Origin: Desulfobulbaceae bacterium | Lineage (GTDB): Bacteria > Desulfobacterota > Desulfobulbia > Desulfobulbales > VMSU01 | Assembly (NCBI GenBank): GCA_015231515.1 | Contig: JADGBM010000010.1 | Span: 1 to 53,611 of the forward strand | DNA length: 53,611 bases | Direction of reading: 5' to 3' | Part shown: positions 1 to 53,611 of the stretch, one piece after another | How the letters are laid out: every line of letters begins with the position of its first letter | Numbering within the stretch: position 1 is the stretch's first letter | The notes under the pieces: generated by a model | The model's input: the letters and a program-made list of their open reading frames with translations, nothing else | The model's database searches: none | Told to the model about the DNA's origin: nothing | Program-made: the position numbers and the translations under genes

Positions 1-107
1 ATCTTGCTAATCAAATTATATCTCTTTTCACTTGCTGTTCGAACGAATCCGGTTGATCCTGGTACTTTTCCTGAGATCAGATCCTAAATTCAGAGGACTT
101 AACGATA

Positions 108-1667
108 ATGAAACTTGCAGAAGCTTCAGTTATGCAGGGCCTTGACAGGCGCACAATGGAGTTGGGGGTGCCAGGTGTCGTTTTGATGGAAAATGCCGGC
201 AAGGGTACAGTCGATCTCCTAACCGAACATTTTGGGGATTTGGCGGGGCAAACTGTTGCCATTGTAGCCGGCCCTGGCAATAATGGTGGTGACGGGTTTG
301 TGATAGCCCGTCATCTTTTGCAATTAAGGGCAAAGCCTGCTGTTTACTGTCTGGTTGACCCTGCGAAAATAAAGGGCGATGCTCGAATCAATCATGATAG
401 TGTCTTAAACCTTAAGATTTCGGTTTACTACATTACCAAGGAGAGTGGACTGACCGTGTGCCGGGCTGCGCTGGTTCACTCTACTATTATAATGGATGCA
501 CTCTTTGGCACAGGTTTAAAGCGAAGGGTTGAGGGGCTGTTTGCCATGGTGATTGAATGCCTGAATCAGGCTGGGCGTCCAATAGTGTCCGTCGATATTC
601 CATCAGGACTTGACAGTGACACCGGAGAGCCTCTTGGGGCCTGTGTCTATGCGACATTAACTGCAACATATGGTCTTGCCAAGCCTGGTCATGTTACCTA
701 TCCAGGGGTCGAGTATACCGGGATTCTCAAAGTGGTTGATATTGGGATTCCCCCTCAGGTTGTTAATGAGGCTGCAATAAAAATCGATCTTTTGCAGAAA
801 AAGGAGATGGTCGGCCTGATACCAAACCGCTCGTTGACAAGTCATAAGGGTAGTTTTGGACACGTGATGCTGCTGGCTGGATCACAGGGTAAAACTGGAG
901 CCGCAATACTTGCTGCCCGGGCTGCATTGCGATCTGGTGTCGGATTGGTCAGTCTTGGGGTACCACAGAAATTAAATGATATATTCGAAAAAAGTCTGAT
1001 TGAGGCGATGACAATACCATTGGCCTCGGAGTATTTTATTGGCATTGACGATATGCATGCTATTAAAAGTGCTTTGCATGGTATGGATTCTTTGGTAGTT
1101 GGGCCAGGAATTGGAACTGATCCTGAGACATCAGCACTTGTTGCAAAACTCTATGCTGATGTCGATTTGCCCATGGTTATTGATGCTGATGCTATAACTG
1201 CTTTGGCCCGGGAAGAGGTGGCCTTAAGTCATCATGCGCCGCGTATTTTTACACCGCATCCTGGAGAAATGGCACGATTGACGGGGAAAACCGTCAAGGA
1301 GATTCAAGGAAACAGACGTCTCATATCAAGTGATTTCGCGGTCCAAAACGGTGTTGTTGTGGTACTTAAAGGAGCGGCAACTGTGATCGCCGCCCCAGAT
1401 GGCAGGGTGGCTATAAACCCAACAGGGAATGCAGCGATGGCGGTCGGAGGGATGGGTGATGTGCTTTCCGGTTTGATAGGGGCCTTGATTGCTCAGGGGC
1501 TAAATGCCTGGGATGCATCTTGTCTGGGCGTTTATGTGCACGGTCTTGCGGCTGACCAGATAGTTGCAGCCCATGATTTGCCATTTGGGATATTGGCTTC
1601 AGAAGTTGCTGACGAAATTCCTTTGGCATTTAGGGAAATTATTAAAGGAACGAAACTGATTAGGTAA
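108..1667 (+). CDS. nnr: Bifunctional NAD(P)H-hydrate epimerase / ADP-dependent NAD(P)H-hydrate dehydratase
   Basis: This 519-residue protein repairs damaged nicotinamide cofactors. The N-terminal YjeF-type domain epimerises R- and S-NAD(P)HX, and the C-terminal ribokinase-like domain dehydrates S-NADPHX using ADP. The epimerase glycine motif GNNGGDG is at residues 57-63. The dehydratase signature GGMGDVLSG is near residues 446-454, preceded by a TPHPGEMARL stretch typical of the family. The length matches other bacterial fusions. The ATG is preceded by an AGAGGA-like ribosome site about ten bases upstream. The enzyme is cytosolic and constitutive in most bacteria. I see nothing odd in the frame. 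An imperfect hairpin with a T run follows the stop. Confidence 0.96.
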   Translation: MKLAEASVMQGLDRRTMELGVPGVVLMENAGKGTVDLLTEHFGDLAGQTVAIVAGPGNNGGDGFVIARHLLQLRAKPAVYCLVDPAKIKGDARINHDSVLNLKISVYYITKESGLTVCRAALVHSTIIMDALFGTGLKRRVEGLFAMVIECLNQAGRPIVSVDIPSGLDSDTGEPLGACVYATLTATYGLAKPGHVTYPGVEYTGILKVVDIGIPPQVVNEAAIKIDLLQKKEMVGLIPNRSLTSHKGSFGHVMLLAGSQGKTGAAILAARAALRSGVGLVSLGVPQKLNDIFEKSLIEAMTIPLASEYFIGIDDMHAIKSALHGMDSLVVGPGIGTDPETSALVAKLYADVDLPMVIDADAITALAREEVALSHHAPRIFTPHPGEMARLTGKTVKEIQGNRRLISSDFAVQNGVVVVLKGAATVIAAPDGRVAINPTGNAAMAVGGMGDVLSGLIGALIAQGLNAWDASCLGVYVHGLAADQIVAAHDLPFGILASEVADEIPLAFREIIKGTKLIR

Positions 1668-1676
1668 GTAAACGGT

Positions 1677-1731
1677 AGAGGTGTTCGGGCTGTTAGAAAA
1701 TGCCCAATAGCCCTACCTCTGAAGATTTTTT
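1677..1731 (+). terminator. Probable intrinsic terminator after nnr
   Basis: AGAGGT then GGGCT pair with AGCCC then ACCTCT, with a small internal bulge and a 17-base loop. The stem is followed after a few bases by a run of six T. The stem is imperfect, so the call is moderate. Confidence 0.5.
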
Positions 1732-1757
1732 AGCCCCAACAAAACAAAGGAGAACAA

Positions 1758-2213
1758 ATGCTCACTGCTAAAGATATAATGACAACTAAGGTAATTACAG
1801 CCCCTAGCGAACTTTCAGTTGAAAACCTGGCCCTACTGCTTTGGGAAAATAAAATAGGCGGGGCACCAGTGCTGGATTCGGATGGCAACTTGATAGGTGT
1901 AGTAACCGAGAGTGATTTGATTGATCAGGCTAAAAATCTTCATATCCCGACGGTGGTATCTATTCTTGACTCATTTGTCTTCCTGGAAAGCACTGAAAAG
2001 ATGGACAAAGAGATTGAAAAAATGACCGGCAGGGTGGTCGGAGATATTTGTGCAAAAGAGTTGGTGACTGTTACTGAAGATACTACTTTTAACGAGATAG
2101 CTACTATCATGTCGGAGAAAAAGATACACACCTTACCAGTAACTGCTAACGGTAAAATGGTCGGAGTGATAGGTAAAAGCGACTTGATTCGGGCTATCAG
2201 CCAGGGGGAGTGA
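1758..2213 (+). CDS. Tandem CBS-domain protein
   Basis: This 151-residue soluble protein consists of one pair of CBS domains (about residues 1-60 and 90-150), a Bateman module. Each begins with a typical segment: AKDIMTTKVITAP in the first and VGDICAKELVTVTED in the second. Each ends in a GVVTESDLI- or GVIGKSDLI-like strand-helix. Such stand-alone modules usually bind adenosine nucleotides (AMP, ATP or SAM) and act as energy sensors, but the ligand and partner cannot be told from sequence. A strong AAAGGAG ribosome site lies just upstream of the ATG. It lies downstream of nnr and is probably separated from it by a terminator. Confidence 0.9.
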   Translation: MLTAKDIMTTKVITAPSELSVENLALLLWENKIGGAPVLDSDGNLIGVVTESDLIDQAKNLHIPTVVSILDSFVFLESTEKMDKEIEKMTGRVVGDICAKELVTVTEDTTFNEIATIMSEKKIHTLPVTANGKMVGVIGKSDLIRAISQGE

Positions 2214-2311
2214 TATAATTGAATAGTTACCTTTCGGTGGTTTCCGCTATTTTGGGGCACCACCTGAATAGTTACATTGAAAGCTTTATTTCAGCCACGG
2301 ACCTACAGCTG

Positions 2312-2662
2312 TCAGCTGAGTTGGACCTGGGTTACGCCACGAACTGAGTTTGCTATGAAAATTGCGTCAGCACTCCGGAGATCTTCTTCCAATAGAGTTT
2401 TTTCGTGGATTTGATGCGGAAATTTTTCGAGCAGCGTTTCTCGCATGACACCAGGGAGAAGGCCACAGGCGATGGGGGGTGTGAAATAGGAGTTTTGCTT
2501 TGCAATAAAAAGTGTGCTGATACTTCCTTCAGTAAGCTCGCCACGTTCATTTTTGCAGAGTACCTCAAAAAATCCTTTCTCTAGAGCGTTGTGCCGTTCT
2601 GCGGTGTAGCACTGTCGATTTGTGGTCTTGTGATATTGAAAAACAGACTGTGAATCAACCGG
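2312..2662 (-). pseudogene. Severed C-terminal part of the aminodeoxychorismate lyase (PabC-like) domain of the pabB-pabC fusion
   Basis: Directly after the TGA stop of the upstream pabB reading frame, the same frame stays open for 116 codons. It encodes a typical class IV aminotransferase C-terminal half: PVDSQ, then YHKTTNR, then GELTEGSIST, then LLPGVMRETLLE, then a terminal ANSVRGV. The lysine of HKTTNR is the expected PLP lysine. No ATG, GTG or TTG in frame precedes that lysine, so the segment cannot plausibly be translated alone in active form. It could be made only by readthrough of the TGA. The domain is conserved without any frameshift, so the nonsense change is recent, a sequencing error, or tolerated by readthrough. 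Confidence 0.85.
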
Positions 2663-4213
2663 TCAGGTACTGATACGTATCTTGGGCAGCTTTTTTTTGT
2701 CTGTGGCAGGTTGATCTTGGAATTTCAGCCTATCTGGGGGGGCGCAAGGGTTACTGCTGATTTCTAGTGTGCCATCGCGGTGCAGGAGTAGCCGGACTTT
2801 AGCGGGATTTTTATTATTGATGTTTTTGGTTGCCTTGTGGGCGGACAGGGTTTTTGTGATACGTTGCCCGTCAAAGGGGAAATCAAAGTACTCCGCTGAC
2901 TTTTTTAGTCGGCTGAGATGTCTGTCTAAAAGGTAAAAGCCCGCCGCCTCTGTCCACAGAACTGTTTCAATGAGTTGAAAGTCCGGGCAGGGTGAGGTGA
3001 GGAATTTTGCCTTTAAGAGGCATTCTCGCCACTCATCTTCGTTGTTTGAATCGTGCACAATTCCAGAACCTATGCCCATTTCAGACTGACCCTGATTAAG
3101 AACGAGCGTTCGGATGGGGACGTTAAATGTTACGCTCTCTGGGCCGATAAAGCCGATTCCTCCAGTATAGATGCCCCGAGGCAATTTTTCGAGCTCATGG
3201 ATAATTTCCATTGTCCGTATTTTAGGGGCGCCGGTAACAGAACCACAGGGGAAAAAAGCTTTAAAAATTTGAGTCAGGTTGATCTCTGGTTTTAACCTGC
3301 CGGTTACTGTGGAGGTCATCTGGTGCAAGGTTGCGTAAGTTTCCACATCAAACATAGATGACATGCTCACGCTGCCTTTTTCACTTAAACGGCCAAGGTC
3401 ATTACGCAACAGGTCGACGATCATGATATTTTCGCTGCGATTTTTTATGTCGTTTTGCAGGGTGTGGATATTTTTTTGATCCTCAGCCCAGGTCAATCCT
3501 CTGGCGATCGTGCCTTTCATTGGTCTCACCAGACAAGTATCAGCAGTTTTGGTGAAAAAAAGTTCAGGTGAAAAGGAGAGGGTTGTCCGGCCAGCCAGTT
3601 TAAGGAAAGCTCCATAACTGACAGGTTGATTGAAGCGTAGCATTTTGTACAGTGCTGTAGGGCTGCCGGCAAAGTCAAAAAGCAGCTTCATGGTGTAGTT
3701 GACCTGATAGGTATCGCCAGCCTCGATATACTCTTTAATAACGTCAAGGTTCTTGAGGTATTCTTCCATGCTCATGCTGGGGCGCACATTGTTAATGGAA
3801 AATGAGCCTGGGGTGTCAGGGCAAGGAAGTGTATGCTTAAAAGGTTTTGAGAAGGAGGCGTTGCGGTGGTCGAATATGATTGGTTCTTTAAAGACACCAA
3901 GCTTTAACAAGGGTCGATTGTCAAGGTCGCCTAGGTGTTTTTGTAAAACTGGTTCCAAGGCGTAGCCAAACTCATAGGAAACCCAGCCAGCCAGGTATAA
4001 GCCTTGGTCAATGCAGTTTTGGACCTGTTTGAAGAACTCTTCCAGGGGCTGATCTTTATGAAAAGAGAGTATTTCGACGGGGTCGTAAAAAATGTAGGAA
4101 CAAAAGTTCTCGTCATTTGTTTTACTCGTTTCTAAGAAAATACAATCGCTCTTGGAGTCAACAAAGGAAAGGATCTGATGGAGAGTTTGCTCGTTCAGGG
4201 CAGGGGGTTTCAT
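2663..4213 (-). CDS. pabB: Aminodeoxychorismate synthase component I with truncated lyase domain
   Basis: PabB converts chorismate plus PabA-derived ammonia to 4-amino-4-deoxychorismate in folate synthesis. The 516 residues comprise an N-terminal anthranilate-synthase-I-like region, then the chorismate-binding domain (about 150-405) with PMKGT at 231-235, DLLRNDLGRL at about 267-276, GSVTGAPK at 324-331 and GIGSGIVHDS at about 380-389. From about residue 411 (LIETVLW) a PabC-type aminotransferase domain begins, but it is cut by TGA at 2663-2665. The rest of that domain continues in frame beyond the stop (see the adjoining pseudogene entry). The intact fusion would be about 633 residues, the usual length of PabB-PabC fusions. 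The PabB half should still be functional. Confidence 0.92.
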   Translation of the reverse strand: MKPPALNEQTLHQILSFVDSKSDCIFLETSKTNDENFCSYIFYDPVEILSFHKDQPLEEFFKQVQNCIDQGLYLAGWVSYEFGYALEPVLQKHLGDLDNRPLLKLGVFKEPIIFDHRNASFSKPFKHTLPCPDTPGSFSINNVRPSMSMEEYLKNLDVIKEYIEAGDTYQVNYTMKLLFDFAGSPTALYKMLRFNQPVSYGAFLKLAGRTTLSFSPELFFTKTADTCLVRPMKGTIARGLTWAEDQKNIHTLQNDIKNRSENIMIVDLLRNDLGRLSEKGSVSMSSMFDVETYATLHQMTSTVTGRLKPEINLTQIFKAFFPCGSVTGAPKIRTMEIIHELEKLPRGIYTGGIGFIGPESVTFNVPIRTLVLNQGQSEMGIGSGIVHDSNNEDEWRECLLKAKFLTSPCPDFQLIETVLWTEAAGFYLLDRHLSRLKKSAEYFDFPFDGQRITKTLSAHKATKNINNKNPAKVRLLLHRDGTLEISSNPCAPPDRLKFQDQPATDKKKLPKIRIST

Positions 4214-4418
4214 GATGTGATCTTCATACCGTTACCCTTGACGAAATGCAATATTTTTCTAAGGAGTGCAATCCAGCCTTGCCAGAAATAGGTCAATATT
4301 CTAAAATAGGTGAGGAACAACGGTGAGACTGTTACTGATGGTGTATCTAATAACCTGACAGGGTATCATGCAAATTTACGGCACAGCCGGGTAGGGAACA
4401 TACAATAGGGAGAAATCG

Positions 4419-5099
4419 ATGCTAATTAAGGATTGGATGGCAAAAGAAGTACTGACCGTAGATGAGAATACATCACTTATGCGTGCAACACGAGTAATGA
4501 AGGAGAATAATATTCGAAAAATTCCTGTAGTTTCCCATGGCAAACTGCTGGGGATTATCACAGATAGGGACGTTAAAGATGCCTCACCTTCGAAGACAAC
4601 TTCATTGGATATTCACGAACTGTATTATCTTTTATCAGAAATGAAGGTAAAGGATGTGATGACGAAGGATCCGATTACCATGACTGGAACCGATTCTTTA
4701 GAGAAAGCAGCGTTAATTATGCTGGAAAATAAGATTTCCGGTATCCCTGTTTTAGATGAGTCTGGCCGTATGCAGGGCTTGTTGAGTGAAACAGACGTTA
4801 TGCTTGGCTTTATTCATGCGACAGGCATTAAAGACGGGGCTATTCAGTACGTGTTTGATCTGAGTGATTCGCCTGGATCTGTAACCGAAGTTGTGCAGGT
4901 GATACGTGACAATAATGCACGTGTTATCAGTATTCTGACCTCCTATGAAGATGCTGGCGAAGGGAAGAAGCAGGTGGCTATCCGCGTCACTCTTTCTCCA
5001 TCAACAAGCCATGAAGCGCTAACAGAGGTTTTGTCAAAGAGGTTTAAGGTAGTCTTTCATGCCAAGGACGATCTGGAAAACCTTCCTCGAAAAAAATAA
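4419..5099 (+). CDS. CBS-pair and ACT-domain protein, AcuB-like
   Basis: This 226-residue cytosolic protein has two CBS domains (about residues 1-60 and 75-135) followed by an ACT-like ligand-binding domain (about 140-215), the architecture of AcuB-type regulators. CBS motifs KDWMAKEVLTVDEN and VKDVMTKDPITM are clear. The ACT part has the SVTEVVQVIRDNNARVISI pattern. CBS pairs bind adenylates and ACT domains bind amino acids, so this is probably an allosteric sensor of unknown partner. A GGGAG site lies seven bases before the ATG. It is the second CBS protein within 3 kb. Its last codons overlap the T-run of the terminator serving the converging gene. Confidence 0.9.
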   Translation: MLIKDWMAKEVLTVDENTSLMRATRVMKENNIRKIPVVSHGKLLGIITDRDVKDASPSKTTSLDIHELYYLLSEMKVKDVMTKDPITMTGTDSLEKAALIMLENKISGIPVLDESGRMQGLLSETDVMLGFIHATGIKDGAIQYVFDLSDSPGSVTEVVQVIRDNNARVISILTSYEDAGEGKKQVAIRVTLSPSTSHEALTEVLSKRFKVVFHAKDDLENLPRKK

Positions 5100-5137
5100 A
5101 AAAGTAAGGGAGAAGGGTGCAGGCTCCTTCTCCCTTA
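5090..5137 (-). terminator. Intrinsic terminator of the penicillin-binding protein gene
   Basis: A perfect 12-bp stem (TAAGGGAGAAGG with CCTTCTCCCTTA, at 5105-5116 and 5126-5137) has a nine-base loop. On the minus strand it is followed by a long T-rich run (CTTTTTTATTTTTTT). It lies about 35 bases after the minus-strand stop. On the plus strand there is no T run, so it mainly serves the minus strand. Confidence 0.82.
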
Positions 5138-5171
5138 ACGTGTCTATCCTACGTTCTACTCCCCGTTGCAG

Positions 5172-7193
5172 TTATTCTTGAGATCTTTCACTCCAGCGTT
5201 TCATGTTTCCTTTTGCAAAGGCCTCCCACAGCGAATCGTCGGTGTTTAGGTATTCAAAGTCGCCGGATTCCTTATTTATTGGGATAAAGGTTATGCTGTT
5301 CGGAATTTTGAAGTCGTGGCTTTGGTACGTTTTAATTGCCTCTGCCATGAACTTCCGCCAAATGGGCGCAGCGGCACGGCCGCCGGTTTCGTTGGGGCCT
5401 AAAGAGATATGCTGGTCATGGCCAACCCAGACGCCGGTGGCAATTGACGGGTTATAACCGATGAACCAGGCGTCCATATTCCGATCTGTGGTTCCCGTTT
5501 TTCCGGCAGAAAAAGGGATGCCTCTGGCATTTTTACCGGTTCCTTCTTCGATAGCAGATTTAAGTAAGTAAGTGGTTTGGAAAGCTGATTCTTCCGTCAT
5601 CACTTGAGTATGATGAGCTGTGTTTTCCTCAAGTACTGTGCCGTTACGATCAATTATTTTTTTGATAAATAGAGGTGGTGAATACCTGCCGTTATTGGCA
5701 AAAACTGTATAGGCACTGGTCAGCTCAAGGAGTGAGAGTTCCGATGAGCCGAGCGCTAAGGAAAGATTGGGCTTTAAAGGGGAGTCTATCCCCATGGCCT
5801 TTGCCATGGTGACGGTTTCACTGACACCAATTTCCCGGAGAAGCTTAATTGCTGGGATATTGCGTGAATGCACCAGGGCATTACGAAGAGTAGTTGGCCC
5901 ATAAAACGAACCGCTGAAATTTCGTGGTTCCCATGTTTGATTATTAGTGGTGAACGTAATGGGTTCATCGATGATGATTGAGTTTGGCAGAAAGCCTTTG
6001 TTGAATGCTGTGGCATACACTAAGGGCTTGAATGCTGAACCCGGTTGGCGCTTGGCTTGAGTTGCACGGTCAAACTGGCTGTTGGCAAAATTTACGCCGC
6101 CTACAAGTGCCAGTACATGACCAGTCTGCACATCAATGCAAACAAGCGATGCCTCCGGAGAACCTGTTTTGTTGTCAGGGTGTCTTGCACCCCAGAGGGT
6201 GACACCCTGTCTTACTTGGGATGTTGCCGCTCTTTGCAGTTGCAGGTCAACGGTGGTGAAAATTTTCAAGCCACCTTGCTGCAGTTTTTTATAACCATAT
6301 TTAGTTGTTAAATAATTTTTAACATACTGGACAAAGTAACTCGCCTCTTCTGGCAGCCCCCCCTGGGGGGCAAGAAGCAGAGCCTCTTTATAGGCTCTGC
6401 GTGCAGCAGTCGGACTGATGTAGCCGTCCTCGGCCATTCGGTTAAGTACGTAAGCCTGGCGGCGTTTAGCCTTATTGTAATGCTTGAAGGGTGAGTATCT
6501 GCTTGGTGCCTGAGGGAGCCCGGCGAGAACGGCAATTTCAGCGAGATCAAGCTGATTGACATCTTTGCCGAAATAGGTTTTTGCTGCGGCGCCAATTCCA
6601 TAAGCACCTTCACCTAAATAAATCTGATTCATATAGATATGAAGAATTTCATTTTTAGATAATTTTTTATCTATACGATAGGCAAGAATTGCTTCTTTGA
6701 CCTTGCGGATATATGTTTTTTCAGGGCTAAGCAGTAGAGATCTCGCAACTTGCTGGGTTATTGTGCTGCCGCCCTGTCCACGACTTCCGGATGTTATATT
6801 TCTGATCAGCGCGCGCAAAATCGACCAACCGTCTACGCCAGGATGTTCAAAAAAACGTGCGTCTTCTGCTGCCACAAAGGCTTTAGCAACTAATTTGGGA
6901 ACCTGTTTAAGATCCACCAGCTGGCGATTTTCGGAGTATGAGCGGCCGATAAGTATGTCTGCATTGGAATAAATGAGTGTTGTAGCCGGGGGTTGGTAGC
7001 TGGCAATTGATTTGATGCTGGGAATGTTGAGACTGATTAAAGCATAGAGGATGATACTGATAAGTAAAGTTAGTAGTGAACAGACTGATAAAAAAAAGAA
7101 AATAAGATGGATGTGTGACCAGCGCCACAATGGTTTGTTATCCCGCGCTTTAAGGGGTTTGCTTTTTGGTAATGATTTTTTTTGAAAAAGCAT
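5172..7193 (-). CDS. mrcA: Class A penicillin-binding protein 1A (transglycosylase/transpeptidase)
   Basis: This 673-residue inner-membrane enzyme polymerises and cross-links peptidoglycan. It has a cytoplasmic tail, one membrane helix (about residues 28-53), a GT51 transglycosylase domain with EDARFFEHPG (catalytic Glu110) and GGSTITQQVAR (141-151), and a transpeptidase domain. The latter has SAFK at 386-389, SRN at 443-445 and KTGTTD at 565-570, the three penicillin-binding motifs. It lacks the large OB insert of enterobacterial PBP1A, like many shorter delta-proteobacterial members. It converges on the AcuB-like gene and has its own terminator. Confidence 0.95.
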   Translation of the reverse strand: MLFQKKSLPKSKPLKARDNKPLWRWSHIHLIFFFLSVCSLLTLLISIILYALISLNIPSIKSIASYQPPATTLIYSNADILIGRSYSENRQLVDLKQVPKLVAKAFVAAEDARFFEHPGVDGWSILRALIRNITSGSRGQGGSTITQQVARSLLLSPEKTYIRKVKEAILAYRIDKKLSKNEILHIYMNQIYLGEGAYGIGAAAKTYFGKDVNQLDLAEIAVLAGLPQAPSRYSPFKHYNKAKRRQAYVLNRMAEDGYISPTAARRAYKEALLLAPQGGLPEEASYFVQYVKNYLTTKYGYKKLQQGGLKIFTTVDLQLQRAATSQVRQGVTLWGARHPDNKTGSPEASLVCIDVQTGHVLALVGGVNFANSQFDRATQAKRQPGSAFKPLVYATAFNKGFLPNSIIIDEPITFTTNNQTWEPRNFSGSFYGPTTLRNALVHSRNIPAIKLLREIGVSETVTMAKAMGIDSPLKPNLSLALGSSELSLLELTSAYTVFANNGRYSPPLFIKKIIDRNGTVLEENTAHHTQVMTEESAFQTTYLLKSAIEEGTGKNARGIPFSAGKTGTTDRNMDAWFIGYNPSIATGVWVGHDQHISLGPNETGGRAAAPIWRKFMAEAIKTYQSHDFKIPNSITFIPINKESGDFEYLNTDDSLWEAFAKGNMKRWSERSQE

Positions 7194-7202
7194 AGTTGCT
7201 GT

Positions 7203-7232
7203 AAAAAAAAAGGCTGCTCATGGTGAGCAGCC
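7203..7232 (-). terminator. Intrinsic terminator after the cytochrome c3 gene
   Basis: A perfect 9-bp stem, GGCTGCTCA with TGAGCAGCC, has a three-base loop. On the minus strand it is followed directly by nine T. It lies about 80 bases beyond the cytochrome c3 stop and just upstream of the mrcA start, insulating the two genes. Confidence 0.88.
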
Positions 7233-7310
7233 TTTCGGTACTATTGTTTAGATTCCTGCGCTACGTGCAAGAATTTAACACGTTCGTAGGAGGGGGGCGA
7301 AATGATACTG

Positions 7311-7721
7311 CTATTCTAATCCTTTAATATGACACCCAGTACATTTAGTTGGGGCCGCCTTGCCATCTTTCTCGGCGACTTTATGGCACTCTTTACATAA
7401 AACATGAGCTGCTTTTTTAAAGTCGTTTAATTTTTCATTAGCCATATCGCTATTGTGGCAAGTTGCGCATTTTTTCTCTTCACCGGCAACGTATGGTCCT
7501 TTTTTTCCTGTAGCGTCTGATGTGTGGTGGCAGGTTTCACACTTGTTGGCCTCTTGGTGTGTTGTGTGATTAAATGCCGAAGGCTTTTTACCACTGGCTG
7601 TTTTTAGAACCATCTCACCAGGGCCTTTGTGACTGTCAGCGGCAACAGTATTGGCAGTTACCATGGCAAAACAAAGAGTGATTGCAGCAGCAACAGCAAG
7701 AGTCATCAGATTTTTAAACAT
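7311..7721 (-). CDS. Periplasmic tetraheme class III cytochrome c (cytochrome c3-like)
   Basis: This 136-residue precursor has a signal peptide (about 1-28, ending TVAADS). It has four CXXCH sites at residues 61, 85, 109 and 127, with an upstream His-x2-His segment (FNHTTH) that gives distal ligands, as in cytochromes c3. Members shuttle electrons between periplasmic hydrogenases or formate dehydrogenases and membrane complexes. It is a stand-alone gene with its own promoter, a strong AAGGAG site and a terminator. The spacing is looser than in Desulfovibrio c3 and the c7 family is an alternative, but four hemes favour c3. Confidence 0.93.
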   Translation of the reverse strand: MFKNLMTLAVAAAITLCFAMVTANTVAADSHKGPGEMVLKTASGKKPSAFNHTTHQEANKCETCHHTSDATGKKGPYVAGEEKKCATCHNSDMANEKLNDFKKAAHVLCKECHKVAEKDGKAAPTKCTGCHIKGLE

Positions 7722-7796
7722 TGTTCTCTCTCCTTCGTAATTTAGTGGTGTCGTTTTTGGCGACGATTGAATGGTTATTAATTAACTAAAGTTAGA

Positions 7797-7825
7797 TTTT
7801 TATTCCTTCAAAATGCTTTTGTCAA
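7797..7825 (-). promoter_or_regulatory. Probable sigma-70 promoter of the cytochrome c3 gene
   Basis: On the minus strand a perfect TTGACA (7820-7825) is followed after 17 bases by TAAAAA (7797-7802). It lies about 75 bases upstream of the cytochrome start, in an otherwise AT-rich gap. Confidence 0.5.
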
Positions 7826-7859
7826 GAGTAAGATCTGTCATAGCTAAAGATAATTTTTC

Positions 7860-10800
7860 CTAAGGGCATAATATGTCTGGAGTATTGTCCGGGTCTCCCT
7901 GGTAAAGATCCATCGCTCCAAAATATACAATGCCATGACCGTGACAGGTTAGGCACGAGCTAAACCCACTGTTGATATCATGTGCGCCTGATGACGTAGC
8001 TGTCAGCCACTTTGAGTGGCATTTGCTGCAGAAGCCAGTCCAGCCGTTAAATGTAGCAGAGTCTAAGCTTCCATCATCGTTTTTCTTGAAATTAGGCTTG
8101 TCAATAATGACCTCCCCACTGGTTCCAAATTGGCAGTCTGGTGATGGAAGAGCAGCGTCAGTGCAAGAAAGTTGGTCGCCCACGCCGTGGATATTTCCAT
8201 CATCGACATACCCACTGCCATCGATAAAATCTCTGATCATGTATGGATTGCCAAATGTATTGTTAGCTGAGTATGACCCATGATATTCATGGCAATCTAA
8301 ACAATCTAACTCATATGTGGGTATTTGCGGGTTTTGCTCGTAACCTGCCCATCGGCGTTTTGTTCCTTGGCCATGGGCAGACAGACTCCAAGGAGACCTG
8401 TCCCCAATTGGGGTCCATGGCTGGTTGGAGTAGCCATCACACTGTTCAAGGCCTTTTAGGAGTGAAACCCCGTTTTCAAGTGGAGAAGATCCGCAATCGC
8501 CATCATCGTAGTTGAAAGTGCTGCAGGTCAGATCAAGACCATAAAACCCGGCGTCACAATAGGTATCTCCACGCCATGCGGTAATAGTTGATGATAGATC
8601 ACAGGTGTCGCTGCAGTCCCAGACTTCAACGGTAAGAGGGTTCGAATCAGTATCGCAAGGAGACCCTGGGGTATTGAGGGGAGTTGTTGGGTTGAAGAGA
8701 GGTCCGTTAACGCCAGTTGGGAATTTCGGGTCGCCAGGACTCATGCCACCATCGTGACATTTCAGACAGAATGGATTGGTTTTGCCATCCGGGCCAGGGC
8801 TCCAAGGATTACTTCTATTGTCAGGATCCACAAGTTTGTTAGCTTTTGAGGCTGAATGGACACCATGGCAGTTAGTACACTCTATTTTTGTGCCGCCAGT
8901 AGCGTCTTGGTCAGCCTTACTTAATGGGTGATGACTTAACACAGCTCTGCCGGTACCGAAGGATACTCCTAGGATGGTGTTCTGATAATCGCCGGAAGCA
9001 TTTCGAGATCCTTTGAAAGCTGTAGCCGCATCCGGTGGTGCGTTGCCATTGCCAAACGGATCAAATGGGTACGGGGAGCTGTTCATGCCGTCAGCGTCGT
9101 GGCAACTCATACAGAAATCTGAGATATCTTCATACTTTTGAGCCTCAATGTTTTTTATGTTGTCGACGTTGTCACCAATATAGACTATTGAGGTGTTTTC
9201 CAATTCACCTTGCAGATTTATCTGTACTTCTTTATCTCCGCCCCAGAGTCGTATCTTGCCATCCACCCTGTGGTATATCTGGTAATGACATACTCTGCAG
9301 TCATCGGAGTCCAAATCTCCTCCGAAATGGGCATGGGCACTCCCGGCAGTCTCTGTGGTTTGAGGGAACTCAATATCAATTTGTCGCCGAAATGTCCCTG
9401 GCGCACTGGCAATCTCTTGAGGTTGGTTATGACAGTCAAGGCATTCGCCCACACTAAAAGCTGTATCTACATGACCTCCGGTGTGATTATGGCAATTTGT
9501 ACATACCTGCCCAGCGTCATGTGCAATGTTGCCGGAGCTGCTGGTGTAGTATTGGGTGTTTAAGTGGCAGACATTGCAGATTCCGTTAAAGGGCGCTGTT
9601 GATTTTGCATAGTCAGCACCCGTGCTGTTATCCGAGAACTCTACAAGCTGTGACTGTAAAGTAGGCACTCCGGTAATTTTGTCAGAACGCAGCGAAACGT
9701 TGTCATGAATCATAAATATGTTGGAATCACCATGGGGATCATGACAATCCCAACAAAATTTTCCACCTAAACCTTCGTTGTAACCGTGGTAACTATCAAC
9801 TTTCAAGATACTGGTTATAGCGGGCATAGTGGGGTAAGGCGGGTTGTAACCGGAAGAAGTGCTCTTGTGGCAGGCCCAGCAGACACCGTTCATGCCATTG
9901 GTGGAATCGTCAATATTAACCAGTCGGTAGGGTGTTACCGCTGAACCATGTGCAATGGTAGTATCATGGCAGTAATAACAGGTGAGTCCTGCTCCGTTGA
10001 AACCTGATCCGACATATGTTGTGTTGCTAGGACGACCATGCCCACTAGAGAACCACTGAGACATATTGATTTGTGCAACCGCATTGGGATCAATTACACC
10101 TTCAATATCAATATCGTTTGCCGGATTCTGGTGGCAATTGAGGCAGGTGAACTCTTGGCCCCAATCAGCACCGTTACCAAGATGACATGATATGTTGGAG
10201 CATGATCCTTCTGAGTATGTCAATGAAACCCCAGGGGCGGCAACTACATCATAAAAATTGTTAGTATGTGTTCCTTCACCTAGTAGTGAGAGACCATCCT
10301 CTGTGGTTGAGTAGTGGCAATTTTCACAAGTGATTCCGTCGTTGGCGTGTGCGATATGGCTATTGGCTTTAGGGGTGCCGGTGTAAGACGGCGGCAGTCC
10401 GTGGCAGCCAGCACATGTGAAGCTGTACCCGGGCGTTAGCCAACCAGTTTTGTAATCTAACGTGTTTGGTGGGTTGTTGCCGTTGATTGGGTCAAGGTCG
10501 GTGCCGTCATGGTGGCAGTTACTGCAAACAGTCGTTGTGGCAAGATCAAGAATAATATCCCCGGACGCATTGCTCATGTTGGCAAGATCGTGACATTTAG
10601 AGCAGACTATTTCGATGTTAAGATGCGCTTCGTGTTTAGAGATCGTAAAGATGCTGTCGTTATCAAAGTCTGACGCATCATTGTGACAGCCAGCACAGCT
10701 GGAACCACCGTCAGCACCGTGGCCAAAGGCAAAATCATGGGCATGGCAGGTTGTGCATTGTAACGTCGCCGCATTGGAGACTCCTTGAACATCAAGATGA

Positions 10801-11657
10801 GGGTGCGGCGGGTCATCATTGAACTGAAAGTGTAAGGTCTGGCTATGACAGACCTGGCAGATGCCATCTTTCTCATCCCTTACAAAACCGCCTTTGCCAT
10901 CAAAAAACTTGACATCTGTCAAATTAAAGTTGCCGTCTCGGTTTTGATCGACAGGTATCTCTTTTCTAATATACTGGCCATAAATCAGGCCAAAATTTTC
11001 CCCATCGAAATCAGCAGAGCTGATAACACCATTTACTGTGATGAAACCACTTTCAGATCCTGGGGTGTCTTCGGTTGCAGAGGTTATTTTGTAGGTGTTT
11101 TCAATCTGAGCATTGCTGACAGCGACTAAAAGCCCCCGGTTCGCGGATGTTTTTTTAGTCCAGTTTTCCGGCAGTCCCCAGGCCGGTTTAGTCGTTCCAG
11201 CGGTAAGGGTGTAGTTAAAGGTGCTAGTACCGTCAAGGTTGTCGATAATCGTCCCGATGGTTCCTTGGGTCAGGTAGAGTTCGGTGTCTTGTACAGACGC
11301 ATCTCCCAGCCAGTCTTGGAGTTGGAGTTGGAAATGGGGGTTGTGGCAATCAAGGCAGGAGCGTGTCCAGTCACCATAAGCGGTATTGTGCATGCCTGGC
11401 AACATAGCACCACTTGAATGTGTAACGGCAAAAGGTGCTGAACCGTTGCCATCGTGACAGGAGTTACAGAGCGTTTCAATGATGACGGTGTCGCGGTTTG
11501 CAACATAGTCTGTCGGTGAAAACTCCCACCACAATGAGTAGGCGTGGCAGCTGCTGCATGAGACCCCATTGTCAGCAGTATGAGGTGCGTCAATAACAGC
11601 AGCAGAGGCTAATGAAATATGTGCAAGTGCAAAAAGTGTAAAGAGAATTGTTTTCAT
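7860..11657 (-). CDS. Giant secreted multiheme cytochrome c, about 25 heme motifs, with an LNR-like insert
   Basis: This 1265-residue protein has a signal peptide (1-19, ASAA) and no lipobox. I count 24 CXXCH sites between residues 34 and 1239 and one CX4CH site (CSNISCH, 486-492) paired with CLNCH, the Geobacter-type CxxxxCH...CXXCH arrangement. The spacing of hemes is wide and linkers are Asn/Asp/Gly/Ser rich. Residues about 1001-1055 are a Cys- and Asp-rich, heme-free insert that ends in YDDGDC and resembles a calcium-binding Lin-12/Notch repeat. The protein is probably periplasmic or exported and conducts electrons over a long distance. No partner gene is directly coupled. A 9-bp inverted repeat lies 38-93 bases upstream of the start. 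No orthologue name is safe. Confidence 0.9.
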   Translation of the reverse strand: MKTILFTLFALAHISLASAAVIDAPHTADNGVSCSSCHAYSLWWEFSPTDYVANRDTVIIETLCNSCHDGNGSAPFAVTHSSGAMLPGMHNTAYGDWTRSCLDCHNPHFQLQLQDWLGDASVQDTELYLTQGTIGTIIDNLDGTSTFNYTLTAGTTKPAWGLPENWTKKTSANRGLLVAVSNAQIENTYKITSATEDTPGSESGFITVNGVISSADFDGENFGLIYGQYIRKEIPVDQNRDGNFNLTDVKFFDGKGGFVRDEKDGICQVCHSQTLHFQFNDDPPHPHLDVQGVSNAATLQCTTCHAHDFAFGHGADGGSSCAGCHNDASDFDNDSIFTISKHEAHLNIEIVCSKCHDLANMSNASGDIILDLATTTVCSNCHHDGTDLDPINGNNPPNTLDYKTGWLTPGYSFTCAGCHGLPPSYTGTPKANSHIAHANDGITCENCHYSTTEDGLSLLGEGTHTNNFYDVVAAPGVSLTYSEGSCSNISCHLGNGADWGQEFTCLNCHQNPANDIDIEGVIDPNAVAQINMSQWFSSGHGRPSNTTYVGSGFNGAGLTCYYCHDTTIAHGSAVTPYRLVNIDDSTNGMNGVCWACHKSTSSGYNPPYPTMPAITSILKVDSYHGYNEGLGGKFCWDCHDPHGDSNIFMIHDNVSLRSDKITGVPTLQSQLVEFSDNSTGADYAKSTAPFNGICNVCHLNTQYYTSSSGNIAHDAGQVCTNCHNHTGGHVDTAFSVGECLDCHNQPQEIASAPGTFRRQIDIEFPQTTETAGSAHAHFGGDLDSDDCRVCHYQIYHRVDGKIRLWGGDKEVQINLQGELENTSIVYIGDNVDNIKNIEAQKYEDISDFCMSCHDADGMNSSPYPFDPFGNGNAPPDAATAFKGSRNASGDYQNTILGVSFGTGRAVLSHHPLSKADQDATGGTKIECTNCHGVHSASKANKLVDPDNRSNPWSPGPDGKTNPFCLKCHDGGMSPGDPKFPTGVNGPLFNPTTPLNTPGSPCDTDSNPLTVEVWDCSDTCDLSSTITAWRGDTYCDAGFYGLDLTCSTFNYDDGDCGSSPLENGVSLLKGLEQCDGYSNQPWTPIGDRSPWSLSAHGQGTKRRWAGYEQNPQIPTYELDCLDCHEYHGSYSANNTFGNPYMIRDFIDGSGYVDDGNIHGVGDQLSCTDAALPSPDCQFGTSGEVIIDKPNFKKNDDGSLDSATFNGWTGFCSKCHSKWLTATSSGAHDINSGFSSCLTCHGHGIVYFGAMDLYQGDPDNTPDILCP

Positions 11658-11694
11658 AAGTCCATTTCCCCATATTAAATCTGATTTTCATTTT

Positions 11695-11750
11695 ATATCG
11701 TGCAGAGAAGCTGAGAGAAGCTGAGTTTTCTGTCAAAATAAGCACGATAT
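11695..11750 (-). promoter_or_regulatory. Inverted repeat in the leader of the giant cytochrome gene
   Basis: ATATCGTGC (11695-11703) and GCACGATAT (11742-11750) form perfect 9-bp arms around a 38-base spacer. The spacer contains a direct repeat of AGAGAAGCTG and, on the minus strand, TTGACA. It could be an operator or a leader hairpin. I recognise no known family. Confidence 0.4.
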
Positions 11751-11909
11751 ATGCCAGCAAACAATGATACTGTAAGGATCAACTTGCGGTTATGTGACAA
11801 AGTGAGCTGCAAAACAGCATCATTTGTGAAGTGCCTAATCTGGTTAGCAGTATCCTGCAATGTTTCTTGTTGGAGAATTGGGTAATATCTTTTTTTTGTG
11901 AAAAATAAA

Positions 11910-12323
11910 CTAAAGCTTCTTATGGCATGTGTAGCACAATGTCGGCCCTTTGGAACGGCGTAAAAGAGACTCAGTGTTGTATTCTGAGTCCCAAAATTCG
12001 GCGTGGTAGGAGTGGCAGGTTATGCAGGATAACCGACCTTTTTCATCAAGCGGCATATCAATGGGTATACTCATGGTTGGTTGAACATCAATTGGGTGAG
12101 AAAAACCTTCATCAGACGAATCAGTGCTGCAAGGGAATTGTTCGTGGCATTTGCGGCAAATGGCGCCAACCGTTTCGGTATACGAAAGCTTATTACGGTC
12201 AAATGGAAGTGTGACATGGCAATCAAGGCATTTTGTCTTGCTGGTGTCGTCATGCACTGCCATGACAGGAGATGACCATATGAAACTGAGTGTCAGTACA
12301 GTTACGATTAGATTTCGTTTCAT
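11910..12323 (-). CDS. Small periplasmic tetraheme cytochrome c
   Basis: This 137-residue precursor has a signal peptide (1-22, ending PVMA) and CXXCH sites at residues 32, 56, 100 and 130. The segment FSHPIDVQPTMSIPIDMP and the LLRRSKG stretch before the last heme match the N-terminal half of the heptaheme protein encoded two genes upstream (HPVDIKP, IPLDFPL, FLRRIETG), so the two are paralogous modules. Its start overlaps the stop of the HAMP-protein gene by four bases (ATGA), implying translational coupling. It is the last gene of the minus-strand cytochrome operon. It probably works with the adjacent membrane protein. Confidence 0.9.
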   Translation of the reverse strand: MKRNLIVTVLTLSFIWSSPVMAVHDDTSKTKCLDCHVTLPFDRNKLSYTETVGAICRKCHEQFPCSTDSSDEGFSHPIDVQPTMSIPIDMPLDEKGRLSCITCHSYHAEFWDSEYNTESLLRRSKGPTLCYTCHKKL

Positions 12324-12874
12324 CGTTTGAAAGATCCTATTGATTTTTCCAGGTCGTCGATTGCCTGTTTAAGCTCATTCTCATGGGTATTGCTGTTTTC
12401 AGCAACAGAGATGATGGTGTCGGTTTTTTTGCTGATATCTTTAAATCGTTTGTTGAGTTCAAGTGACATGGTTGTTAATTCCTGCGCAAACTCTTTAAAC
12501 TCATCTTTTTCACGTAGTGAGACCTCAAATTTCAAATCACCACTTTCCATACGATGTATGTCACTGGTTAATTTTTTTAAAGGACCATGGATTTTGATGA
12601 AGAGACTTCGGGCAGTGATGACAAAGACAATCAGCACGAAAATAATAACAAATAGATTCGTGTAAAACATCTCATTCCACAGCAGGCCGCCAGGAGAAAT
12701 ATTGGGCAAGCGCATTGAGTATAAAACAGAATCAATTTTTTTGTAGGAAAGGATGTTAAATGTCGTAAGTGCGGCTATCCCGCCAAGCAGTGAAATGATA
12801 ACAAAGCGGAAGATGAAATTACTTTGGGCGCTGTTTTTTAAGTAATACGTTTTTCTTTGATAAGTTCTGGGCAT
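12320..12874 (-). CDS. Two-helix membrane protein with HAMP domain and coiled coil, no output domain
   Basis: The protein has 184 residues: a cytoplasmic N-terminus, a membrane helix (about 21-39), a periplasmic loop of about 33 residues, a second helix (73-94), a HAMP domain (95-145, GPLKKL then ESGDLKFEV) and a C-terminal coiled coil. It lacks kinase, cyclase, GGDEF or chemoreceptor signalling domains. Position and overlap with the tetraheme cytochrome gene suggest it forms a membrane platform or signal relay for that cytochrome (inference). A second gene of the same layout lies 1 kb upstream beside the heptaheme cytochrome. What it signals to is unknown. Confidence 0.82.
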   Translation of the reverse strand: MPRTYQRKTYYLKNSAQSNFIFRFVIISLLGGIAALTTFNILSYKKIDSVLYSMRLPNISPGGLLWNEMFYTNLFVIIFVLIVFVITARSLFIKIHGPLKKLTSDIHRMESGDLKFEVSLREKDEFKEFAQELTTMSLELNKRFKDISKKTDTIISVAENSNTHENELKQAIDDLEKSIGSFKR

Positions 12875-12888
12875 TGCCGATTTTCTCC

Positions 12889-13728
12889 CTAAAAATTATG
12901 GCAGCTCAAACAGAGTTTCTCTCCGTTGACTGTGATAACGAGTTTGTATTTTTCGCTTGAAAAAGGGTCATGGCAGGTACCACAACCCATTATGCCACCA
13001 TCAAAAAAATGTAATCTTCTATCAACTTCAGCAATTGGCCTTAAACGGTTCTTTGTGTTTTGAAGTCGTACTTTTTCGTAATGCATACCTATTGGATGTT
13101 TAAATCCTTTGTCGAATTTTAGATATTCATTGGAGTGTTGCCAGTTTGCAGCCTTTATATTTATCGGAACGGATGAGGCAAATATCCCGTCATGGCAGGA
13201 GATACACTCTTTGGATAACGCATCGATTTGAACCTCTGAATCTGGATCCAAGGGTTTTGAATCATAGTGAGCTACATTGAACAGGGATTGGTGTCCGGTT
13301 GCAGTTGCCAGCGAATTTATATGGCAAGCGTCGCAAAATGCCTTGCCGGTCTCTATACGGCGTAAGAAGCTCGATGGTTCCCCGAATGGAGTTTCATAAT
13401 CAGCATGGGGGTCGTGGCAGGTATTGCATGTTAACGCCCCGTCTTGCGATAAAGGAAAGTCTAAAGGAATCCTGACTTTTTTAGGTTTTATATCGACTGG
13501 GTGCATATATCCTTCTTCAAAAAGTGCAGTGTGACAGGTAAGACACATGTCAGTTACAGAAGAGCTTTTTTGCTTCCCTTTTTGTTTTAGTGGTGACCTT
13601 GAATCAGGGACTATGTGGCAAATCGTGCATTCGTCGTTACTGAATTCATGGGGTTGTTTTGCCATACTGTAAACAAGTACCGATGTAAGTAAAAACAGGC
13701 AAACCAGTATCAGAGATTTTCGTATCAT
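12889..13728 (-). CDS. Periplasmic heptaheme cytochrome c
   Basis: This 279-residue protein has an N-terminal signal peptide or anchor (about 5-22, ending SMA). Seven CXXCH sites are at residues 34, 62, 101, 132, 175, 249 and 273. HPVDIKP and HPIGMHY sit about 7-10 residues after or before heme motifs and can supply distal His ligands. The N-terminal half repeats the whole layout of the 137-residue tetraheme protein downstream. It is preceded by one HAMP membrane protein gene and followed 14 bases later by another. It is probably an electron carrier or redox-sensing partner of these membrane proteins. It is not NapC/NrfH because it lacks their single-helix tetraheme fold. Confidence 0.9.
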   Translation of the reverse strand: MIRKSLILVCLFLLTSVLVYSMAKQPHEFSNDECTICHIVPDSRSPLKQKGKQKSSSVTDMCLTCHTALFEEGYMHPVDIKPKKVRIPLDFPLSQDGALTCNTCHDPHADYETPFGEPSSFLRRIETGKAFCDACHINSLATATGHQSLFNVAHYDSKPLDPDSEVQIDALSKECISCHDGIFASSVPINIKAANWQHSNEYLKFDKGFKHPIGMHYEKVRLQNTKNRLRPIAEVDRRLHFFDGGIMGCGTCHDPFSSEKYKLVITVNGEKLCLSCHNF

Positions 13729-13830
13729 TCAATATACACTACATGCGTAAACTATAAAAAGGCAGCTTTTATACATATCGGAAAATCTCAAAACCATCTG
13801 CATGAGGGTAGTCGTTTGCAATAGCCTGAA

Positions 13831-14385
13831 TTACAGTTTTAGTGGGAACAGAATCCCCTTAATTCCCTTAGCCTTTTCGGCTATAGCGCTACGTTTGTCA
13901 GTGTTTTGCGAATCGCTTAAAATTTTATACATGGCCTCACACTGTTTGGACGCAAGGTTGATTTTTTCGCTGTGGGCTTCTCGCATGGCGTTAAGAGCTT
14001 CAGCCATGGGTTGGATTGCATCTTTTTCTCGTAATTTTGCTGGTTGCGCCAGATTGCCGGAAGCAATTTCCTTGACAGTCCGACTTAGTCCTACCAGCGG
14101 CCCAACAACGCGGTGGGAGTATAGTACAGTAATGAAAATTACGCCGGTCAGAATTAGAACTGTTAATGTGAAGTAGGTGGTGATTGATTTTATTAACATC
14201 TCTTGCTTGAGTTGGGCTAAACGTGCAAAGCTTTCTTGGTATGATGGGCCTAACGGTTGGTGGGCAGAAAAATATAAAATGATTCCCGTAAGTACGAGTC
14301 CTCCTGCGAAAAATAACCCACATTTGATTATTAGACCGCTGAGATATGATTTAGAAATAACTTGTATGGAGCCTGGGTCTTTCAT
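13831..14385 (-). CDS. Two-helix HAMP-domain membrane protein (second copy of the layout)
   Basis: The protein has 184 residues, the same length as the downstream HAMP protein. It has helix one (about 18-40), a short periplasmic loop, helix two (70-90), a HAMP domain (about 91-142, VVGPLVGLSRTV then SGNLAQP) and a helical tail. No catalytic output domain is visible. Sequence identity to the other copy is low, so any duplication is old. It stands about 100 bases upstream of the heptaheme cytochrome gene in the same orientation. Its role in signalling or in anchoring a redox partner is inference. Confidence 0.8.
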   Translation of the reverse strand: MKDPGSIQVISKSYLSGLIIKCGLFFAGGLVLTGIILYFSAHQPLGPSYQESFARLAQLKQEMLIKSITTYFTLTVLILTGVIFITVLYSHRVVGPLVGLSRTVKEIASGNLAQPAKLREKDAIQPMAEALNAMREAHSEKINLASKQCEAMYKILSDSQNTDKRSAIAEKAKGIKGILFPLKL

Positions 14386-14441
14386 CGCTTCCTCCGCTGT
14401 TCAAATCGAATAGGACGTGACGTTTATGGGTTTAGTGTAAA

Positions 14442-14738
14442 TTACGAGAACTTGATGCCAGCTCTGAAGCCGTCATTAGCCTGAAATGTCCACATGACAA
14501 TGCCACTTTCGGGAAGATCCCATTCCGTTTGGTTATCTGAAAAAGAAATTTGTTGCCCAACCTTGAGCATAACCTCGCATGTAACCCCCATTCCGGAGTC
14601 ATTGATGTCAAGAATGTGGGTTTGGTGTTGCGTTTTTCCGTCAGATTCATTTTTGATTTCAATAAATATTGTCGGGTATTCATTGTGGGCTTCATTTACA
14701 CCAGTCAAGTCTGTACGTGATTTTCTTTGTATAAGCAT
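14442..14738 (-). CDS. PilZ-domain protein with atypical arginine motif
   Basis: This 98-residue single-domain PilZ protein has the NDSGMG form of the D/NxSxxG motif (about 47-52) and the C-terminal GIVMW...FRAGIKF strand pattern. The N-terminal arginines are QRKSR, giving RxxR rather than the RxxxR that contacts cyclic di-GMP, so binding may be weak or lost. It follows another PilZ gene by 29 bases inside the cytochrome operon. It is cytoplasmic. The target is unknown; HAMP proteins next in the operon are candidates. Confidence 0.82.
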   Translation of the reverse strand: MLIQRKSRTDLTGVNEAHNEYPTIFIEIKNESDGKTQHQTHILDINDSGMGVTCEVMLKVGQQISFSDNQTEWDLPESGIVMWTFQANDGFRAGIKFS

Positions 14739-14767
14739 CTGGAAACCCTTTAACGGTCTAAAAGAAA

Positions 14768-15049
14768 TTAACAGTTAGGTGCAATAAACTCAAGGCCAGC
14801 TTTGCTCCCTGATTTATTAGTGAAACTCCAAACGACGAGGGCTTTCTCTGGTAACTCCCAGTGTGGCTGATCTTTCACGAAATTTATCATTTGTCCTTTA
14901 TGCAATTTTGTGTCTGTGGATATACCCATCCCTGTTGCACTTAAATCGAGTATGTGAGCACTGATGATGGAACTTTCGTTCAAGGTGAATTCTATCTGGA
15001 GGTCGCAAAGAGTTCTTGCGGCACCGCGTTGCTCTGTCATTTTAACCAT
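14768..15049 (-). CDS. PilZ-domain cyclic di-GMP receptor
   Basis: This 93-residue single-domain PilZ protein keeps both ligand motifs: RGAAR (RxxxR, residues 8-12) and DLSATG (DxSxxG, about 35-40). It ends with ALVVWSF...AGLEFIAP, the family's last strands. Its ATG overlaps the stop of the upstream cytochrome gene by one base (TAATG), so translation is coupled to a cytochrome. This ties cyclic di-GMP sensing to expression or function of the electron-transfer operon (inference). Confidence 0.85.
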   Translation of the reverse strand: MVKMTEQRGAARTLCDLQIEFTLNESSIISAHILDLSATGMGISTDTKLHKGQMINFVKDQPHWELPEKALVVWSFTNKSGSKAGLEFIAPNC

Positions 15050-15939
15050 TATTTATCTGCCTTCGGTAAAAAGAAAGTTGACTTGGCTGCGCTTTCTTTA
15101 TTGCGAATGTTGCGCTGGTAAGACTTAGGCGCATGACATCCTGGAGCACATTGTCCACCATTCTCGTTAATTATAAAGTTGATCGGCATATTCCATTCCC
15201 CGAATGGCACGGTATCTGCCATTAATTTGGGAAGAGTTCCTGAGTGAATTTCATGGCAAAACTTGCACGACCTTCCTTTTAGGGTCTTATTAACATGAAC
15301 GTAATGCAGATTGTCTTTCCCGTCCCTGAAGTTTGTATTATATGAAGTTTGTGGGTGGAGAAGCAAGTCTATTTTATGACATTTGAAACAGAACTCATAA
15401 TGGTCACTGTTGTAATCATTAAAGTATGAAGTGGAGTACTTGGCTTTAAGGAGTTGTGAGTAGTCCGAGCCGTGAGCTGCATGGCACGCCTGGCATTTTC
15501 CCTGATTGATTTCGCCATGAAATACGGTGTCGCTTTTTGAGATGACTTCGGGGTGACATGTGTAACAAATCAAGGTCTCAGTTTCTTGGAGATACGAGTT
15601 GTTTTTATTTTTGTGCGGCGTGTGACAGGCGCTGCATTCACCAGCTGCAACAGGGGCATGGAGCAATTTATACTCCATAACTTTAGGGTGGCATTTTTGA
15701 CACGCACTGTTTGAACTTATAAATGTTTGTCTGTTTTCCTGGGGGTGAGGTTCCAGAATTTTTTGGTGGCAGGAGGAGCATTGCGTGTTACCGGTTGGGT
15801 TTAAATGCTGGTCGTCGCCCATATCGAGATGGCAAGCGGAGGTGCAGTTTGATTCCTCGGCAGTGCTGGGTTTTTCGAGAAAACCAAGAAGTGCAATCGA
15901 AATACAGATAAGAAACAGTATGTTAGAAGACGAGGTCAT
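15049..15939 (-). CDS. Periplasmic multiheme cytochrome c, 7 CXXCH plus 2 CX3CH sites
   Basis: This 296-residue precursor has a signal peptide (about 1-27). CXXCH sites are at 54, 80, 102, 125, 149, 184 and 225, several as doubled-CXXCH pairs with following His (CHTPH, CHAAH, CHEIH). Two extra sites have three residues between the cysteines: CTSACH (32-37) and CAPGCH (264-269). The last 110 residues (AAHGSDY, YEFCFKCHK, LHYVH, GRSCKFCH, GEWNMPINF, CAPGCH) match the end of the 812-residue SPOR cytochrome two genes upstream, so it is a shorter paralogue without the SPOR part. It lies between the lipoprotein cytochrome and the PilZ genes in one operon. Confidence 0.9.
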   Translation of the reverse strand: MTSSSNILFLICISIALLGFLEKPSTAEESNCTSACHLDMGDDQHLNPTGNTQCSSCHQKILEPHPQENRQTFISSNSACQKCHPKVMEYKLLHAPVAAGECSACHTPHKNKNNSYLQETETLICYTCHPEVISKSDTVFHGEINQGKCQACHAAHGSDYSQLLKAKYSTSYFNDYNSDHYEFCFKCHKIDLLLHPQTSYNTNFRDGKDNLHYVHVNKTLKGRSCKFCHEIHSGTLPKLMADTVPFGEWNMPINFIINENGGQCAPGCHAPKSYQRNIRNKESAAKSTFFLPKADK

Positions 15940-16001
15940 TATTGTTTAAGCCTGGCATTGGCGAGGTAGAGTTAACAGCTTTAGCCATCTGGGCAATGAG
16001 A

Positions 16002-16652
16002 TTATTTTAAAAAGTAACGAACCTTTTGACTGTGTGGGTCATGGCAGTCAACACAAAGCATACCGCTGGCAATAATCTTTTCATGCATCGCTTTAGCCAG
16101 CCGCTCTTCAAGGTGGCATTTAAAGCAGATCTTTTCAAGACTTTCGCGTAAAAGGGATAAGTTCTCTGATGAGTGCGGATCATGACAAGCCAGGCAGGAG
16201 CCGACGGAGACCGGGCCATGGATAAATTCTCCCTGGATAAAGTTTTTATGACAGAGGTAACAAATTTCAGTATTTGACGAAAGGAGTTTGTTTTCCGCCT
16301 TAAAGTCGTGGCAACCCCGGCAGTTTTTCTCTTTCCACGGTCGGTGTGCTGAGCCTCCTGTCTCGGTAGTGATTTTGCCGGTATCCCAGTCGCCCGAGGA
16401 AGCTTCATTTATCTTTTGCTCATAATACCTGTTGAAGAGATCATCCATATTTTCTTCACAGAGTTCGTCAATAGAAGGGATGTCTGGGACTCCATCAAAT
16501 ATAGTGGTTAAAAATTTATGCTTTACAAGGGGATCGACCTTGATGCATCCGCCTATAATTAATAGGAAAAAAAGGAGGAGACAGGTGCTGGGGTAAAAAT
16601 GCTTTAATTTTTTGATAGGAACAGATAGCTTTTGCACTTTAATATGAACCAC
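16002..16652 (-). CDS. Pentaheme cytochrome c lipoprotein
   Basis: The protein has 216 residues. A hydrophobic segment (about 23-35) ends in IIGGC with lipidated Cys36. After it comes a conserved-looking FDGVPDIPS segment (53-60), then five CXXCH sites at 111, 131, 153, 176 and 200, with CHDPHS twice. Such lipoproteins sit on the inner or outer membrane facing the periplasm; Ile/Lys after the lipid Cys gives no clear retention signal. It lies between the SPOR cytochrome and its shorter paralogue, so the three probably form one electron path across the periplasm. Confidence 0.9.
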   Translation of the reverse strand: MVHIKVQKLSVPIKKLKHFYPSTCLLLFFLLIIGGCIKVDPLVKHKFLTTIFDGVPDIPSIDELCEENMDDLFNRYYEQKINEASSGDWDTGKITTETGGSAHRPWKEKNCRGCHDFKAENKLLSSNTEICYLCHKNFIQGEFIHGPVSVGSCLACHDPHSSENLSLLRESLEKICFKCHLEERLAKAMHEKIIASGMLCVDCHDPHSQKVRYFLK

Positions 16653-16726
16653 CTCGGGTTGGCCTGTTGCTGTAGTTGTTTAGTGCCTTAGTGCTGCGTT
16701 TCGCCGTGAATTGCAACGCGAAACTA

Positions 16727-19165
16727 CTATTGGCTTACATTTTCATAGTTAATGTATGATTTGCCGTAGTCTTTTTCTTCCATACTGTTATTTACAGGGC
16801 TGCTACGGTCATAGTCCATCTCTCTGTGACATCCAGGAATACATTTCCCACCCGACTGGCCAAGTGTAAAATTGATACTCATAGTCCATGACCCAAAGCT
16901 TGCTCCTGTACGGTTTATAAGTCTAGGTCCATCGCTGGCATGTGGTGTATGACAGGCTTGGCAAGTCCTGCCTTTTCTGGCTATCCCAACATGTGCCAAA
17001 TGAAGGTTCTGGTCACCATTCCTAAATAATGTTGATGTCGACTTTTCAGTAAGAAGATCCTGGTCGTGACATCCAAAACAGAGTTCGTACTGGCCCTTTG
17101 TGTATGGTGCGTAAAACGCTGTAGGATACTGTCCAACCAGAATAGCATCGTAATCTGAGCCATGGGCAGCATGACATCCTGTACAGTTCCCCTTTGCAAC
17201 AGGGGCGTGGATGTACTCTTTATTGTTAAGTTCCTGCTCGATATTTCTGGGGGAGTACGATTCCAAAGATGAATTGTCGCCGTGGCAGCTTAGGCAAAGC
17301 CTCAGGGGATCCATTGGCAGCAGCGCTTTGTATTCAGAAAAATGGGCGAGGTGGCAGGTTGCGCACTGTTTGTTCTCAAGATATAGACCATCATGTTTGA
17401 CCCTGGCCCTTCGTTCTGTTTTCATGATCTCTGTGTGGCAGGTATAACAGAAATCCATGCCGACATCGGGCAGTAGGTTTGGGTGGTCACTACCGTGGAC
17501 AGCGTGGCAAGATTGACAGCCCTGCTCCACAACCACGGGGTGGACATAGGTCGCCTGCTCAAGGCCTCGGGCAATTTCAGAATGGCAACTGTAGCATAGG
17601 TCTTGTGGAGTCTGCCGGAGTAGAGATTCAATCTCAGAAAAATGGGGGCTGTGGCAAAATGTGCACACGCCAAGTCCAACAGGGCCATGCAGCATTTTTT
17701 TGTTTATGAGTGCTTTGTCGTGGCACTCAAAGCAGAGGTCCTGCTGATTTGTTGATGCGACCTTTGCCAGGGATGGAAATTGAGAACTGTGGGGATTATG
17801 GCAGCTTAGGCAATTACCTTCTTCAAAGGGGCTGTGAACGATAGTTCCGATCTTCTCAAACTGGTGGCACTGGCCGCAAAGCTCTTGACCTTCGGTGACT
17901 AGCTTAAAAGAACTGCCATTTTCAGCCGGGTGCAATTGCTGTATTTGCTGATGGCACGCCAGGCACTTGGCTGACTGGGCCGGCATATGGGCGTATTTTT
18001 CTTCAATTATGGTGTCGTGGCAATTTGAGGTCAGGCATTCTGGTGAGGCTGTGAATTTTGACAAATGCTGCTGTGGCATAGTGCCCAGGTTGGAGCCTTT
18101 GGGTTGTTTTGTGCCTAGGAATCTGGCCATGACTAATTCGAGATACTCTTTACTGCCTGGGGCAGGGTCGATTTTTTTTGGTGCTGGCAGTAGTTGAGCG
18201 GGTTTTTCTGTCTGCCCGAGTTGTTGCGGGAGTGACACCTTCTCCGGTTCTTTGTTGTCGATGTTCAGTTCAGGGCTGGTTGTTTCAGGTTGAATCTTTT
18301 CGCTTGCTGGCTGTTGATTTCTTGTTTCGTCATAGGCCTTCGTTGTTGGCTTTCTGGTGGTTTCTTTTGAGTTAATATCTTGAAGATGTATAATACGTTC
18401 TTCTTTATAGTAAGCCTTCATGAGCATAGGTTTGTCGATATAAGGTGTCAGGGTATCAAGAAGTGTTTGAATGGACTGCCTGTTGCGCCCTTTCCCTGCC
18501 CTTACGGTATAAACTGAAGAGATTTTTTCAATGCGGAGATATTCACGGTCTTTGGTTGGTAACTGATTTGAGATGAGTCCATAAAAAGATTTAGCATCTT
18601 TAATATTATGAAAACTGCCCAATTGAATTACATGCCAGAGCGTGTTGTCATCTATCGGGAGGTCATCATTTTGGCTTGTATTGCTTTCGGCTCTTGGTCT
18701 TGTTTGTTCAAGCTGGGCTGGTTCATTGTCAGTCAATAAAGAACTCTGCTGTGGGGTGAGGGTGTTTGCAAGAGTAGCAGCCTGGTCGGAGTTCAATAAT
18801 TGAATGATTCGATCTTCTTTATAGTACGCATGTATGACAGAAGGAGATATCCGGAGTTGAACCAACGACGCGACAACGGAATCTGTTTGTGTCTTTTGAG
18901 GGAACTTGCCGATACGGACAGTGAAATAAGGAGGGATATGTTCTATTCGAAGATCTGGAGTGCTGCTGGCTGGTAACTCTTTAGAAAGTTTTGTGTATGA
19001 GGTCTCAGCGTCTTTTTCGGAAGCAAAACTGCCGACTTGCACCGTGTACCAAAGTTTAAGTGCAGAATTCTCGTTAATCCCAGGAGTCAAAACAGTCTCC
19101 GCATGTGCAGGATTGGATATGGTCAGGAATAGAATGATAAATATTCTGATTATATTTTTATACAT
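16727..19165 (-). CDS. Twin-SPOR-domain multiheme cytochrome c, about 15 heme motifs
   Basis: This 812-residue precursor has a signal peptide (about 1-22, ending AHA). Two SPOR-like repeats, LWYTVQVGSF (about 34-115) and LWHVIQLGSF (about 181-265), each end in YYKE(D/E)RIIxL. A low-complexity linker (about 265-345) follows. The heme part has 13 CXXCH sites, one CX4CH (CLTSNCH) at its start and one CX3CH (CIPGCH) near the end. SPOR domains bind glycan strands stripped of peptides, so the protein should be held on peptidoglycan with a heme chain attached (inference). It is the first gene of the operon leading to the lipoprotein and PilZ genes. I know no named homologue with this fusion. Confidence 0.9.
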   Translation of the reverse strand: MYKNIIRIFIILFLTISNPAHAETVLTPGINENSALKLWYTVQVGSFASEKDAETSYTKLSKELPASSTPDLRIEHIPPYFTVRIGKFPQKTQTDSVVASLVQLRISPSVIHAYYKEDRIIQLLNSDQAATLANTLTPQQSSLLTDNEPAQLEQTRPRAESNTSQNDDLPIDDNTLWHVIQLGSFHNIKDAKSFYGLISNQLPTKDREYLRIEKISSVYTVRAGKGRNRQSIQTLLDTLTPYIDKPMLMKAYYKEERIIHLQDINSKETTRKPTTKAYDETRNQQPASEKIQPETTSPELNIDNKEPEKVSLPQQLGQTEKPAQLLPAPKKIDPAPGSKEYLELVMARFLGTKQPKGSNLGTMPQQHLSKFTASPECLTSNCHDTIIEEKYAHMPAQSAKCLACHQQIQQLHPAENGSSFKLVTEGQELCGQCHQFEKIGTIVHSPFEEGNCLSCHNPHSSQFPSLAKVASTNQQDLCFECHDKALINKKMLHGPVGLGVCTFCHSPHFSEIESLLRQTPQDLCYSCHSEIARGLEQATYVHPVVVEQGCQSCHAVHGSDHPNLLPDVGMDFCYTCHTEIMKTERRARVKHDGLYLENKQCATCHLAHFSEYKALLPMDPLRLCLSCHGDNSSLESYSPRNIEQELNNKEYIHAPVAKGNCTGCHAAHGSDYDAILVGQYPTAFYAPYTKGQYELCFGCHDQDLLTEKSTSTLFRNGDQNLHLAHVGIARKGRTCQACHTPHASDGPRLINRTGASFGSWTMSINFTLGQSGGKCIPGCHREMDYDRSSPVNNSMEEKDYGKSYINYENVSQ

Positions 19166-19268
19166 GTATTTTGAGAAATGTATCTGTTGTCACGTTGGTT
19201 AAAAGCACATAGGTTAGCTCTTAATAAATATTAAGTAACGGCCCAACTTGCAAGTAAATATTCGGTTT

Positions 19269-19346
19269 GCCCTGAAAGGGCCAGAACATACCAGCCCAGG
19301 GCAACGCCCTGGAGACTGGAATAGTACAGATAGCCCTGAAAGGGCG
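19269..19346. repeat. Cluster of short palindromes (REP-like)
   Basis: Two copies of GCCCTGAAAGGGC (19269-19281 and from 19333) flank CCAGGGCAACGCCCTGG (from about 19296). Each forms a small hairpin. This kind of cluster is a widespread intergenic repeat in environmental genomes. The rest of the gap to the PIN gene shows nothing else. Confidence 0.65.
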
Positions 19347-19410
19347 TGACATCTAAGCTGACCCTGCCGGTTTTAAGTTTATGGCAATGAAGTTGATTCT
19401 ATGAGTTTTT

Positions 19411-19827
19411 TTATCTGTTATATAAATCAATAAATTCTCTTGGGGACATAATTTCGATATCAATATACTTTTTAATTTCTTTTAAGTGTTTGTCCCCTGA
19501 GATTATAATTTTACTGTCAAGCGCTACAGCGCATTCCAAGAACTTATTATCATCTGGATCATCTACTACAACTTCGATTTTTGGGGTTTTAGCTGTAAAT
19601 AAAGAATTGTATCCCTCGGCAAACAACTTTGTAAGTTTCTGTATTTCTATTTTTTCTTTCATCCCTAGACGATTAAGCACCTCAATATATTCTTCAATTA
19701 TACCCTGAGATAGGCACAACGTAATTTTACCATTTTTCCAAAGATCGATTATGTCCTTAGGGGTGCCACCGAAAAATGAAGAAATAAAAATGTTTGTATC
19801 TATTACTACTCTGAAAGTCTTAGGCAT
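19411..19827 (-). CDS. PIN-domain toxin (RNase) of a type II toxin-antitoxin pair
   Basis: The protein has 138 residues with the PIN acidic residues: Asp10 in VVIDTNIF, Glu45/46 in GIIEEYIE, DPDDNKFLE (about 90-98) and SGDKHL (110-115). Family members are magnesium-dependent RNases. It overlaps the upstream ribbon-helix-helix antitoxin gene by eight bases and is co-transcribed. It follows the pattern of the putative PIN-family toxin proteins with an IDTNIFISS start. The target RNA is unknown. Confidence 0.9.
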   Translation of the reverse strand: MPKTFRVVIDTNIFISSFFGGTPKDIIDLWKNGKITLCLSQGIIEEYIEVLNRLGMKEKIEIQKLTKLFAEGYNSLFTAKTPKIEVVVDDPDDNKFLECAVALDSKIIISGDKHLKEIKKYIDIEIMSPREFIDLYNR

Positions 19828-20089
19828 TCTTTGATCTTACTTGTTTGATCACTTTCTCAATGTCTGAGTCTTTAATATTATTTTTTGACAAATTCCGGCC
19901 TATTTGAACCCAGAGACTATCAATATATGCGCCCATATCACGTTCTTTTGTATATTTTTCCAAAAGTTCTCTGACTAGTTCGCTTAAATTTTTTCCTTCA
20001 GCTTTTGCCAACCGACTTACTTTATTTTTTAAATTTGATTCGACTCTTATGATCATTTGCGTAGCCATCCTCCCCCCCTTATATGCCAA
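19820..20089 (-). CDS. Ribbon-helix-helix antitoxin
   Basis: This small protein of up to 89 residues has the RHH core MIIRVESNLKNKVSRLAKAEGKNLSELVRELL: a DNA-binding strand followed by two helices. Its acidic-basic tail would bind the PIN toxin. The start is uncertain. A GGGGGGAGG tract lies inside the longest frame, directly before Met8, so either the first ATG or Met12 may be used. It probably represses its own promoter in the AT-rich DNA upstream. Confidence 0.85.
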   Translation of the reverse strand: MAYKGGRMATQMIIRVESNLKNKVSRLAKAEGKNLSELVRELLEKYTKERDMGAYIDSLWVQIGRNLSKNNIKDSDIEKVIKQVRSKNA

Positions 20090-20501
20090 TTATTTTTTTT
20101 CATGTGATTCATGCCAGAACATTTTCCTTACAAAATACACATCTTGTACATACATGCTATACATATTTAGGTGCGATGTCAATTGCGAAAGGCAAGGGTG
20201 CAAGTGTAAGAAGGCAAGGGGATTATGTGTGAAATTCGAGTGCTAACTTGCACGAATATGAGGCCATGCCAGGTAAGCCAGGAACGAGACTCCGAACATT
20301 TAAGGATTTGGTGATTATTGTTACTTTTTGAGATCAAGCCGAATATTTACACTTGCAACCACTATTAACCAATAATTCTTAATAGTTGTTTGATTTGCCA
20401 TTTTACGATAAATTGCCAAGGTTTGCCAGCGCTTTGCGTTATTATCATATCATATCCTAACTCATTCAGACGCATGATTAAAACTTTTTAAAGATTATTA
20501 T
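20090..20501. other. Non-coding gap of about 410 bases
   Basis: The gap separates the divergent antitoxin gene and membrane TPR gene and must hold both promoters. It is AT-rich, with TTGTACATACATGCTATACAT near 20140-20165 as a plausible antitoxin promoter/operator. I see no convincing gene, riboswitch or repeat. Confidence 0.4.
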
Positions 20502-22700
20502 ATGGGAAAATTAAGGTTCTTCTTTGGCCAAAAAAATAGAGATATTGTTTCATTTAGCGCAGCTCTGCTGGTCGCCGCGTTTGCCTTTATCCTCTCTTTA
20601 CGGAAAGTAGAAAACTTTGATATCTGGTGGCATATAAAGGTAGGTGAGGGAATTATCCAGGATTTACGAATCCCCCTGCAGGAGTCATTCTCCCATACTA
20701 TGGCTGGAACGTCATGGACTCCTCATGAGTGGCTTGCCGAGGTTATGTTTTACCTGGTTCATCTGCTCGGTGGTGTCAACGGCTTAAGCCTATTTACTTC
20801 CCTTGTCGTTGCTTTGACTGCGTGGGTATGTTGGTTAAGGGGCCGGAATCTGGGTAGCGGAATATGGAGCCTGGCGGTTCTGATTGTCTGGGCTTTGCTG
20901 GCTGCTCGCTTCCGTTTTATGGCTCGACCGCATATCTTTTTCTTTCTGTTGGCAAACCTGTTGCTCTTCTGCCTGGAGTATCTAAAGGGCAAAAGAATCG
21001 AAAGCAAAAACGTCGCCTTCCTTCTGGCAATCCCGTTGATTTTGTTGTTTTGGGTCAATATCCACGGCAGTTTTCCTTTAGCGTACGGGTTTTTAGCCGT
21101 TTGGGCTTTGAGCGAGTCTGTATCACGGAAAATTAGCTGGCCTGTAGGTGGATTGGTTGTAGCTCTTCTCATAATTCTAGCGAACCCCGGCGGACTCGAT
21201 ACCCTTGTCAACATGAAGGACCTTTTTATTAAGGCATCGTTAACTAACGAGATACTGAATGAGGAGTTTTTGCCGCCGAGTATAAAGGGGTATCCCTATT
21301 TCTGGTCTTTTTTAGCGGCCACAGTTCTTTTGACGGTATCGACGGTTTCCAAAAGACGTTTCGGGGGGCTGGAGTTTTTTACAATAGTAGTAACGGCTGT
21401 CCTGGCCGTTAAGAGTGTACGATTTATTGCTATTTTTGTTTTGGCCAGTGTTCCATATGTTGCAGTGCGTCTCAATATCTTGTTGGAGTCGAGCAGCATT
21501 TCGAGGCTTTTCCTGTTTAGGGCAATGACTCGGTATAGCATTGCCGGTGGGGTAGTTTGTGTTCTTATTATGATTCTTGGTTTTAGTGAGGCCTACGGCC
21601 CGGAGAAGACATACGAGTGGGGGGCGGGGCTTGATAAAAAAACGGTGCCGGTTAATGCCGTTGCTTTTCTGGATCAGTCTGGCTTGGAGGAGATTCGGCT
21701 GTACAATAATTTTGAATATGGTGGTTACCTGACCTATACCCTTTTTCCTCGATTTAAGGTAGCTCGTGATGGCAGGGCTGAAATTTTTGCTCCTTTGAAC
21801 AACGCGTTTATGGTGAGATCTGTTCAGGAGTATCAACACATGATGACCCGTTTTGCTTTTCAAGTGGCTGTCGTGCCTATTGAGCCGTCTAATGGATTTG
21901 AAAAAAACATGCGGGAAGATCCTCTTTGGAAGCTTGTTTATTGGGATGACCAGGCGCTTGTTTATGCTCGAGGGGATGCAGTGCCACAGGAATTTCTGGA
22001 TCGCTGGCAATATCGGTATTTTTCACCCTTTTCTCTTGATTACTCATACCTCCAAGTTCCTGTGCAAGAGGGAAATGGTGATGCTGTTCTTGAAGAATTA
22101 AATCGCGCAGCCTCAACAAATCCGCAAGCGTTTAAGCCGTGGGTTTATCTAGGCTATGTTAACGCACTTTTGTCAAGAAATGTTAAGGCTATAGATGCCT
22201 ATGAGCAAGCTATTAATGTGAATTCCACCCTCGGAGTTGGTCATTACGGGTTGGCTGGGAGTTTGGGTGATCTTTATCTCAAACTTGGTCAGAGGGAGAG
22301 GGCGCTGGACTATTTCAGGCAGCACCTGGCTGTTCACCAGCCTCGTGATCAGGACATTCATCGATATGCACTTATTTTATACGAGTTGAAAGATTATAAA
22401 AATGCGGAAAAATATTTTGCAGACTATCTGAAGATTGCACCGGAAGATCCGATGGGGCTGGCGAATTATGGTTTTCTTCTGGTTGATCTTGGAAAAAATG
22501 GGCAGGCCCGTGAAATGTTTAAAAAATCTTTTGAACAGCGTGAGGATGGTCCCGGTGAGTATGGGTTGGCACTTACGTATCAAAAGGAGGGAGACTGTGC
22601 CAAGGCTATTCCCCTTTGGCAGGACTTTATCAGGCGGCATGACAACACGAGTCAAGTTGTTGAGCAGGCCAGGCAGTTTATGGCTGAATGTGGAAATTAG
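20502..22700 (+). CDS. Polytopic membrane protein with C-terminal TPR repeats (GT-C-like)
   Basis: The protein has 732 residues. The first ~370 contain about nine or ten membrane helices, with an early periplasmic DIWWHIKVGEG motif and TPHEWLAE loop, as in GT-C lipid-linked sugar transferases and related proteins. A globular periplasmic segment follows (YNNFEYGGYL, DGRAEIF, LVYWDDQALVY), then at least four TPR repeats (about 530-720). A paralogue with the same order of parts is encoded at 36291-38702. Substrate and reaction are unknown; a role in glycosylation or surface glycan export is inferred from its neighbours. It ends four bases from the converging OGT gene. Confidence 0.75.
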   Translation: MGKLRFFFGQKNRDIVSFSAALLVAAFAFILSLRKVENFDIWWHIKVGEGIIQDLRIPLQESFSHTMAGTSWTPHEWLAEVMFYLVHLLGGVNGLSLFTSLVVALTAWVCWLRGRNLGSGIWSLAVLIVWALLAARFRFMARPHIFFFLLANLLLFCLEYLKGKRIESKNVAFLLAIPLILLFWVNIHGSFPLAYGFLAVWALSESVSRKISWPVGGLVVALLIILANPGGLDTLVNMKDLFIKASLTNEILNEEFLPPSIKGYPYFWSFLAATVLLTVSTVSKRRFGGLEFFTIVVTAVLAVKSVRFIAIFVLASVPYVAVRLNILLESSSISRLFLFRAMTRYSIAGGVVCVLIMILGFSEAYGPEKTYEWGAGLDKKTVPVNAVAFLDQSGLEEIRLYNNFEYGGYLTYTLFPRFKVARDGRAEIFAPLNNAFMVRSVQEYQHMMTRFAFQVAVVPIEPSNGFEKNMREDPLWKLVYWDDQALVYARGDAVPQEFLDRWQYRYFSPFSLDYSYLQVPVQEGNGDAVLEELNRAASTNPQAFKPWVYLGYVNALLSRNVKAIDAYEQAINVNSTLGVGHYGLAGSLGDLYLKLGQRERALDYFRQHLAVHQPRDQDIHRYALILYELKDYKNAEKYFADYLKIAPEDPMGLANYGFLLVDLGKNGQAREMFKKSFEQREDGPGEYGLALTYQKEGDCAKAIPLWQDFIRRHDNTSQVVEQARQFMAECGN

Positions 22701-22703
22701 AAG

Positions 22704-24836
22704 TCAGGGTTTAGTCTCGTTGTGATGTTTCCATATTTTCAGTAGGGCAAGTTCAAACTCTCTGGTAAATTGTTTGGCGTCACAGATGGGGGAGCTAAGC
22801 ATCCGATTCCTCATGGTACTGCGCAGCTTTTTAAGCTCTTCTATGTTTGCAGCTAGTGCTCGTGCCTTTTCAATATAGTCATCCTTGCTTTCCGCTATAT
22901 AGTTTTCTAGGTCGATCCTGGTCATGAGGCTTGCTCCCATTCGTGTGGCGTAACGATCTCCTTTTAGAGTTATAACCGGCACTCCCATCCACAAGCTGTG
23001 ACACGTTATTGTATGACCATTATGGGGAAAGGGATCAAGGGCAATATCAACTCTATTATGCGTGGCGAGGTACTCTTTCATTGGCAGGTTGCTCACCATT
23101 TCAATGCGGCTGGCAGGAACGCCATGAGAGTTAAAGATATTCAGGAAGTGAGCTTGGATGTGCCTATCAGTAAAGGCCTTGCTGACCCATAAAAGTTTTG
23201 AGTTTGGGACGGCAATAACTATTTTTGCCCAAACCTCAAGTACCTCCTCTGTTATTTTTATAATATTATTAAACGACCCAAAGGTTATTTGTCCAGAAGC
23301 GAGGGCGGGCAGGGGGGCAACGTCAGGGCACTCTGCCGGAGGAAGATAGCAGAAGAAACCGTGAGGCAGGTATACCAGAGACTCTGAATAATAAAGTTCT
23401 GAGCCTCCGGGGTTGGCTATCTGGTCGGTGAGGCGATAATCGATCACCGGCAGCCCGGTTGTGTTTACATAACCCAGCCAACTGGCCTGGAGCGGGGCGG
23501 GCTTTCTTGCCATGACCGGCAGGCGGTTATTGGCCGAGTGGCCAGCCAGGTCAATGAGGATATCAATTTTGTCTGAGCTTATTTTTTCGGCAACTTTTTC
23601 GTCGTCGACTCCCCGGGTGGAGTACCAGCTGTCAGAAAGTTGCATTATCTCGAGAGTAATTGCATCATGGTTTGAGCTGCCCATTTCTGCGTAACAGAAT
23701 ATTTTGAAACCTGATTCTGAGATATTTTGCAGTAATGGAAGTATGAAAAGGCCAACCGGATGTTGCCTGAAGTCAGGTGACATAAAGCCGATGTTTAAGA
23801 CCTCACCAGCTTTTTTTGGGCCTGTTTGAAGGTTGGTTTTTAGGTTTTTACCTTCTGCCGATTTTGTAAAACGCACCCACCACTCTTTGGCAGCCTCAAA
23901 AAGATCGTTGTTATTCAGTGAAGGGTCGTAGTTACAATTAAAAAGAAGATCGCTATAGGCATAGTGCGAATCCGTTTTACGAGCGCATAGATTTTGAAGG
24001 CATCGGATTGATTCTTTGTACAGACCATGCTGACCGTAAGTCCAGGCAAGGTTGACATTTGCCTCCTCGTAGTCAGGCTGAGAGGTGACAGCTTGTTGGT
24101 ACCAGTTGATGGCCTCGTGGAATTTGCCCTGTCGCACAAGGACATTGCCAATATTGTTTTGTAGCTCCGGACGTTCGGGATGGTACTCAAGCGCTTTTTT
24201 GTACTGATCAATGGCTTCATCGAGCCTGCCAAGCTCTTGCAGGGAATAGCCGACGTTGTTGCGGGCCTGGAGGTTGCCTGGTTCTGATTTCAGTACATGG
24301 TTGAAGCAGTTGATCGCTTCCTCGTGATCTGCTAACTGATTATATGTGCGTCCTAGTCTGTTTCGAGCTTCATGCATGTTGGGTTTCAACTGTAGAGTTT
24401 TTTTGAAATAACCCTCTGCCTCAACATAATCATGGTTTTCAAATAAGGTGTTCGCCAGGTTAAAGAGCGCTTCAATAAAGTCTGGTTTAATCTGTAGGGC
24501 TTTTTTGTAGGCGGTAATGGCTTGACTGTATTTCTTTTGGCCTTTATAGGCGGAACCGAGGTTTGTAAGAAATGCAGGATCTGTTTTGATGGCAAGAGCC
24601 TTCTGGGCCAGCCTTTCAGCTTTATGAAAGTCGCCATTTTGTTGGGCGATAAGGCCTAAAAGATTCAAAGAGTCGGTATGGTTCGGTTTAGCCTGGAGGA
24701 TCGTATTGTAAACAGTTGAGGCGTCTTCAAAGTTTCCGGCTTGATGGTGGGCCAGACCGTCGTGAAATAGTTCAGAAATATTGAATGGCTGCTTTTTGAA
24801 GGGCTTCGATCTATTTTTTTTTAGTTTTCGAGACAT
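22704..24836 (-). CDS. TPR-containing O-linked N-acetylglucosamine transferase-like protein (GT41)
   Basis: The protein has 710 residues. About eight TPR units (residues 20-310, AEAYxNLGxxxxxxGxxxEAIxxYxxAL type) precede a GT41 catalytic region (about 345-700). The latter has NIGFMSPDFRQHPVG, DILIDLAGHSANNR, SWLGYVNTTGL, FGSFNN and LDPFPHNGHTITCHSLWMGVPV. The order and motifs are those of SPINDLY/OGT enzymes that put a sugar on Ser/Thr of proteins. It lies 26 bases downstream of a 12-heme secreted cytochrome gene on the same strand. No signal peptide is visible, so it should act in the cytoplasm before export. The donor sugar is not predictable. Confidence 0.92.
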   Translation of the reverse strand: MSRKLKKNRSKPFKKQPFNISELFHDGLAHHQAGNFEDASTVYNTILQAKPNHTDSLNLLGLIAQQNGDFHKAERLAQKALAIKTDPAFLTNLGSAYKGQKKYSQAITAYKKALQIKPDFIEALFNLANTLFENHDYVEAEGYFKKTLQLKPNMHEARNRLGRTYNQLADHEEAINCFNHVLKSEPGNLQARNNVGYSLQELGRLDEAIDQYKKALEYHPERPELQNNIGNVLVRQGKFHEAINWYQQAVTSQPDYEEANVNLAWTYGQHGLYKESIRCLQNLCARKTDSHYAYSDLLFNCNYDPSLNNNDLFEAAKEWWVRFTKSAEGKNLKTNLQTGPKKAGEVLNIGFMSPDFRQHPVGLFILPLLQNISESGFKIFCYAEMGSSNHDAITLEIMQLSDSWYSTRGVDDEKVAEKISSDKIDILIDLAGHSANNRLPVMARKPAPLQASWLGYVNTTGLPVIDYRLTDQIANPGGSELYYSESLVYLPHGFFCYLPPAECPDVAPLPALASGQITFGSFNNIIKITEEVLEVWAKIVIAVPNSKLLWVSKAFTDRHIQAHFLNIFNSHGVPASRIEMVSNLPMKEYLATHNRVDIALDPFPHNGHTITCHSLWMGVPVITLKGDRYATRMGASLMTRIDLENYIAESKDDYIEKARALAANIEELKKLRSTMRNRMLSSPICDAKQFTREFELALLKIWKHHNETKP

Positions 24837-24862
24837 GGTGGGGTAGGTGGTGGTAAAAAAGC

Positions 24863-25720
24863 CTAGGGCCTGCGTTGTTGCTTAATGGACAGGTCGATCT
24901 TATTAAGTTTTAAAGAATGAGCTATTCCATGACATGTTCCACAAGTTGGAAAGCCCTTAAGCATAGCTTCTGGGTGCGGCTGGGGGTGGCATTTTCTGCA
25001 CGTTGGAACTCTTTTGTGCTCCTTCTCGTGGCATTCAGCGCAGGGCACTTGTCGATGTTTGGCCCGACTCTCGGCTAATTGCTGGTAGACTTCAGTGTGG
25101 CACGAGCCGCAAAACTCAGAGGAGGTATTGTTCTCATAGTTGACAATCAGCGGCATGTGGGCTTGATGGCAACTCAAACAGTCTTCGTTGGTCATTGTGT
25201 CAAGATGGGATGCATGACAGGCAAAACATTCCGGAATATATCCATGTCGGATATGGCAGGCCGTGCAGTCCAATGTTGTGTGGATGCTCGGATTTTTCTG
25301 TAGTTGTTCTATTTGATCGGTATGACACGTGGTACACTGAAAGGTTATGTCACGAGTGAGTCTGATGTCAAGCGGAGTATGCGGATTGACATGGCATTGT
25401 GAGCAGTTTGTCAGGTCAAAATGTGGTGAGTCGGTGTGGCATTTGCTGCAGCGGGGTATTATCTCTCTGTTCATGGGTGGATGACCATCGTGACAGTCAA
25501 TGCAACTGATTTTTGTACTGTGGGCTGCGCCATTTCGTAAGTTTAATGATACTATGTGCGGGTGGCATTTTTTGCAATCGTCATGTAAAAGCTGTGAGCT
25601 AGGGACAGCAGGTTTGGTTGGGATATTAATGACAGTCTGATCAGCAACAGTGCTTCCGCTGGCAACAGGGGGAATTAAGGCTGTGAGACTGAGCAGAAAA
25701 ATTAGTGCGTATATGTACAT
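24863..25720 (-). CDS. Secreted dodecaheme cytochrome c
   Basis: This 285-residue precursor has a signal peptide (about 1-21). Twelve CXXCH sites are at residues 49, 73, 91, 106, 129, 152, 165, 181, 204, 227, 241 and 260, roughly one heme per 19 residues, a very dense packing. Extra histidines between the motifs can be distal ligands. It probably acts as a periplasmic electron relay. It is transcribed with the OGT-like gene just downstream. Confidence 0.92.
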   Translation of the reverse strand: MYIYALIFLLSLTALIPPVASGSTVADQTVINIPTKPAVPSSQLLHDDCKKCHPHIVSLNLRNGAAHSTKISCIDCHDGHPPMNREIIPRCSKCHTDSPHFDLTNCSQCHVNPHTPLDIRLTRDITFQCTTCHTDQIEQLQKNPSIHTTLDCTACHIRHGYIPECFACHASHLDTMTNEDCLSCHQAHMPLIVNYENNTSSEFCGSCHTEVYQQLAESRAKHRQVPCAECHEKEHKRVPTCRKCHPQPHPEAMLKGFPTCGTCHGIAHSLKLNKIDLSIKQQRRP

Positions 25721-26044
25721 GATACAAATATCATTGATTGTTTAATTGAACGATTTGTTTTGATTTCTTTGAAATCACAGTAATTCATTGCAATAGTTCT
25801 TTCCTTTGATTTCGGGCTGCTGCGGGTAGCATTCTAAGAAATCAGATTGACAGATAAACATCTTAATGTCAAGAATGTGTAGTTTGTGAAAAATACAGAT
25901 TGGATTATAAGCACTCAGTCAGACTTTATTATAGCTCTCCGCTGAAAACAGTGAGTAGTAAATTAAAACTCAAGATAATTTTTTGTAATTTACACATAAC
26001 ATAGATTGAGTTCAGTATTAACAAGGAAAACGAAGTTTACTAAA
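25721..26044. other. Divergent promoter region
   Basis: This AT-rich gap of about 320 bases lies between the divergent dodecaheme cytochrome and MORN lipoprotein genes and must carry both promoters. I find no clear -24/-12 element, riboswitch or repeat. Confidence 0.4.
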
Positions 26045-27019
26045 ATGAAAATGATTATGTTAGTAGCCGTCTGTTTAACGGTTTGTTTATCAAGTTGTGC
26101 TGGCCCGAAACAACCCACTTTTATTCCCTTACCCGACCATATTGAACTGAGTCAAGGCGAATGCACAAAGGGGAGTTGTGTTGATGGTCATGGAACAATT
26201 ACATTTAGCGATGGGTCTTATTACGAAGGGGCCTTTTCTCGGGGCGTGCGAAATGGCCAAGGGACATTGGTTTTGGCTGCTGGAGGTTCATTTTCTGGAT
26301 CTTTCCGGAGGGGAGTGTACAGTGGTGGTGGAGAGGTTACTCTTGGTGATGGGACAGTTGGTGTATGCAAAATAAATTCTAATTGTTTTGATGGGCAAGG
26401 TGAGTTTATTGCTGAAAATGGCCAAGTGTTTTCAGGAAGTTATAGGAACGGGATGCTTAATGGCCGTGGAAATACAACGCTGCCAGATGGCCGTGAGTTC
26501 AAAGGTGTTTTTATCAATAATCTTCTTGAGGGTAGGGGGCGAATGACTACCGAAAGCGGCGCTTCCTACTTGGGTGATTTCAGGAAAGGAAAGCTTGATG
26601 GTCAAGTGACAATTCTTTTTTCAACCGGAAGTCGATTTGAGGGGATTTTTGAGGAAGGGGAGTATGTTAAGAATGGTGTGTTAACGTTTCCGAATCGAGT
26701 AACTGGAAAATGTATTAGAGGTAATTGTATTGAGGGTACAGGGTCACTTGCACTTGATGATGGCTCTTCCTATGAGGGGCAGTTTCTTAACGGTCTCCGC
26801 CATGGAAAAGGTGTATCTATAACTTCAGGTGGAGCAGTTTATACAGGCAATTATTTGAACGGTAAAAGGCATGGGGTTGGAACATATGTTTTTCCGTCCG
26901 GCATTATTTATATTGGTCAGTATAAAAATGGTAAACGGCATGGGCCTGGTGTGTACAAATTTGCTAACGGGAAAAGTCATCGAGTTTATTATGAAGATGG
27001 TGAATTGAAAAAAGAGTGA
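26045..27019 (+). CDS. MORN-repeat lipoprotein
   Basis: This protein of about 324 residues has a lipoprotein signal (MKMIMLVAV...LSSC) and about nine MORN repeats (YxGxFxNGxxxGxGxxxxxxG). Three variant repeats with a Cys pair interrupt them (CTKGSCVDGHG, CKINSNCFDGQG, CIRGNCIEGTG). A TTG 39 bases upstream would lengthen the frame, but the lipoprotein signal fits the ATG at 26045, the first of two close ATGs. MORN proteins serve as membrane or lipid scaffolds; the function here is unknown. It ends at a bidirectional terminator shared with the OmcE-like gene. Confidence 0.85.
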   Translation: MKMIMLVAVCLTVCLSSCAGPKQPTFIPLPDHIELSQGECTKGSCVDGHGTITFSDGSYYEGAFSRGVRNGQGTLVLAAGGSFSGSFRRGVYSGGGEVTLGDGTVGVCKINSNCFDGQGEFIAENGQVFSGSYRNGMLNGRGNTTLPDGREFKGVFINNLLEGRGRMTTESGASYLGDFRKGKLDGQVTILFSTGSRFEGIFEEGEYVKNGVLTFPNRVTGKCIRGNCIEGTGSLALDDGSSYEGQFLNGLRHGKGVSITSGGAVYTGNYLNGKRHGVGTYVFPSGIIYIGQYKNGKRHGPGVYKFANGKSHRVYYEDGELKKE

Positions 27020-27064
27020 ACCTAAAGGTTGTAACGGATAATTACGTTAAGTTGCTGCTATATG

Positions 27065-27107
27065 AAAAAAAAGGGGTGCCATTTGTGGCTCCCCTTTTTT
27101 ATTTTTA
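27065..27107. terminator. Bidirectional intrinsic terminator
   Basis: AAAAAAGGGG-T-GCCA pairs with TGGC-T-CCCCTTTTTT around a TTTG loop, with A and T runs on both sides. It serves both the MORN gene (plus) and the OmcE-like cytochrome gene (minus). Confidence 0.85.
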
Positions 27108-27124
27108 TGTGTTCGGATTACATA

Positions 27125-27943
27125 TTACTTAACATGGCAAGAAAGACAGAATACTGATCCTGCGTTTGTAATCCAGATGAAACTCTCATTCGCAGCTGAT
27201 TGAGTGTTGTGAACGTCATGACAAGCGTTACATTCCATTGTGTCACCACCGGTCAAAACTGATTCGATGGAGATTCCACCAACAACGCCACCAAAAGTAT
27301 TAGTTTTTTCAGCAATTTCTGGATCACCTTGCCTAACTTGATCCCAACTCATACCAACTGGATGATGGTTGCTAAGATCAACTATGCCACCGGAACCAAA
27401 ACCAGTAGCTAAACCGGCGAGAGTGTCACCTTGACCGCTAGCGCCGTAGACACCGGCCTGGCTAGGAGACTTTCCTGTACCTGCTGTATTAACGGTGAAG
27501 TCTGGGTTGAATTCTGAATAGGCACCCATAGCGGTGCTCCCATCATGACAGCTGAGACATAGAAGAGTAACACCACCAATAGCAACATCACCATTCATCA
27601 GATGCCGGCTTGAAGAGTCATTGTTAAGCTGACCTTCAGTGCCCATGTTTGTACCATTGTTATAGGCAATGAATTGAGTGTTGTCATCAGCGATACCACG
27701 GTTCCATAATGGGCTATAAGAAAGAGTGTTGCCTTGTACGCCTTCAGCAGTTGAACCAGCTCTTACGGTGTTATGTGGATGGTGACAGAAAATACAAATA
27801 CGTGAGTCGCCGTTACCAAGACCTGCACTTGCTCCTGTTGCTGAAAGATCATGTTTTGAATTAACAATTGTTCCAGCAAAAGCAGCAGAGGCGGTAAGGG
27901 ATACAACACCAAGGGCCAATCCGATTAACATTGTTTTTTTCAT
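27125..27943 (-). CDS. OmcE-like secreted tetraheme cytochrome c
   Basis: The protein has 272 residues from the ATG with a strong AGGAG site; an upstream in-frame extension lacks such a site and would bury the signal peptide. The signal peptide (1-23) ends SAAFAG. Four CXXCH sites are at 50, 129, 238 and 266. Landmark segments are NSKHDLSATG, CIFCHHPHN, SPLWNRG, CLSCHDGS, NHHPVGMSW, CNACHDVHN and a final CLSCHVK. This order is that of the OmcE family, whose members polymerise into extracellular heme filaments. It is transcribed away from the NHL/barrel/PPIase cluster. Filament formation here is inference. Confidence 0.85.
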   Translation of the reverse strand: MKKTMLIGLALGVVSLTASAAFAGTIVNSKHDLSATGASAGLGNGDSRICIFCHHPHNTVRAGSTAEGVQGNTLSYSPLWNRGIADDNTQFIAYNNGTNMGTEGQLNNDSSSRHLMNGDVAIGGVTLLCLSCHDGSTAMGAYSEFNPDFTVNTAGTGKSPSQAGVYGASGQGDTLAGLATGFGSGGIVDLSNHHPVGMSWDQVRQGDPEIAEKTNTFGGVVGGISIESVLTGGDTMECNACHDVHNTQSAANESFIWITNAGSVFCLSCHVK

Positions 27944-28789
27944 TTTTTTTCTCCTGTGATTTAGTTTGTTGTTGAAAAAAATAATTGCGATTTGTTTTTT
28001 TATAAAAATTGTTGAAATAAACATTTGCCATGTGCCTTGTTTCTGATGCATCGCTCATGCCAATAAAAATTTATTACCTTAAATATTTTATTGTTTTTTG
28101 TGATTAGGATGTTTTTTGTCGATTTCATTGTAGTTATTTAAATTATTTTTTTATGACTTTTGTTGAGGGATCTTTTTTTAAAATGGCTTTTGGCGCAAAA
28201 ATTCCCCAGTTATTTGATTTATACACCCTTATGTGGGGATTTCACCCACTTTTTTGGGTATGTCGTAAAAATAAGCTTTTTGCAACTGTCTCTTGGTTTC
28301 TTGATTATTTGCAAAAGCCAAATAGCTGGGGTATTATAACCGTAATTGTTACTATATAATATGGTGTGTTGTTTTGCCATTGTTTGGGGTTTCATGTTTA
28401 ATGGACAAGGTTTTTTGCTGAAAAACTTCGAAGAGGTCAAACATCTTGACTTTGTAGGGGGCAGATTAAACAATAATGCTTGAGCCTCTTGCAAAGTGAG
28501 ATAATGTTACCATATTGTATCTACACACGGGATTATTTTCGCGGGCAGTCAACAGCGAAGCAGTGTCTGGGAATTCGAGCGCTTTCTGGAGCGGAGTTGG
28601 AGTTTATTCCCCTGTTGTTGAGGATGCTAGCTTCCCGATAAAAACGCTCGGGAGTGACGGTCTTTTTGCAAGAAGCTCGTTGATTGCAGTTTTATTGTTC
28701 AGATCTAAGATCTAGGCTTTTTTCTGTTGCCTTTTTTGTTTGTCAACTGCGCAATAACTAATTTTAAATTTTTGTTTTGGAGTTAAACG
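27944..28789. other. Long divergent intergenic region, about 850 bases
   Basis: It separates the OmcE-like gene from the NHL cluster. The left half is very AT-rich and the right half (about 28540-28690) is more mixed, with several small hairpins. Short frames on both strands show no family resemblance, no good ribosome site and no conserved composition. It could hold long leaders, regulators' sites or a small RNA. I cannot assign any. Confidence 0.45.
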
Positions 28790-29977
28790 ATGATATCAAA
28801 CAGTATGGTTAAGTTTGTCCGTGATAAAAGGTTGATCTATTTAATGGTAAGTTTTTTTGCGGTGATTTTCTTCGGTGGTTGTGTAACAACAGAAAACGCT
28901 GCAGTTGGAACAGGTGAACCTGTCTTTTTTCCTCCTCCGCCTGATGTTCCTCGATTTCAATTTTTGACATCGTTTAGCGGGACGGGTGATTTTACTGAAA
29001 AAAAATCTGGCCTCGATGAGTTCCTTGGAGGTTCGCAGACTACATATAAATTTAAGAGACCCTACGGTATCACTGTAAGTAAAGGCTCGATGTACGTTAC
29101 GGATACCTTGACATCTGTCTGGAGGTTTAATTTTAAAAATAAAAAAATTCATAAGTTGCAGGGAGATAAAGGGCTTGGCAAGATTGTGCGGGCTCAGAAC
29201 GTCGCCGCAGATGATAATGGTAATTTATTTGTTGCTGATCCTGACCGTAAAATGGTGCTTCAATACGATAAAAATGATCTTTACGTCAGGGGATTTACTG
29301 ATCCTGCTGGTTGGAAGCCCGTTGATTTGGCAACCTTTGACGGTCAGCTTTTTGTTTGTGACGCTACTCACGCTAAAGGGGGGATAAAAGTTTTTGATAT
29401 TGAGAGTGGCGAAATGATTCAGACGATTGGTGATAGTGGACCTCCTAAAGATCGTCTTGGTATTGCTACTGGGATAGCCATGGATAAAGATGGTTATTTA
29501 TATGTTACAGATGCAGGTAACTTTCAGATAAAAAAATATGACCGTGATGGGCATTTTAGAGGTTTTTTAGGGAAACCGGGTAATAGCCCTGGCCATATTG
29601 GTCGTCCTAAAGGAATAGCAGTTGATCGGGAAGGCAAAATTTTTGAAGTAGATGCTGCTTTTGATACCGTACAGGTGTTTTCGCCTAATGGCTTCGTTCT
29701 CGGTTTACTTGGGGGGCCTGGCAGCGCGCCTGGCACCTTAACACTGCCGGCAGGCGTCCATATCGACTACGATAACATTGATTACTTCAAAAAGTACGCG
29801 GCGCCGGGGTTTACTCTTGAATATCTTGTTTTTGTGACCAGCCAGTTTCATAACACCAATGGTATCAGTGTTTATGGTTATGGGAAAATGGAAGGTGAAC
29901 AATACCTTGATTTTGAAGAGTTGAAAAAGGAGAAAGAGGATCTTTTGAAAAAAGCGGCAGAAGAGGCAAATAAATAG
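28790..29977 (+). CDS. NHL-repeat six-bladed beta-propeller lipoprotein
   Basis: The protein has 395 residues. A lipobox FFGGC places the lipid on Cys31. A Pro-rich FFPPPPDVPRFQFL start of the mature protein is shared in form with the second propeller gene downstream. NHL-type blades follow from about 85 to 350 (PYGITVSKGSMYVTD, GIAMDKDGYLYVTDAGN, GIAVDREGKIFEVDAAF). The C-terminus is a charged helix (EELKKEKEDLLKKAAEE). Propellers of this kind accompany extracellular cytochrome loci. It is the first gene of a plus-strand cluster. Confidence 0.88.
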   Translation: MISNSMVKFVRDKRLIYLMVSFFAVIFFGGCVTTENAAVGTGEPVFFPPPPDVPRFQFLTSFSGTGDFTEKKSGLDEFLGGSQTTYKFKRPYGITVSKGSMYVTDTLTSVWRFNFKNKKIHKLQGDKGLGKIVRAQNVAADDNGNLFVADPDRKMVLQYDKNDLYVRGFTDPAGWKPVDLATFDGQLFVCDATHAKGGIKVFDIESGEMIQTIGDSGPPKDRLGIATGIAMDKDGYLYVTDAGNFQIKKYDRDGHFRGFLGKPGNSPGHIGRPKGIAVDREGKIFEVDAAFDTVQVFSPNGFVLGLLGGPGSAPGTLTLPAGVHIDYDNIDYFKKYAAPGFTLEYLVFVTSQFHNTNGISVYGYGKMEGEQYLDFEELKKEKEDLLKKAAEEANK

Positions 29978-30016
29978 TTACAGTTAGGAATAACTGAGAA
30001 ATATTAGCCGCCTCTT

Positions 30017-32350
30017 ATGAAGATGAAACTCCTGTTTTTTGCCTTTCTTTTCTGTACGGCTCCTTGGATCGTTTATGGTGCTGCAGTTGATTTTGTGCCG
30101 CGCCTGGTCAGAACGACAGCTCAACTGACGGTTAACAGTCAATACAGATCAGTGACAAACAGATTTGAACGTGATGGTGGGGAGCCTCCCGCCCGAACGA
30201 CAGAGACTATCCAGATGAGTGAGTCCCTTGGCTTTGGCACCAACGGCTATGTGTATCATCCGAATCTCTTTGTCTTCGGGGGGGCACTGTCAGGAATAAA
30301 CGGTTCGTCGAGAAGTCGTGTGAGTACCGAAGACGGAGACCACCTTCCCCCCGCGAAAAACAGGTCTCGAACAGAGGCCTATAACTTTAATGGCGAACTG
30401 CTGAGGAGAAAGCCTCTCAATGCTGAGATGCGTTTTTCTCGAGATGTGCCTTTTGGAAGCGGTGTAACCCATACTGAAATAAGCCGTAATATTATAGCGC
30501 TTCACTATACTAAAAGGCCGCTTGTGAGTGGGCTTGAGTTTGTCCAGAATGAGCGGGCCAGTAGCAACTTTAGTACGCTAGATGACCAGTATCGAGGCAG
30601 TGTGGCATATAGTATACGAAATTTTAGTGTTCAGGGGGGTGGGTTTTATGCTAAAACTAAGTCAAAACAGGAAAATAGTCTGTTTGCGGAAATTTTAAAT
30701 GAGTCAAACGGGCTTTCTTTTGATAATCGATGGATCTATAAAACCTGGAACTTCAAGACCACTGCAGATTGGAAAGAAACAAAAACGGATAACGGCAAAC
30801 AGATAAATACCCATGACGATGATACTGTAGAGAAAAAGGCAGAAAGTAATCTGGTTGAAACTGTGGAGGCTGGTTTACCCTGGAACACTAATATGTTACT
30901 CAACCTCAGAAGGTCGGAGAGGACAAATCACACTTTTGATGGAGGGCAAACCGTGATGTCACGAACTGTTGGTGAATCTGCTGCGGTAAACCTGACTCAA
31001 AAGGTTTTTGACAGCCTCTCGTCACGGTTTAGTTCGACGTACTCAAACTCGCAATCGGGCTCAGGTTCGAACCAATCAAAAAACTTTTATCTCGGTACAA
31101 ATTATATCAAGCGGCTGCGAACCGGCGGGGTTTCAGCTGGGGTTTCCCAGGAGTTGACCTATATGGACAGAGCGGGATCGGTGGAGAGTAACTACACAAG
31201 CACTCCCACGGTTGCTGGTGGCAGCTTTATCCTGACACAACAAGACATTGACTCATCTTTTGGCGCAATAAATATTACCATTGATATAGCCGGCATAGAG
31301 TTCTCCTTAACCGAAGGTGTGCATTGGACAAAGGGAGCTGTGAGTAATAACAGTGTGGAGGTTGAACTCGCAGGAGGAACAGTAGACTTGGTCTCCTATA
31401 TCGATGACCGGGATGGGGGTGGGGATGGTACAGGACCACATATCTATAAAGCAATCTTCAGATCCAGAGACTTGGATTATGTTCTGGAAACCAGCCAGCA
31501 GACCGTGTATACCGGTCTCACCATTTTGAATGGCCTGGTAACGAGTCAGTACACCCACAAGCAGACCGCCCAGGAGATAAGTGACGGTGATCCGGGCTTC
31601 AATTCGGGGTTGGCGCCGATTATCTCCGATGATAAAATTGCTGCTCGGTTGAATTATGGTCCTTTTTCATTGTCTGCTGACTACCAGTTGGTAAAGTCAA
31701 AATATGATGCAGAGAAATGGGAAAAAGCAAAGTCGGGAAACCCGATCTTGTTGAATGAAGTTTGGGAGTATGGTGCTGCTTTCTATAAACAGACCGTTAT
31801 TATCCCCAAGGTCAGTACGGCAGTCAGGTTGAACTACAGTACAGCTTTTTATACCACTGAGCAGTGGGATAACTCCACCGATGCAAGTGTCGAGCTTTCG
31901 GGCGATAAATATTCATTTTCTGCATCGGCCCATTCTGCCATGAGTTTGCCGACCTATAGAGCAACTCTGAGCCATGGCCTGAGGTATGATATCAGGCGTG
32001 GTGACTATGCTAAACTGGTTACAGGTGTCGGTAGTAATCCTGTCAATAGCCAGGACAAGGATGTCTATCAAACTAATTTAAATGTCAGCTGGGCGGTGCC
32101 CTGGACAAAGATCAGTGTAACAGGCTTTGCCGATTATTTGAATGAACGGATTATCGGTGGCAATGAGGAGATCTCCCTGGAATACGGGGCCAGGTCTGGA
32201 TATCAGTGGCAGTTCGGCGCAACGCGGGTAAATCTGTCAGGAGACTACAAATTTAACGAGGATGAGATTAATGATGAGACTGGATATACCAGCGCCACTT
32301 CCACAGAGGAATGGTCGGTTAATCTTAATATGACCAGAAGATTATTCTGA
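30017..32350 (+). CDS. Putative outer-membrane beta-barrel protein
   Basis: The protein has 777 residues with a signal peptide (about 1-21, VYGAA). The body alternates polar and hydrophobic residues in about ten-residue strands with Ser/Thr/Asn/Gly-rich turns, and ends in TRRLF, a C-terminal Phe typical of BAM-assembled barrels. I recognise no sequence motif of MtrB/PioB porins. Size would suit a barrel of 20 or more strands. Lying between a propeller lipoprotein and a chaperone in a cytochrome cluster, it is the candidate outer-membrane passage for the cytochromes (inference). Confidence 0.72.
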   Translation: MKMKLLFFAFLFCTAPWIVYGAAVDFVPRLVRTTAQLTVNSQYRSVTNRFERDGGEPPARTTETIQMSESLGFGTNGYVYHPNLFVFGGALSGINGSSRSRVSTEDGDHLPPAKNRSRTEAYNFNGELLRRKPLNAEMRFSRDVPFGSGVTHTEISRNIIALHYTKRPLVSGLEFVQNERASSNFSTLDDQYRGSVAYSIRNFSVQGGGFYAKTKSKQENSLFAEILNESNGLSFDNRWIYKTWNFKTTADWKETKTDNGKQINTHDDDTVEKKAESNLVETVEAGLPWNTNMLLNLRRSERTNHTFDGGQTVMSRTVGESAAVNLTQKVFDSLSSRFSSTYSNSQSGSGSNQSKNFYLGTNYIKRLRTGGVSAGVSQELTYMDRAGSVESNYTSTPTVAGGSFILTQQDIDSSFGAINITIDIAGIEFSLTEGVHWTKGAVSNNSVEVELAGGTVDLVSYIDDRDGGGDGTGPHIYKAIFRSRDLDYVLETSQQTVYTGLTILNGLVTSQYTHKQTAQEISDGDPGFNSGLAPIISDDKIAARLNYGPFSLSADYQLVKSKYDAEKWEKAKSGNPILLNEVWEYGAAFYKQTVIIPKVSTAVRLNYSTAFYTTEQWDNSTDASVELSGDKYSFSASAHSAMSLPTYRATLSHGLRYDIRRGDYAKLVTGVGSNPVNSQDKDVYQTNLNVSWAVPWTKISVTGFADYLNERIIGGNEEISLEYGARSGYQWQFGATRVNLSGDYKFNEDEINDETGYTSATSTEEWSVNLNMTRRLF

Positions 32351-32387
32351 TTTTTTTTAACAAAAAACGGCACTTTTCGAGGTAACT

Positions 32388-33410
32388 ATGCGTATATTTG
32401 AAAAAAGGTTTTTAGCTTCATCCTTCATTGTTTGCTTGGTGGCAGGGTTGTGTTTTTCTGGGAATCCCAGGGGCGGTACGGCCTTTGCCTCCGAAGATGA
32501 CGTTGATTATTCCATGGGGCACGACGGGGCTGATCAGGTTACTGTTGCTCGAGTCAATGGTGTTGAGATAAAAATGAGCGCCCTTCTGAAAAGAATGAGG
32601 AATCTGGCCACCAAAAGGGCGGGAAGCCAAGAGATTACTCCACTTGTGGCCCAGAAACTTCAAAAGGAAGCTCTAGACACATTGATAACTGAAGAGCTGG
32701 CCTACCTGAAGGCCTTCAGCGTAATTGGTGTAATGCCGCCTTCGGTGATCGACACTGCAGTGGAGAGCCTGAGAGAGAATTATGGCGGCGCCAAAGCCTT
32801 TGAAGACTATCTTGCCCGAGAAGGGGTGAGCCTTGAGGAGTATCGTGTTCAGGTTGAACGGAACCTGGTGGTTCGCAATTTTATCAGGGTAGAGTTCGGT
32901 GATACCGTGACGGTCAGTCAGGAGGAAATTGATGCCGCCTATCCTGCCTATCCGGGCGAAGAGAACCAGTATCTGGCCCAACTGGAAAAAATACAGGTTT
33001 CAGAGCTCAGGCTGTTCCTTGACCCTGAGAGCGAAGCCTCATTAAATACAGCAAAAGAGTTTCGAGAAAAGATCGTTAACAGTTATGAAGGTGACCTTAC
33101 CAAAATTCCCAATGATGGAACCTTTTTCATTAAAGAAAATGTGGCGCTTAATAAGAGTGTGGATAAGGCGCTTTATGATGCAGGTAAAAAACTTGCTGAT
33201 GCTAAAAAAACAAATGGATTGTCTGAACCCGTGGTCTCTGGTGGAGTAGTGAAAATTATTCAGCTGACTGGGTATATGGCTGAAGTGATAAAAAGTGCGG
33301 ATGCTGTGCGCTATGAGATTAAGAAGTCGAAACAGCAAAAATTAGTCAATAAATGGGTTGCTGGGCTTAAAGATGGAGCCGACATCGAAATATTTGATTT
33401 GACACAATGA
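32388..33410 (+). CDS. SurA/PpiC-like periplasmic chaperone or peptidyl-prolyl isomerase
   Basis: The protein has 340 residues with a signal peptide (about 1-34, TAFA). It has a SurA-type N-terminal helical domain (VARVNGVEIKMSALLKRM, EALDTLITEELAYLKA, about 50-180) and a parvulin-like region (about 190-300, ending NGLSEPVVSGGVVKIIQLTGY), then a helical tail. The parvulin part lacks much of the usual active-site pattern, so it may act mainly as a chaperone. A GAGG site precedes the ATG. PPIases are regular members of extracellular cytochrome loci. It may fold the barrel or the cytochromes. Confidence 0.82.
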   Translation: MRIFEKRFLASSFIVCLVAGLCFSGNPRGGTAFASEDDVDYSMGHDGADQVTVARVNGVEIKMSALLKRMRNLATKRAGSQEITPLVAQKLQKEALDTLITEELAYLKAFSVIGVMPPSVIDTAVESLRENYGGAKAFEDYLAREGVSLEEYRVQVERNLVVRNFIRVEFGDTVTVSQEEIDAAYPAYPGEENQYLAQLEKIQVSELRLFLDPESEASLNTAKEFREKIVNSYEGDLTKIPNDGTFFIKENVALNKSVDKALYDAGKKLADAKKTNGLSEPVVSGGVVKIIQLTGYMAEVIKSADAVRYEIKKSKQQKLVNKWVAGLKDGADIEIFDLTQ

Positions 33411-33434
33411 TGTTGGCTGCACGTAAATGAAAGG

Positions 33435-34478
33435 ATGTTTATGAACCTCGCTCGTTTTAATCTGTTCGTATCTCTTTTGTCATTATTGGCATTATGTTCC
33501 TGTGCCCCTACCCAGTGGGACATGCAGATTAACCGCCATAATGGTATGGTCTGGCCGCCGCCGCCCAATCCGGTAAAGGCTGAATATCTTGGTGAGTTGA
33601 CATCGTTTGTTCCGGTGGGAAAATCAGTGGCATCAATTCTTTTTGGAGCTGAAGAGCAAGGACGTATTCAAAAGCCGGTTGCGGTTGCGGTTGGGGCTGA
33701 TGGCCGGATTGCTATTGCGGATGGGCAGCTTCAGGGTGTGCATTTTTTTATACCGCATAAGAAAAAATATCTCCTGTTGAATCTGGCATCAAAAACTTCA
33801 CTTGTCTCACCGGTCGGGGTGGCTTTTGATGATGATTTAACTCTCTATGTTACTGACTCTGTTCTTGCAAAGATTTTTGTCTTTGACCTGGACGGGAAAT
33901 ATGTCGACGAAATTGCTGTTGCAGGTAACGACGCTTTGCAGCGGCCAACGGGAATCACTTTCCATGAACCCAGAAAACTCCTTTATGTGGCGGATACCCT
34001 TGCCAATAAAATTTATTTTTTTGGTGAGAAACGTGAATTTTTAGGAAGTTTTGGCAAACGTGGAGAGAAGAATGCCGAGTTTAATTTCCCAACTCATTTG
34101 TCCACTGATACTGAAGGGCGCATATTAGTAAACGATACTATGAATTTTAGGCTACAGGTTTTTTCTGTTCCAGATAGGTTTGTTACTCTGTTTGGTCATC
34201 ATGGCGACGGGTCGGGAGATTTTGCAATGCCGAAAGGCGTTGCCGCCGACAGATGGGGTGTATTTTATGTTGCCGAGCCTCTTTTTGACTGTCTTCAGGT
34301 ATTTAATATTCATGGGGACTATTTGATGAGCATTGGCAATAAAGGCACGGGGCTGGGTGAGTTCTGGATGCCGTCAGGGATATTTATTGATCGTCAGGAT
34401 AAACTCTATGTCTGTGATACTTACAATAAAAGAGTGCAGATATTTCAATTATATGACCTATCTTCAGGAGGCCTTTAA
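33435..34478 (+). CDS. NHL-repeat six-bladed beta-propeller lipoprotein (second copy)
   Basis: The protein has 347 residues. A lipoprotein signal ends LALCSC with Cys23 the likely lipid site. The mature start WPPPPNPVKAEYLGELTSF echoes that of the first propeller gene. Blades run from about 75 to 340 (GVAFDDDLTLYVTDSV, KLLYVADTLANKIYFF, GVAADRWGVFYVAEP, GIFIDRQDKLYVCDTYNKRVQIF). Its stop overlaps the next ATG by one base (TAATG), so it is translationally coupled to the 12-motif cytochrome. The ATG at 33435 or 33441 may be used. Confidence 0.88.
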   Translation: MFMNLARFNLFVSLLSLLALCSCAPTQWDMQINRHNGMVWPPPPNPVKAEYLGELTSFVPVGKSVASILFGAEEQGRIQKPVAVAVGADGRIAIADGQLQGVHFFIPHKKKYLLLNLASKTSLVSPVGVAFDDDLTLYVTDSVLAKIFVFDLDGKYVDEIAVAGNDALQRPTGITFHEPRKLLYVADTLANKIYFFGEKREFLGSFGKRGEKNAEFNFPTHLSTDTEGRILVNDTMNFRLQVFSVPDRFVTLFGHHGDGSGDFAMPKGVAADRWGVFYVAEPLFDCLQVFNIHGDYLMSIGNKGTGLGEFWMPSGIFIDRQDKLYVCDTYNKRVQIFQLYDLSSGGL

Positions 34479-36271
34479 TGGCGCGAGTAAGCTTTTGGCT
34501 GATACGTTTTATGATTATTCTGCTGGCCTTGTCAGGTGGAGACTCTGAGGCCAGCGTCGTTGATACAAAGCATAATCTCTCCTCCTCCGGGCCGGGAGAA
34601 ATTAGAGCAATTTTAGAGGATCAGGTCTGTATATTTTGTCATACACCTCACAATGCAGCACCAAAAACCCCTTTGTGGAACAGGGCTATTGATGAAGGGG
34701 TCAATTACGTCATTTACGACAGCACTACCTTCAACGCCAAAATCTCACAGCCATCAGGCCCCTCAAGGCTCTGTTTGAGTTGCCATGATGGAACGGTGGG
34801 GTTAGGAGCCCTTTTGAGCAGACCAGAGGGCGTCACCATGACCATGGGGTTGATGGGGCGGCCATCCATGCTAGGTACCGATTTAAGTAATGATCATCCT
34901 TTTTCGTTTTCATATAGTGAAGCATTACCGTTTAACGTCGAGCTGCATGGAACGTTGCCGTCAGAGTTGTTATTCTATAACACTGACGTTGTTCATTGCT
35001 CGACCTGTCATAATCCCCACGACGATACCTATGGTATGTTTCTCAGTGTGAGCAATAAAAACGCGGCCTTGTGCATCCTGTGTCATAATGTTAGCGGCTG
35101 GCAATCTTCTTCCCACGCAACTTCAGGTAAGACATGGAGCAGGGCAGGGAATAACCCATGGCCCTTGAATGCCAGGTTGACCGCTTCCCAGCAGCGCAAT
35201 ACCGTGGCTGAAAACGGCTGCGAAAATTGTCATACACCCCATAATGCCGGTGGCCCCCAACGATTACTGAATTTCTTAGAAGAAGAGAAAAATTGCACCT
35301 TTGCCTGTCATAATGGCAATGTTTCAGACCCAGGAAAAAATATAAGCAGTCAACTTATCCGATCTTCGGCTCATCCGGTCGATATGGCGACGATTGGCAG
35401 TGCAGGAACTCCCCATGATCCTACAGAGGACGTAACCTTTCTGCATAATCACGTGGAATGTCAGGACTGCCACGATCCTCATAGCACTTACGATAACCCC
35501 GCTGTGGCGCCATTTGTTAGTGGCAGTTTGACGAATGTCAAAGGTATTGATCAAGCCGGCAGTGAACAATACCCGGCAGCGTATGAGTATGAAATTTGCT
35601 TTAAATGTCATTCTCATACCAATACGGTGGTCTCCTATGTTAATCGGTATTTGGATGAAAACGATACAAGGCGTGAATTTGCGACCACCAATCCATCCTA
35701 TCACCCGGTCATCGGGGCAGGAGTGAACCTTGATGTGCCCAGTCTGCCCAGTGTCACCTCTCCTGATCAATCGATGGATGAGTATTCATTAATCTACTGT
35801 TCTGATTGTCACTCCGGCGATGATACGGCAAAAATTGGTGGGAATGGTGCTAACGGTCCTCATGGCTCAATATATGCGCCAATTCTTCGGGAACGTTATG
35901 AGCGGGCTGATGGAACCAGTGAAAGTTATCAGTCGTATGCATTGTGCTATAGATGCCATGACCGAACTAATTTGTTGGCCGATCAGAGCTTCAAAAGAAG
36001 AACTTTGGGAACGACAAGCTCTAAAGGCGGGCATAGTGGGCATACTGCCGTTAACGGTGTGTCATGTTCGGTGTGTCATGATCCTCATGGTGTTGTGGAT
36101 AACAGCGCCTCGGGAGATCATACGCATCTTATTAATTTTGACAGTACGGTTGTAAGCCCTGCTTCTGGAGAGATCTATCCACTGTTCGATGATACTGGGA
36201 ACTTTACAGGGTCGTGTGCTCTGATTTGTCATGGTGTGACTCATGGTAGTGCCAGCCATTCGTATCCGTAA
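34478..36271 (+). CDS. Secreted multiheme cytochrome c with OmcE-like N-terminal module, 10 CXXCH plus 2 CX3CH
   Basis: The protein has 597 residues with a signal peptide (about 1-25, SEA). Residues 26-205 repeat the OmcE-like layout (DTKHNLSSSG, CIFCHTPHN, PLWNRA, CLSCHDGT, SNDHPFSFSY, CSTCHNPH, CILCHN). A second part with CXXCH at 248, 328, 374, 441, 490 and 530 follows. CX3CH sites are CTFACH (273-278) and CALICH (580-585). It is coupled by a one-base overlap to the propeller gene. It could be a periplasmic or outer-membrane feeder, cap or base of the filament formed by the tetraheme protein (inference). Confidence 0.88.
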   Translation: MARVSFWLIRFMIILLALSGGDSEASVVDTKHNLSSSGPGEIRAILEDQVCIFCHTPHNAAPKTPLWNRAIDEGVNYVIYDSTTFNAKISQPSGPSRLCLSCHDGTVGLGALLSRPEGVTMTMGLMGRPSMLGTDLSNDHPFSFSYSEALPFNVELHGTLPSELLFYNTDVVHCSTCHNPHDDTYGMFLSVSNKNAALCILCHNVSGWQSSSHATSGKTWSRAGNNPWPLNARLTASQQRNTVAENGCENCHTPHNAGGPQRLLNFLEEEKNCTFACHNGNVSDPGKNISSQLIRSSAHPVDMATIGSAGTPHDPTEDVTFLHNHVECQDCHDPHSTYDNPAVAPFVSGSLTNVKGIDQAGSEQYPAAYEYEICFKCHSHTNTVVSYVNRYLDENDTRREFATTNPSYHPVIGAGVNLDVPSLPSVTSPDQSMDEYSLIYCSDCHSGDDTAKIGGNGANGPHGSIYAPILRERYERADGTSESYQSYALCYRCHDRTNLLADQSFKRRTLGTTSSKGGHSGHTAVNGVSCSVCHDPHGVVDNSASGDHTHLINFDSTVVSPASGEIYPLFDDTGNFTGSCALICHGVTHGSASHSYP

Positions 36272-36290
36272 TTGCGTTCATAACGATTTT

Positions 36291-38702
36291 CTACGGGTGT
36301 TTTTCTTCTGTTAACTGTTTTATAAGCTCTTTAGCCATTCGGTTGTAATGGCCTCGTGGTTCCAGATCGCAGTATTTCTCTAAATGAACAATGGCTTTTT
36401 CTGCCTGGCCGTTGTCCTTATAGATCATGCCCAGGCCATAATAGGCATTAGCGTGATCGGGGTCGATCTCAAGCGCCTTTGTGAAGTGGTTAAAGCTGTC
36501 ATCCAACCGCTGTTGGTCAAAGTAAACAAAGCCAAGATTTGCATGGGTAATCGCAACCAGAGGATTTTCCTGTAGGGATTTGTTGTATTCACTGGCTGCT
36601 GTTTTAAGGTCATTGGCAACATGGGCTTTTACGGCATTGGTAAAATATTGTTTTGCCAACTGATCATCGGTAAGCGAACCATATTTCTTTTGGGCTCCCT
36701 CAATTTTTTTTGTTTTTTTTAGTTTTTTATATGAAGCGATAAGGTCAGGATACACCTGGCGATAGTTCTCGTTTATATTCAAGGCTTTTTCAAAAAACTG
36801 CACAGCTTTTTGATCGACGCCTTTTTGCATATATATGTTGCCGATATTATGCAAGATGCTCGGAGATCTCTTGTATCCGGATGTCTGAAAATAGTTTTCC
36901 AGACTTTTGTCAAGCTGACCTGTCTTGAAGTATAGATCCCCTAAGATTCCAAGGGCACTTTCCTTAAATTTATCAGAGCCGCGTTTTGCAACAATTTCTA
37001 TATCTGCTATTGCCTCACCATATTGCCCGGAGGCGAGATGGAGCAGACCTGAAAGAAGCTGTGCCGTGTTGCTGTTGCACTCTTTAAGATTACGTTTAAT
37101 CTCCATCATTTTATTCTGTCTGTCTTTATAGCCGCCAAGGGTAGCAAGAAAAACCTGTGGCGCCATATCCGGATTAATAAAACGATATTCATTTTCTGTG
37201 ATGATATGCGAGAAGGGCCCGCCTCTTCGTAGATATAGCATGGATTTGTCGTCCCAGTAGACCAGTGCCCAGTCCGGATGAGAAAATGATGCATCAATAT
37301 CTCTAAAAATCTCATCGGGTAGGCCGGTTGTAAACTTTTTAGTTGGTATGAGAATCGTTTCAAATTTGTATTTTTGATATAATTCACTAATTATTGCCGG
37401 ACGTTCCCGAAAAAGTGTGAGTTTCTCAAGCAGGTTAATGGGCACTGCCCCTCGGGCATCGACAAAAACAGTCCTTAGAGGGTGTCCCGTCCAAATTATA
37501 TATTGGCCAAAGGCGAAGCTGTTGAATGTCCTGCCGATTATTTTATGGTTATCCATGAAATCAACCGCTTCTTTAGGCATATGGACGTAGTTAAAGCCAG
37601 AACCGAAATTCTTAATGGAGTTATAGGATATTTCTTGCCAGTGCGTTTTTACTGATAAAACCAAGCACCCAAGTAAGAAAGCCAGTGTGCCCCATAAAAA
37701 CTTGAAGCTGCCGGCTGAGCGAGGGGCGATCACCGCCGAGATATTTTTGATAAGAATTGGTGCGCCAACAATAAATGGCAGATAGAAAAATCGCCGAGCT
37801 AGAAATGGCATAATAAGGAAAGGCAAGATAATAAGAAAGTCGGTCAACGACGCCTTTTTTCTGTTGATGATAAAGGAGGCAAGTAAGGTTGTTTCAAAGA
37901 AAATAATGATAAATTTTAATTCACCGGAGGGAGGTAAAAGCTCGGAGAGTTCTTGCTTGAAGAAATCAGTACCAAGAACCTGAGCTCCTTCAAGGTATTG
38001 GCCAATACCGTTAGGGTTGATAAGTGAAAGCAGTATAGAAAAAGCAAGTATTGAAAGAAAAATATTCAGTTGGCGGGTGGTCAAATAGCCTGCTTCCAGG
38101 CCGAATTTTTTGTTGAGGATTGGTTGGCAAAGGCTTCCAACTAAATACGCGCCGGTAATTGCAAAAATCAGGTTTACACTGGAATGCGTGTTTGCCCACA
38201 AACAGAGCAGTAAGGGAAAGCCATAGACATATTTTTTGTTTTCGTAGAGATAGGCATTAAAGATATAGAAAGTAGAGGCCAAAAAAAACATCAGCATGAT
38301 ATCCGGCCTGAGGACAAACCTTGATTGTGAGACGATTGCGGCAATAAAGAGGATAGGCAAGGCAATGTAGATTTTACCCTGCCTTAAGGAATCTTTTAAT
38401 AAAAATAAGAATACAGTAGTGATAATTGAGGCCTTTATGAATACTAGTCCAAAGGCTCCCGTAAATTGATGGAGGAGGTAAAAGAGAACTGCAAAAAGCC
38501 AACTGGTATATCGGAAAGGTGTATCAAAGTTTGTATAGACAAACTGCTCCTGGACTGGGAATCCTTTGGTTGTCCAGATTAGTTTGCCAAGACTCAGGTG
38601 CAGCCAGGCATCCGTGTCGTGGATTTTATTGAAGGCCAGAAGAAAAATTCCAGACAGAAAAAAAAATATTAGGATGCGATTCTGGGTGAAAAATTTGCTC
38701 AT
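36291..38702 (-). CDS. Polytopic membrane protein with C-terminal TPR repeats (paralogue of the 20.5-kb gene)
   Basis: The protein has 803 residues. About ten membrane helices (1-340) include an early HDTDAWLHLSLGK motif and a YTSWLFAVLFY loop. A periplasmic segment follows with FNSFAFGQYI, VDARGAVP and LVYWDDKSMLYLRRG, then about five TPR repeats (560-800). The same parts in the same order occur in the protein encoded at 20502-22700, so the two are distant paralogues. It overlaps the upstream gtrA-like gene by four bases (ATGA). With GtrA and a methyltransferase in the same operon, transfer of lipid-linked sugars is a reasonable guess. Confidence 0.78.
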   Translation of the reverse strand: MSKFFTQNRILIFFFLSGIFLLAFNKIHDTDAWLHLSLGKLIWTTKGFPVQEQFVYTNFDTPFRYTSWLFAVLFYLLHQFTGAFGLVFIKASIITTVFLFLLKDSLRQGKIYIALPILFIAAIVSQSRFVLRPDIMLMFFLASTFYIFNAYLYENKKYVYGFPLLLCLWANTHSSVNLIFAITGAYLVGSLCQPILNKKFGLEAGYLTTRQLNIFLSILAFSILLSLINPNGIGQYLEGAQVLGTDFFKQELSELLPPSGELKFIIIFFETTLLASFIINRKKASLTDFLIILPFLIMPFLARRFFYLPFIVGAPILIKNISAVIAPRSAGSFKFLWGTLAFLLGCLVLSVKTHWQEISYNSIKNFGSGFNYVHMPKEAVDFMDNHKIIGRTFNSFAFGQYIIWTGHPLRTVFVDARGAVPINLLEKLTLFRERPAIISELYQKYKFETILIPTKKFTTGLPDEIFRDIDASFSHPDWALVYWDDKSMLYLRRGGPFSHIITENEYRFINPDMAPQVFLATLGGYKDRQNKMMEIKRNLKECNSNTAQLLSGLLHLASGQYGEAIADIEIVAKRGSDKFKESALGILGDLYFKTGQLDKSLENYFQTSGYKRSPSILHNIGNIYMQKGVDQKAVQFFEKALNINENYRQVYPDLIASYKKLKKTKKIEGAQKKYGSLTDDQLAKQYFTNAVKAHVANDLKTAASEYNKSLQENPLVAITHANLGFVYFDQQRLDDSFNHFTKALEIDPDHANAYYGLGMIYKDNGQAEKAIVHLEKYCDLEPRGHYNRMAKELIKQLTEEKHP

Positions 38703-39085
38703 TTAAAAGTCCATCGTTTATGGATGAAAAAATTATAAACAGTAATTACCGTGGTAATAAGAATATTTGCCAGAAGGTACCATACATGCAAGATATCGAC
38801 TAACAAATACATGAAACTGATCACCAGCAGCAGGCTTGTCAGCAACACGGCATTATATCTCCAAAGGCCATGCCAGTAGGAGTTGTTAGCCCCAGTAAAT
38901 GTATAGTGCCGATTGCACGAGTAGCCTGCAAAATTGGCGGCGACAAAAGCAAGAAGTGTGGAGATAAGGTAGTGGAGATTGCAGATATCAGTAAAGAAAT
39001 AGAGCAGGAGAATGCTGAGACCATAGCATCCCCCTCCAATAATCATAAAAGAGATGAGTTCTCTTTGTGTTTGTAATCGTGTCAT
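38699..39085 (-). CDS. GtrA-like membrane protein
   Basis: The 128 residues form four membrane helices and end NFFIHKRWTFK, the GtrA family hallmark. A SYSCNRHYTF-like turn, here GYSCNRHYTFTG, comes after helix two. GtrA proteins move undecaprenyl-phosphate-linked sugars across the inner membrane for glycosylation of polysaccharide. It overlaps the downstream TPR membrane gene and follows the methyltransferase gene by three bases, so the three form one operon. Confidence 0.9.
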   Translation of the reverse strand: MTRLQTQRELISFMIIGGGCYGLSILLLYFFTDICNLHYLISTLLAFVAANFAGYSCNRHYTFTGANNSYWHGLWRYNAVLLTSLLLVISFMYLLVDILHVWYLLANILITTVITVYNFFIHKRWTFK

Positions 39086-39088
39086 TGT

Positions 39089-39754
39089 CTAAAAATTGTT
39101 GATAGCAGTCGGTGGGTGTTTCTGGTCACGCAACGAACCAATGCTGATAAACTCGTTATATTTAAATATGTTCCCGATAAACCGAGGGAACGGGAAGGAA
39201 TAATGCCTTATTTCTTGGAACCCACTGGCCACTGCTACCTCTTGGAGTTTTGTGAAATTCATAAACTCGATATGGGTTTCATCACTGAAATATCCAGCTT
39301 CCTGCGGAGTAATGAGAATCAATTGGCCATTGTCTTTGATTAGAGATTTGTATTGTAAGATGAGCCCGACGGAAGCATCTGTTCCGAGGTGTTCAACGAC
39401 ATGCGAAAGCAGCATTGAATCAAACAGTTTATTCTTGTTGTGTCGGCTTAATGCAAACTCATCTGGAGTATACGCGGTTAAACCTTTGTCATGAGCAATA
39501 CGGATGGACTCTTTGTTGTGATCAATACCAACTCCATGGCCATCCAAATGGGAGAGCATTCTGCCGAGACCACAGCCGATCTCAAGTGTGAAACCTGGTT
39601 TAAGTCGGCGAATGTTCCATCGGTAAGGAGCTTGAACATTGAAAAGCTTTTTCCACCAGCAGGTCTCATGGGTGAGCAGCTTTTTAGTATATGTTTTTGA
39701 GGATGTAGATGGCATTCTTTTAGAAGTCTGGAAATGTTGGGTTTCGTTTCTCAA
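39089..39754 (-). CDS. SAM-dependent methyltransferase
   Basis: This 221-residue class I methyltransferase has motif I LEIGCGLGRML (57-67), the acidic end of strand two in GVGIDHN and a SHVVEHL motif (about 114-120), then LILITPQEAGYF. These UbiE/type-11-like enzymes in glycan clusters methylate sugars or glycosyl acceptors. It is the first gene of the operon with gtrA. The start may be the second Met (residue 14). Confidence 0.85.
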   Translation of the reverse strand: MRNETQHFQTSKRMPSTSSKTYTKKLLTHETCWWKKLFNVQAPYRWNIRRLKPGFTLEIGCGLGRMLSHLDGHGVGIDHNKESIRIAHDKGLTAYTPDEFALSRHNKNKLFDSMLLSHVVEHLGTDASVGLILQYKSLIKDNGQLILITPQEAGYFSDETHIEFMNFTKLQEVAVASGFQEIRHYSFPFPRFIGNIFKYNEFISIGSLRDQKHPPTAINNF

Positions 39755-39796
39755 TTTAGACTACCAAGCTTCGGTCACAATGACGATATTTATTTC

Positions 39797-39834
39797 CGTT
39801 ACTGCGAGGAGTGCAGCGACGCGGCAGTCCAGAG
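39797..39834. repeat. Palindromic intergenic repeat with GCGAGGAGTGCAGCGAC core
   Basis: CGTTACTGCGAGGAGTGCAGCGACGCGGCAGTC is a variant of the common ATTGCGAGGAGCGAAGCGAC repeat of bacterial intergenic regions. A GTCACAATGACG segment that often accompanies it lies just left. The rest of the 310-base gap to the next gene has no recognisable feature. Confidence 0.65.
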
Positions 39835-40064
39835 GGTTTAACCCAGGGCTTACTCTTTCGGGATTGTCGTGCTCTCTAGGTCGCATATCGATATTTTTAA
39901 TGGTGACAATGTTACTGACCCTTGATATGCTTTTTTAAAGTTGATGGTGTCTTTTCTGTCAGGGGAAGCCTGAAAGTGCTATTGGGGTGAAAATGTATTT
40001 TAATGGCTATGGCGCCCCCATGATTTTTTAAAGCAGTATTTCTACGAAGGTTGCAAATCGCACA

Positions 40065-41003
40065 ATGCTGAAAACTGAATTTCTTGAATTCCGTATAGCA
40101 GTTTTGATACCCTGCCACAATGAGGGCGTAACAATTGCTAATGTTGTTAAAAGTTTTAGGGAAGAACTTCCTTCAGCTACAATCTATGTCTATGATAATA
40201 ACTCCACTGATGGAACCGTATTGGCTGCAGAAGAAGCTGGCGCGATTGTACAGAAGGAGAACCGCCAGGGGAAAGGTTTTGTAATTCAGTCGATGTTTCG
40301 GGAAATTGTTGCAGATGTCTATGTCATGGTTGATGGTGATAATACCTATTCAGCCAAAGATGTAAATAAGGTGATAGCCCCAATTCTTGATGGGCAAGCC
40401 GATATGGTGATTGGTTCACGATTACATGAAACGTCAGAAAGCGCATTCCGGAAGAGGAATCGGTGGGGGAATATAGTTTTTAGAAAGGTTTTAAACTCGC
40501 TTTTTCGGGTAAACATTGAAGACCTTCTTTCTGGCTATCGGGCCTTTAATCGTAGACTTGTCAAGGGAACACCTCTTTTTGAGGGAGGGTTTGCAACCGA
40601 AACAGAAATGACCATTAAGGCCCTTGAACAAGGTTTCAGGGTTGTGGAGGTGCCAGTTGATTTGGCGTCACGCCCGGAAGGGAGTTTCTCCAAGATTAGT
40701 CATTTTAAAGACGGCATATCGATATTAACTACCATTGTCACTCTCTGGAGGGATTATCGCCCTCTTAGGTTTTTTTCATATTTGGCCTTATTTATCGTTG
40801 TGTTAGGCTCAATCCCTGGTGCCTGGGCTATTGCCGATTTTCTTAACTCTGGTGAGTTGAAGCGGGTTGGGGCGGCATTGATGGCGGTTGGTCTGTATAT
40901 CATGGGTTTGATACTTTGGGTCGCTGCGCTTTTTTTACACTCTGTCAATAGAAGATTTCGAGAGGTTTTGGCAAAACTTCAGAATATGCAAGATGATAAA
41001 TAG
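40065..41003 (+). CDS. Family 2 glycosyltransferase, dolichyl-phosphate-mannose-synthase-like, with two C-terminal membrane helices
   Basis: The protein has 312 residues. A GT-A fold begins IAVLIPCHNEG (11-21) with YDNNSTDGT (43-51), the metal-binding DGD at 90-92 and DMVIGSRL (about 113-120). Two membrane helices (about 233-255 and 268-290) follow. The enzyme should transfer a sugar from a nucleotide to polyprenyl phosphate at the inner membrane, supplying donors for GT-C enzymes such as the nearby TPR membrane proteins (inference). Confidence 0.9.
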   Translation: MLKTEFLEFRIAVLIPCHNEGVTIANVVKSFREELPSATIYVYDNNSTDGTVLAAEEAGAIVQKENRQGKGFVIQSMFREIVADVYVMVDGDNTYSAKDVNKVIAPILDGQADMVIGSRLHETSESAFRKRNRWGNIVFRKVLNSLFRVNIEDLLSGYRAFNRRLVKGTPLFEGGFATETEMTIKALEQGFRVVEVPVDLASRPEGSFSKISHFKDGISILTTIVTLWRDYRPLRFFSYLALFIVVLGSIPGAWAIADFLNSGELKRVGAALMAVGLYIMGLILWVAALFLHSVNRRFREVLAKLQNMQDDK

Positions 41004-41086
41004 GTGCAGTACAACCCATATTACCCCTGTTTTTTTAGCATACTTTTTGATTCCATCCTTTCCTTAAAAGCCAAGAAAATCCCCTT

Positions 41087-42133
41087 ATGACTTTTGAACC
41101 CAAACTATCGTCACAAGTTTCCATTGTAGTAGTCAATTACAATGGAGAACGGAACATAGATAATTGCCTTGAGTCAGTATTGTCAGGCATTGAATGTGAC
41201 GCAGAACTTCTTGTGGTAGATAATGCCTCGCAGGATTCAAGTTGTCAGAAACTCACAGAAATTGCGGAGAAGAATAAGAGGGTCAGAGTCGTTTTTAGTC
41301 CCAAAAACCTGGGCTATGCGGGGGCGATTAACTACGCATTGAAATATGTCAGTGGCAAGTATCTTGCCGTTTTGAATATGGATTTACTTGTAGAGAAAAG
41401 CTGGTTGCAACCTCTGGTTAATTTTCTAGATGATAACCCTGATGTTGCAGCTGTTACTCCGCTTGTGGTGCTCATGGATAGAAACCTTGTAAATGCCGCC
41501 GGTCAGAATATTCACATAACAGGGCTAGGTTTTAACCGAGGTCTCGGGGAATCGATTGATGCATTCGGTGAAAAACCTTTTGCTGTATCTGGACTTCATG
41601 GCTGCGCATTTGTGACCCGCACGCAGCTCCTTAAAGATATTGGCGGTTTTGATGAGGCAGGTTTTCTTTACCATGAAGATGTTAATATGTCATGGTTTCT
41701 CCGATTGCTGGGCTTTGAACTTTATTGTGTGCCGGGTTCTGTTGTGTACCACGATTATTTTTTATCGATGTATCCTGCAAAGTTTTACTTGCTGGAGAGA
41801 AATAGGATTGCAATGTTGTTTACGTATCTAAAGTATTCAACCTTAATGCTGATTTTGCCATTTGTTATTTTAACTGAAATAATGTCTTGGGGATTTAGTT
41901 TTTTGCGAGGTGCGCCGTTTCTAAAGGCGAAAATAAAATCATATCTATGGGTTGTACGCCATAGGTTGTTGATTGGTAGAAGACGATCTTGGGCTCAACA
42001 AAAAAGAAAAGTTTCAGATTGGAAGGTATTGTCTTCGCTGAGGCTGCAATATGATTGGTCACAGTTTAAAGTGCTTGGTCGAGAGGGGGGCAAAGCATTG
42101 CGTGAACCAAAAGATGGATTGACAGTGAAATAG
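41087..42133 (+). CDS. Family 2 glycosyltransferase, rhamnosyltransferase-like
   Basis: The protein has 348 residues, with VSIVVVNYNG (11-20), LLVVDNASQDSS (41-52), a LNMDL metal site (about 96-100), the acceptor motif GCAFVTRTQL and the catalytic FLYHEDVNMSWFLRLLG stretch typical of dTDP-rhamnosyl transferases. A C-terminal amphipathic part suggests peripheral membrane binding. It follows the DPM-like gene by about 80 bases on the same strand. The sugar added is not certain. Confidence 0.88.
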   Translation: MTFEPKLSSQVSIVVVNYNGERNIDNCLESVLSGIECDAELLVVDNASQDSSCQKLTEIAEKNKRVRVVFSPKNLGYAGAINYALKYVSGKYLAVLNMDLLVEKSWLQPLVNFLDDNPDVAAVTPLVVLMDRNLVNAAGQNIHITGLGFNRGLGESIDAFGEKPFAVSGLHGCAFVTRTQLLKDIGGFDEAGFLYHEDVNMSWFLRLLGFELYCVPGSVVYHDYFLSMYPAKFYLLERNRIAMLFTYLKYSTLMLILPFVILTEIMSWGFSFLRGAPFLKAKIKSYLWVVRHRLLIGRRRSWAQQKRKVSDWKVLSSLRLQYDWSQFKVLGREGGKALREPKDGLTVK

Positions 42134-42155
42134 CTTTAGATTGACAGAGTTTTAG

Positions 42156-42950
42156 TTATTGCAGGTTTTTTGCAAGCTTGTGGCATCTTTCCTTCCAGCC
42201 AGGCGCATGGAGAAATTTACCTATAGTGGCTAACTCTTTTACTGCCTTGAGAAAATCAATAGCGTTTAGCTTTGAGCCGGGAACATCAGACCATTTTTTC
42301 AGTGGATGTTCAACTGCGGTGAGCTCAAGTGATGGTAAGTTGTAGTATCTGTTTAACAAAACAATTCTGGCAATAATTTCGACATCAAAAATCCAATTGG
42401 TGGTAAACGGTTTACTGAAAACAAGCTGTAACTCTCTGGTATTTCGAAACAGTTTCGCTCCGCATTGGGTGTCATAGATAGTAATTTTCAGGATGAGGCT
42501 TGTTACAGTGGCAAACAGGCGCCCCAAATAATGCCTGACAGCTTTCCTTTCGATTGACCTGCTCAATAATCGTATTCTTGACCCGAACACCATGGTTTTT
42601 TTCGGTGTGTTGAGGAGGGTAATGAAGTCGTTGATTTCATCCAGTGGTGTGGCCAGGTCTGCATCCCAGTAGCCAATATTAGCGAAATTCATACTAAAGG
42701 CTTTCAGGAAACCCTGGCGTACAGCTTCGGCTTTACCGCTGTTGTTCTCTACGTTGACGGGCACAAAATGATCATGCTTGTCGGCAAGCTCGGTGAGCAG
42801 AGACCAGGTGCCGTCTGTGCTGCCATCATTAACCATTATGAAATGAATGTTTGCATTGGACGCGGCAAAGTCAGAAAAAGCCCTGGTGTCCAGGCGTTTT
42901 TCCTCGTTATAGCATGGAATGACTATTGCGGTTTTCTGCATATCGCCCAT
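42156..42950 (-). CDS. Family 2 glycosyltransferase, dolichyl-phosphate-glucosyltransferase-like
   Basis: The protein has about 264 residues from the ATG at 42950, or 261 from 42941. It has AIVIPCYNEEKR at the N-terminus, VNDGSTDGT, a WDADLATPL metal site, FGSRIRLLSRSIERK, DTQCGAKLF and NWIFDVEI, the ALG5/DPG-synthase pattern. A longer in-frame extension would overlap the upstream methyltransferase deeply and adds unrelated sequence, so I reject it. The start overlaps the end of the methyltransferase gene by about 20-28 bases, so the pair is coupled. Confidence 0.9.
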   Translation of the reverse strand: MGDMQKTAIVIPCYNEEKRLDTRAFSDFAASNANIHFIMVNDGSTDGTWSLLTELADKHDHFVPVNVENNSGKAEAVRQGFLKAFSMNFANIGYWDADLATPLDEINDFITLLNTPKKTMVFGSRIRLLSRSIERKAVRHYLGRLFATVTSLILKITIYDTQCGAKLFRNTRELQLVFSKPFTTNWIFDVEIIARIVLLNRYYNLPSLELTAVEHPLKKWSDVPGSKLNAIDFLKAVKELATIGKFLHAPGWKERCHKLAKNLQ

Positions 42951-43675
42951 ACAGACAGTCCTGGAATAGTAATGCCGTAACGATTCAGCCACAGTGTGAT
43001 TTTGTTTTCTGTTGCCAGAAAACGGGCAATCAAAGAAGTGAAGGACTTTCCGTATCGCCAAGTTGTGACTCCGGAGAACTCTTTATTCCCAGGGCTTAAT
43101 TTCCCCCAGCCCACAGAGGCTGTGCGGAAAAGAAGCAAGGAACTGAAAATATATCCAGAGCTCATCAGGTTGAGCCCTCCAGAACGGAGAACCTCTTCAA
43201 GTTGCTTTTTGTTGTATCGGCGATGATGCCCAAGGAAAGAATCGTGATTGCTATAAAGCCGGTTGAAGGCGGGTGCTGTAAGGATGAAAATAGCACCTGG
43301 CGCGGCAAGAGTATACATCTCCTTTAAAAATGCAACATCATCCTTGGTGTGTTCAATGACATCAAAAATTGTGACGATATCATAGAACTCTTTTTTAAGG
43401 GAATTTGTAGAGTGGTGGAAGGAGATAGAAGGGTGTCGTGCGGAAAATTCCGCAATAAGCTCTTCTGATAGGCTTGTGTCAACAGCGTCAATTACGGGCT
43501 GGTTGGTGTTGAATAACTCGGAAACCGTGTATCCGTCGCCGCAGCCAATATCAAGAATCTTTTTGTGCTCTGTGTTCAGATGTAAAGAGTTAAATAAATG
43601 CCTAAGGGTGCTGGTGCGCGAGACTTCCCATGGATGTCTGTTGCCGTCTAAAATTTTTAATTCAGCTAAATCCAT
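42923..43675 (-). CDS. SAM-dependent methyltransferase (type 11/12)
   Basis: The protein has 250 residues with motif I ILDIGCGDGYT (40-50), VDTSL (acidic strand-two end), IVTIFDVIEHTKDD and LTAPAFNRLYSNHDSFLGHHRRY, as in methyltransferases of polysaccharide clusters. It overlaps the following glycosyltransferase gene. It probably methylates a sugar or lipid-linked intermediate. Confidence 0.88.
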   Translation of the reverse strand: MDLAELKILDGNRHPWEVSRTSTLRHLFNSLHLNTEHKKILDIGCGDGYTVSELFNTNQPVIDAVDTSLSEELIAEFSARHPSISFHHSTNSLKKEFYDIVTIFDVIEHTKDDVAFLKEMYTLAAPGAIFILTAPAFNRLYSNHDSFLGHHRRYNKKQLEEVLRSGGLNLMSSGYIFSSLLLFRTASVGWGKLSPGNKEFSGVTTWRYGKSFTSLIARFLATENKITLWLNRYGITIPGLSVWAICRKPQ

Positions 43676-43715
43676 TTATGGGGGGGTACCAAAAGCGTCG
43701 AGTATTGAGTGGCTA

Positions 43716-45149
43716 TCACTCATCATCATCTTTTGGACTGATGTCCATTTTCTTTAGACGATAGCGCAAGGCATCTCTGGAAATATTCAGCAATTTGGCT
43801 GCTTTTCTCTGGTTGCCGCCGGTTTTATCCAGTGCTTTTTTGATGAACAGTTCTTCCATGGCTTCTAATGAAAGATCGTCGGGCAGCTGCATCTGGGGGG
43901 CGGCAGCGGAGCTTTGAGTAGTTGCTGGGCCAGTTGTAGACGTGGTCATTGCCGGAGTGTCGGGAGGCGGCAAGACGTCTTCAATGTTATCTAAAATGTC
44001 ATCAGTGGATATTTCCGCACCGTCTGAAAGGACAACCAGCTTTTCTATAAGGTTTTTAAGTTGTCGGACATTCCCCGGCCAGTTTTGTTTGGAAAGAGTT
44101 TTCATGCCCTCGGCCGAAATGCTTTTTTGTTCAGTGCCATATTTTTGGCAAAAGCTATTCAGGAAGTTTTGGGAGAGCAGTTCAATGTCCTCTGGTCTTT
44201 CACGCAGTGATGGAAGCTCAATTGTAGCGATATTTAATCGGTAAAAGAGGTCAAGCCTGAACTTTTTCTCTTGAACCAGAGTGTTTAAGTCTTTATTTGT
44301 TGCGGCGAGAATTCGTACATCCGCCGGGGTGTCTTGCAGTGCGCCGATTCGCCTGAAACATCGTTCTTCGAGAAGTTTTAGAACCTTCGACTGGAACTGA
44401 TAGGGCATGTCTCCAAGCTCATCAAGTAATATGGTCCCGTTCTGAGCGGCCTCAATAAGCCCTTTTTTAGATGCCTTGGCATCAGTAAAGGCCCCTTTCT
44501 CGTACCCGAAGAGTTCACTTTCAATTAGATGGTCGGGGATGTTTGTGCAGCCGATTTGCACGTAAGGTGCGTCCCGCCTGGTACTCATGTTGTGAATTTT
44601 CTGGCACAGATAATTCTTGCCAGTGCCTGATTCGCCAAGAATAAGAATTGTTAAATCGGATTTAACAGCCAGACGTTTTAATATGGCCAGGACTTTTTTC
44701 ATTTTGTCGCTGGTACATGGTATGTCTTCATCTTCGTGTTCTGCTGAAGAGCCTAGGAGTGGTTCGTCACGAAGGGAGTTTAATATGTCTTTTAAACGCT
44801 CGAAGTCGATTGGCTTTTCAAGGTAATCCATGGCTCCAAGCTTCATGGCCTCAACAGCACCATGAATTTCTGTCTGCCCGCTGATCATAATACAAACGAT
44901 TTCTGGCCGGGATTTTTTGATGATACTTAAAAGCTCTAGGCCATCAATTGAATCTTGGAGTTTAAGATCGAGAAGGGCGATATCTGGTTCTTGGTCTTCA
45001 ATTATTTCAAGCGCTTTCTTGCCGGAGCCGGCAGTTAAAGCAATAAAGCCTTCTTTCTTGACGAATTTTTCAAGGCCAAAGCGAATAAGCGCCTCATCAT
45101 CAACAATTAAAACCTTTTTGGTCGAACTTTGTTTTGCAGGTGTTGTCAT
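43716..45149 (-). CDS. NtrC-family sigma-54 response regulator
   Basis: The protein has 477 residues: a receiver domain (about 12-125, phospho-acceptor Asp61 in LLDLKLQ), an AAA+ domain (150-380) with Walker A GESGTGKN (172-179), the sigma-54 contact loop GAFTDA (219-224), Walker B ILLDELGDMP, and a Fis-type helix-turn-helix (GGNQRKAAKLLNISRDALRYRLKK). It activates sigma-54 promoters when phosphorylated. No histidine kinase lies beside it. Position next to the glycan block suggests control of surface functions, but the targets are unknown. Confidence 0.95.
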   Translation of the reverse strand: MTTPAKQSSTKKVLIVDDEALIRFGLEKFVKKEGFIALTAGSGKKALEIIEDQEPDIALLDLKLQDSIDGLELLSIIKKSRPEIVCIMISGQTEIHGAVEAMKLGAMDYLEKPIDFERLKDILNSLRDEPLLGSSAEHEDEDIPCTSDKMKKVLAILKRLAVKSDLTILILGESGTGKNYLCQKIHNMSTRRDAPYVQIGCTNIPDHLIESELFGYEKGAFTDAKASKKGLIEAAQNGTILLDELGDMPYQFQSKVLKLLEERCFRRIGALQDTPADVRILAATNKDLNTLVQEKKFRLDLFYRLNIATIELPSLRERPEDIELLSQNFLNSFCQKYGTEQKSISAEGMKTLSKQNWPGNVRQLKNLIEKLVVLSDGAEISTDDILDNIEDVLPPPDTPAMTTSTTGPATTQSSAAAPQMQLPDDLSLEAMEELFIKKALDKTGGNQRKAAKLLNISRDALRYRLKKMDISPKDDDE

Positions 45150-45286
45150 AAGATGGGGTGTTTTTTTTGTGAAATAATGCTGATTTGAACAAGTTTTTAA
45201 AGTTAAAAAATATATTTAAATCATACTATTATCTTTTATTGATAAGTTCAATAATCATATTATAAAAAAATGGAACTATTCTTTAA

Positions 45287-45387
45287 GGGTGAGAGGTGAA
45301 GGGGAAGGGTAAAAGGTGAAAGGTGAAAGGTGATGGGTGAAAGGTAAAAGGTGAAAGGTGATGGGTGAAAGGTGAGGGGGGGGGTGA
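45287..45387 (+). repeat. Tandem GGTGAAA-type purine-rich repeat in a 485-base gap
   Basis: Heptamer variants GGTGAAA, GGTAAAA and GGTGATG are repeated, with a longer 28-base unit from 45322 repeated at 45350. It occupies part of the gap between the divergent regulator and ispG genes; the left part of the gap is AT-rich. A related GGTAAAGG tract occurs after the rel gene. Its function is unknown. Confidence 0.75.
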
Positions 45388-45634
45388 ATTTTGCTAACTG
45401 TTATTGCAGCAGCGCCAGTCCTGAGCAATTTTCTGTCTTCGCAAAAGCCCCCTCAATCCAACCAACAAACTCAACAACCGTGTGAAACCGTGTAAAATAT
45501 AGCGAGATAAATGGCAAACGAGTATAATGGCCAGTTTGTTCAAACTTTTGTCGTATTATTACGATGTTGCGTCAATAGCTCTATGCGAAGTTTTTTGCTA
45601 TTAGTATTTCAAAATACTTTTTTGTGAGACTGTC

Positions 45635-46705
45635 ATGTTAGAACGGAAAAAAACCAAAAAAATCCATATCGGCACAGTTGCTATCGGCGGCAATGCCAAT
45701 ATTGCCGTGCAGTCCATGACCAATACCGACACACGCAATGTTGCTGCAACTGTGGAGCAGATTCATAGGCTTGAAAATGCAGGGTGTGAGATTATCAGGG
45801 TTGCTGTTTTGGATGAGGATGCTGCGCAGAGCATAAGGGCTATTAATGACAAAATCTCAATCCCTTTGATTGCTGATATCCATTTTGATTATCGTCTGGC
45901 AATTGCCAGCATGGAAAACGGCGCCCATGGTATTCGGATTAATCCTGGAAATATCGGCAGTTTGGCGCGTTTGAAAAAAGTAATTGATGCAGCAAAAAGT
46001 CATCAGGTAGCAATTCGTGTGGGGGTGAACTCCGGTTCGGTTGAAAAGGATATTTTGAAAAAATACGGTAAGCCTTCACCCGAGGCCTTAGTTGAAAGTG
46101 CCATGCGCAATATTCGGCTCTTGGAGGAGTTTGGCTTTTACGAGATGAAGATCTCGATAAAATCATCGGATGCCATGGCAACAGTTGAAGCATATCGAAT
46201 ATTATCTCAACAATGTGACTACCCTCTGCACCTCGGAGTTACAGAGGCGGGTGGTTTGATTGCCGGAACTGTCAAGTCCAGCGTGGCCTTGGGGATTTTA
46301 CTGTATGAAGGCATTGGCGATACCTTGCGGATTTCGTTGACCCGTGACCCTGTTGAGGAGATTCGTGTTGCCTATGAGTTGCTTCGCTCGCTGCATATTA
46401 GACATCGTGGGCCGGAACTGATTTCCTGCCCAACCTGCGGTAGGTGCCAGGTTGACCTGTTTAGTCTTGCTGAACGGGTTGAAAAGCATATCCAAACAAT
46501 GAAAACCAACTTGAAAATTGCAGTAATGGGTTGCGTGGTGAACGGTCCTGGAGAGGCGAAAGAGGCGGATCTTGGACTTGCTGGCGGCAACGGCGTTGGT
46601 ATAATTTTCAAAAAAGGAAAGCTCTATAAAAAAGTGCCGGAAGCAGAACTCTTCGATGTATTTGTTGCCGAGTTGAATTTGCTAGAAAAAAAAGAGTTGC
46701 CATAG
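45635..46705 (+). CDS. ispG: 4-hydroxy-3-methylbut-2-en-1-yl diphosphate synthase (MEP pathway)
   Basis: The 356 residues match the bacterial GcpE/IspG length. It reduces the cyclic diphosphate MEcPP to HMBPP in isoprenoid synthesis using a [4Fe-4S] cluster held by Cys265, Cys268 (CPTCGRC) and Cys300 (MGCVVNGPGE), with Glu307 as the fourth ligand. VQSMTNTDT and RINPGNIG are family signatures. No neighbour in the pathway is visible in the window. The start context is weak (GTGAG). Confidence 0.96.
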   Translation: MLERKKTKKIHIGTVAIGGNANIAVQSMTNTDTRNVAATVEQIHRLENAGCEIIRVAVLDEDAAQSIRAINDKISIPLIADIHFDYRLAIASMENGAHGIRINPGNIGSLARLKKVIDAAKSHQVAIRVGVNSGSVEKDILKKYGKPSPEALVESAMRNIRLLEEFGFYEMKISIKSSDAMATVEAYRILSQQCDYPLHLGVTEAGGLIAGTVKSSVALGILLYEGIGDTLRISLTRDPVEEIRVAYELLRSLHIRHRGPELISCPTCGRCQVDLFSLAERVEKHIQTMKTNLKIAVMGCVVNGPGEAKEADLGLAGGNGVGIIFKKGKLYKKVPEAELFDVFVAELNLLEKKELP

Positions 46706-46730
46706 ACCGCTTTAAGTACAACTATTTTTT

Positions 46731-46759
46731 GCCACGAAAACACACGAAAACACACGGAC
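46731..46759 (+). repeat. CACGAAAACACAC repeat, copy 1
   Basis: GCCACGAAAACACACGAAAACACACGG precedes the N-terminal GxxExxY remnant. Four other copies, two of them inverted, lie around proS. Confidence 0.8.
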
Positions 46760-46766
46760 TTTTTCT

Positions 46767-46904
46767 ATGGGTGATGTTTATTTAAAAGAGATTTGCTATA
46801 AAATTAATGGAGCTGTGTTTGAGGTTTTTAGGGAGTTGGTGGCAGGGTTTCTTGAAAAAGTGTATGAAAAGGCTTTGTTGCTAGAGTTACAGTCTCGTGG
46901 GATT
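46767..46904 (+). pseudogene. N-terminal fragment of a GxxExxY protein
   Basis: The 46 codons from ATG give a typical GxxExxY family start: INGAVFEVFREL, GFLEKVYEKALLLELQSRGI, with the name-giving GFLEKVY. The family-like sequence stops abruptly at GTGGCA, where a duplicated copy of the proS 5-prime region begins. The middle of the protein is missing and its C-terminal end lies on the far side of proS. Confidence 0.8.
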
Positions 46905-46989
46905 GTGGCAAAAAAGAAGGATTTCAAATGCGTTTTTCAAAATTATTACTTCCTACAGTAAAAGAAAGTCCGACTGAGGCTGTAGTTAT
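46905..46989 (+). pseudogene. Duplicated 5-prime end of proS
   Basis: These 85 bases match 47083-47167, the true proS start and its leader, with six differences. The frame reads MRFSKLLLPT, then VKESPTEAVV, then stops after ATTATATAA. Of five differences inside the frame, four are third-position and silent, which suggests that the segment came from a diverged but once functional proS allele. Confidence 0.85.
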
Positions 46990-47005
46990 TATATAAACCA
47001 TATTA

Positions 47006-47087
47006 GCCACGAAACCACACAAACACACACGAAAAGGGGCAAGGGTTAGTGAAAAATCTTTCGTGTGTTTTGGTGTGTTTTCGTGGC
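47006..47087. repeat. CACGAAAACACAC repeats, copies 2 (direct) and 3 (inverted)
   Basis: GCCACGAAACCACACAAACACACACGAAAA (47006-47035) is followed by its inverted counterpart TTTCGTGTGTTTTGGTGTGTTTTCGTGGC (47059-47087), with about 23 bases between. They form a near-perfect hairpin just upstream of the proS start. Confidence 0.85.
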
Positions 47088-47105
47088 AAAAAAGAAGGAT
47101 TTTAA

Positions 47106-48818
47106 ATGCGTTTTTCAAAATTGTTACTTCCTACCTTAAAAGAAAGCCCGACTGAGGCTGTGGTTATCAGTCATAAACTGCTGCTGCGGGCGGGTTTTAT
47201 TCGCAAACTGACCAGCGGTGTCTATTCGTATTTGCCTATGGGGCTTGCTGCGATACGAAAGGTCGAACAGATTGTGCGTGAGGAGATGAATGCTGCTGGC
47301 GCCCAAGAACTCTTGATGCCTATGGTGCAACCTACTGATCTATGGGAAGAGTCCGGGCGCTTAAAGAAATATGGTCCGGAACTGTTGCGTTTTACGGATC
47401 GGCATGAGCGGGAATCGTGCTTGGGGCCAACCCATGAAGAGGTTATTACTGACATCGTTCGTAAAAATATTCACTCATATCGTGATGTGCCGATCAACCT
47501 CTACCAGATTCAGACTAAGTTCCGAGATGAGATCCGGCCTCGGTTCGGCTTGATGCGCGGCCGTGAATTCATCATGAAGGATGCCTACAGTTTTGATGCA
47601 ACAGATGAAGCTGCTCAGGAATCGTACGAAAAAATGAAATACGCCTATCACCGGATTTTTACCCGTTGCGGGCTGAAATTCCGGGCAGTGGAGGCCGATA
47701 CCGGAACCATTGGTGGCAGTTTCTCCCATGAGTTCATGGTGTTGGCTGATACTGGTGAGGATACCATTGTTATCTGTCAAAAATGTTCCTATGCCGCCAA
47801 TATGGAAAAAGCGGTTTGTAAGCCTTTACCATTTGCAGGCGATACAGCAGAAAAACCTCTTGAGAAAATCGAGACGCCCGGCAAGCGTAAAGTCGAGGCG
47901 GTTTGTGAATTTTTGAAAATTGAGTTCAGAAATCTGGTTAAAACCATGGTTTTTATGGCGGATGGTAAGCCGGTCGCGGTTTTATTGCGTGGCGATCATG
48001 AAGTCGAGCCTGTAAAGTTGAAAAATTTACTTGGTGCAACCGAGGTGGAGTTGGCCTCTGATCAAGAATGTTTTGACTCGACTGGTGTACCAAGTGGGTA
48101 CCTGGGGCCAATAGATATAAAAATTCCTGTCGTTGCTGATGAAACAGTTTTGGAAATGAAAAATTTCGCGGTTGGTGCCAATGAAAAAAACTATCACTAT
48201 TTGAATGCAAACTTGGTCAGAGATTTTGTTGTCGAAAAATCGGCTGACCTCAGGATGGTAACAGATGAAGACCGATGTCCGCTGTGTGGCGCTGAACTGG
48301 AACTGACAAGGGGCATTGAGGTTGGTCACATCTTTAAACTTGGAACTGCCTATAGTGAAGCCCTTAAAGCAACTTTTCTGGATAGTGAAGGCGCTGAGAA
48401 ACCATTTGTGATGGGTTGCTACGGAATAGGTGTCAGCCGGGTAGTTGCTGCAGCCATTGAGCAGAATCACGATAAGGATGGTATCGTTTTTCCGCTGCCC
48501 ATCGCACCGATGCAGGTCATTATTCTGAACCTCGGCATTAACGATGAGGTTATTGCGAATGCAGCTGAAACACTGTATTCGGATTTGCAGAAAGTCTCGA
48601 TTGAGGTACTTATTGATGATCGTGATTTGCGTCCCGGCGCCAAGTTTAAAGATGCGGATCTTATTGGTATCCCGATACGTGTTACGGTTGGCAAGCAATT
48701 TGTGGAAAATGGCCATGTTGAACTACGACACCGCGCCAACGGAAAAACAGAAGAACTGCCTTTAGGTGAAGTTGTTGCAAAAATCCAAGACCTCATCAAA
48801 AAAAGTAAAAACGATTAA
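47106..48818 (+). CDS. proS: Prolyl-tRNA synthetase, bacterial type with editing domain
   Basis: The 570 residues match bacterial ProRS. The class II core has LMPMVQPTDLW, LGPTHEEVITD (motif 2 region), FRDEIRPRFGLMRGREFIMKDAYSF and the motif 3 stretch MGCYGIGVSR. The YbaK-like insertion that edits Ala-tRNA(Pro) lies about 225-405, and the anticodon-binding domain about 475-565. The start lies just after an inverted repeat and has only a weak AAGGA site. A partial copy of its first 22 codons lies 180 bases upstream. Confidence 0.97.
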   Translation: MRFSKLLLPTLKESPTEAVVISHKLLLRAGFIRKLTSGVYSYLPMGLAAIRKVEQIVREEMNAAGAQELLMPMVQPTDLWEESGRLKKYGPELLRFTDRHERESCLGPTHEEVITDIVRKNIHSYRDVPINLYQIQTKFRDEIRPRFGLMRGREFIMKDAYSFDATDEAAQESYEKMKYAYHRIFTRCGLKFRAVEADTGTIGGSFSHEFMVLADTGEDTIVICQKCSYAANMEKAVCKPLPFAGDTAEKPLEKIETPGKRKVEAVCEFLKIEFRNLVKTMVFMADGKPVAVLLRGDHEVEPVKLKNLLGATEVELASDQECFDSTGVPSGYLGPIDIKIPVVADETVLEMKNFAVGANEKNYHYLNANLVRDFVVEKSADLRMVTDEDRCPLCGAELELTRGIEVGHIFKLGTAYSEALKATFLDSEGAEKPFVMGCYGIGVSRVVAAAIEQNHDKDGIVFPLPIAPMQVIILNLGINDEVIANAAETLYSDLQKVSIEVLIDDRDLRPGAKFKDADLIGIPIRVTVGKQFVENGHVELRHRANGKTEELPLGEVVAKIQDLIKKSKND

Positions 48819-48849
48819 CCACGGACAAACTGTTAAAAAAAAGAATTTG

Positions 48850-48880
48850 GCCACGAAAACACACAAACACACACGAAAAA
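48850..48880 (+). repeat. CACGAAAACACAC repeat, copy 4
   Basis: GCCACGAAAACACACAAACACACACGAAAAA lies about 30 bases after proS and abuts the C-terminal GxxExxY remnant. Confidence 0.8.
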
Positions 48881-48885
48881 ATGCA

Positions 48886-49029
48886 GGTTTGGAACTTAAA
48901 GTAGTGGAGAAAATACAAAAAATTCATACGGCACAACTACTGAATTACCTTAAGGCTACTGACTTTAAGGTTGGTTTGTTAGTCAATTTCAACCACCCCA
49001 AAGCAGAGGTGAAGCGCTATGTTTTGTAA
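48886..49029 (+). pseudogene. C-terminal fragment of a GxxExxY protein
   Basis: 47 codons end in a family-typical C-terminus: IHTAQLLNYLKAT, KVGLLVNFNHPK and KRYVL before the stop. Nothing of the N-terminal half is present here; the frame upstream runs through the repeat. The matching N-terminal fragment is upstream of proS. Confidence 0.82.
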
Positions 49030-49071
49030 AACTCTATGTGTGCTTTTCGGGTCAACAAACGCAGTTAAAAA

Positions 49072-49102
49072 TGTCTGTGTGTTTCCGTGTGGTTTCGTGG
49101 CT
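49072..49102 (-). repeat. CACGAAAACACAC repeat, copy 5 (inverted)
   Basis: TGTCTGTGTGTTTCCGTGTGGTTTCGTGGC is the reverse-complement form. With copy 4 it brackets the C-terminal GxxExxY fragment. The remaining about 150 bases before rel show no gene. Confidence 0.75.
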
Positions 49103-49257
49103 AATAAAAAGCAGTTATGTTTTTAGAAACCTGCAACTGAACCTATTTAAAACTTTTCTTTATGTTTGATACCCAATCTTCCTTTGCGTACTTTGCGCCT
49201 CCGGAGTTCTCCTAAGGTCGCTTGCCTGCGCGAGACAGAATATAGTGACCGTTGATT

Positions 49258-51444
49258 ATGAGTAAATTGCAGGAAATATTAGATAGTGCCGGGAAGTATA
49301 TGCCGAAGGAGAGTTGTACGCTTATCGAGAAGGCGTATGAGTTTGCTCTGAAGGTTTATGCTGATAATCCTGATCGCCTCTCTGGTGCCCCGTATATCTC
49401 ACACCCCCTTTCTGTGGCCGCGATTCTCACCTCCCTTGGTCTTGATGTTCACTCGGTTATCTCTGGTCTTTTGCATAAGGCCTTGCGGGGTAAACCGCCC
49501 CAAACGACAAAGGATGAACTTTCTAAACTTTTTGGGGCTGAGGTTGGTGAGATTGTTAGTGGTGCCACTAAAATTGATGATATTCAATTTAACAGTCGGC
49601 TTGACTACAAGGCGGAAAACGTCAAGAAAATGTTTCTGGCCATGTCGACTGACATCAGGGTTCTACTGGTGAAGCTGGCCGACCACCTGCACGATATGCA
49701 GACCCTTGAGTACGTTGACGCGGAAAGACGCGCTGAACTTGCTCAGGATTCCGTGGATCTCTATGCACCGCTGGCCAGTCGGCTTGGGATCGACAGAATA
49801 AAACGAGAGCTCGAAGACTTGAGTTTTCAATATCTTCATCCGAAGCAGTTTGCTGAGTTAAACTCTAAAGTTAACATGTCGCTGCATGAGCGCGATGAAT
49901 TTGTTGAACAGATTAAATCGGTTCTGGACAAAAGCCTGAAGGAAAATGGGCTTGAAAATTTTCTGATTTCTGGCCGTCCCAAACATCTATACAGCATCTA
50001 TCGAAAACTTATTGCCCAGAATATCTCTATCGACAAGGTTTATGACAAGGTTGCTTTCCGAGTGATAGTAAACACCGTTGGTGAATGTTATGAGGTTATG
50101 GGGATTGTGCATGCGCTGTGGCAGCCTATCGCCAGCCGCTTCAAGGATTTTATCAGTGCCCCGAAGTCAAATCTCTACCAGTCCCTTCACACCTCTGTTG
50201 TCGGTCCACATGGCGATTTCATGGAGATACAAATCCGCACCTATAAGATGGATGAAATCGCTAATGACGGTATTGCTGCTCATTGGGCCTACAAAGAGGG
50301 GGCCGATATATCAAAAAAAGATGCTAAGCTTTTTCATTGGCTCAAGCAGTTGGTGCAGAATCTCAAGGAGGTTGATGACCCCAAGGAATTTCTAGATGCT
50401 GTTCGAGTTGAACTTGATCATGCTGAGGTTTATGCCCTAACCCCGAAAGGCGCCGTTAAGGAGCTGCCGATAGGGAGTACTCCGCTCGATTTTGCCTACA
50501 GTATTCATACGGAAGTCGGTAATCGTTGTACAGGGGCTAAAATTGACGGAAGGATAGTGCCGCTCAAGTATGAAATTCAAAATGGTGATGTGATTGAAAT
50601 TATTACGTCGCCAAATCAGCATCCCAACCAAGGCTGGCTGGCTTTAGTTAAAACCAGTAGGGCAAAGAACAGGGTGCGGCATTGGCTTAAGCAGGAGGAG
50701 CAGGAGCAGTTCCTTGAAACAGGCCGTGAGATATGTGAGCGCGATCTTCGCAAAGCAAATTTAAGCTTAAAACGTATTGCTAAAGCACCTAATTTTAGTG
50801 AAGCCTTGAAGGGCTTTAATTGCAATAATTTAGACGGGCTGCTTCGTCGGGTTGCCAGTGGCAAGGTCAATACCCAGCAACTCATTGAAGCGTTTGAATC
50901 TCAAGAGATTAAGGAAGAGCGTCTTAAACTTCAAGCCGAGCGTGATGAGGCTGATCGTCTGGCTCGACAAACCAAAAAGCCCGTTAAACAGCGCAAGAAG
51001 GGTAGCCGGAGTATTGTTAAAATTGACGGCATCGATGATGTGCTGGTCAAAATCAGTAACTGCTGTATGCCGATGCCAGGGGACTCAATTGTTGGATTTA
51101 TCACTGCCGGTCGAGGTGTTTCCGTGCATAAAAACAGCTGCTCTAACCTGCTGGCATCTGATCCAACACGGCGTATTGATGTTGCTTGGACTGAGCAGGA
51201 AAAAATAGATGGGTTGAAAGTTAAGATCCAGGTTATTGCCCTGGATAGGAAAGGGCTGCTTGTCTCAGTATGTAACAGTATTACCTCGGAAGAAGGCGAT
51301 ATCTTTGATGTGGAGGCGCATGTATCTAAATCGAGGCAGGCTCGCTTAGATTTTGTGCTTGGCGTGAAAGGCAAAGACCATCTCTTGGCAATACTACAGA
51401 GAATCAGTCAGATGGATGGGGTGTTGGAAGCGCAAAGGATGTGA
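49258..51444 (+). CDS. RelA/SpoT-family (p)ppGpp synthetase with degenerate hydrolase site
   Basis: The protein has 728 residues from ATG at 49258 (a TTG six bases upstream is the other option; residue numbers here count from it). It has an HD-like domain (about 25-180), a synthetase domain (about 235-350) with RFKDFISAPKSNLYQSLHT and EIQIRT, then TGS (about 390-450), helical, zinc-finger-like (NCCMPMPGD) and ACT domains. The synthetase motifs are intact. In the hydrolase the usual HDxxED is HKALRG (75-80), losing the catalytic Asp and the Glu-Asp pair, so it should make but not degrade the alarmone. It is cytosolic and responds to ribosome stalling in the family. Confidence 0.93.
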   Translation: MSKLQEILDSAGKYMPKESCTLIEKAYEFALKVYADNPDRLSGAPYISHPLSVAAILTSLGLDVHSVISGLLHKALRGKPPQTTKDELSKLFGAEVGEIVSGATKIDDIQFNSRLDYKAENVKKMFLAMSTDIRVLLVKLADHLHDMQTLEYVDAERRAELAQDSVDLYAPLASRLGIDRIKRELEDLSFQYLHPKQFAELNSKVNMSLHERDEFVEQIKSVLDKSLKENGLENFLISGRPKHLYSIYRKLIAQNISIDKVYDKVAFRVIVNTVGECYEVMGIVHALWQPIASRFKDFISAPKSNLYQSLHTSVVGPHGDFMEIQIRTYKMDEIANDGIAAHWAYKEGADISKKDAKLFHWLKQLVQNLKEVDDPKEFLDAVRVELDHAEVYALTPKGAVKELPIGSTPLDFAYSIHTEVGNRCTGAKIDGRIVPLKYEIQNGDVIEIITSPNQHPNQGWLALVKTSRAKNRVRHWLKQEEQEQFLETGREICERDLRKANLSLKRIAKAPNFSEALKGFNCNNLDGLLRRVASGKVNTQQLIEAFESQEIKEERLKLQAERDEADRLARQTKKPVKQRKKGSRSIVKIDGIDDVLVKISNCCMPMPGDSIVGFITAGRGVSVHKNSCSNLLASDPTRRIDVAWTEQEKIDGLKVKIQVIALDRKGLLVSVCNSITSEEGDIFDVEAHVSKSRQARLDFVLGVKGKDHLLAILQRISQMDGVLEAQRM

Positions 51445-51460
51445 GGTGAAGGTTATAGGT

Positions 51461-51523
51461 AAAGGGTAAAGGGTAAAGGGGTTGAGATTTAAATAACCCG
51501 TGGCCTTTTACCCTTAATCTTTT
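51461..51523. terminator. Probable terminator between convergent rel and rpmB genes
   Basis: GGGTAAAGGGGTT pairs imperfectly with AACCC and CCTTTTACCC across an AT-rich loop. The purine-rich arm belongs to the same GGTAAAGG repeat type as the tract before ispG. The T runs are poor, so this is tentative. Confidence 0.4.
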
Positions 51524-51533
51524 ACCCATCAAC

Positions 51534-51740
51534 CTAGTTGGCTTTTACAACCGGTTTTACGACAGCCCCTGAACGAATACAACGTGTGCAGACGCGCATA
51601 TGTTTGGCATTTCCTCCAGGCGCCGCTACTCGAACTCGTTGAAGATTAGGCAACCAACGACGTCGGGTTTTATTGTGGGCGTGGCTTACGTTATTTCCTG
51701 TTGCGGGTTTTTTGCCGCATATTTCACACATTTTAGACAT
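51534..51740 (-). CDS. rpmB: 50S ribosomal protein L28
   Basis: The 68 residues start [12 protein letters not shown], with [20 protein letters not shown] and CTRCIRSG, typical of L28. The CxxC pair at both ends marks the zinc-binding form. A clear AAGGAG site precedes the ATG. It is monocistronic and convergent with the rel gene. Confidence 0.97.
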
Positions 51741-51920
51741 GATATGCTCCTTAAGTGATTCAAAATTAGAATCAGCCTTTATACTTTCTCACGATATAAA
51801 TTTCAATGTATTTTTTTATGCCCCAGAATTACACAGAATCCACAAACAAAACATAAGGGATTTCTTGTGAATGATTTTGATAGTTGGTAGGCTGAGTTGA
51901 GGGATGAAACCCGATCATTC

Positions 51921-52130
51921 TGGACAGGGAATGGTATTCGCTGACAATATTGGACATGAATGAGTTTATATTTGCTGGGTTTCGCAGAGCTCAACCCAGC
52001 CTACGAAAATTTACAGGATAAAAGTATACATTGTTGGTAATTGGTAGTCTATATTTGCTGGGTTTCGCAGAGCTCAACCCAGCCTACGAAAATTTACGGG
52101 ATAAAAGTATACATTGTTGGTAATTGGTAG
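51921..52130. repeat. RAYT-associated repeats, copy A and partial copy B
   Basis: Copy A (51921-52047, 127 bases) matches 52718-52844 almost base for base and begins with the last 42 bases of the RAYT coding frame. Copy B (about 52047-52130) repeats its non-coding part in tandem. Each contains GCTGGGTT(11)AACCCAGC, a hairpin of REP type. A further GTTGGGT...ACCCAAC hairpin follows near 52141-52165 and again after the transposase. Confidence 0.85.
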
Positions 52131-52217
52131 TAGTTGGTAGGTTGGGTAGAGGTACGAAACCCAACATTCCCTGTCTGAAATTCAACTCAACCCAACGAAA
52201 TTTGACTGGATTTAATC

Positions 52218-52760
52218 ATGCACTATCGACGGGCTTGCATTCAGGGAGGGACGTATTTTTTCACCCTGGTTACCGACAAACGGCGAAAAATTCTTTGTGA
52301 ACCTGAAAATATTGCATTTTTGCGGGCCGCATTTCAATATGTGCTGGAACGGCATCCGTTTGTTATCGATGCGGCGGTCATCTTGCCGGATCATATCCAT
52401 GCCATCTGGACCTTACCGGACAACGACCGGGATTTTTCCAAACGTTGGCGTTTGATTAAAAGCTATTTCACACGGCATTGCGACACTCATTACAAAAATA
52501 CGCCATCCCCGTCACGGCTCAAAAAAAATGAGCAGGCCGTATGGCAACGGCGTTTTTGGGAACATATGATCCGCGATGAAAAGGATCTCTCAACCCATGT
52601 CGAGTATATCCATTACAACCCGGTAAAACACGGACTGGTCAAATCGCCGGTGGATTGGCCCCACTCTTCATTCCATCGCTTTGTGGCTAATGGTTTGTTT
52701 GGCACGAACTGGGGTGCTGGACAGGGAATGGTATTCGCTGACAATATTGGACATGAATGA
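52218..52760 (+). CDS. REP-associated tyrosine transposase (RAYT, TnpA-REP, Y1 HUH family)
   Basis: The protein has 180 residues. The HUH metal site is LPDHIHAIW (57-65), and the catalytic tyrosine lies in EYIHYNPVKHGLV (Tyr130 or Tyr133). GGTYFFTLVT near the N-terminus is the first family strand. RAYTs are single-copy, host-retained relatives of IS200 transposases that act on REP hairpins. It sits within GCTGGGTT/AACCCAGC hairpin repeats. The final 14 codons are shared with repeat copy A upstream. Confidence 0.93.
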   Translation: MHYRRACIQGGTYFFTLVTDKRRKILCEPENIAFLRAAFQYVLERHPFVIDAAVILPDHIHAIWTLPDNDRDFSKRWRLIKSYFTRHCDTHYKNTPSPSRLKKNEQAVWQRRFWEHMIRDEKDLSTHVEYIHYNPVKHGLVKSPVDWPHSSFHRFVANGLFGTNWGAGQGMVFADNIGHE

Positions 52761-52844
52761 GTCTATATTTGCTGGGTTTCGCAGAGCTCAACCCAGCCTA
52801 CGAAAATTTACAGGATAAAAGTATACATTGTTGGTAATTGGTAG
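52718..52844. repeat. RAYT-associated repeat, copy C (overlaps the transposase 3-prime end)
   Basis: 127 bases start inside the transposase gene and run through its stop. They match copy A with a single evident change (GAGTCTAT versus GAGTTTAT). It is followed by the GTTGGGTAGAGG...AACCCAAC hairpin also seen upstream of the gene. Confidence 0.85.
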
Positions 52845-52976
52845 GTTGGGTAGAGGTACGAAACCCAACATTCCCAAACTGATCTCTTTAATAGAAGGTT
52901 AATTCGTGCAAAATAGGCTTATTTGGTTCAGTTTTAGTCGCTCAAAAACAAAAAGTAAGAGGACTGTTAAGTGGAT

Positions 52977-53611
52977 ATGAGGTCGCTAATAAAGCAGTTA
53001 ACCGTTTGTGCCCCCGTCAAGCGAGTAATGAACAGAATGTTTCCGTGTGCTCCTGTGGCGAATAAATTTGTTGGTTGTTTGCAGTTCTTAATAATTTTAT
53101 TTCTCTCCAATGTTGCTTTCGCTCAGGAAAACCTCTCAGTAGATTTTGAAACGGTGATTCAGGAAAACTTCCTGGGTATTAATGCCGTCTACCATGGCTT
53201 CACCTATATGCCGGAATCCCTTGAGCAGGGGATGAATGAAGAGCTCAGGGCGATTGAGATGCAGCGTGTTGAGCAGTCTGGGCTGCACATTGCCAGGACT
53301 TTTTATCGTCCCGATTGGGCGATGGGTGAGGAGGTCTGGACATCGCCGGATTGGCAGTCAGTTAAAATGAAGGCCCTGTATGCCTGGTTGGCAGATATGC
53401 AGAAGCGCAATGTAGATGTCGCCTTGAATATGGGCTGGTGGTTTGCCCGGGATGTAATCTGGAACCGGGATCAGCATCTGCCGACCTATCCGGATGATAT
53501 GCTTCGTTATGTCGAATGGGTGAGTGAGTCGCTTCATCAAATAATTGAGCTGCGTAAATTCACCAATGTGAAATATGTTTTCATGTTTACTGAGCCAGGT
53601 GGGAATTATGG
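52977..53611 (+). CDS. Secreted glycosidase-like protein, 3-prime end outside the window
   Basis: The frame stays open to the last base, giving at least 211 residues. The hydrophobic segment FLIILFLSNVAFA ending before QENL is a signal peptide. The mature part looks like a TIM-barrel hydrolase: NFLGINAVYHGF, GLHIARTFYRPDWAM, RNVDVALNMGWWFARD and KYVFMFTEPGG, where FTEP sits where clan-A glycosidases carry the acid/base Glu. The start is unsure: ATG 52977 or GTG 52971 follow an AGAGGA site, ATG 53028 is nearer, and GTG 53055 gives the neatest signal peptide. The codons just before that resemble a degenerate CACGAAAACACAC repeat. Confidence 0.68.
   Translation, partial: MRSLIKQLTVCAPVKRVMNRMFPCAPVANKFVGCLQFLIILFLSNVAFAQENLSVDFETVIQENFLGINAVYHGFTYMPESLEQGMNEELRAIEMQRVEQSGLHIARTFYRPDWAMGEEVWTSPDWQSVKMKALYAWLADMQKRNVDVALNMGWWFARDVIWNRDQHLPTYPDDMLRYVEWVSESLHQIIELRKFTNVKYVFMFTEPGGNY

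Follow-up and report, generated by a model that had tools for sequence, protein, structure and literature searches.

In a 53,611-nucleotide stretch of DNA from a Desulfobulbaceae bacterium (the window), the gene of an OmcE-like tetrahaem cytochrome stands divergent from a cluster encoding two NHL propeller lipoproteins, a large outer-membrane barrel, a SurA-like chaperone and a 12-haem cytochrome, CYT12, whose N-terminus is a complete OmcE module. We regard it as about evenly probable that this locus specifies an OmcE-type extracellular cytochrome filament together with an outer-membrane electron conduit that feeds the filament. All these genes lie where a preliminary description of the window had placed them:

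27125..27943, minus strand: OmcE-like tetrahaem c-type cytochrome, 272 aa (match to 7TFS, ligand histidines kept)
28790..29977, plus strand: NHL1, beta-propeller lipoprotein (lipobox recognised by eye; Pfam NHL 3e-13; position conserved)
30017..32350, plus strand: large outer-membrane beta-barrel (AF2 model)
32388..33410, plus strand: SurA-N-type periplasmic chaperone (SurA_N_3 1.2e-7)
33435..34478, plus strand: NHL2, beta-propeller lipoprotein (Pfam NHL 8.8e-25)
34478..36271, plus strand: CYT12, an OmcE module (mature residues ~6-182) followed by eight further haems (profile, AF2 model)

The OmcE-like protein was read from its own ATG, giving 272 aa with four CXXCH sites, the alternative 308-aa frame beginning too early. 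OmcE of Geobacter sulfurreducens (PDB 7TFS) matches it over its full length (E=9e-19; frame residues 38-308 against 7TFS residues 2-232), with the same four haems and all ligand histidines, the loops being longer here (272 vs 232 aa). A solved "putative multiheme cytochrome c" with 16 chains, 9yuq, is matched as well (E=2e-18). The histidines conserved across 83 OmcE-like sequences of many phyla number exactly eight: the four proximal ones of the CXXCH motifs and four candidate distal ligands (H31, H57, H194 and H245), one of the eight at 98% and the others at 100%. These results bear out the designation as an OmcE-like tetrahaem cytochrome, and the sequence indicates that the protein is probably a filament subunit. 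In both OmcE and OmcS, one subunit contributes a histidine ligand to a haem of its neighbour (PMC9473688, PMC12954529); stacked OmcE-like subunits would share their interfacial haem in the same way as OmcE, through the neighbour's histidine.

CYT12 contains 12 haem sites (10 CX2CH and 2 CX3CH), all 12 invariant among 72 CYT12 sequences, as are 16 further histidines, more than 12 bis-His haems need. A profile built from these 72 proteins, with OmcE sequences excluded, retrieved OmcE at E=1.4e-45 over positions 8-210, and profile-profile comparison of the OmcE module with OmcE gave P=3e-65, while multihaem families used as controls gave 1e-9 to 1e-16. The AlphaFold (AF2) model of CYT12 (pLDDT 87.4, pTM 0.86) aligned with OmcE (Foldseek E=1.1e-8; Z 11.2, rmsd 2.9 A, 168 residues). 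The earlier observation that the first 180 residues of the 12-motif cytochrome repeat the OmcE-like layout is thus confirmed by profile and by model. The second part of CYT12 aligned with OmcS in the model, with Z 5.0 and six haems all in order, and likeness to OmcS is a possibility; an OmcS-like hexahaem module was nonetheless rejected, since multihaem control families gave profile signals at least as strong (4e-23, 6e-17, compared with P 1e-15), and mis-relation is easy among CXXCH proteins.

What might an OmcE module be doing at the end of a larger cytochrome? In Geobacter-like genomes, the OmcE-like half and the eight-haem half of CYT12 are two adjacent genes located beside an NHL gene, a classic sign of interacting partners. 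The haem-5 site of CYT12, CENCHTPHNA, is similar to haem site 1 of an OmcE protomer, CIFCHTPHNA, suggesting that the inner face of the module could be satisfied in-chain and its outer face left free for the filament. The sole low-confidence part of the CYT12 model, the stretch after the haem-1 motif, is weakly suggestive too, as it is what would be expected if a partner were needed. We propose, with somewhat less than even confidence, that CYT12 is the dedicated base of OmcE-type nanowires in more than ten phyla, its eight haems linking via the barrel to the periplasm. The initial idea of a filament base or electron feeder is strengthened, with docking presumed. Alternatively, and in our view improbably, the locus could amount to no more than a porin-cytochrome conduit, with CYT12 as the outer terminal reductase, its OmcE module as an old duplicate that makes no filament contact, and the OmcE-like protein as a monomeric outer cytochrome. 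Such conduits are well known, and in a quick tree with low branch support the CYT12 modules and the free OmcE-like proteins form separate groups, the split genes lying closest to the CYT12 modules, which would make the duplication old. This alternative is at odds with the full OmcE-type histidine set that both CYT12 and the OmcE-like protein retain, and with the two genes being kept together in most clusters.

Among genomes of the same order, several families show the arrangement NHL1-barrel-SurA-NHL2-CYT12 with a divergent OmcE-like gene. Conservation of gene order extends over many phyla, and the placement of the NHL2 gene directly 5' of the 12-haem gene is conserved. A scan of GTDB genomes with CYT12 returned more than 560 relatives, the best 80 of which come from Desulfobacterota, Nitrospirota, Planctomycetota, Verrucomicrobiota, Bacteroidota, Calditrichota, KSB1, Acidobacteriota, Proteobacteria and others. 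A cultured relative, Desulforhopalus sp. IMCC35007 (L095), also carries the full set. Gene counts were made in 39 CYT12 loci flanked on each side by 8 kb or more and drawn from more than ten phyla. An NHL gene was found in 38 of the 39, a barrel in 36 and an OmcE-like gene in 34, and all three stand beside CYT12 in 32; a small pentahaem gene is present in 25/39, a ~14-haem gene in 15/39 and a SurA-like gene in 6/39. The homologues of the tetrahaem protein therefore clearly do co-occur with the other cluster genes. At the level of whole genomes, 23 of 146 related genomes carry both CYT12 and the OmcE-like gene, 3 and 2 carry a single one of them, and 118 carry neither (Fisher 2e-21, with hand-assigned presence and kinship ignored); most of the exceptions sit at contig ends. 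Chance clustering is ruled out by the conserved gene sets and this co-occurrence. Counting against the filament-plus-conduit model, one relative (G008) has its OmcE-like gene unlinked to the CYT12 cluster.

The barrel matched no Pfam or NCBIfam family. Its AF2 model (pLDDT 83.3, pTM 0.73) consists of ~30 strands and an inserted domain that spans mature residues ~366-460, which upholds the call of a large outer-membrane barrel, and MtrB (6r2q_B) ranks first among its structural matches (Foldseek E 1.8e-9, Z 17.9), followed by TonB-dependent receptors (Z 16-17). By this narrow margin, the MtrB-like model favours a trans-outer-membrane conduit over dedicated secretion, without proving it. The two NHL propeller lipoproteins were recognised as such by Pfam. 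In the chaperone, Pfam detected the SurA N-terminal domain only and no parvulin/PPIase domain; the SurA half of the "SurA/PpiC-like" label therefore stands, and the PpiC half is unsupported. Likewise, of the propeller and PPIase genes expected as companions of a filament cytochrome, the propellers are widespread, together with the barrel and OmcE-like genes, and the chaperone is infrequent and devoid of a detected PPIase domain.

The preliminary description had envisaged a full secretion and assembly system. Barrel, propellers and chaperone would then serve the folding and export of the OmcE-like cytochrome, along the lines suggested for osc and OmcS, and CYT12 would act as a chaperone-like nucleator, not as a feeder. 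We consider this reading rather unlikely, dedicated secretion being possible and less supported. The barrel is predicted to be very large, every cluster contains an exported cytochrome, and propeller, chaperone and channel are gene kinds in common with osc as described in PMC13194489. By contrast, the chaperone is missing from most clusters, MtrB is the best match of the barrel, and 5-, ~14- and 12-haem partners are conserved with the barrel. A complete secretion system is thus not established, and the conduit-type partners point at least as much to a conduit.

Conserved partners of the set are also encoded elsewhere in the window, so that the extent first given, 27125-36271, holds for the genes listed there and falls short of the whole set. 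These partners (16002-19165) and further genes of note lie upstream of it:

16002..16652, minus strand: pentahaem lipoprotein (HMM E=2.7e-47 against the family preceding the barrel in 43 clusters)
16727..19165, minus strand: two SPOR domains fused to a ~14-haem cytochrome (SPOR 8e-16; C-terminal homology)
22704..24836, minus strand: TPR + GT41 (OGT-like) glycosyltransferase (Glyco_transf_41 8.4e-54)
24863..25720, minus strand: 285-aa multihaem cytochrome (homologues in the equivalent position in L049, L050 and L055)
26006..27019, plus strand: MORN-repeat lipoprotein (MORN 3e-38; same place in L049, L050 and L055)

In the 43 clusters, the pentahaem lipoprotein gene is located directly 5' of the barrel gene, and its product carries an N-terminal "(R/H)YKxLxFFFDGVP"-like motif. 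The copy in the window shows the signature of the family, "..K.L...FDGVP", and a set lacking the pentahaem partner is ruled out. In 30 clusters, a cytochrome of ~450 aa is homologous to the C-terminal part of the SPOR-containing protein (E to 1e-128). SPOR domains bind peptidoglycan, which suggests periplasmic anchoring of the ~14-haem protein; its domain composition makes a periplasmic location probable. Both genes lie 8-12 kb from the coordinates first described, so that the system occupies two separate blocks in the window; in L055, a relative, only ~5 kb separate them from the OmcE-like gene. The 285-aa cytochrome and the MORN lipoprotein are conserved neighbours of the OmcE-like gene within the same family. 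The first part of the window also contains HAMP-type membrane proteins and further multihaem cytochromes, one at 7860-11657 (minus strand) with ~25 CX2-4CH sites in 1265 aa, and two at 12889-13728 and 15049-15939 (both minus strand) with ~seven CXXCH sites each. The same genome has a second region rich in multihaem proteins (G000:C4:14082-36549), which includes a 1012-aa frame full of paired CXXCH. At the other end of the window, a 180-aa frame (52218-52760, plus strand) resembles a REP-associated transposase.

OmcE filaments are glycosylated, and the nearby TPR-GT41 protein may be the modifying enzyme, which makes it a candidate modifier of the OmcE-like protein. A GT41 gene is found at most 7 kb from the OmcE-like gene in 7/25 genomes (5 genera, 2 families), with TPR-GT41 genes at L049:11245+, L050:10985+, L055:2287+, L044:12294+, G008:C1:51558 and G054:C10:29513. 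In G008, it is near the OmcE-like gene although the latter is unlinked to the conduit. TPR-sulfotransferases are encoded beside the OmcE-like gene in two other loci (L045 and L069). In the window, the cluster is flanked by a GtrA/DPMS-type membrane protein, GT2 glycosyltransferases and methyltransferases (38699-43061), and the frames at 20502-22700 (plus strand) and 36291-38702 (minus strand) encode two similar proteins, rich in hydrophobic segments and with TPRs at the C-terminus. TPR and GT2 proteins are also found 3' of omcE in one Geobacter-like genome (L218).

In Geobacter-like genomes, the true omcE is at a locus other than that of the split CYT12, indicating that omcE needs no adjacent CYT12 there, a point against the filament-plus-conduit model. 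Three omcE orthologues (L217, L218 and L223), 51-59% identical, accompany 11-haem and 8-haem cytochromes, whereas the OmcE-like gene of the window accompanies the CYT12-barrel set; an NHL gene, which is part of the set here, also adjoins omcE there, as a lipoprotein gene in L218 and L223. Two ResB/CcsA-like cytochrome-maturation genes lie 5' of these omcE groups, and a ~750-800-aa protein belonging to no known family is encoded 3' of them; a profile comparison of the ~750-aa gene after omcE with the barrel of the window gave no match. The split CYT12 set of L214, L215 and L216 comprises NHL, OmcE-like, 8-haem and 4-haem genes, and adjoins genes resembling an atypical type II secretion or pseudopilus system.

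Returning to the filament-plus-conduit model, periplasmic electrons would pass from the SPOR-anchored ~14-haem cytochrome to the pentahaem lipoprotein, and on to the barrel with CYT12; all three cytochromes are candidates for a multihaem protein threaded through the barrel. The N-terminal OmcE module of CYT12 would serve as the first "subunit", onto which OmcE-like monomers would stack and polymerise. The NHL lipoproteins would scaffold the outer-membrane complex, the SurA-like protein would aid biogenesis of the barrel and the cytochrome, and glycosylation of the OmcE-like protein may fall to the GT41 enzyme.

A 2025 review (PMC12307469) counts among the open questions how cytochrome nanowires are anchored in the membrane and where electrons enter them, and possible tip proteins were not considered in the OmcZ structure paper (PMC9473688). 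If the proposal is correct, CYT12 would fill this gap, both anchoring cytochrome filaments and letting electrons enter them: a wire subunit plus eight haems, usually encoded near a barrel and a wire gene, is a concrete candidate for the anchor. The breadth of the gene set further suggests that OmcE-type wiring is far commoner than in Geobacter alone. OmcE-type filaments, osc companion clusters and conduits beside nanowire-type cytochromes are already known; a search of the literature returned no description of an OmcE-centred set with the CYT12 fusion in more than ten phyla, although one may exist.

The osc (omcS-companion) operon (Shen et al. 2025, via PMC13194489) combines the gene of a filament cytochrome with those of a propeller, a chaperone and channel-type proteins (OscEFG), gene kinds that are also seen here. 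Compared by gene kind only, the present set is distinguished by its OmcE-type subunit, fused 12-haem protein and pentahaem lipoprotein; two NHL lipoproteins correspond to the osc beta-propeller (OscD), and the candidate counterpart of the osc prolyl-isomerase chaperone (OscH) is a protein in which the SurA N-domain alone was detected. A search of the same genome at E<=0.001 returned no OmcS homologue. The OetABI conduit of syntrophic sulfate reducers (PMC10553843) and the SEEP-SRB operon cited in PMC12246660 have a barrel, multihaem cytochromes, a PPIase and a beta-propeller next to nanowire-type cytochromes; by description, they differ from the set here in their OmcS/OmcX-type subunits and 16-26-haem proteins. 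DFE_0448-0465 of Desulfovibrio ferrophilus (PMC8322314, PMC9769857) is similar by description in its multihaem cytochromes, six-bladed propellers, PPIase and pentahaem subunit, and unlike the present set in that a porin is not reported. PCC3/PCC4 (PMC5566968) and the Verrucomicrobia porin-MHC (PMC5615132) were rejected as the same system, their published haem counts not fitting. Finally, MtrCAB and other porin-cytochrome conduits have in common with the locus a large outer-membrane barrel, MtrB being by a narrow margin the closest match of our model, and multihaem partners; in the set described here, no MtrA/MtrC sequence homologues were identified, and a probable filament subunit is included.
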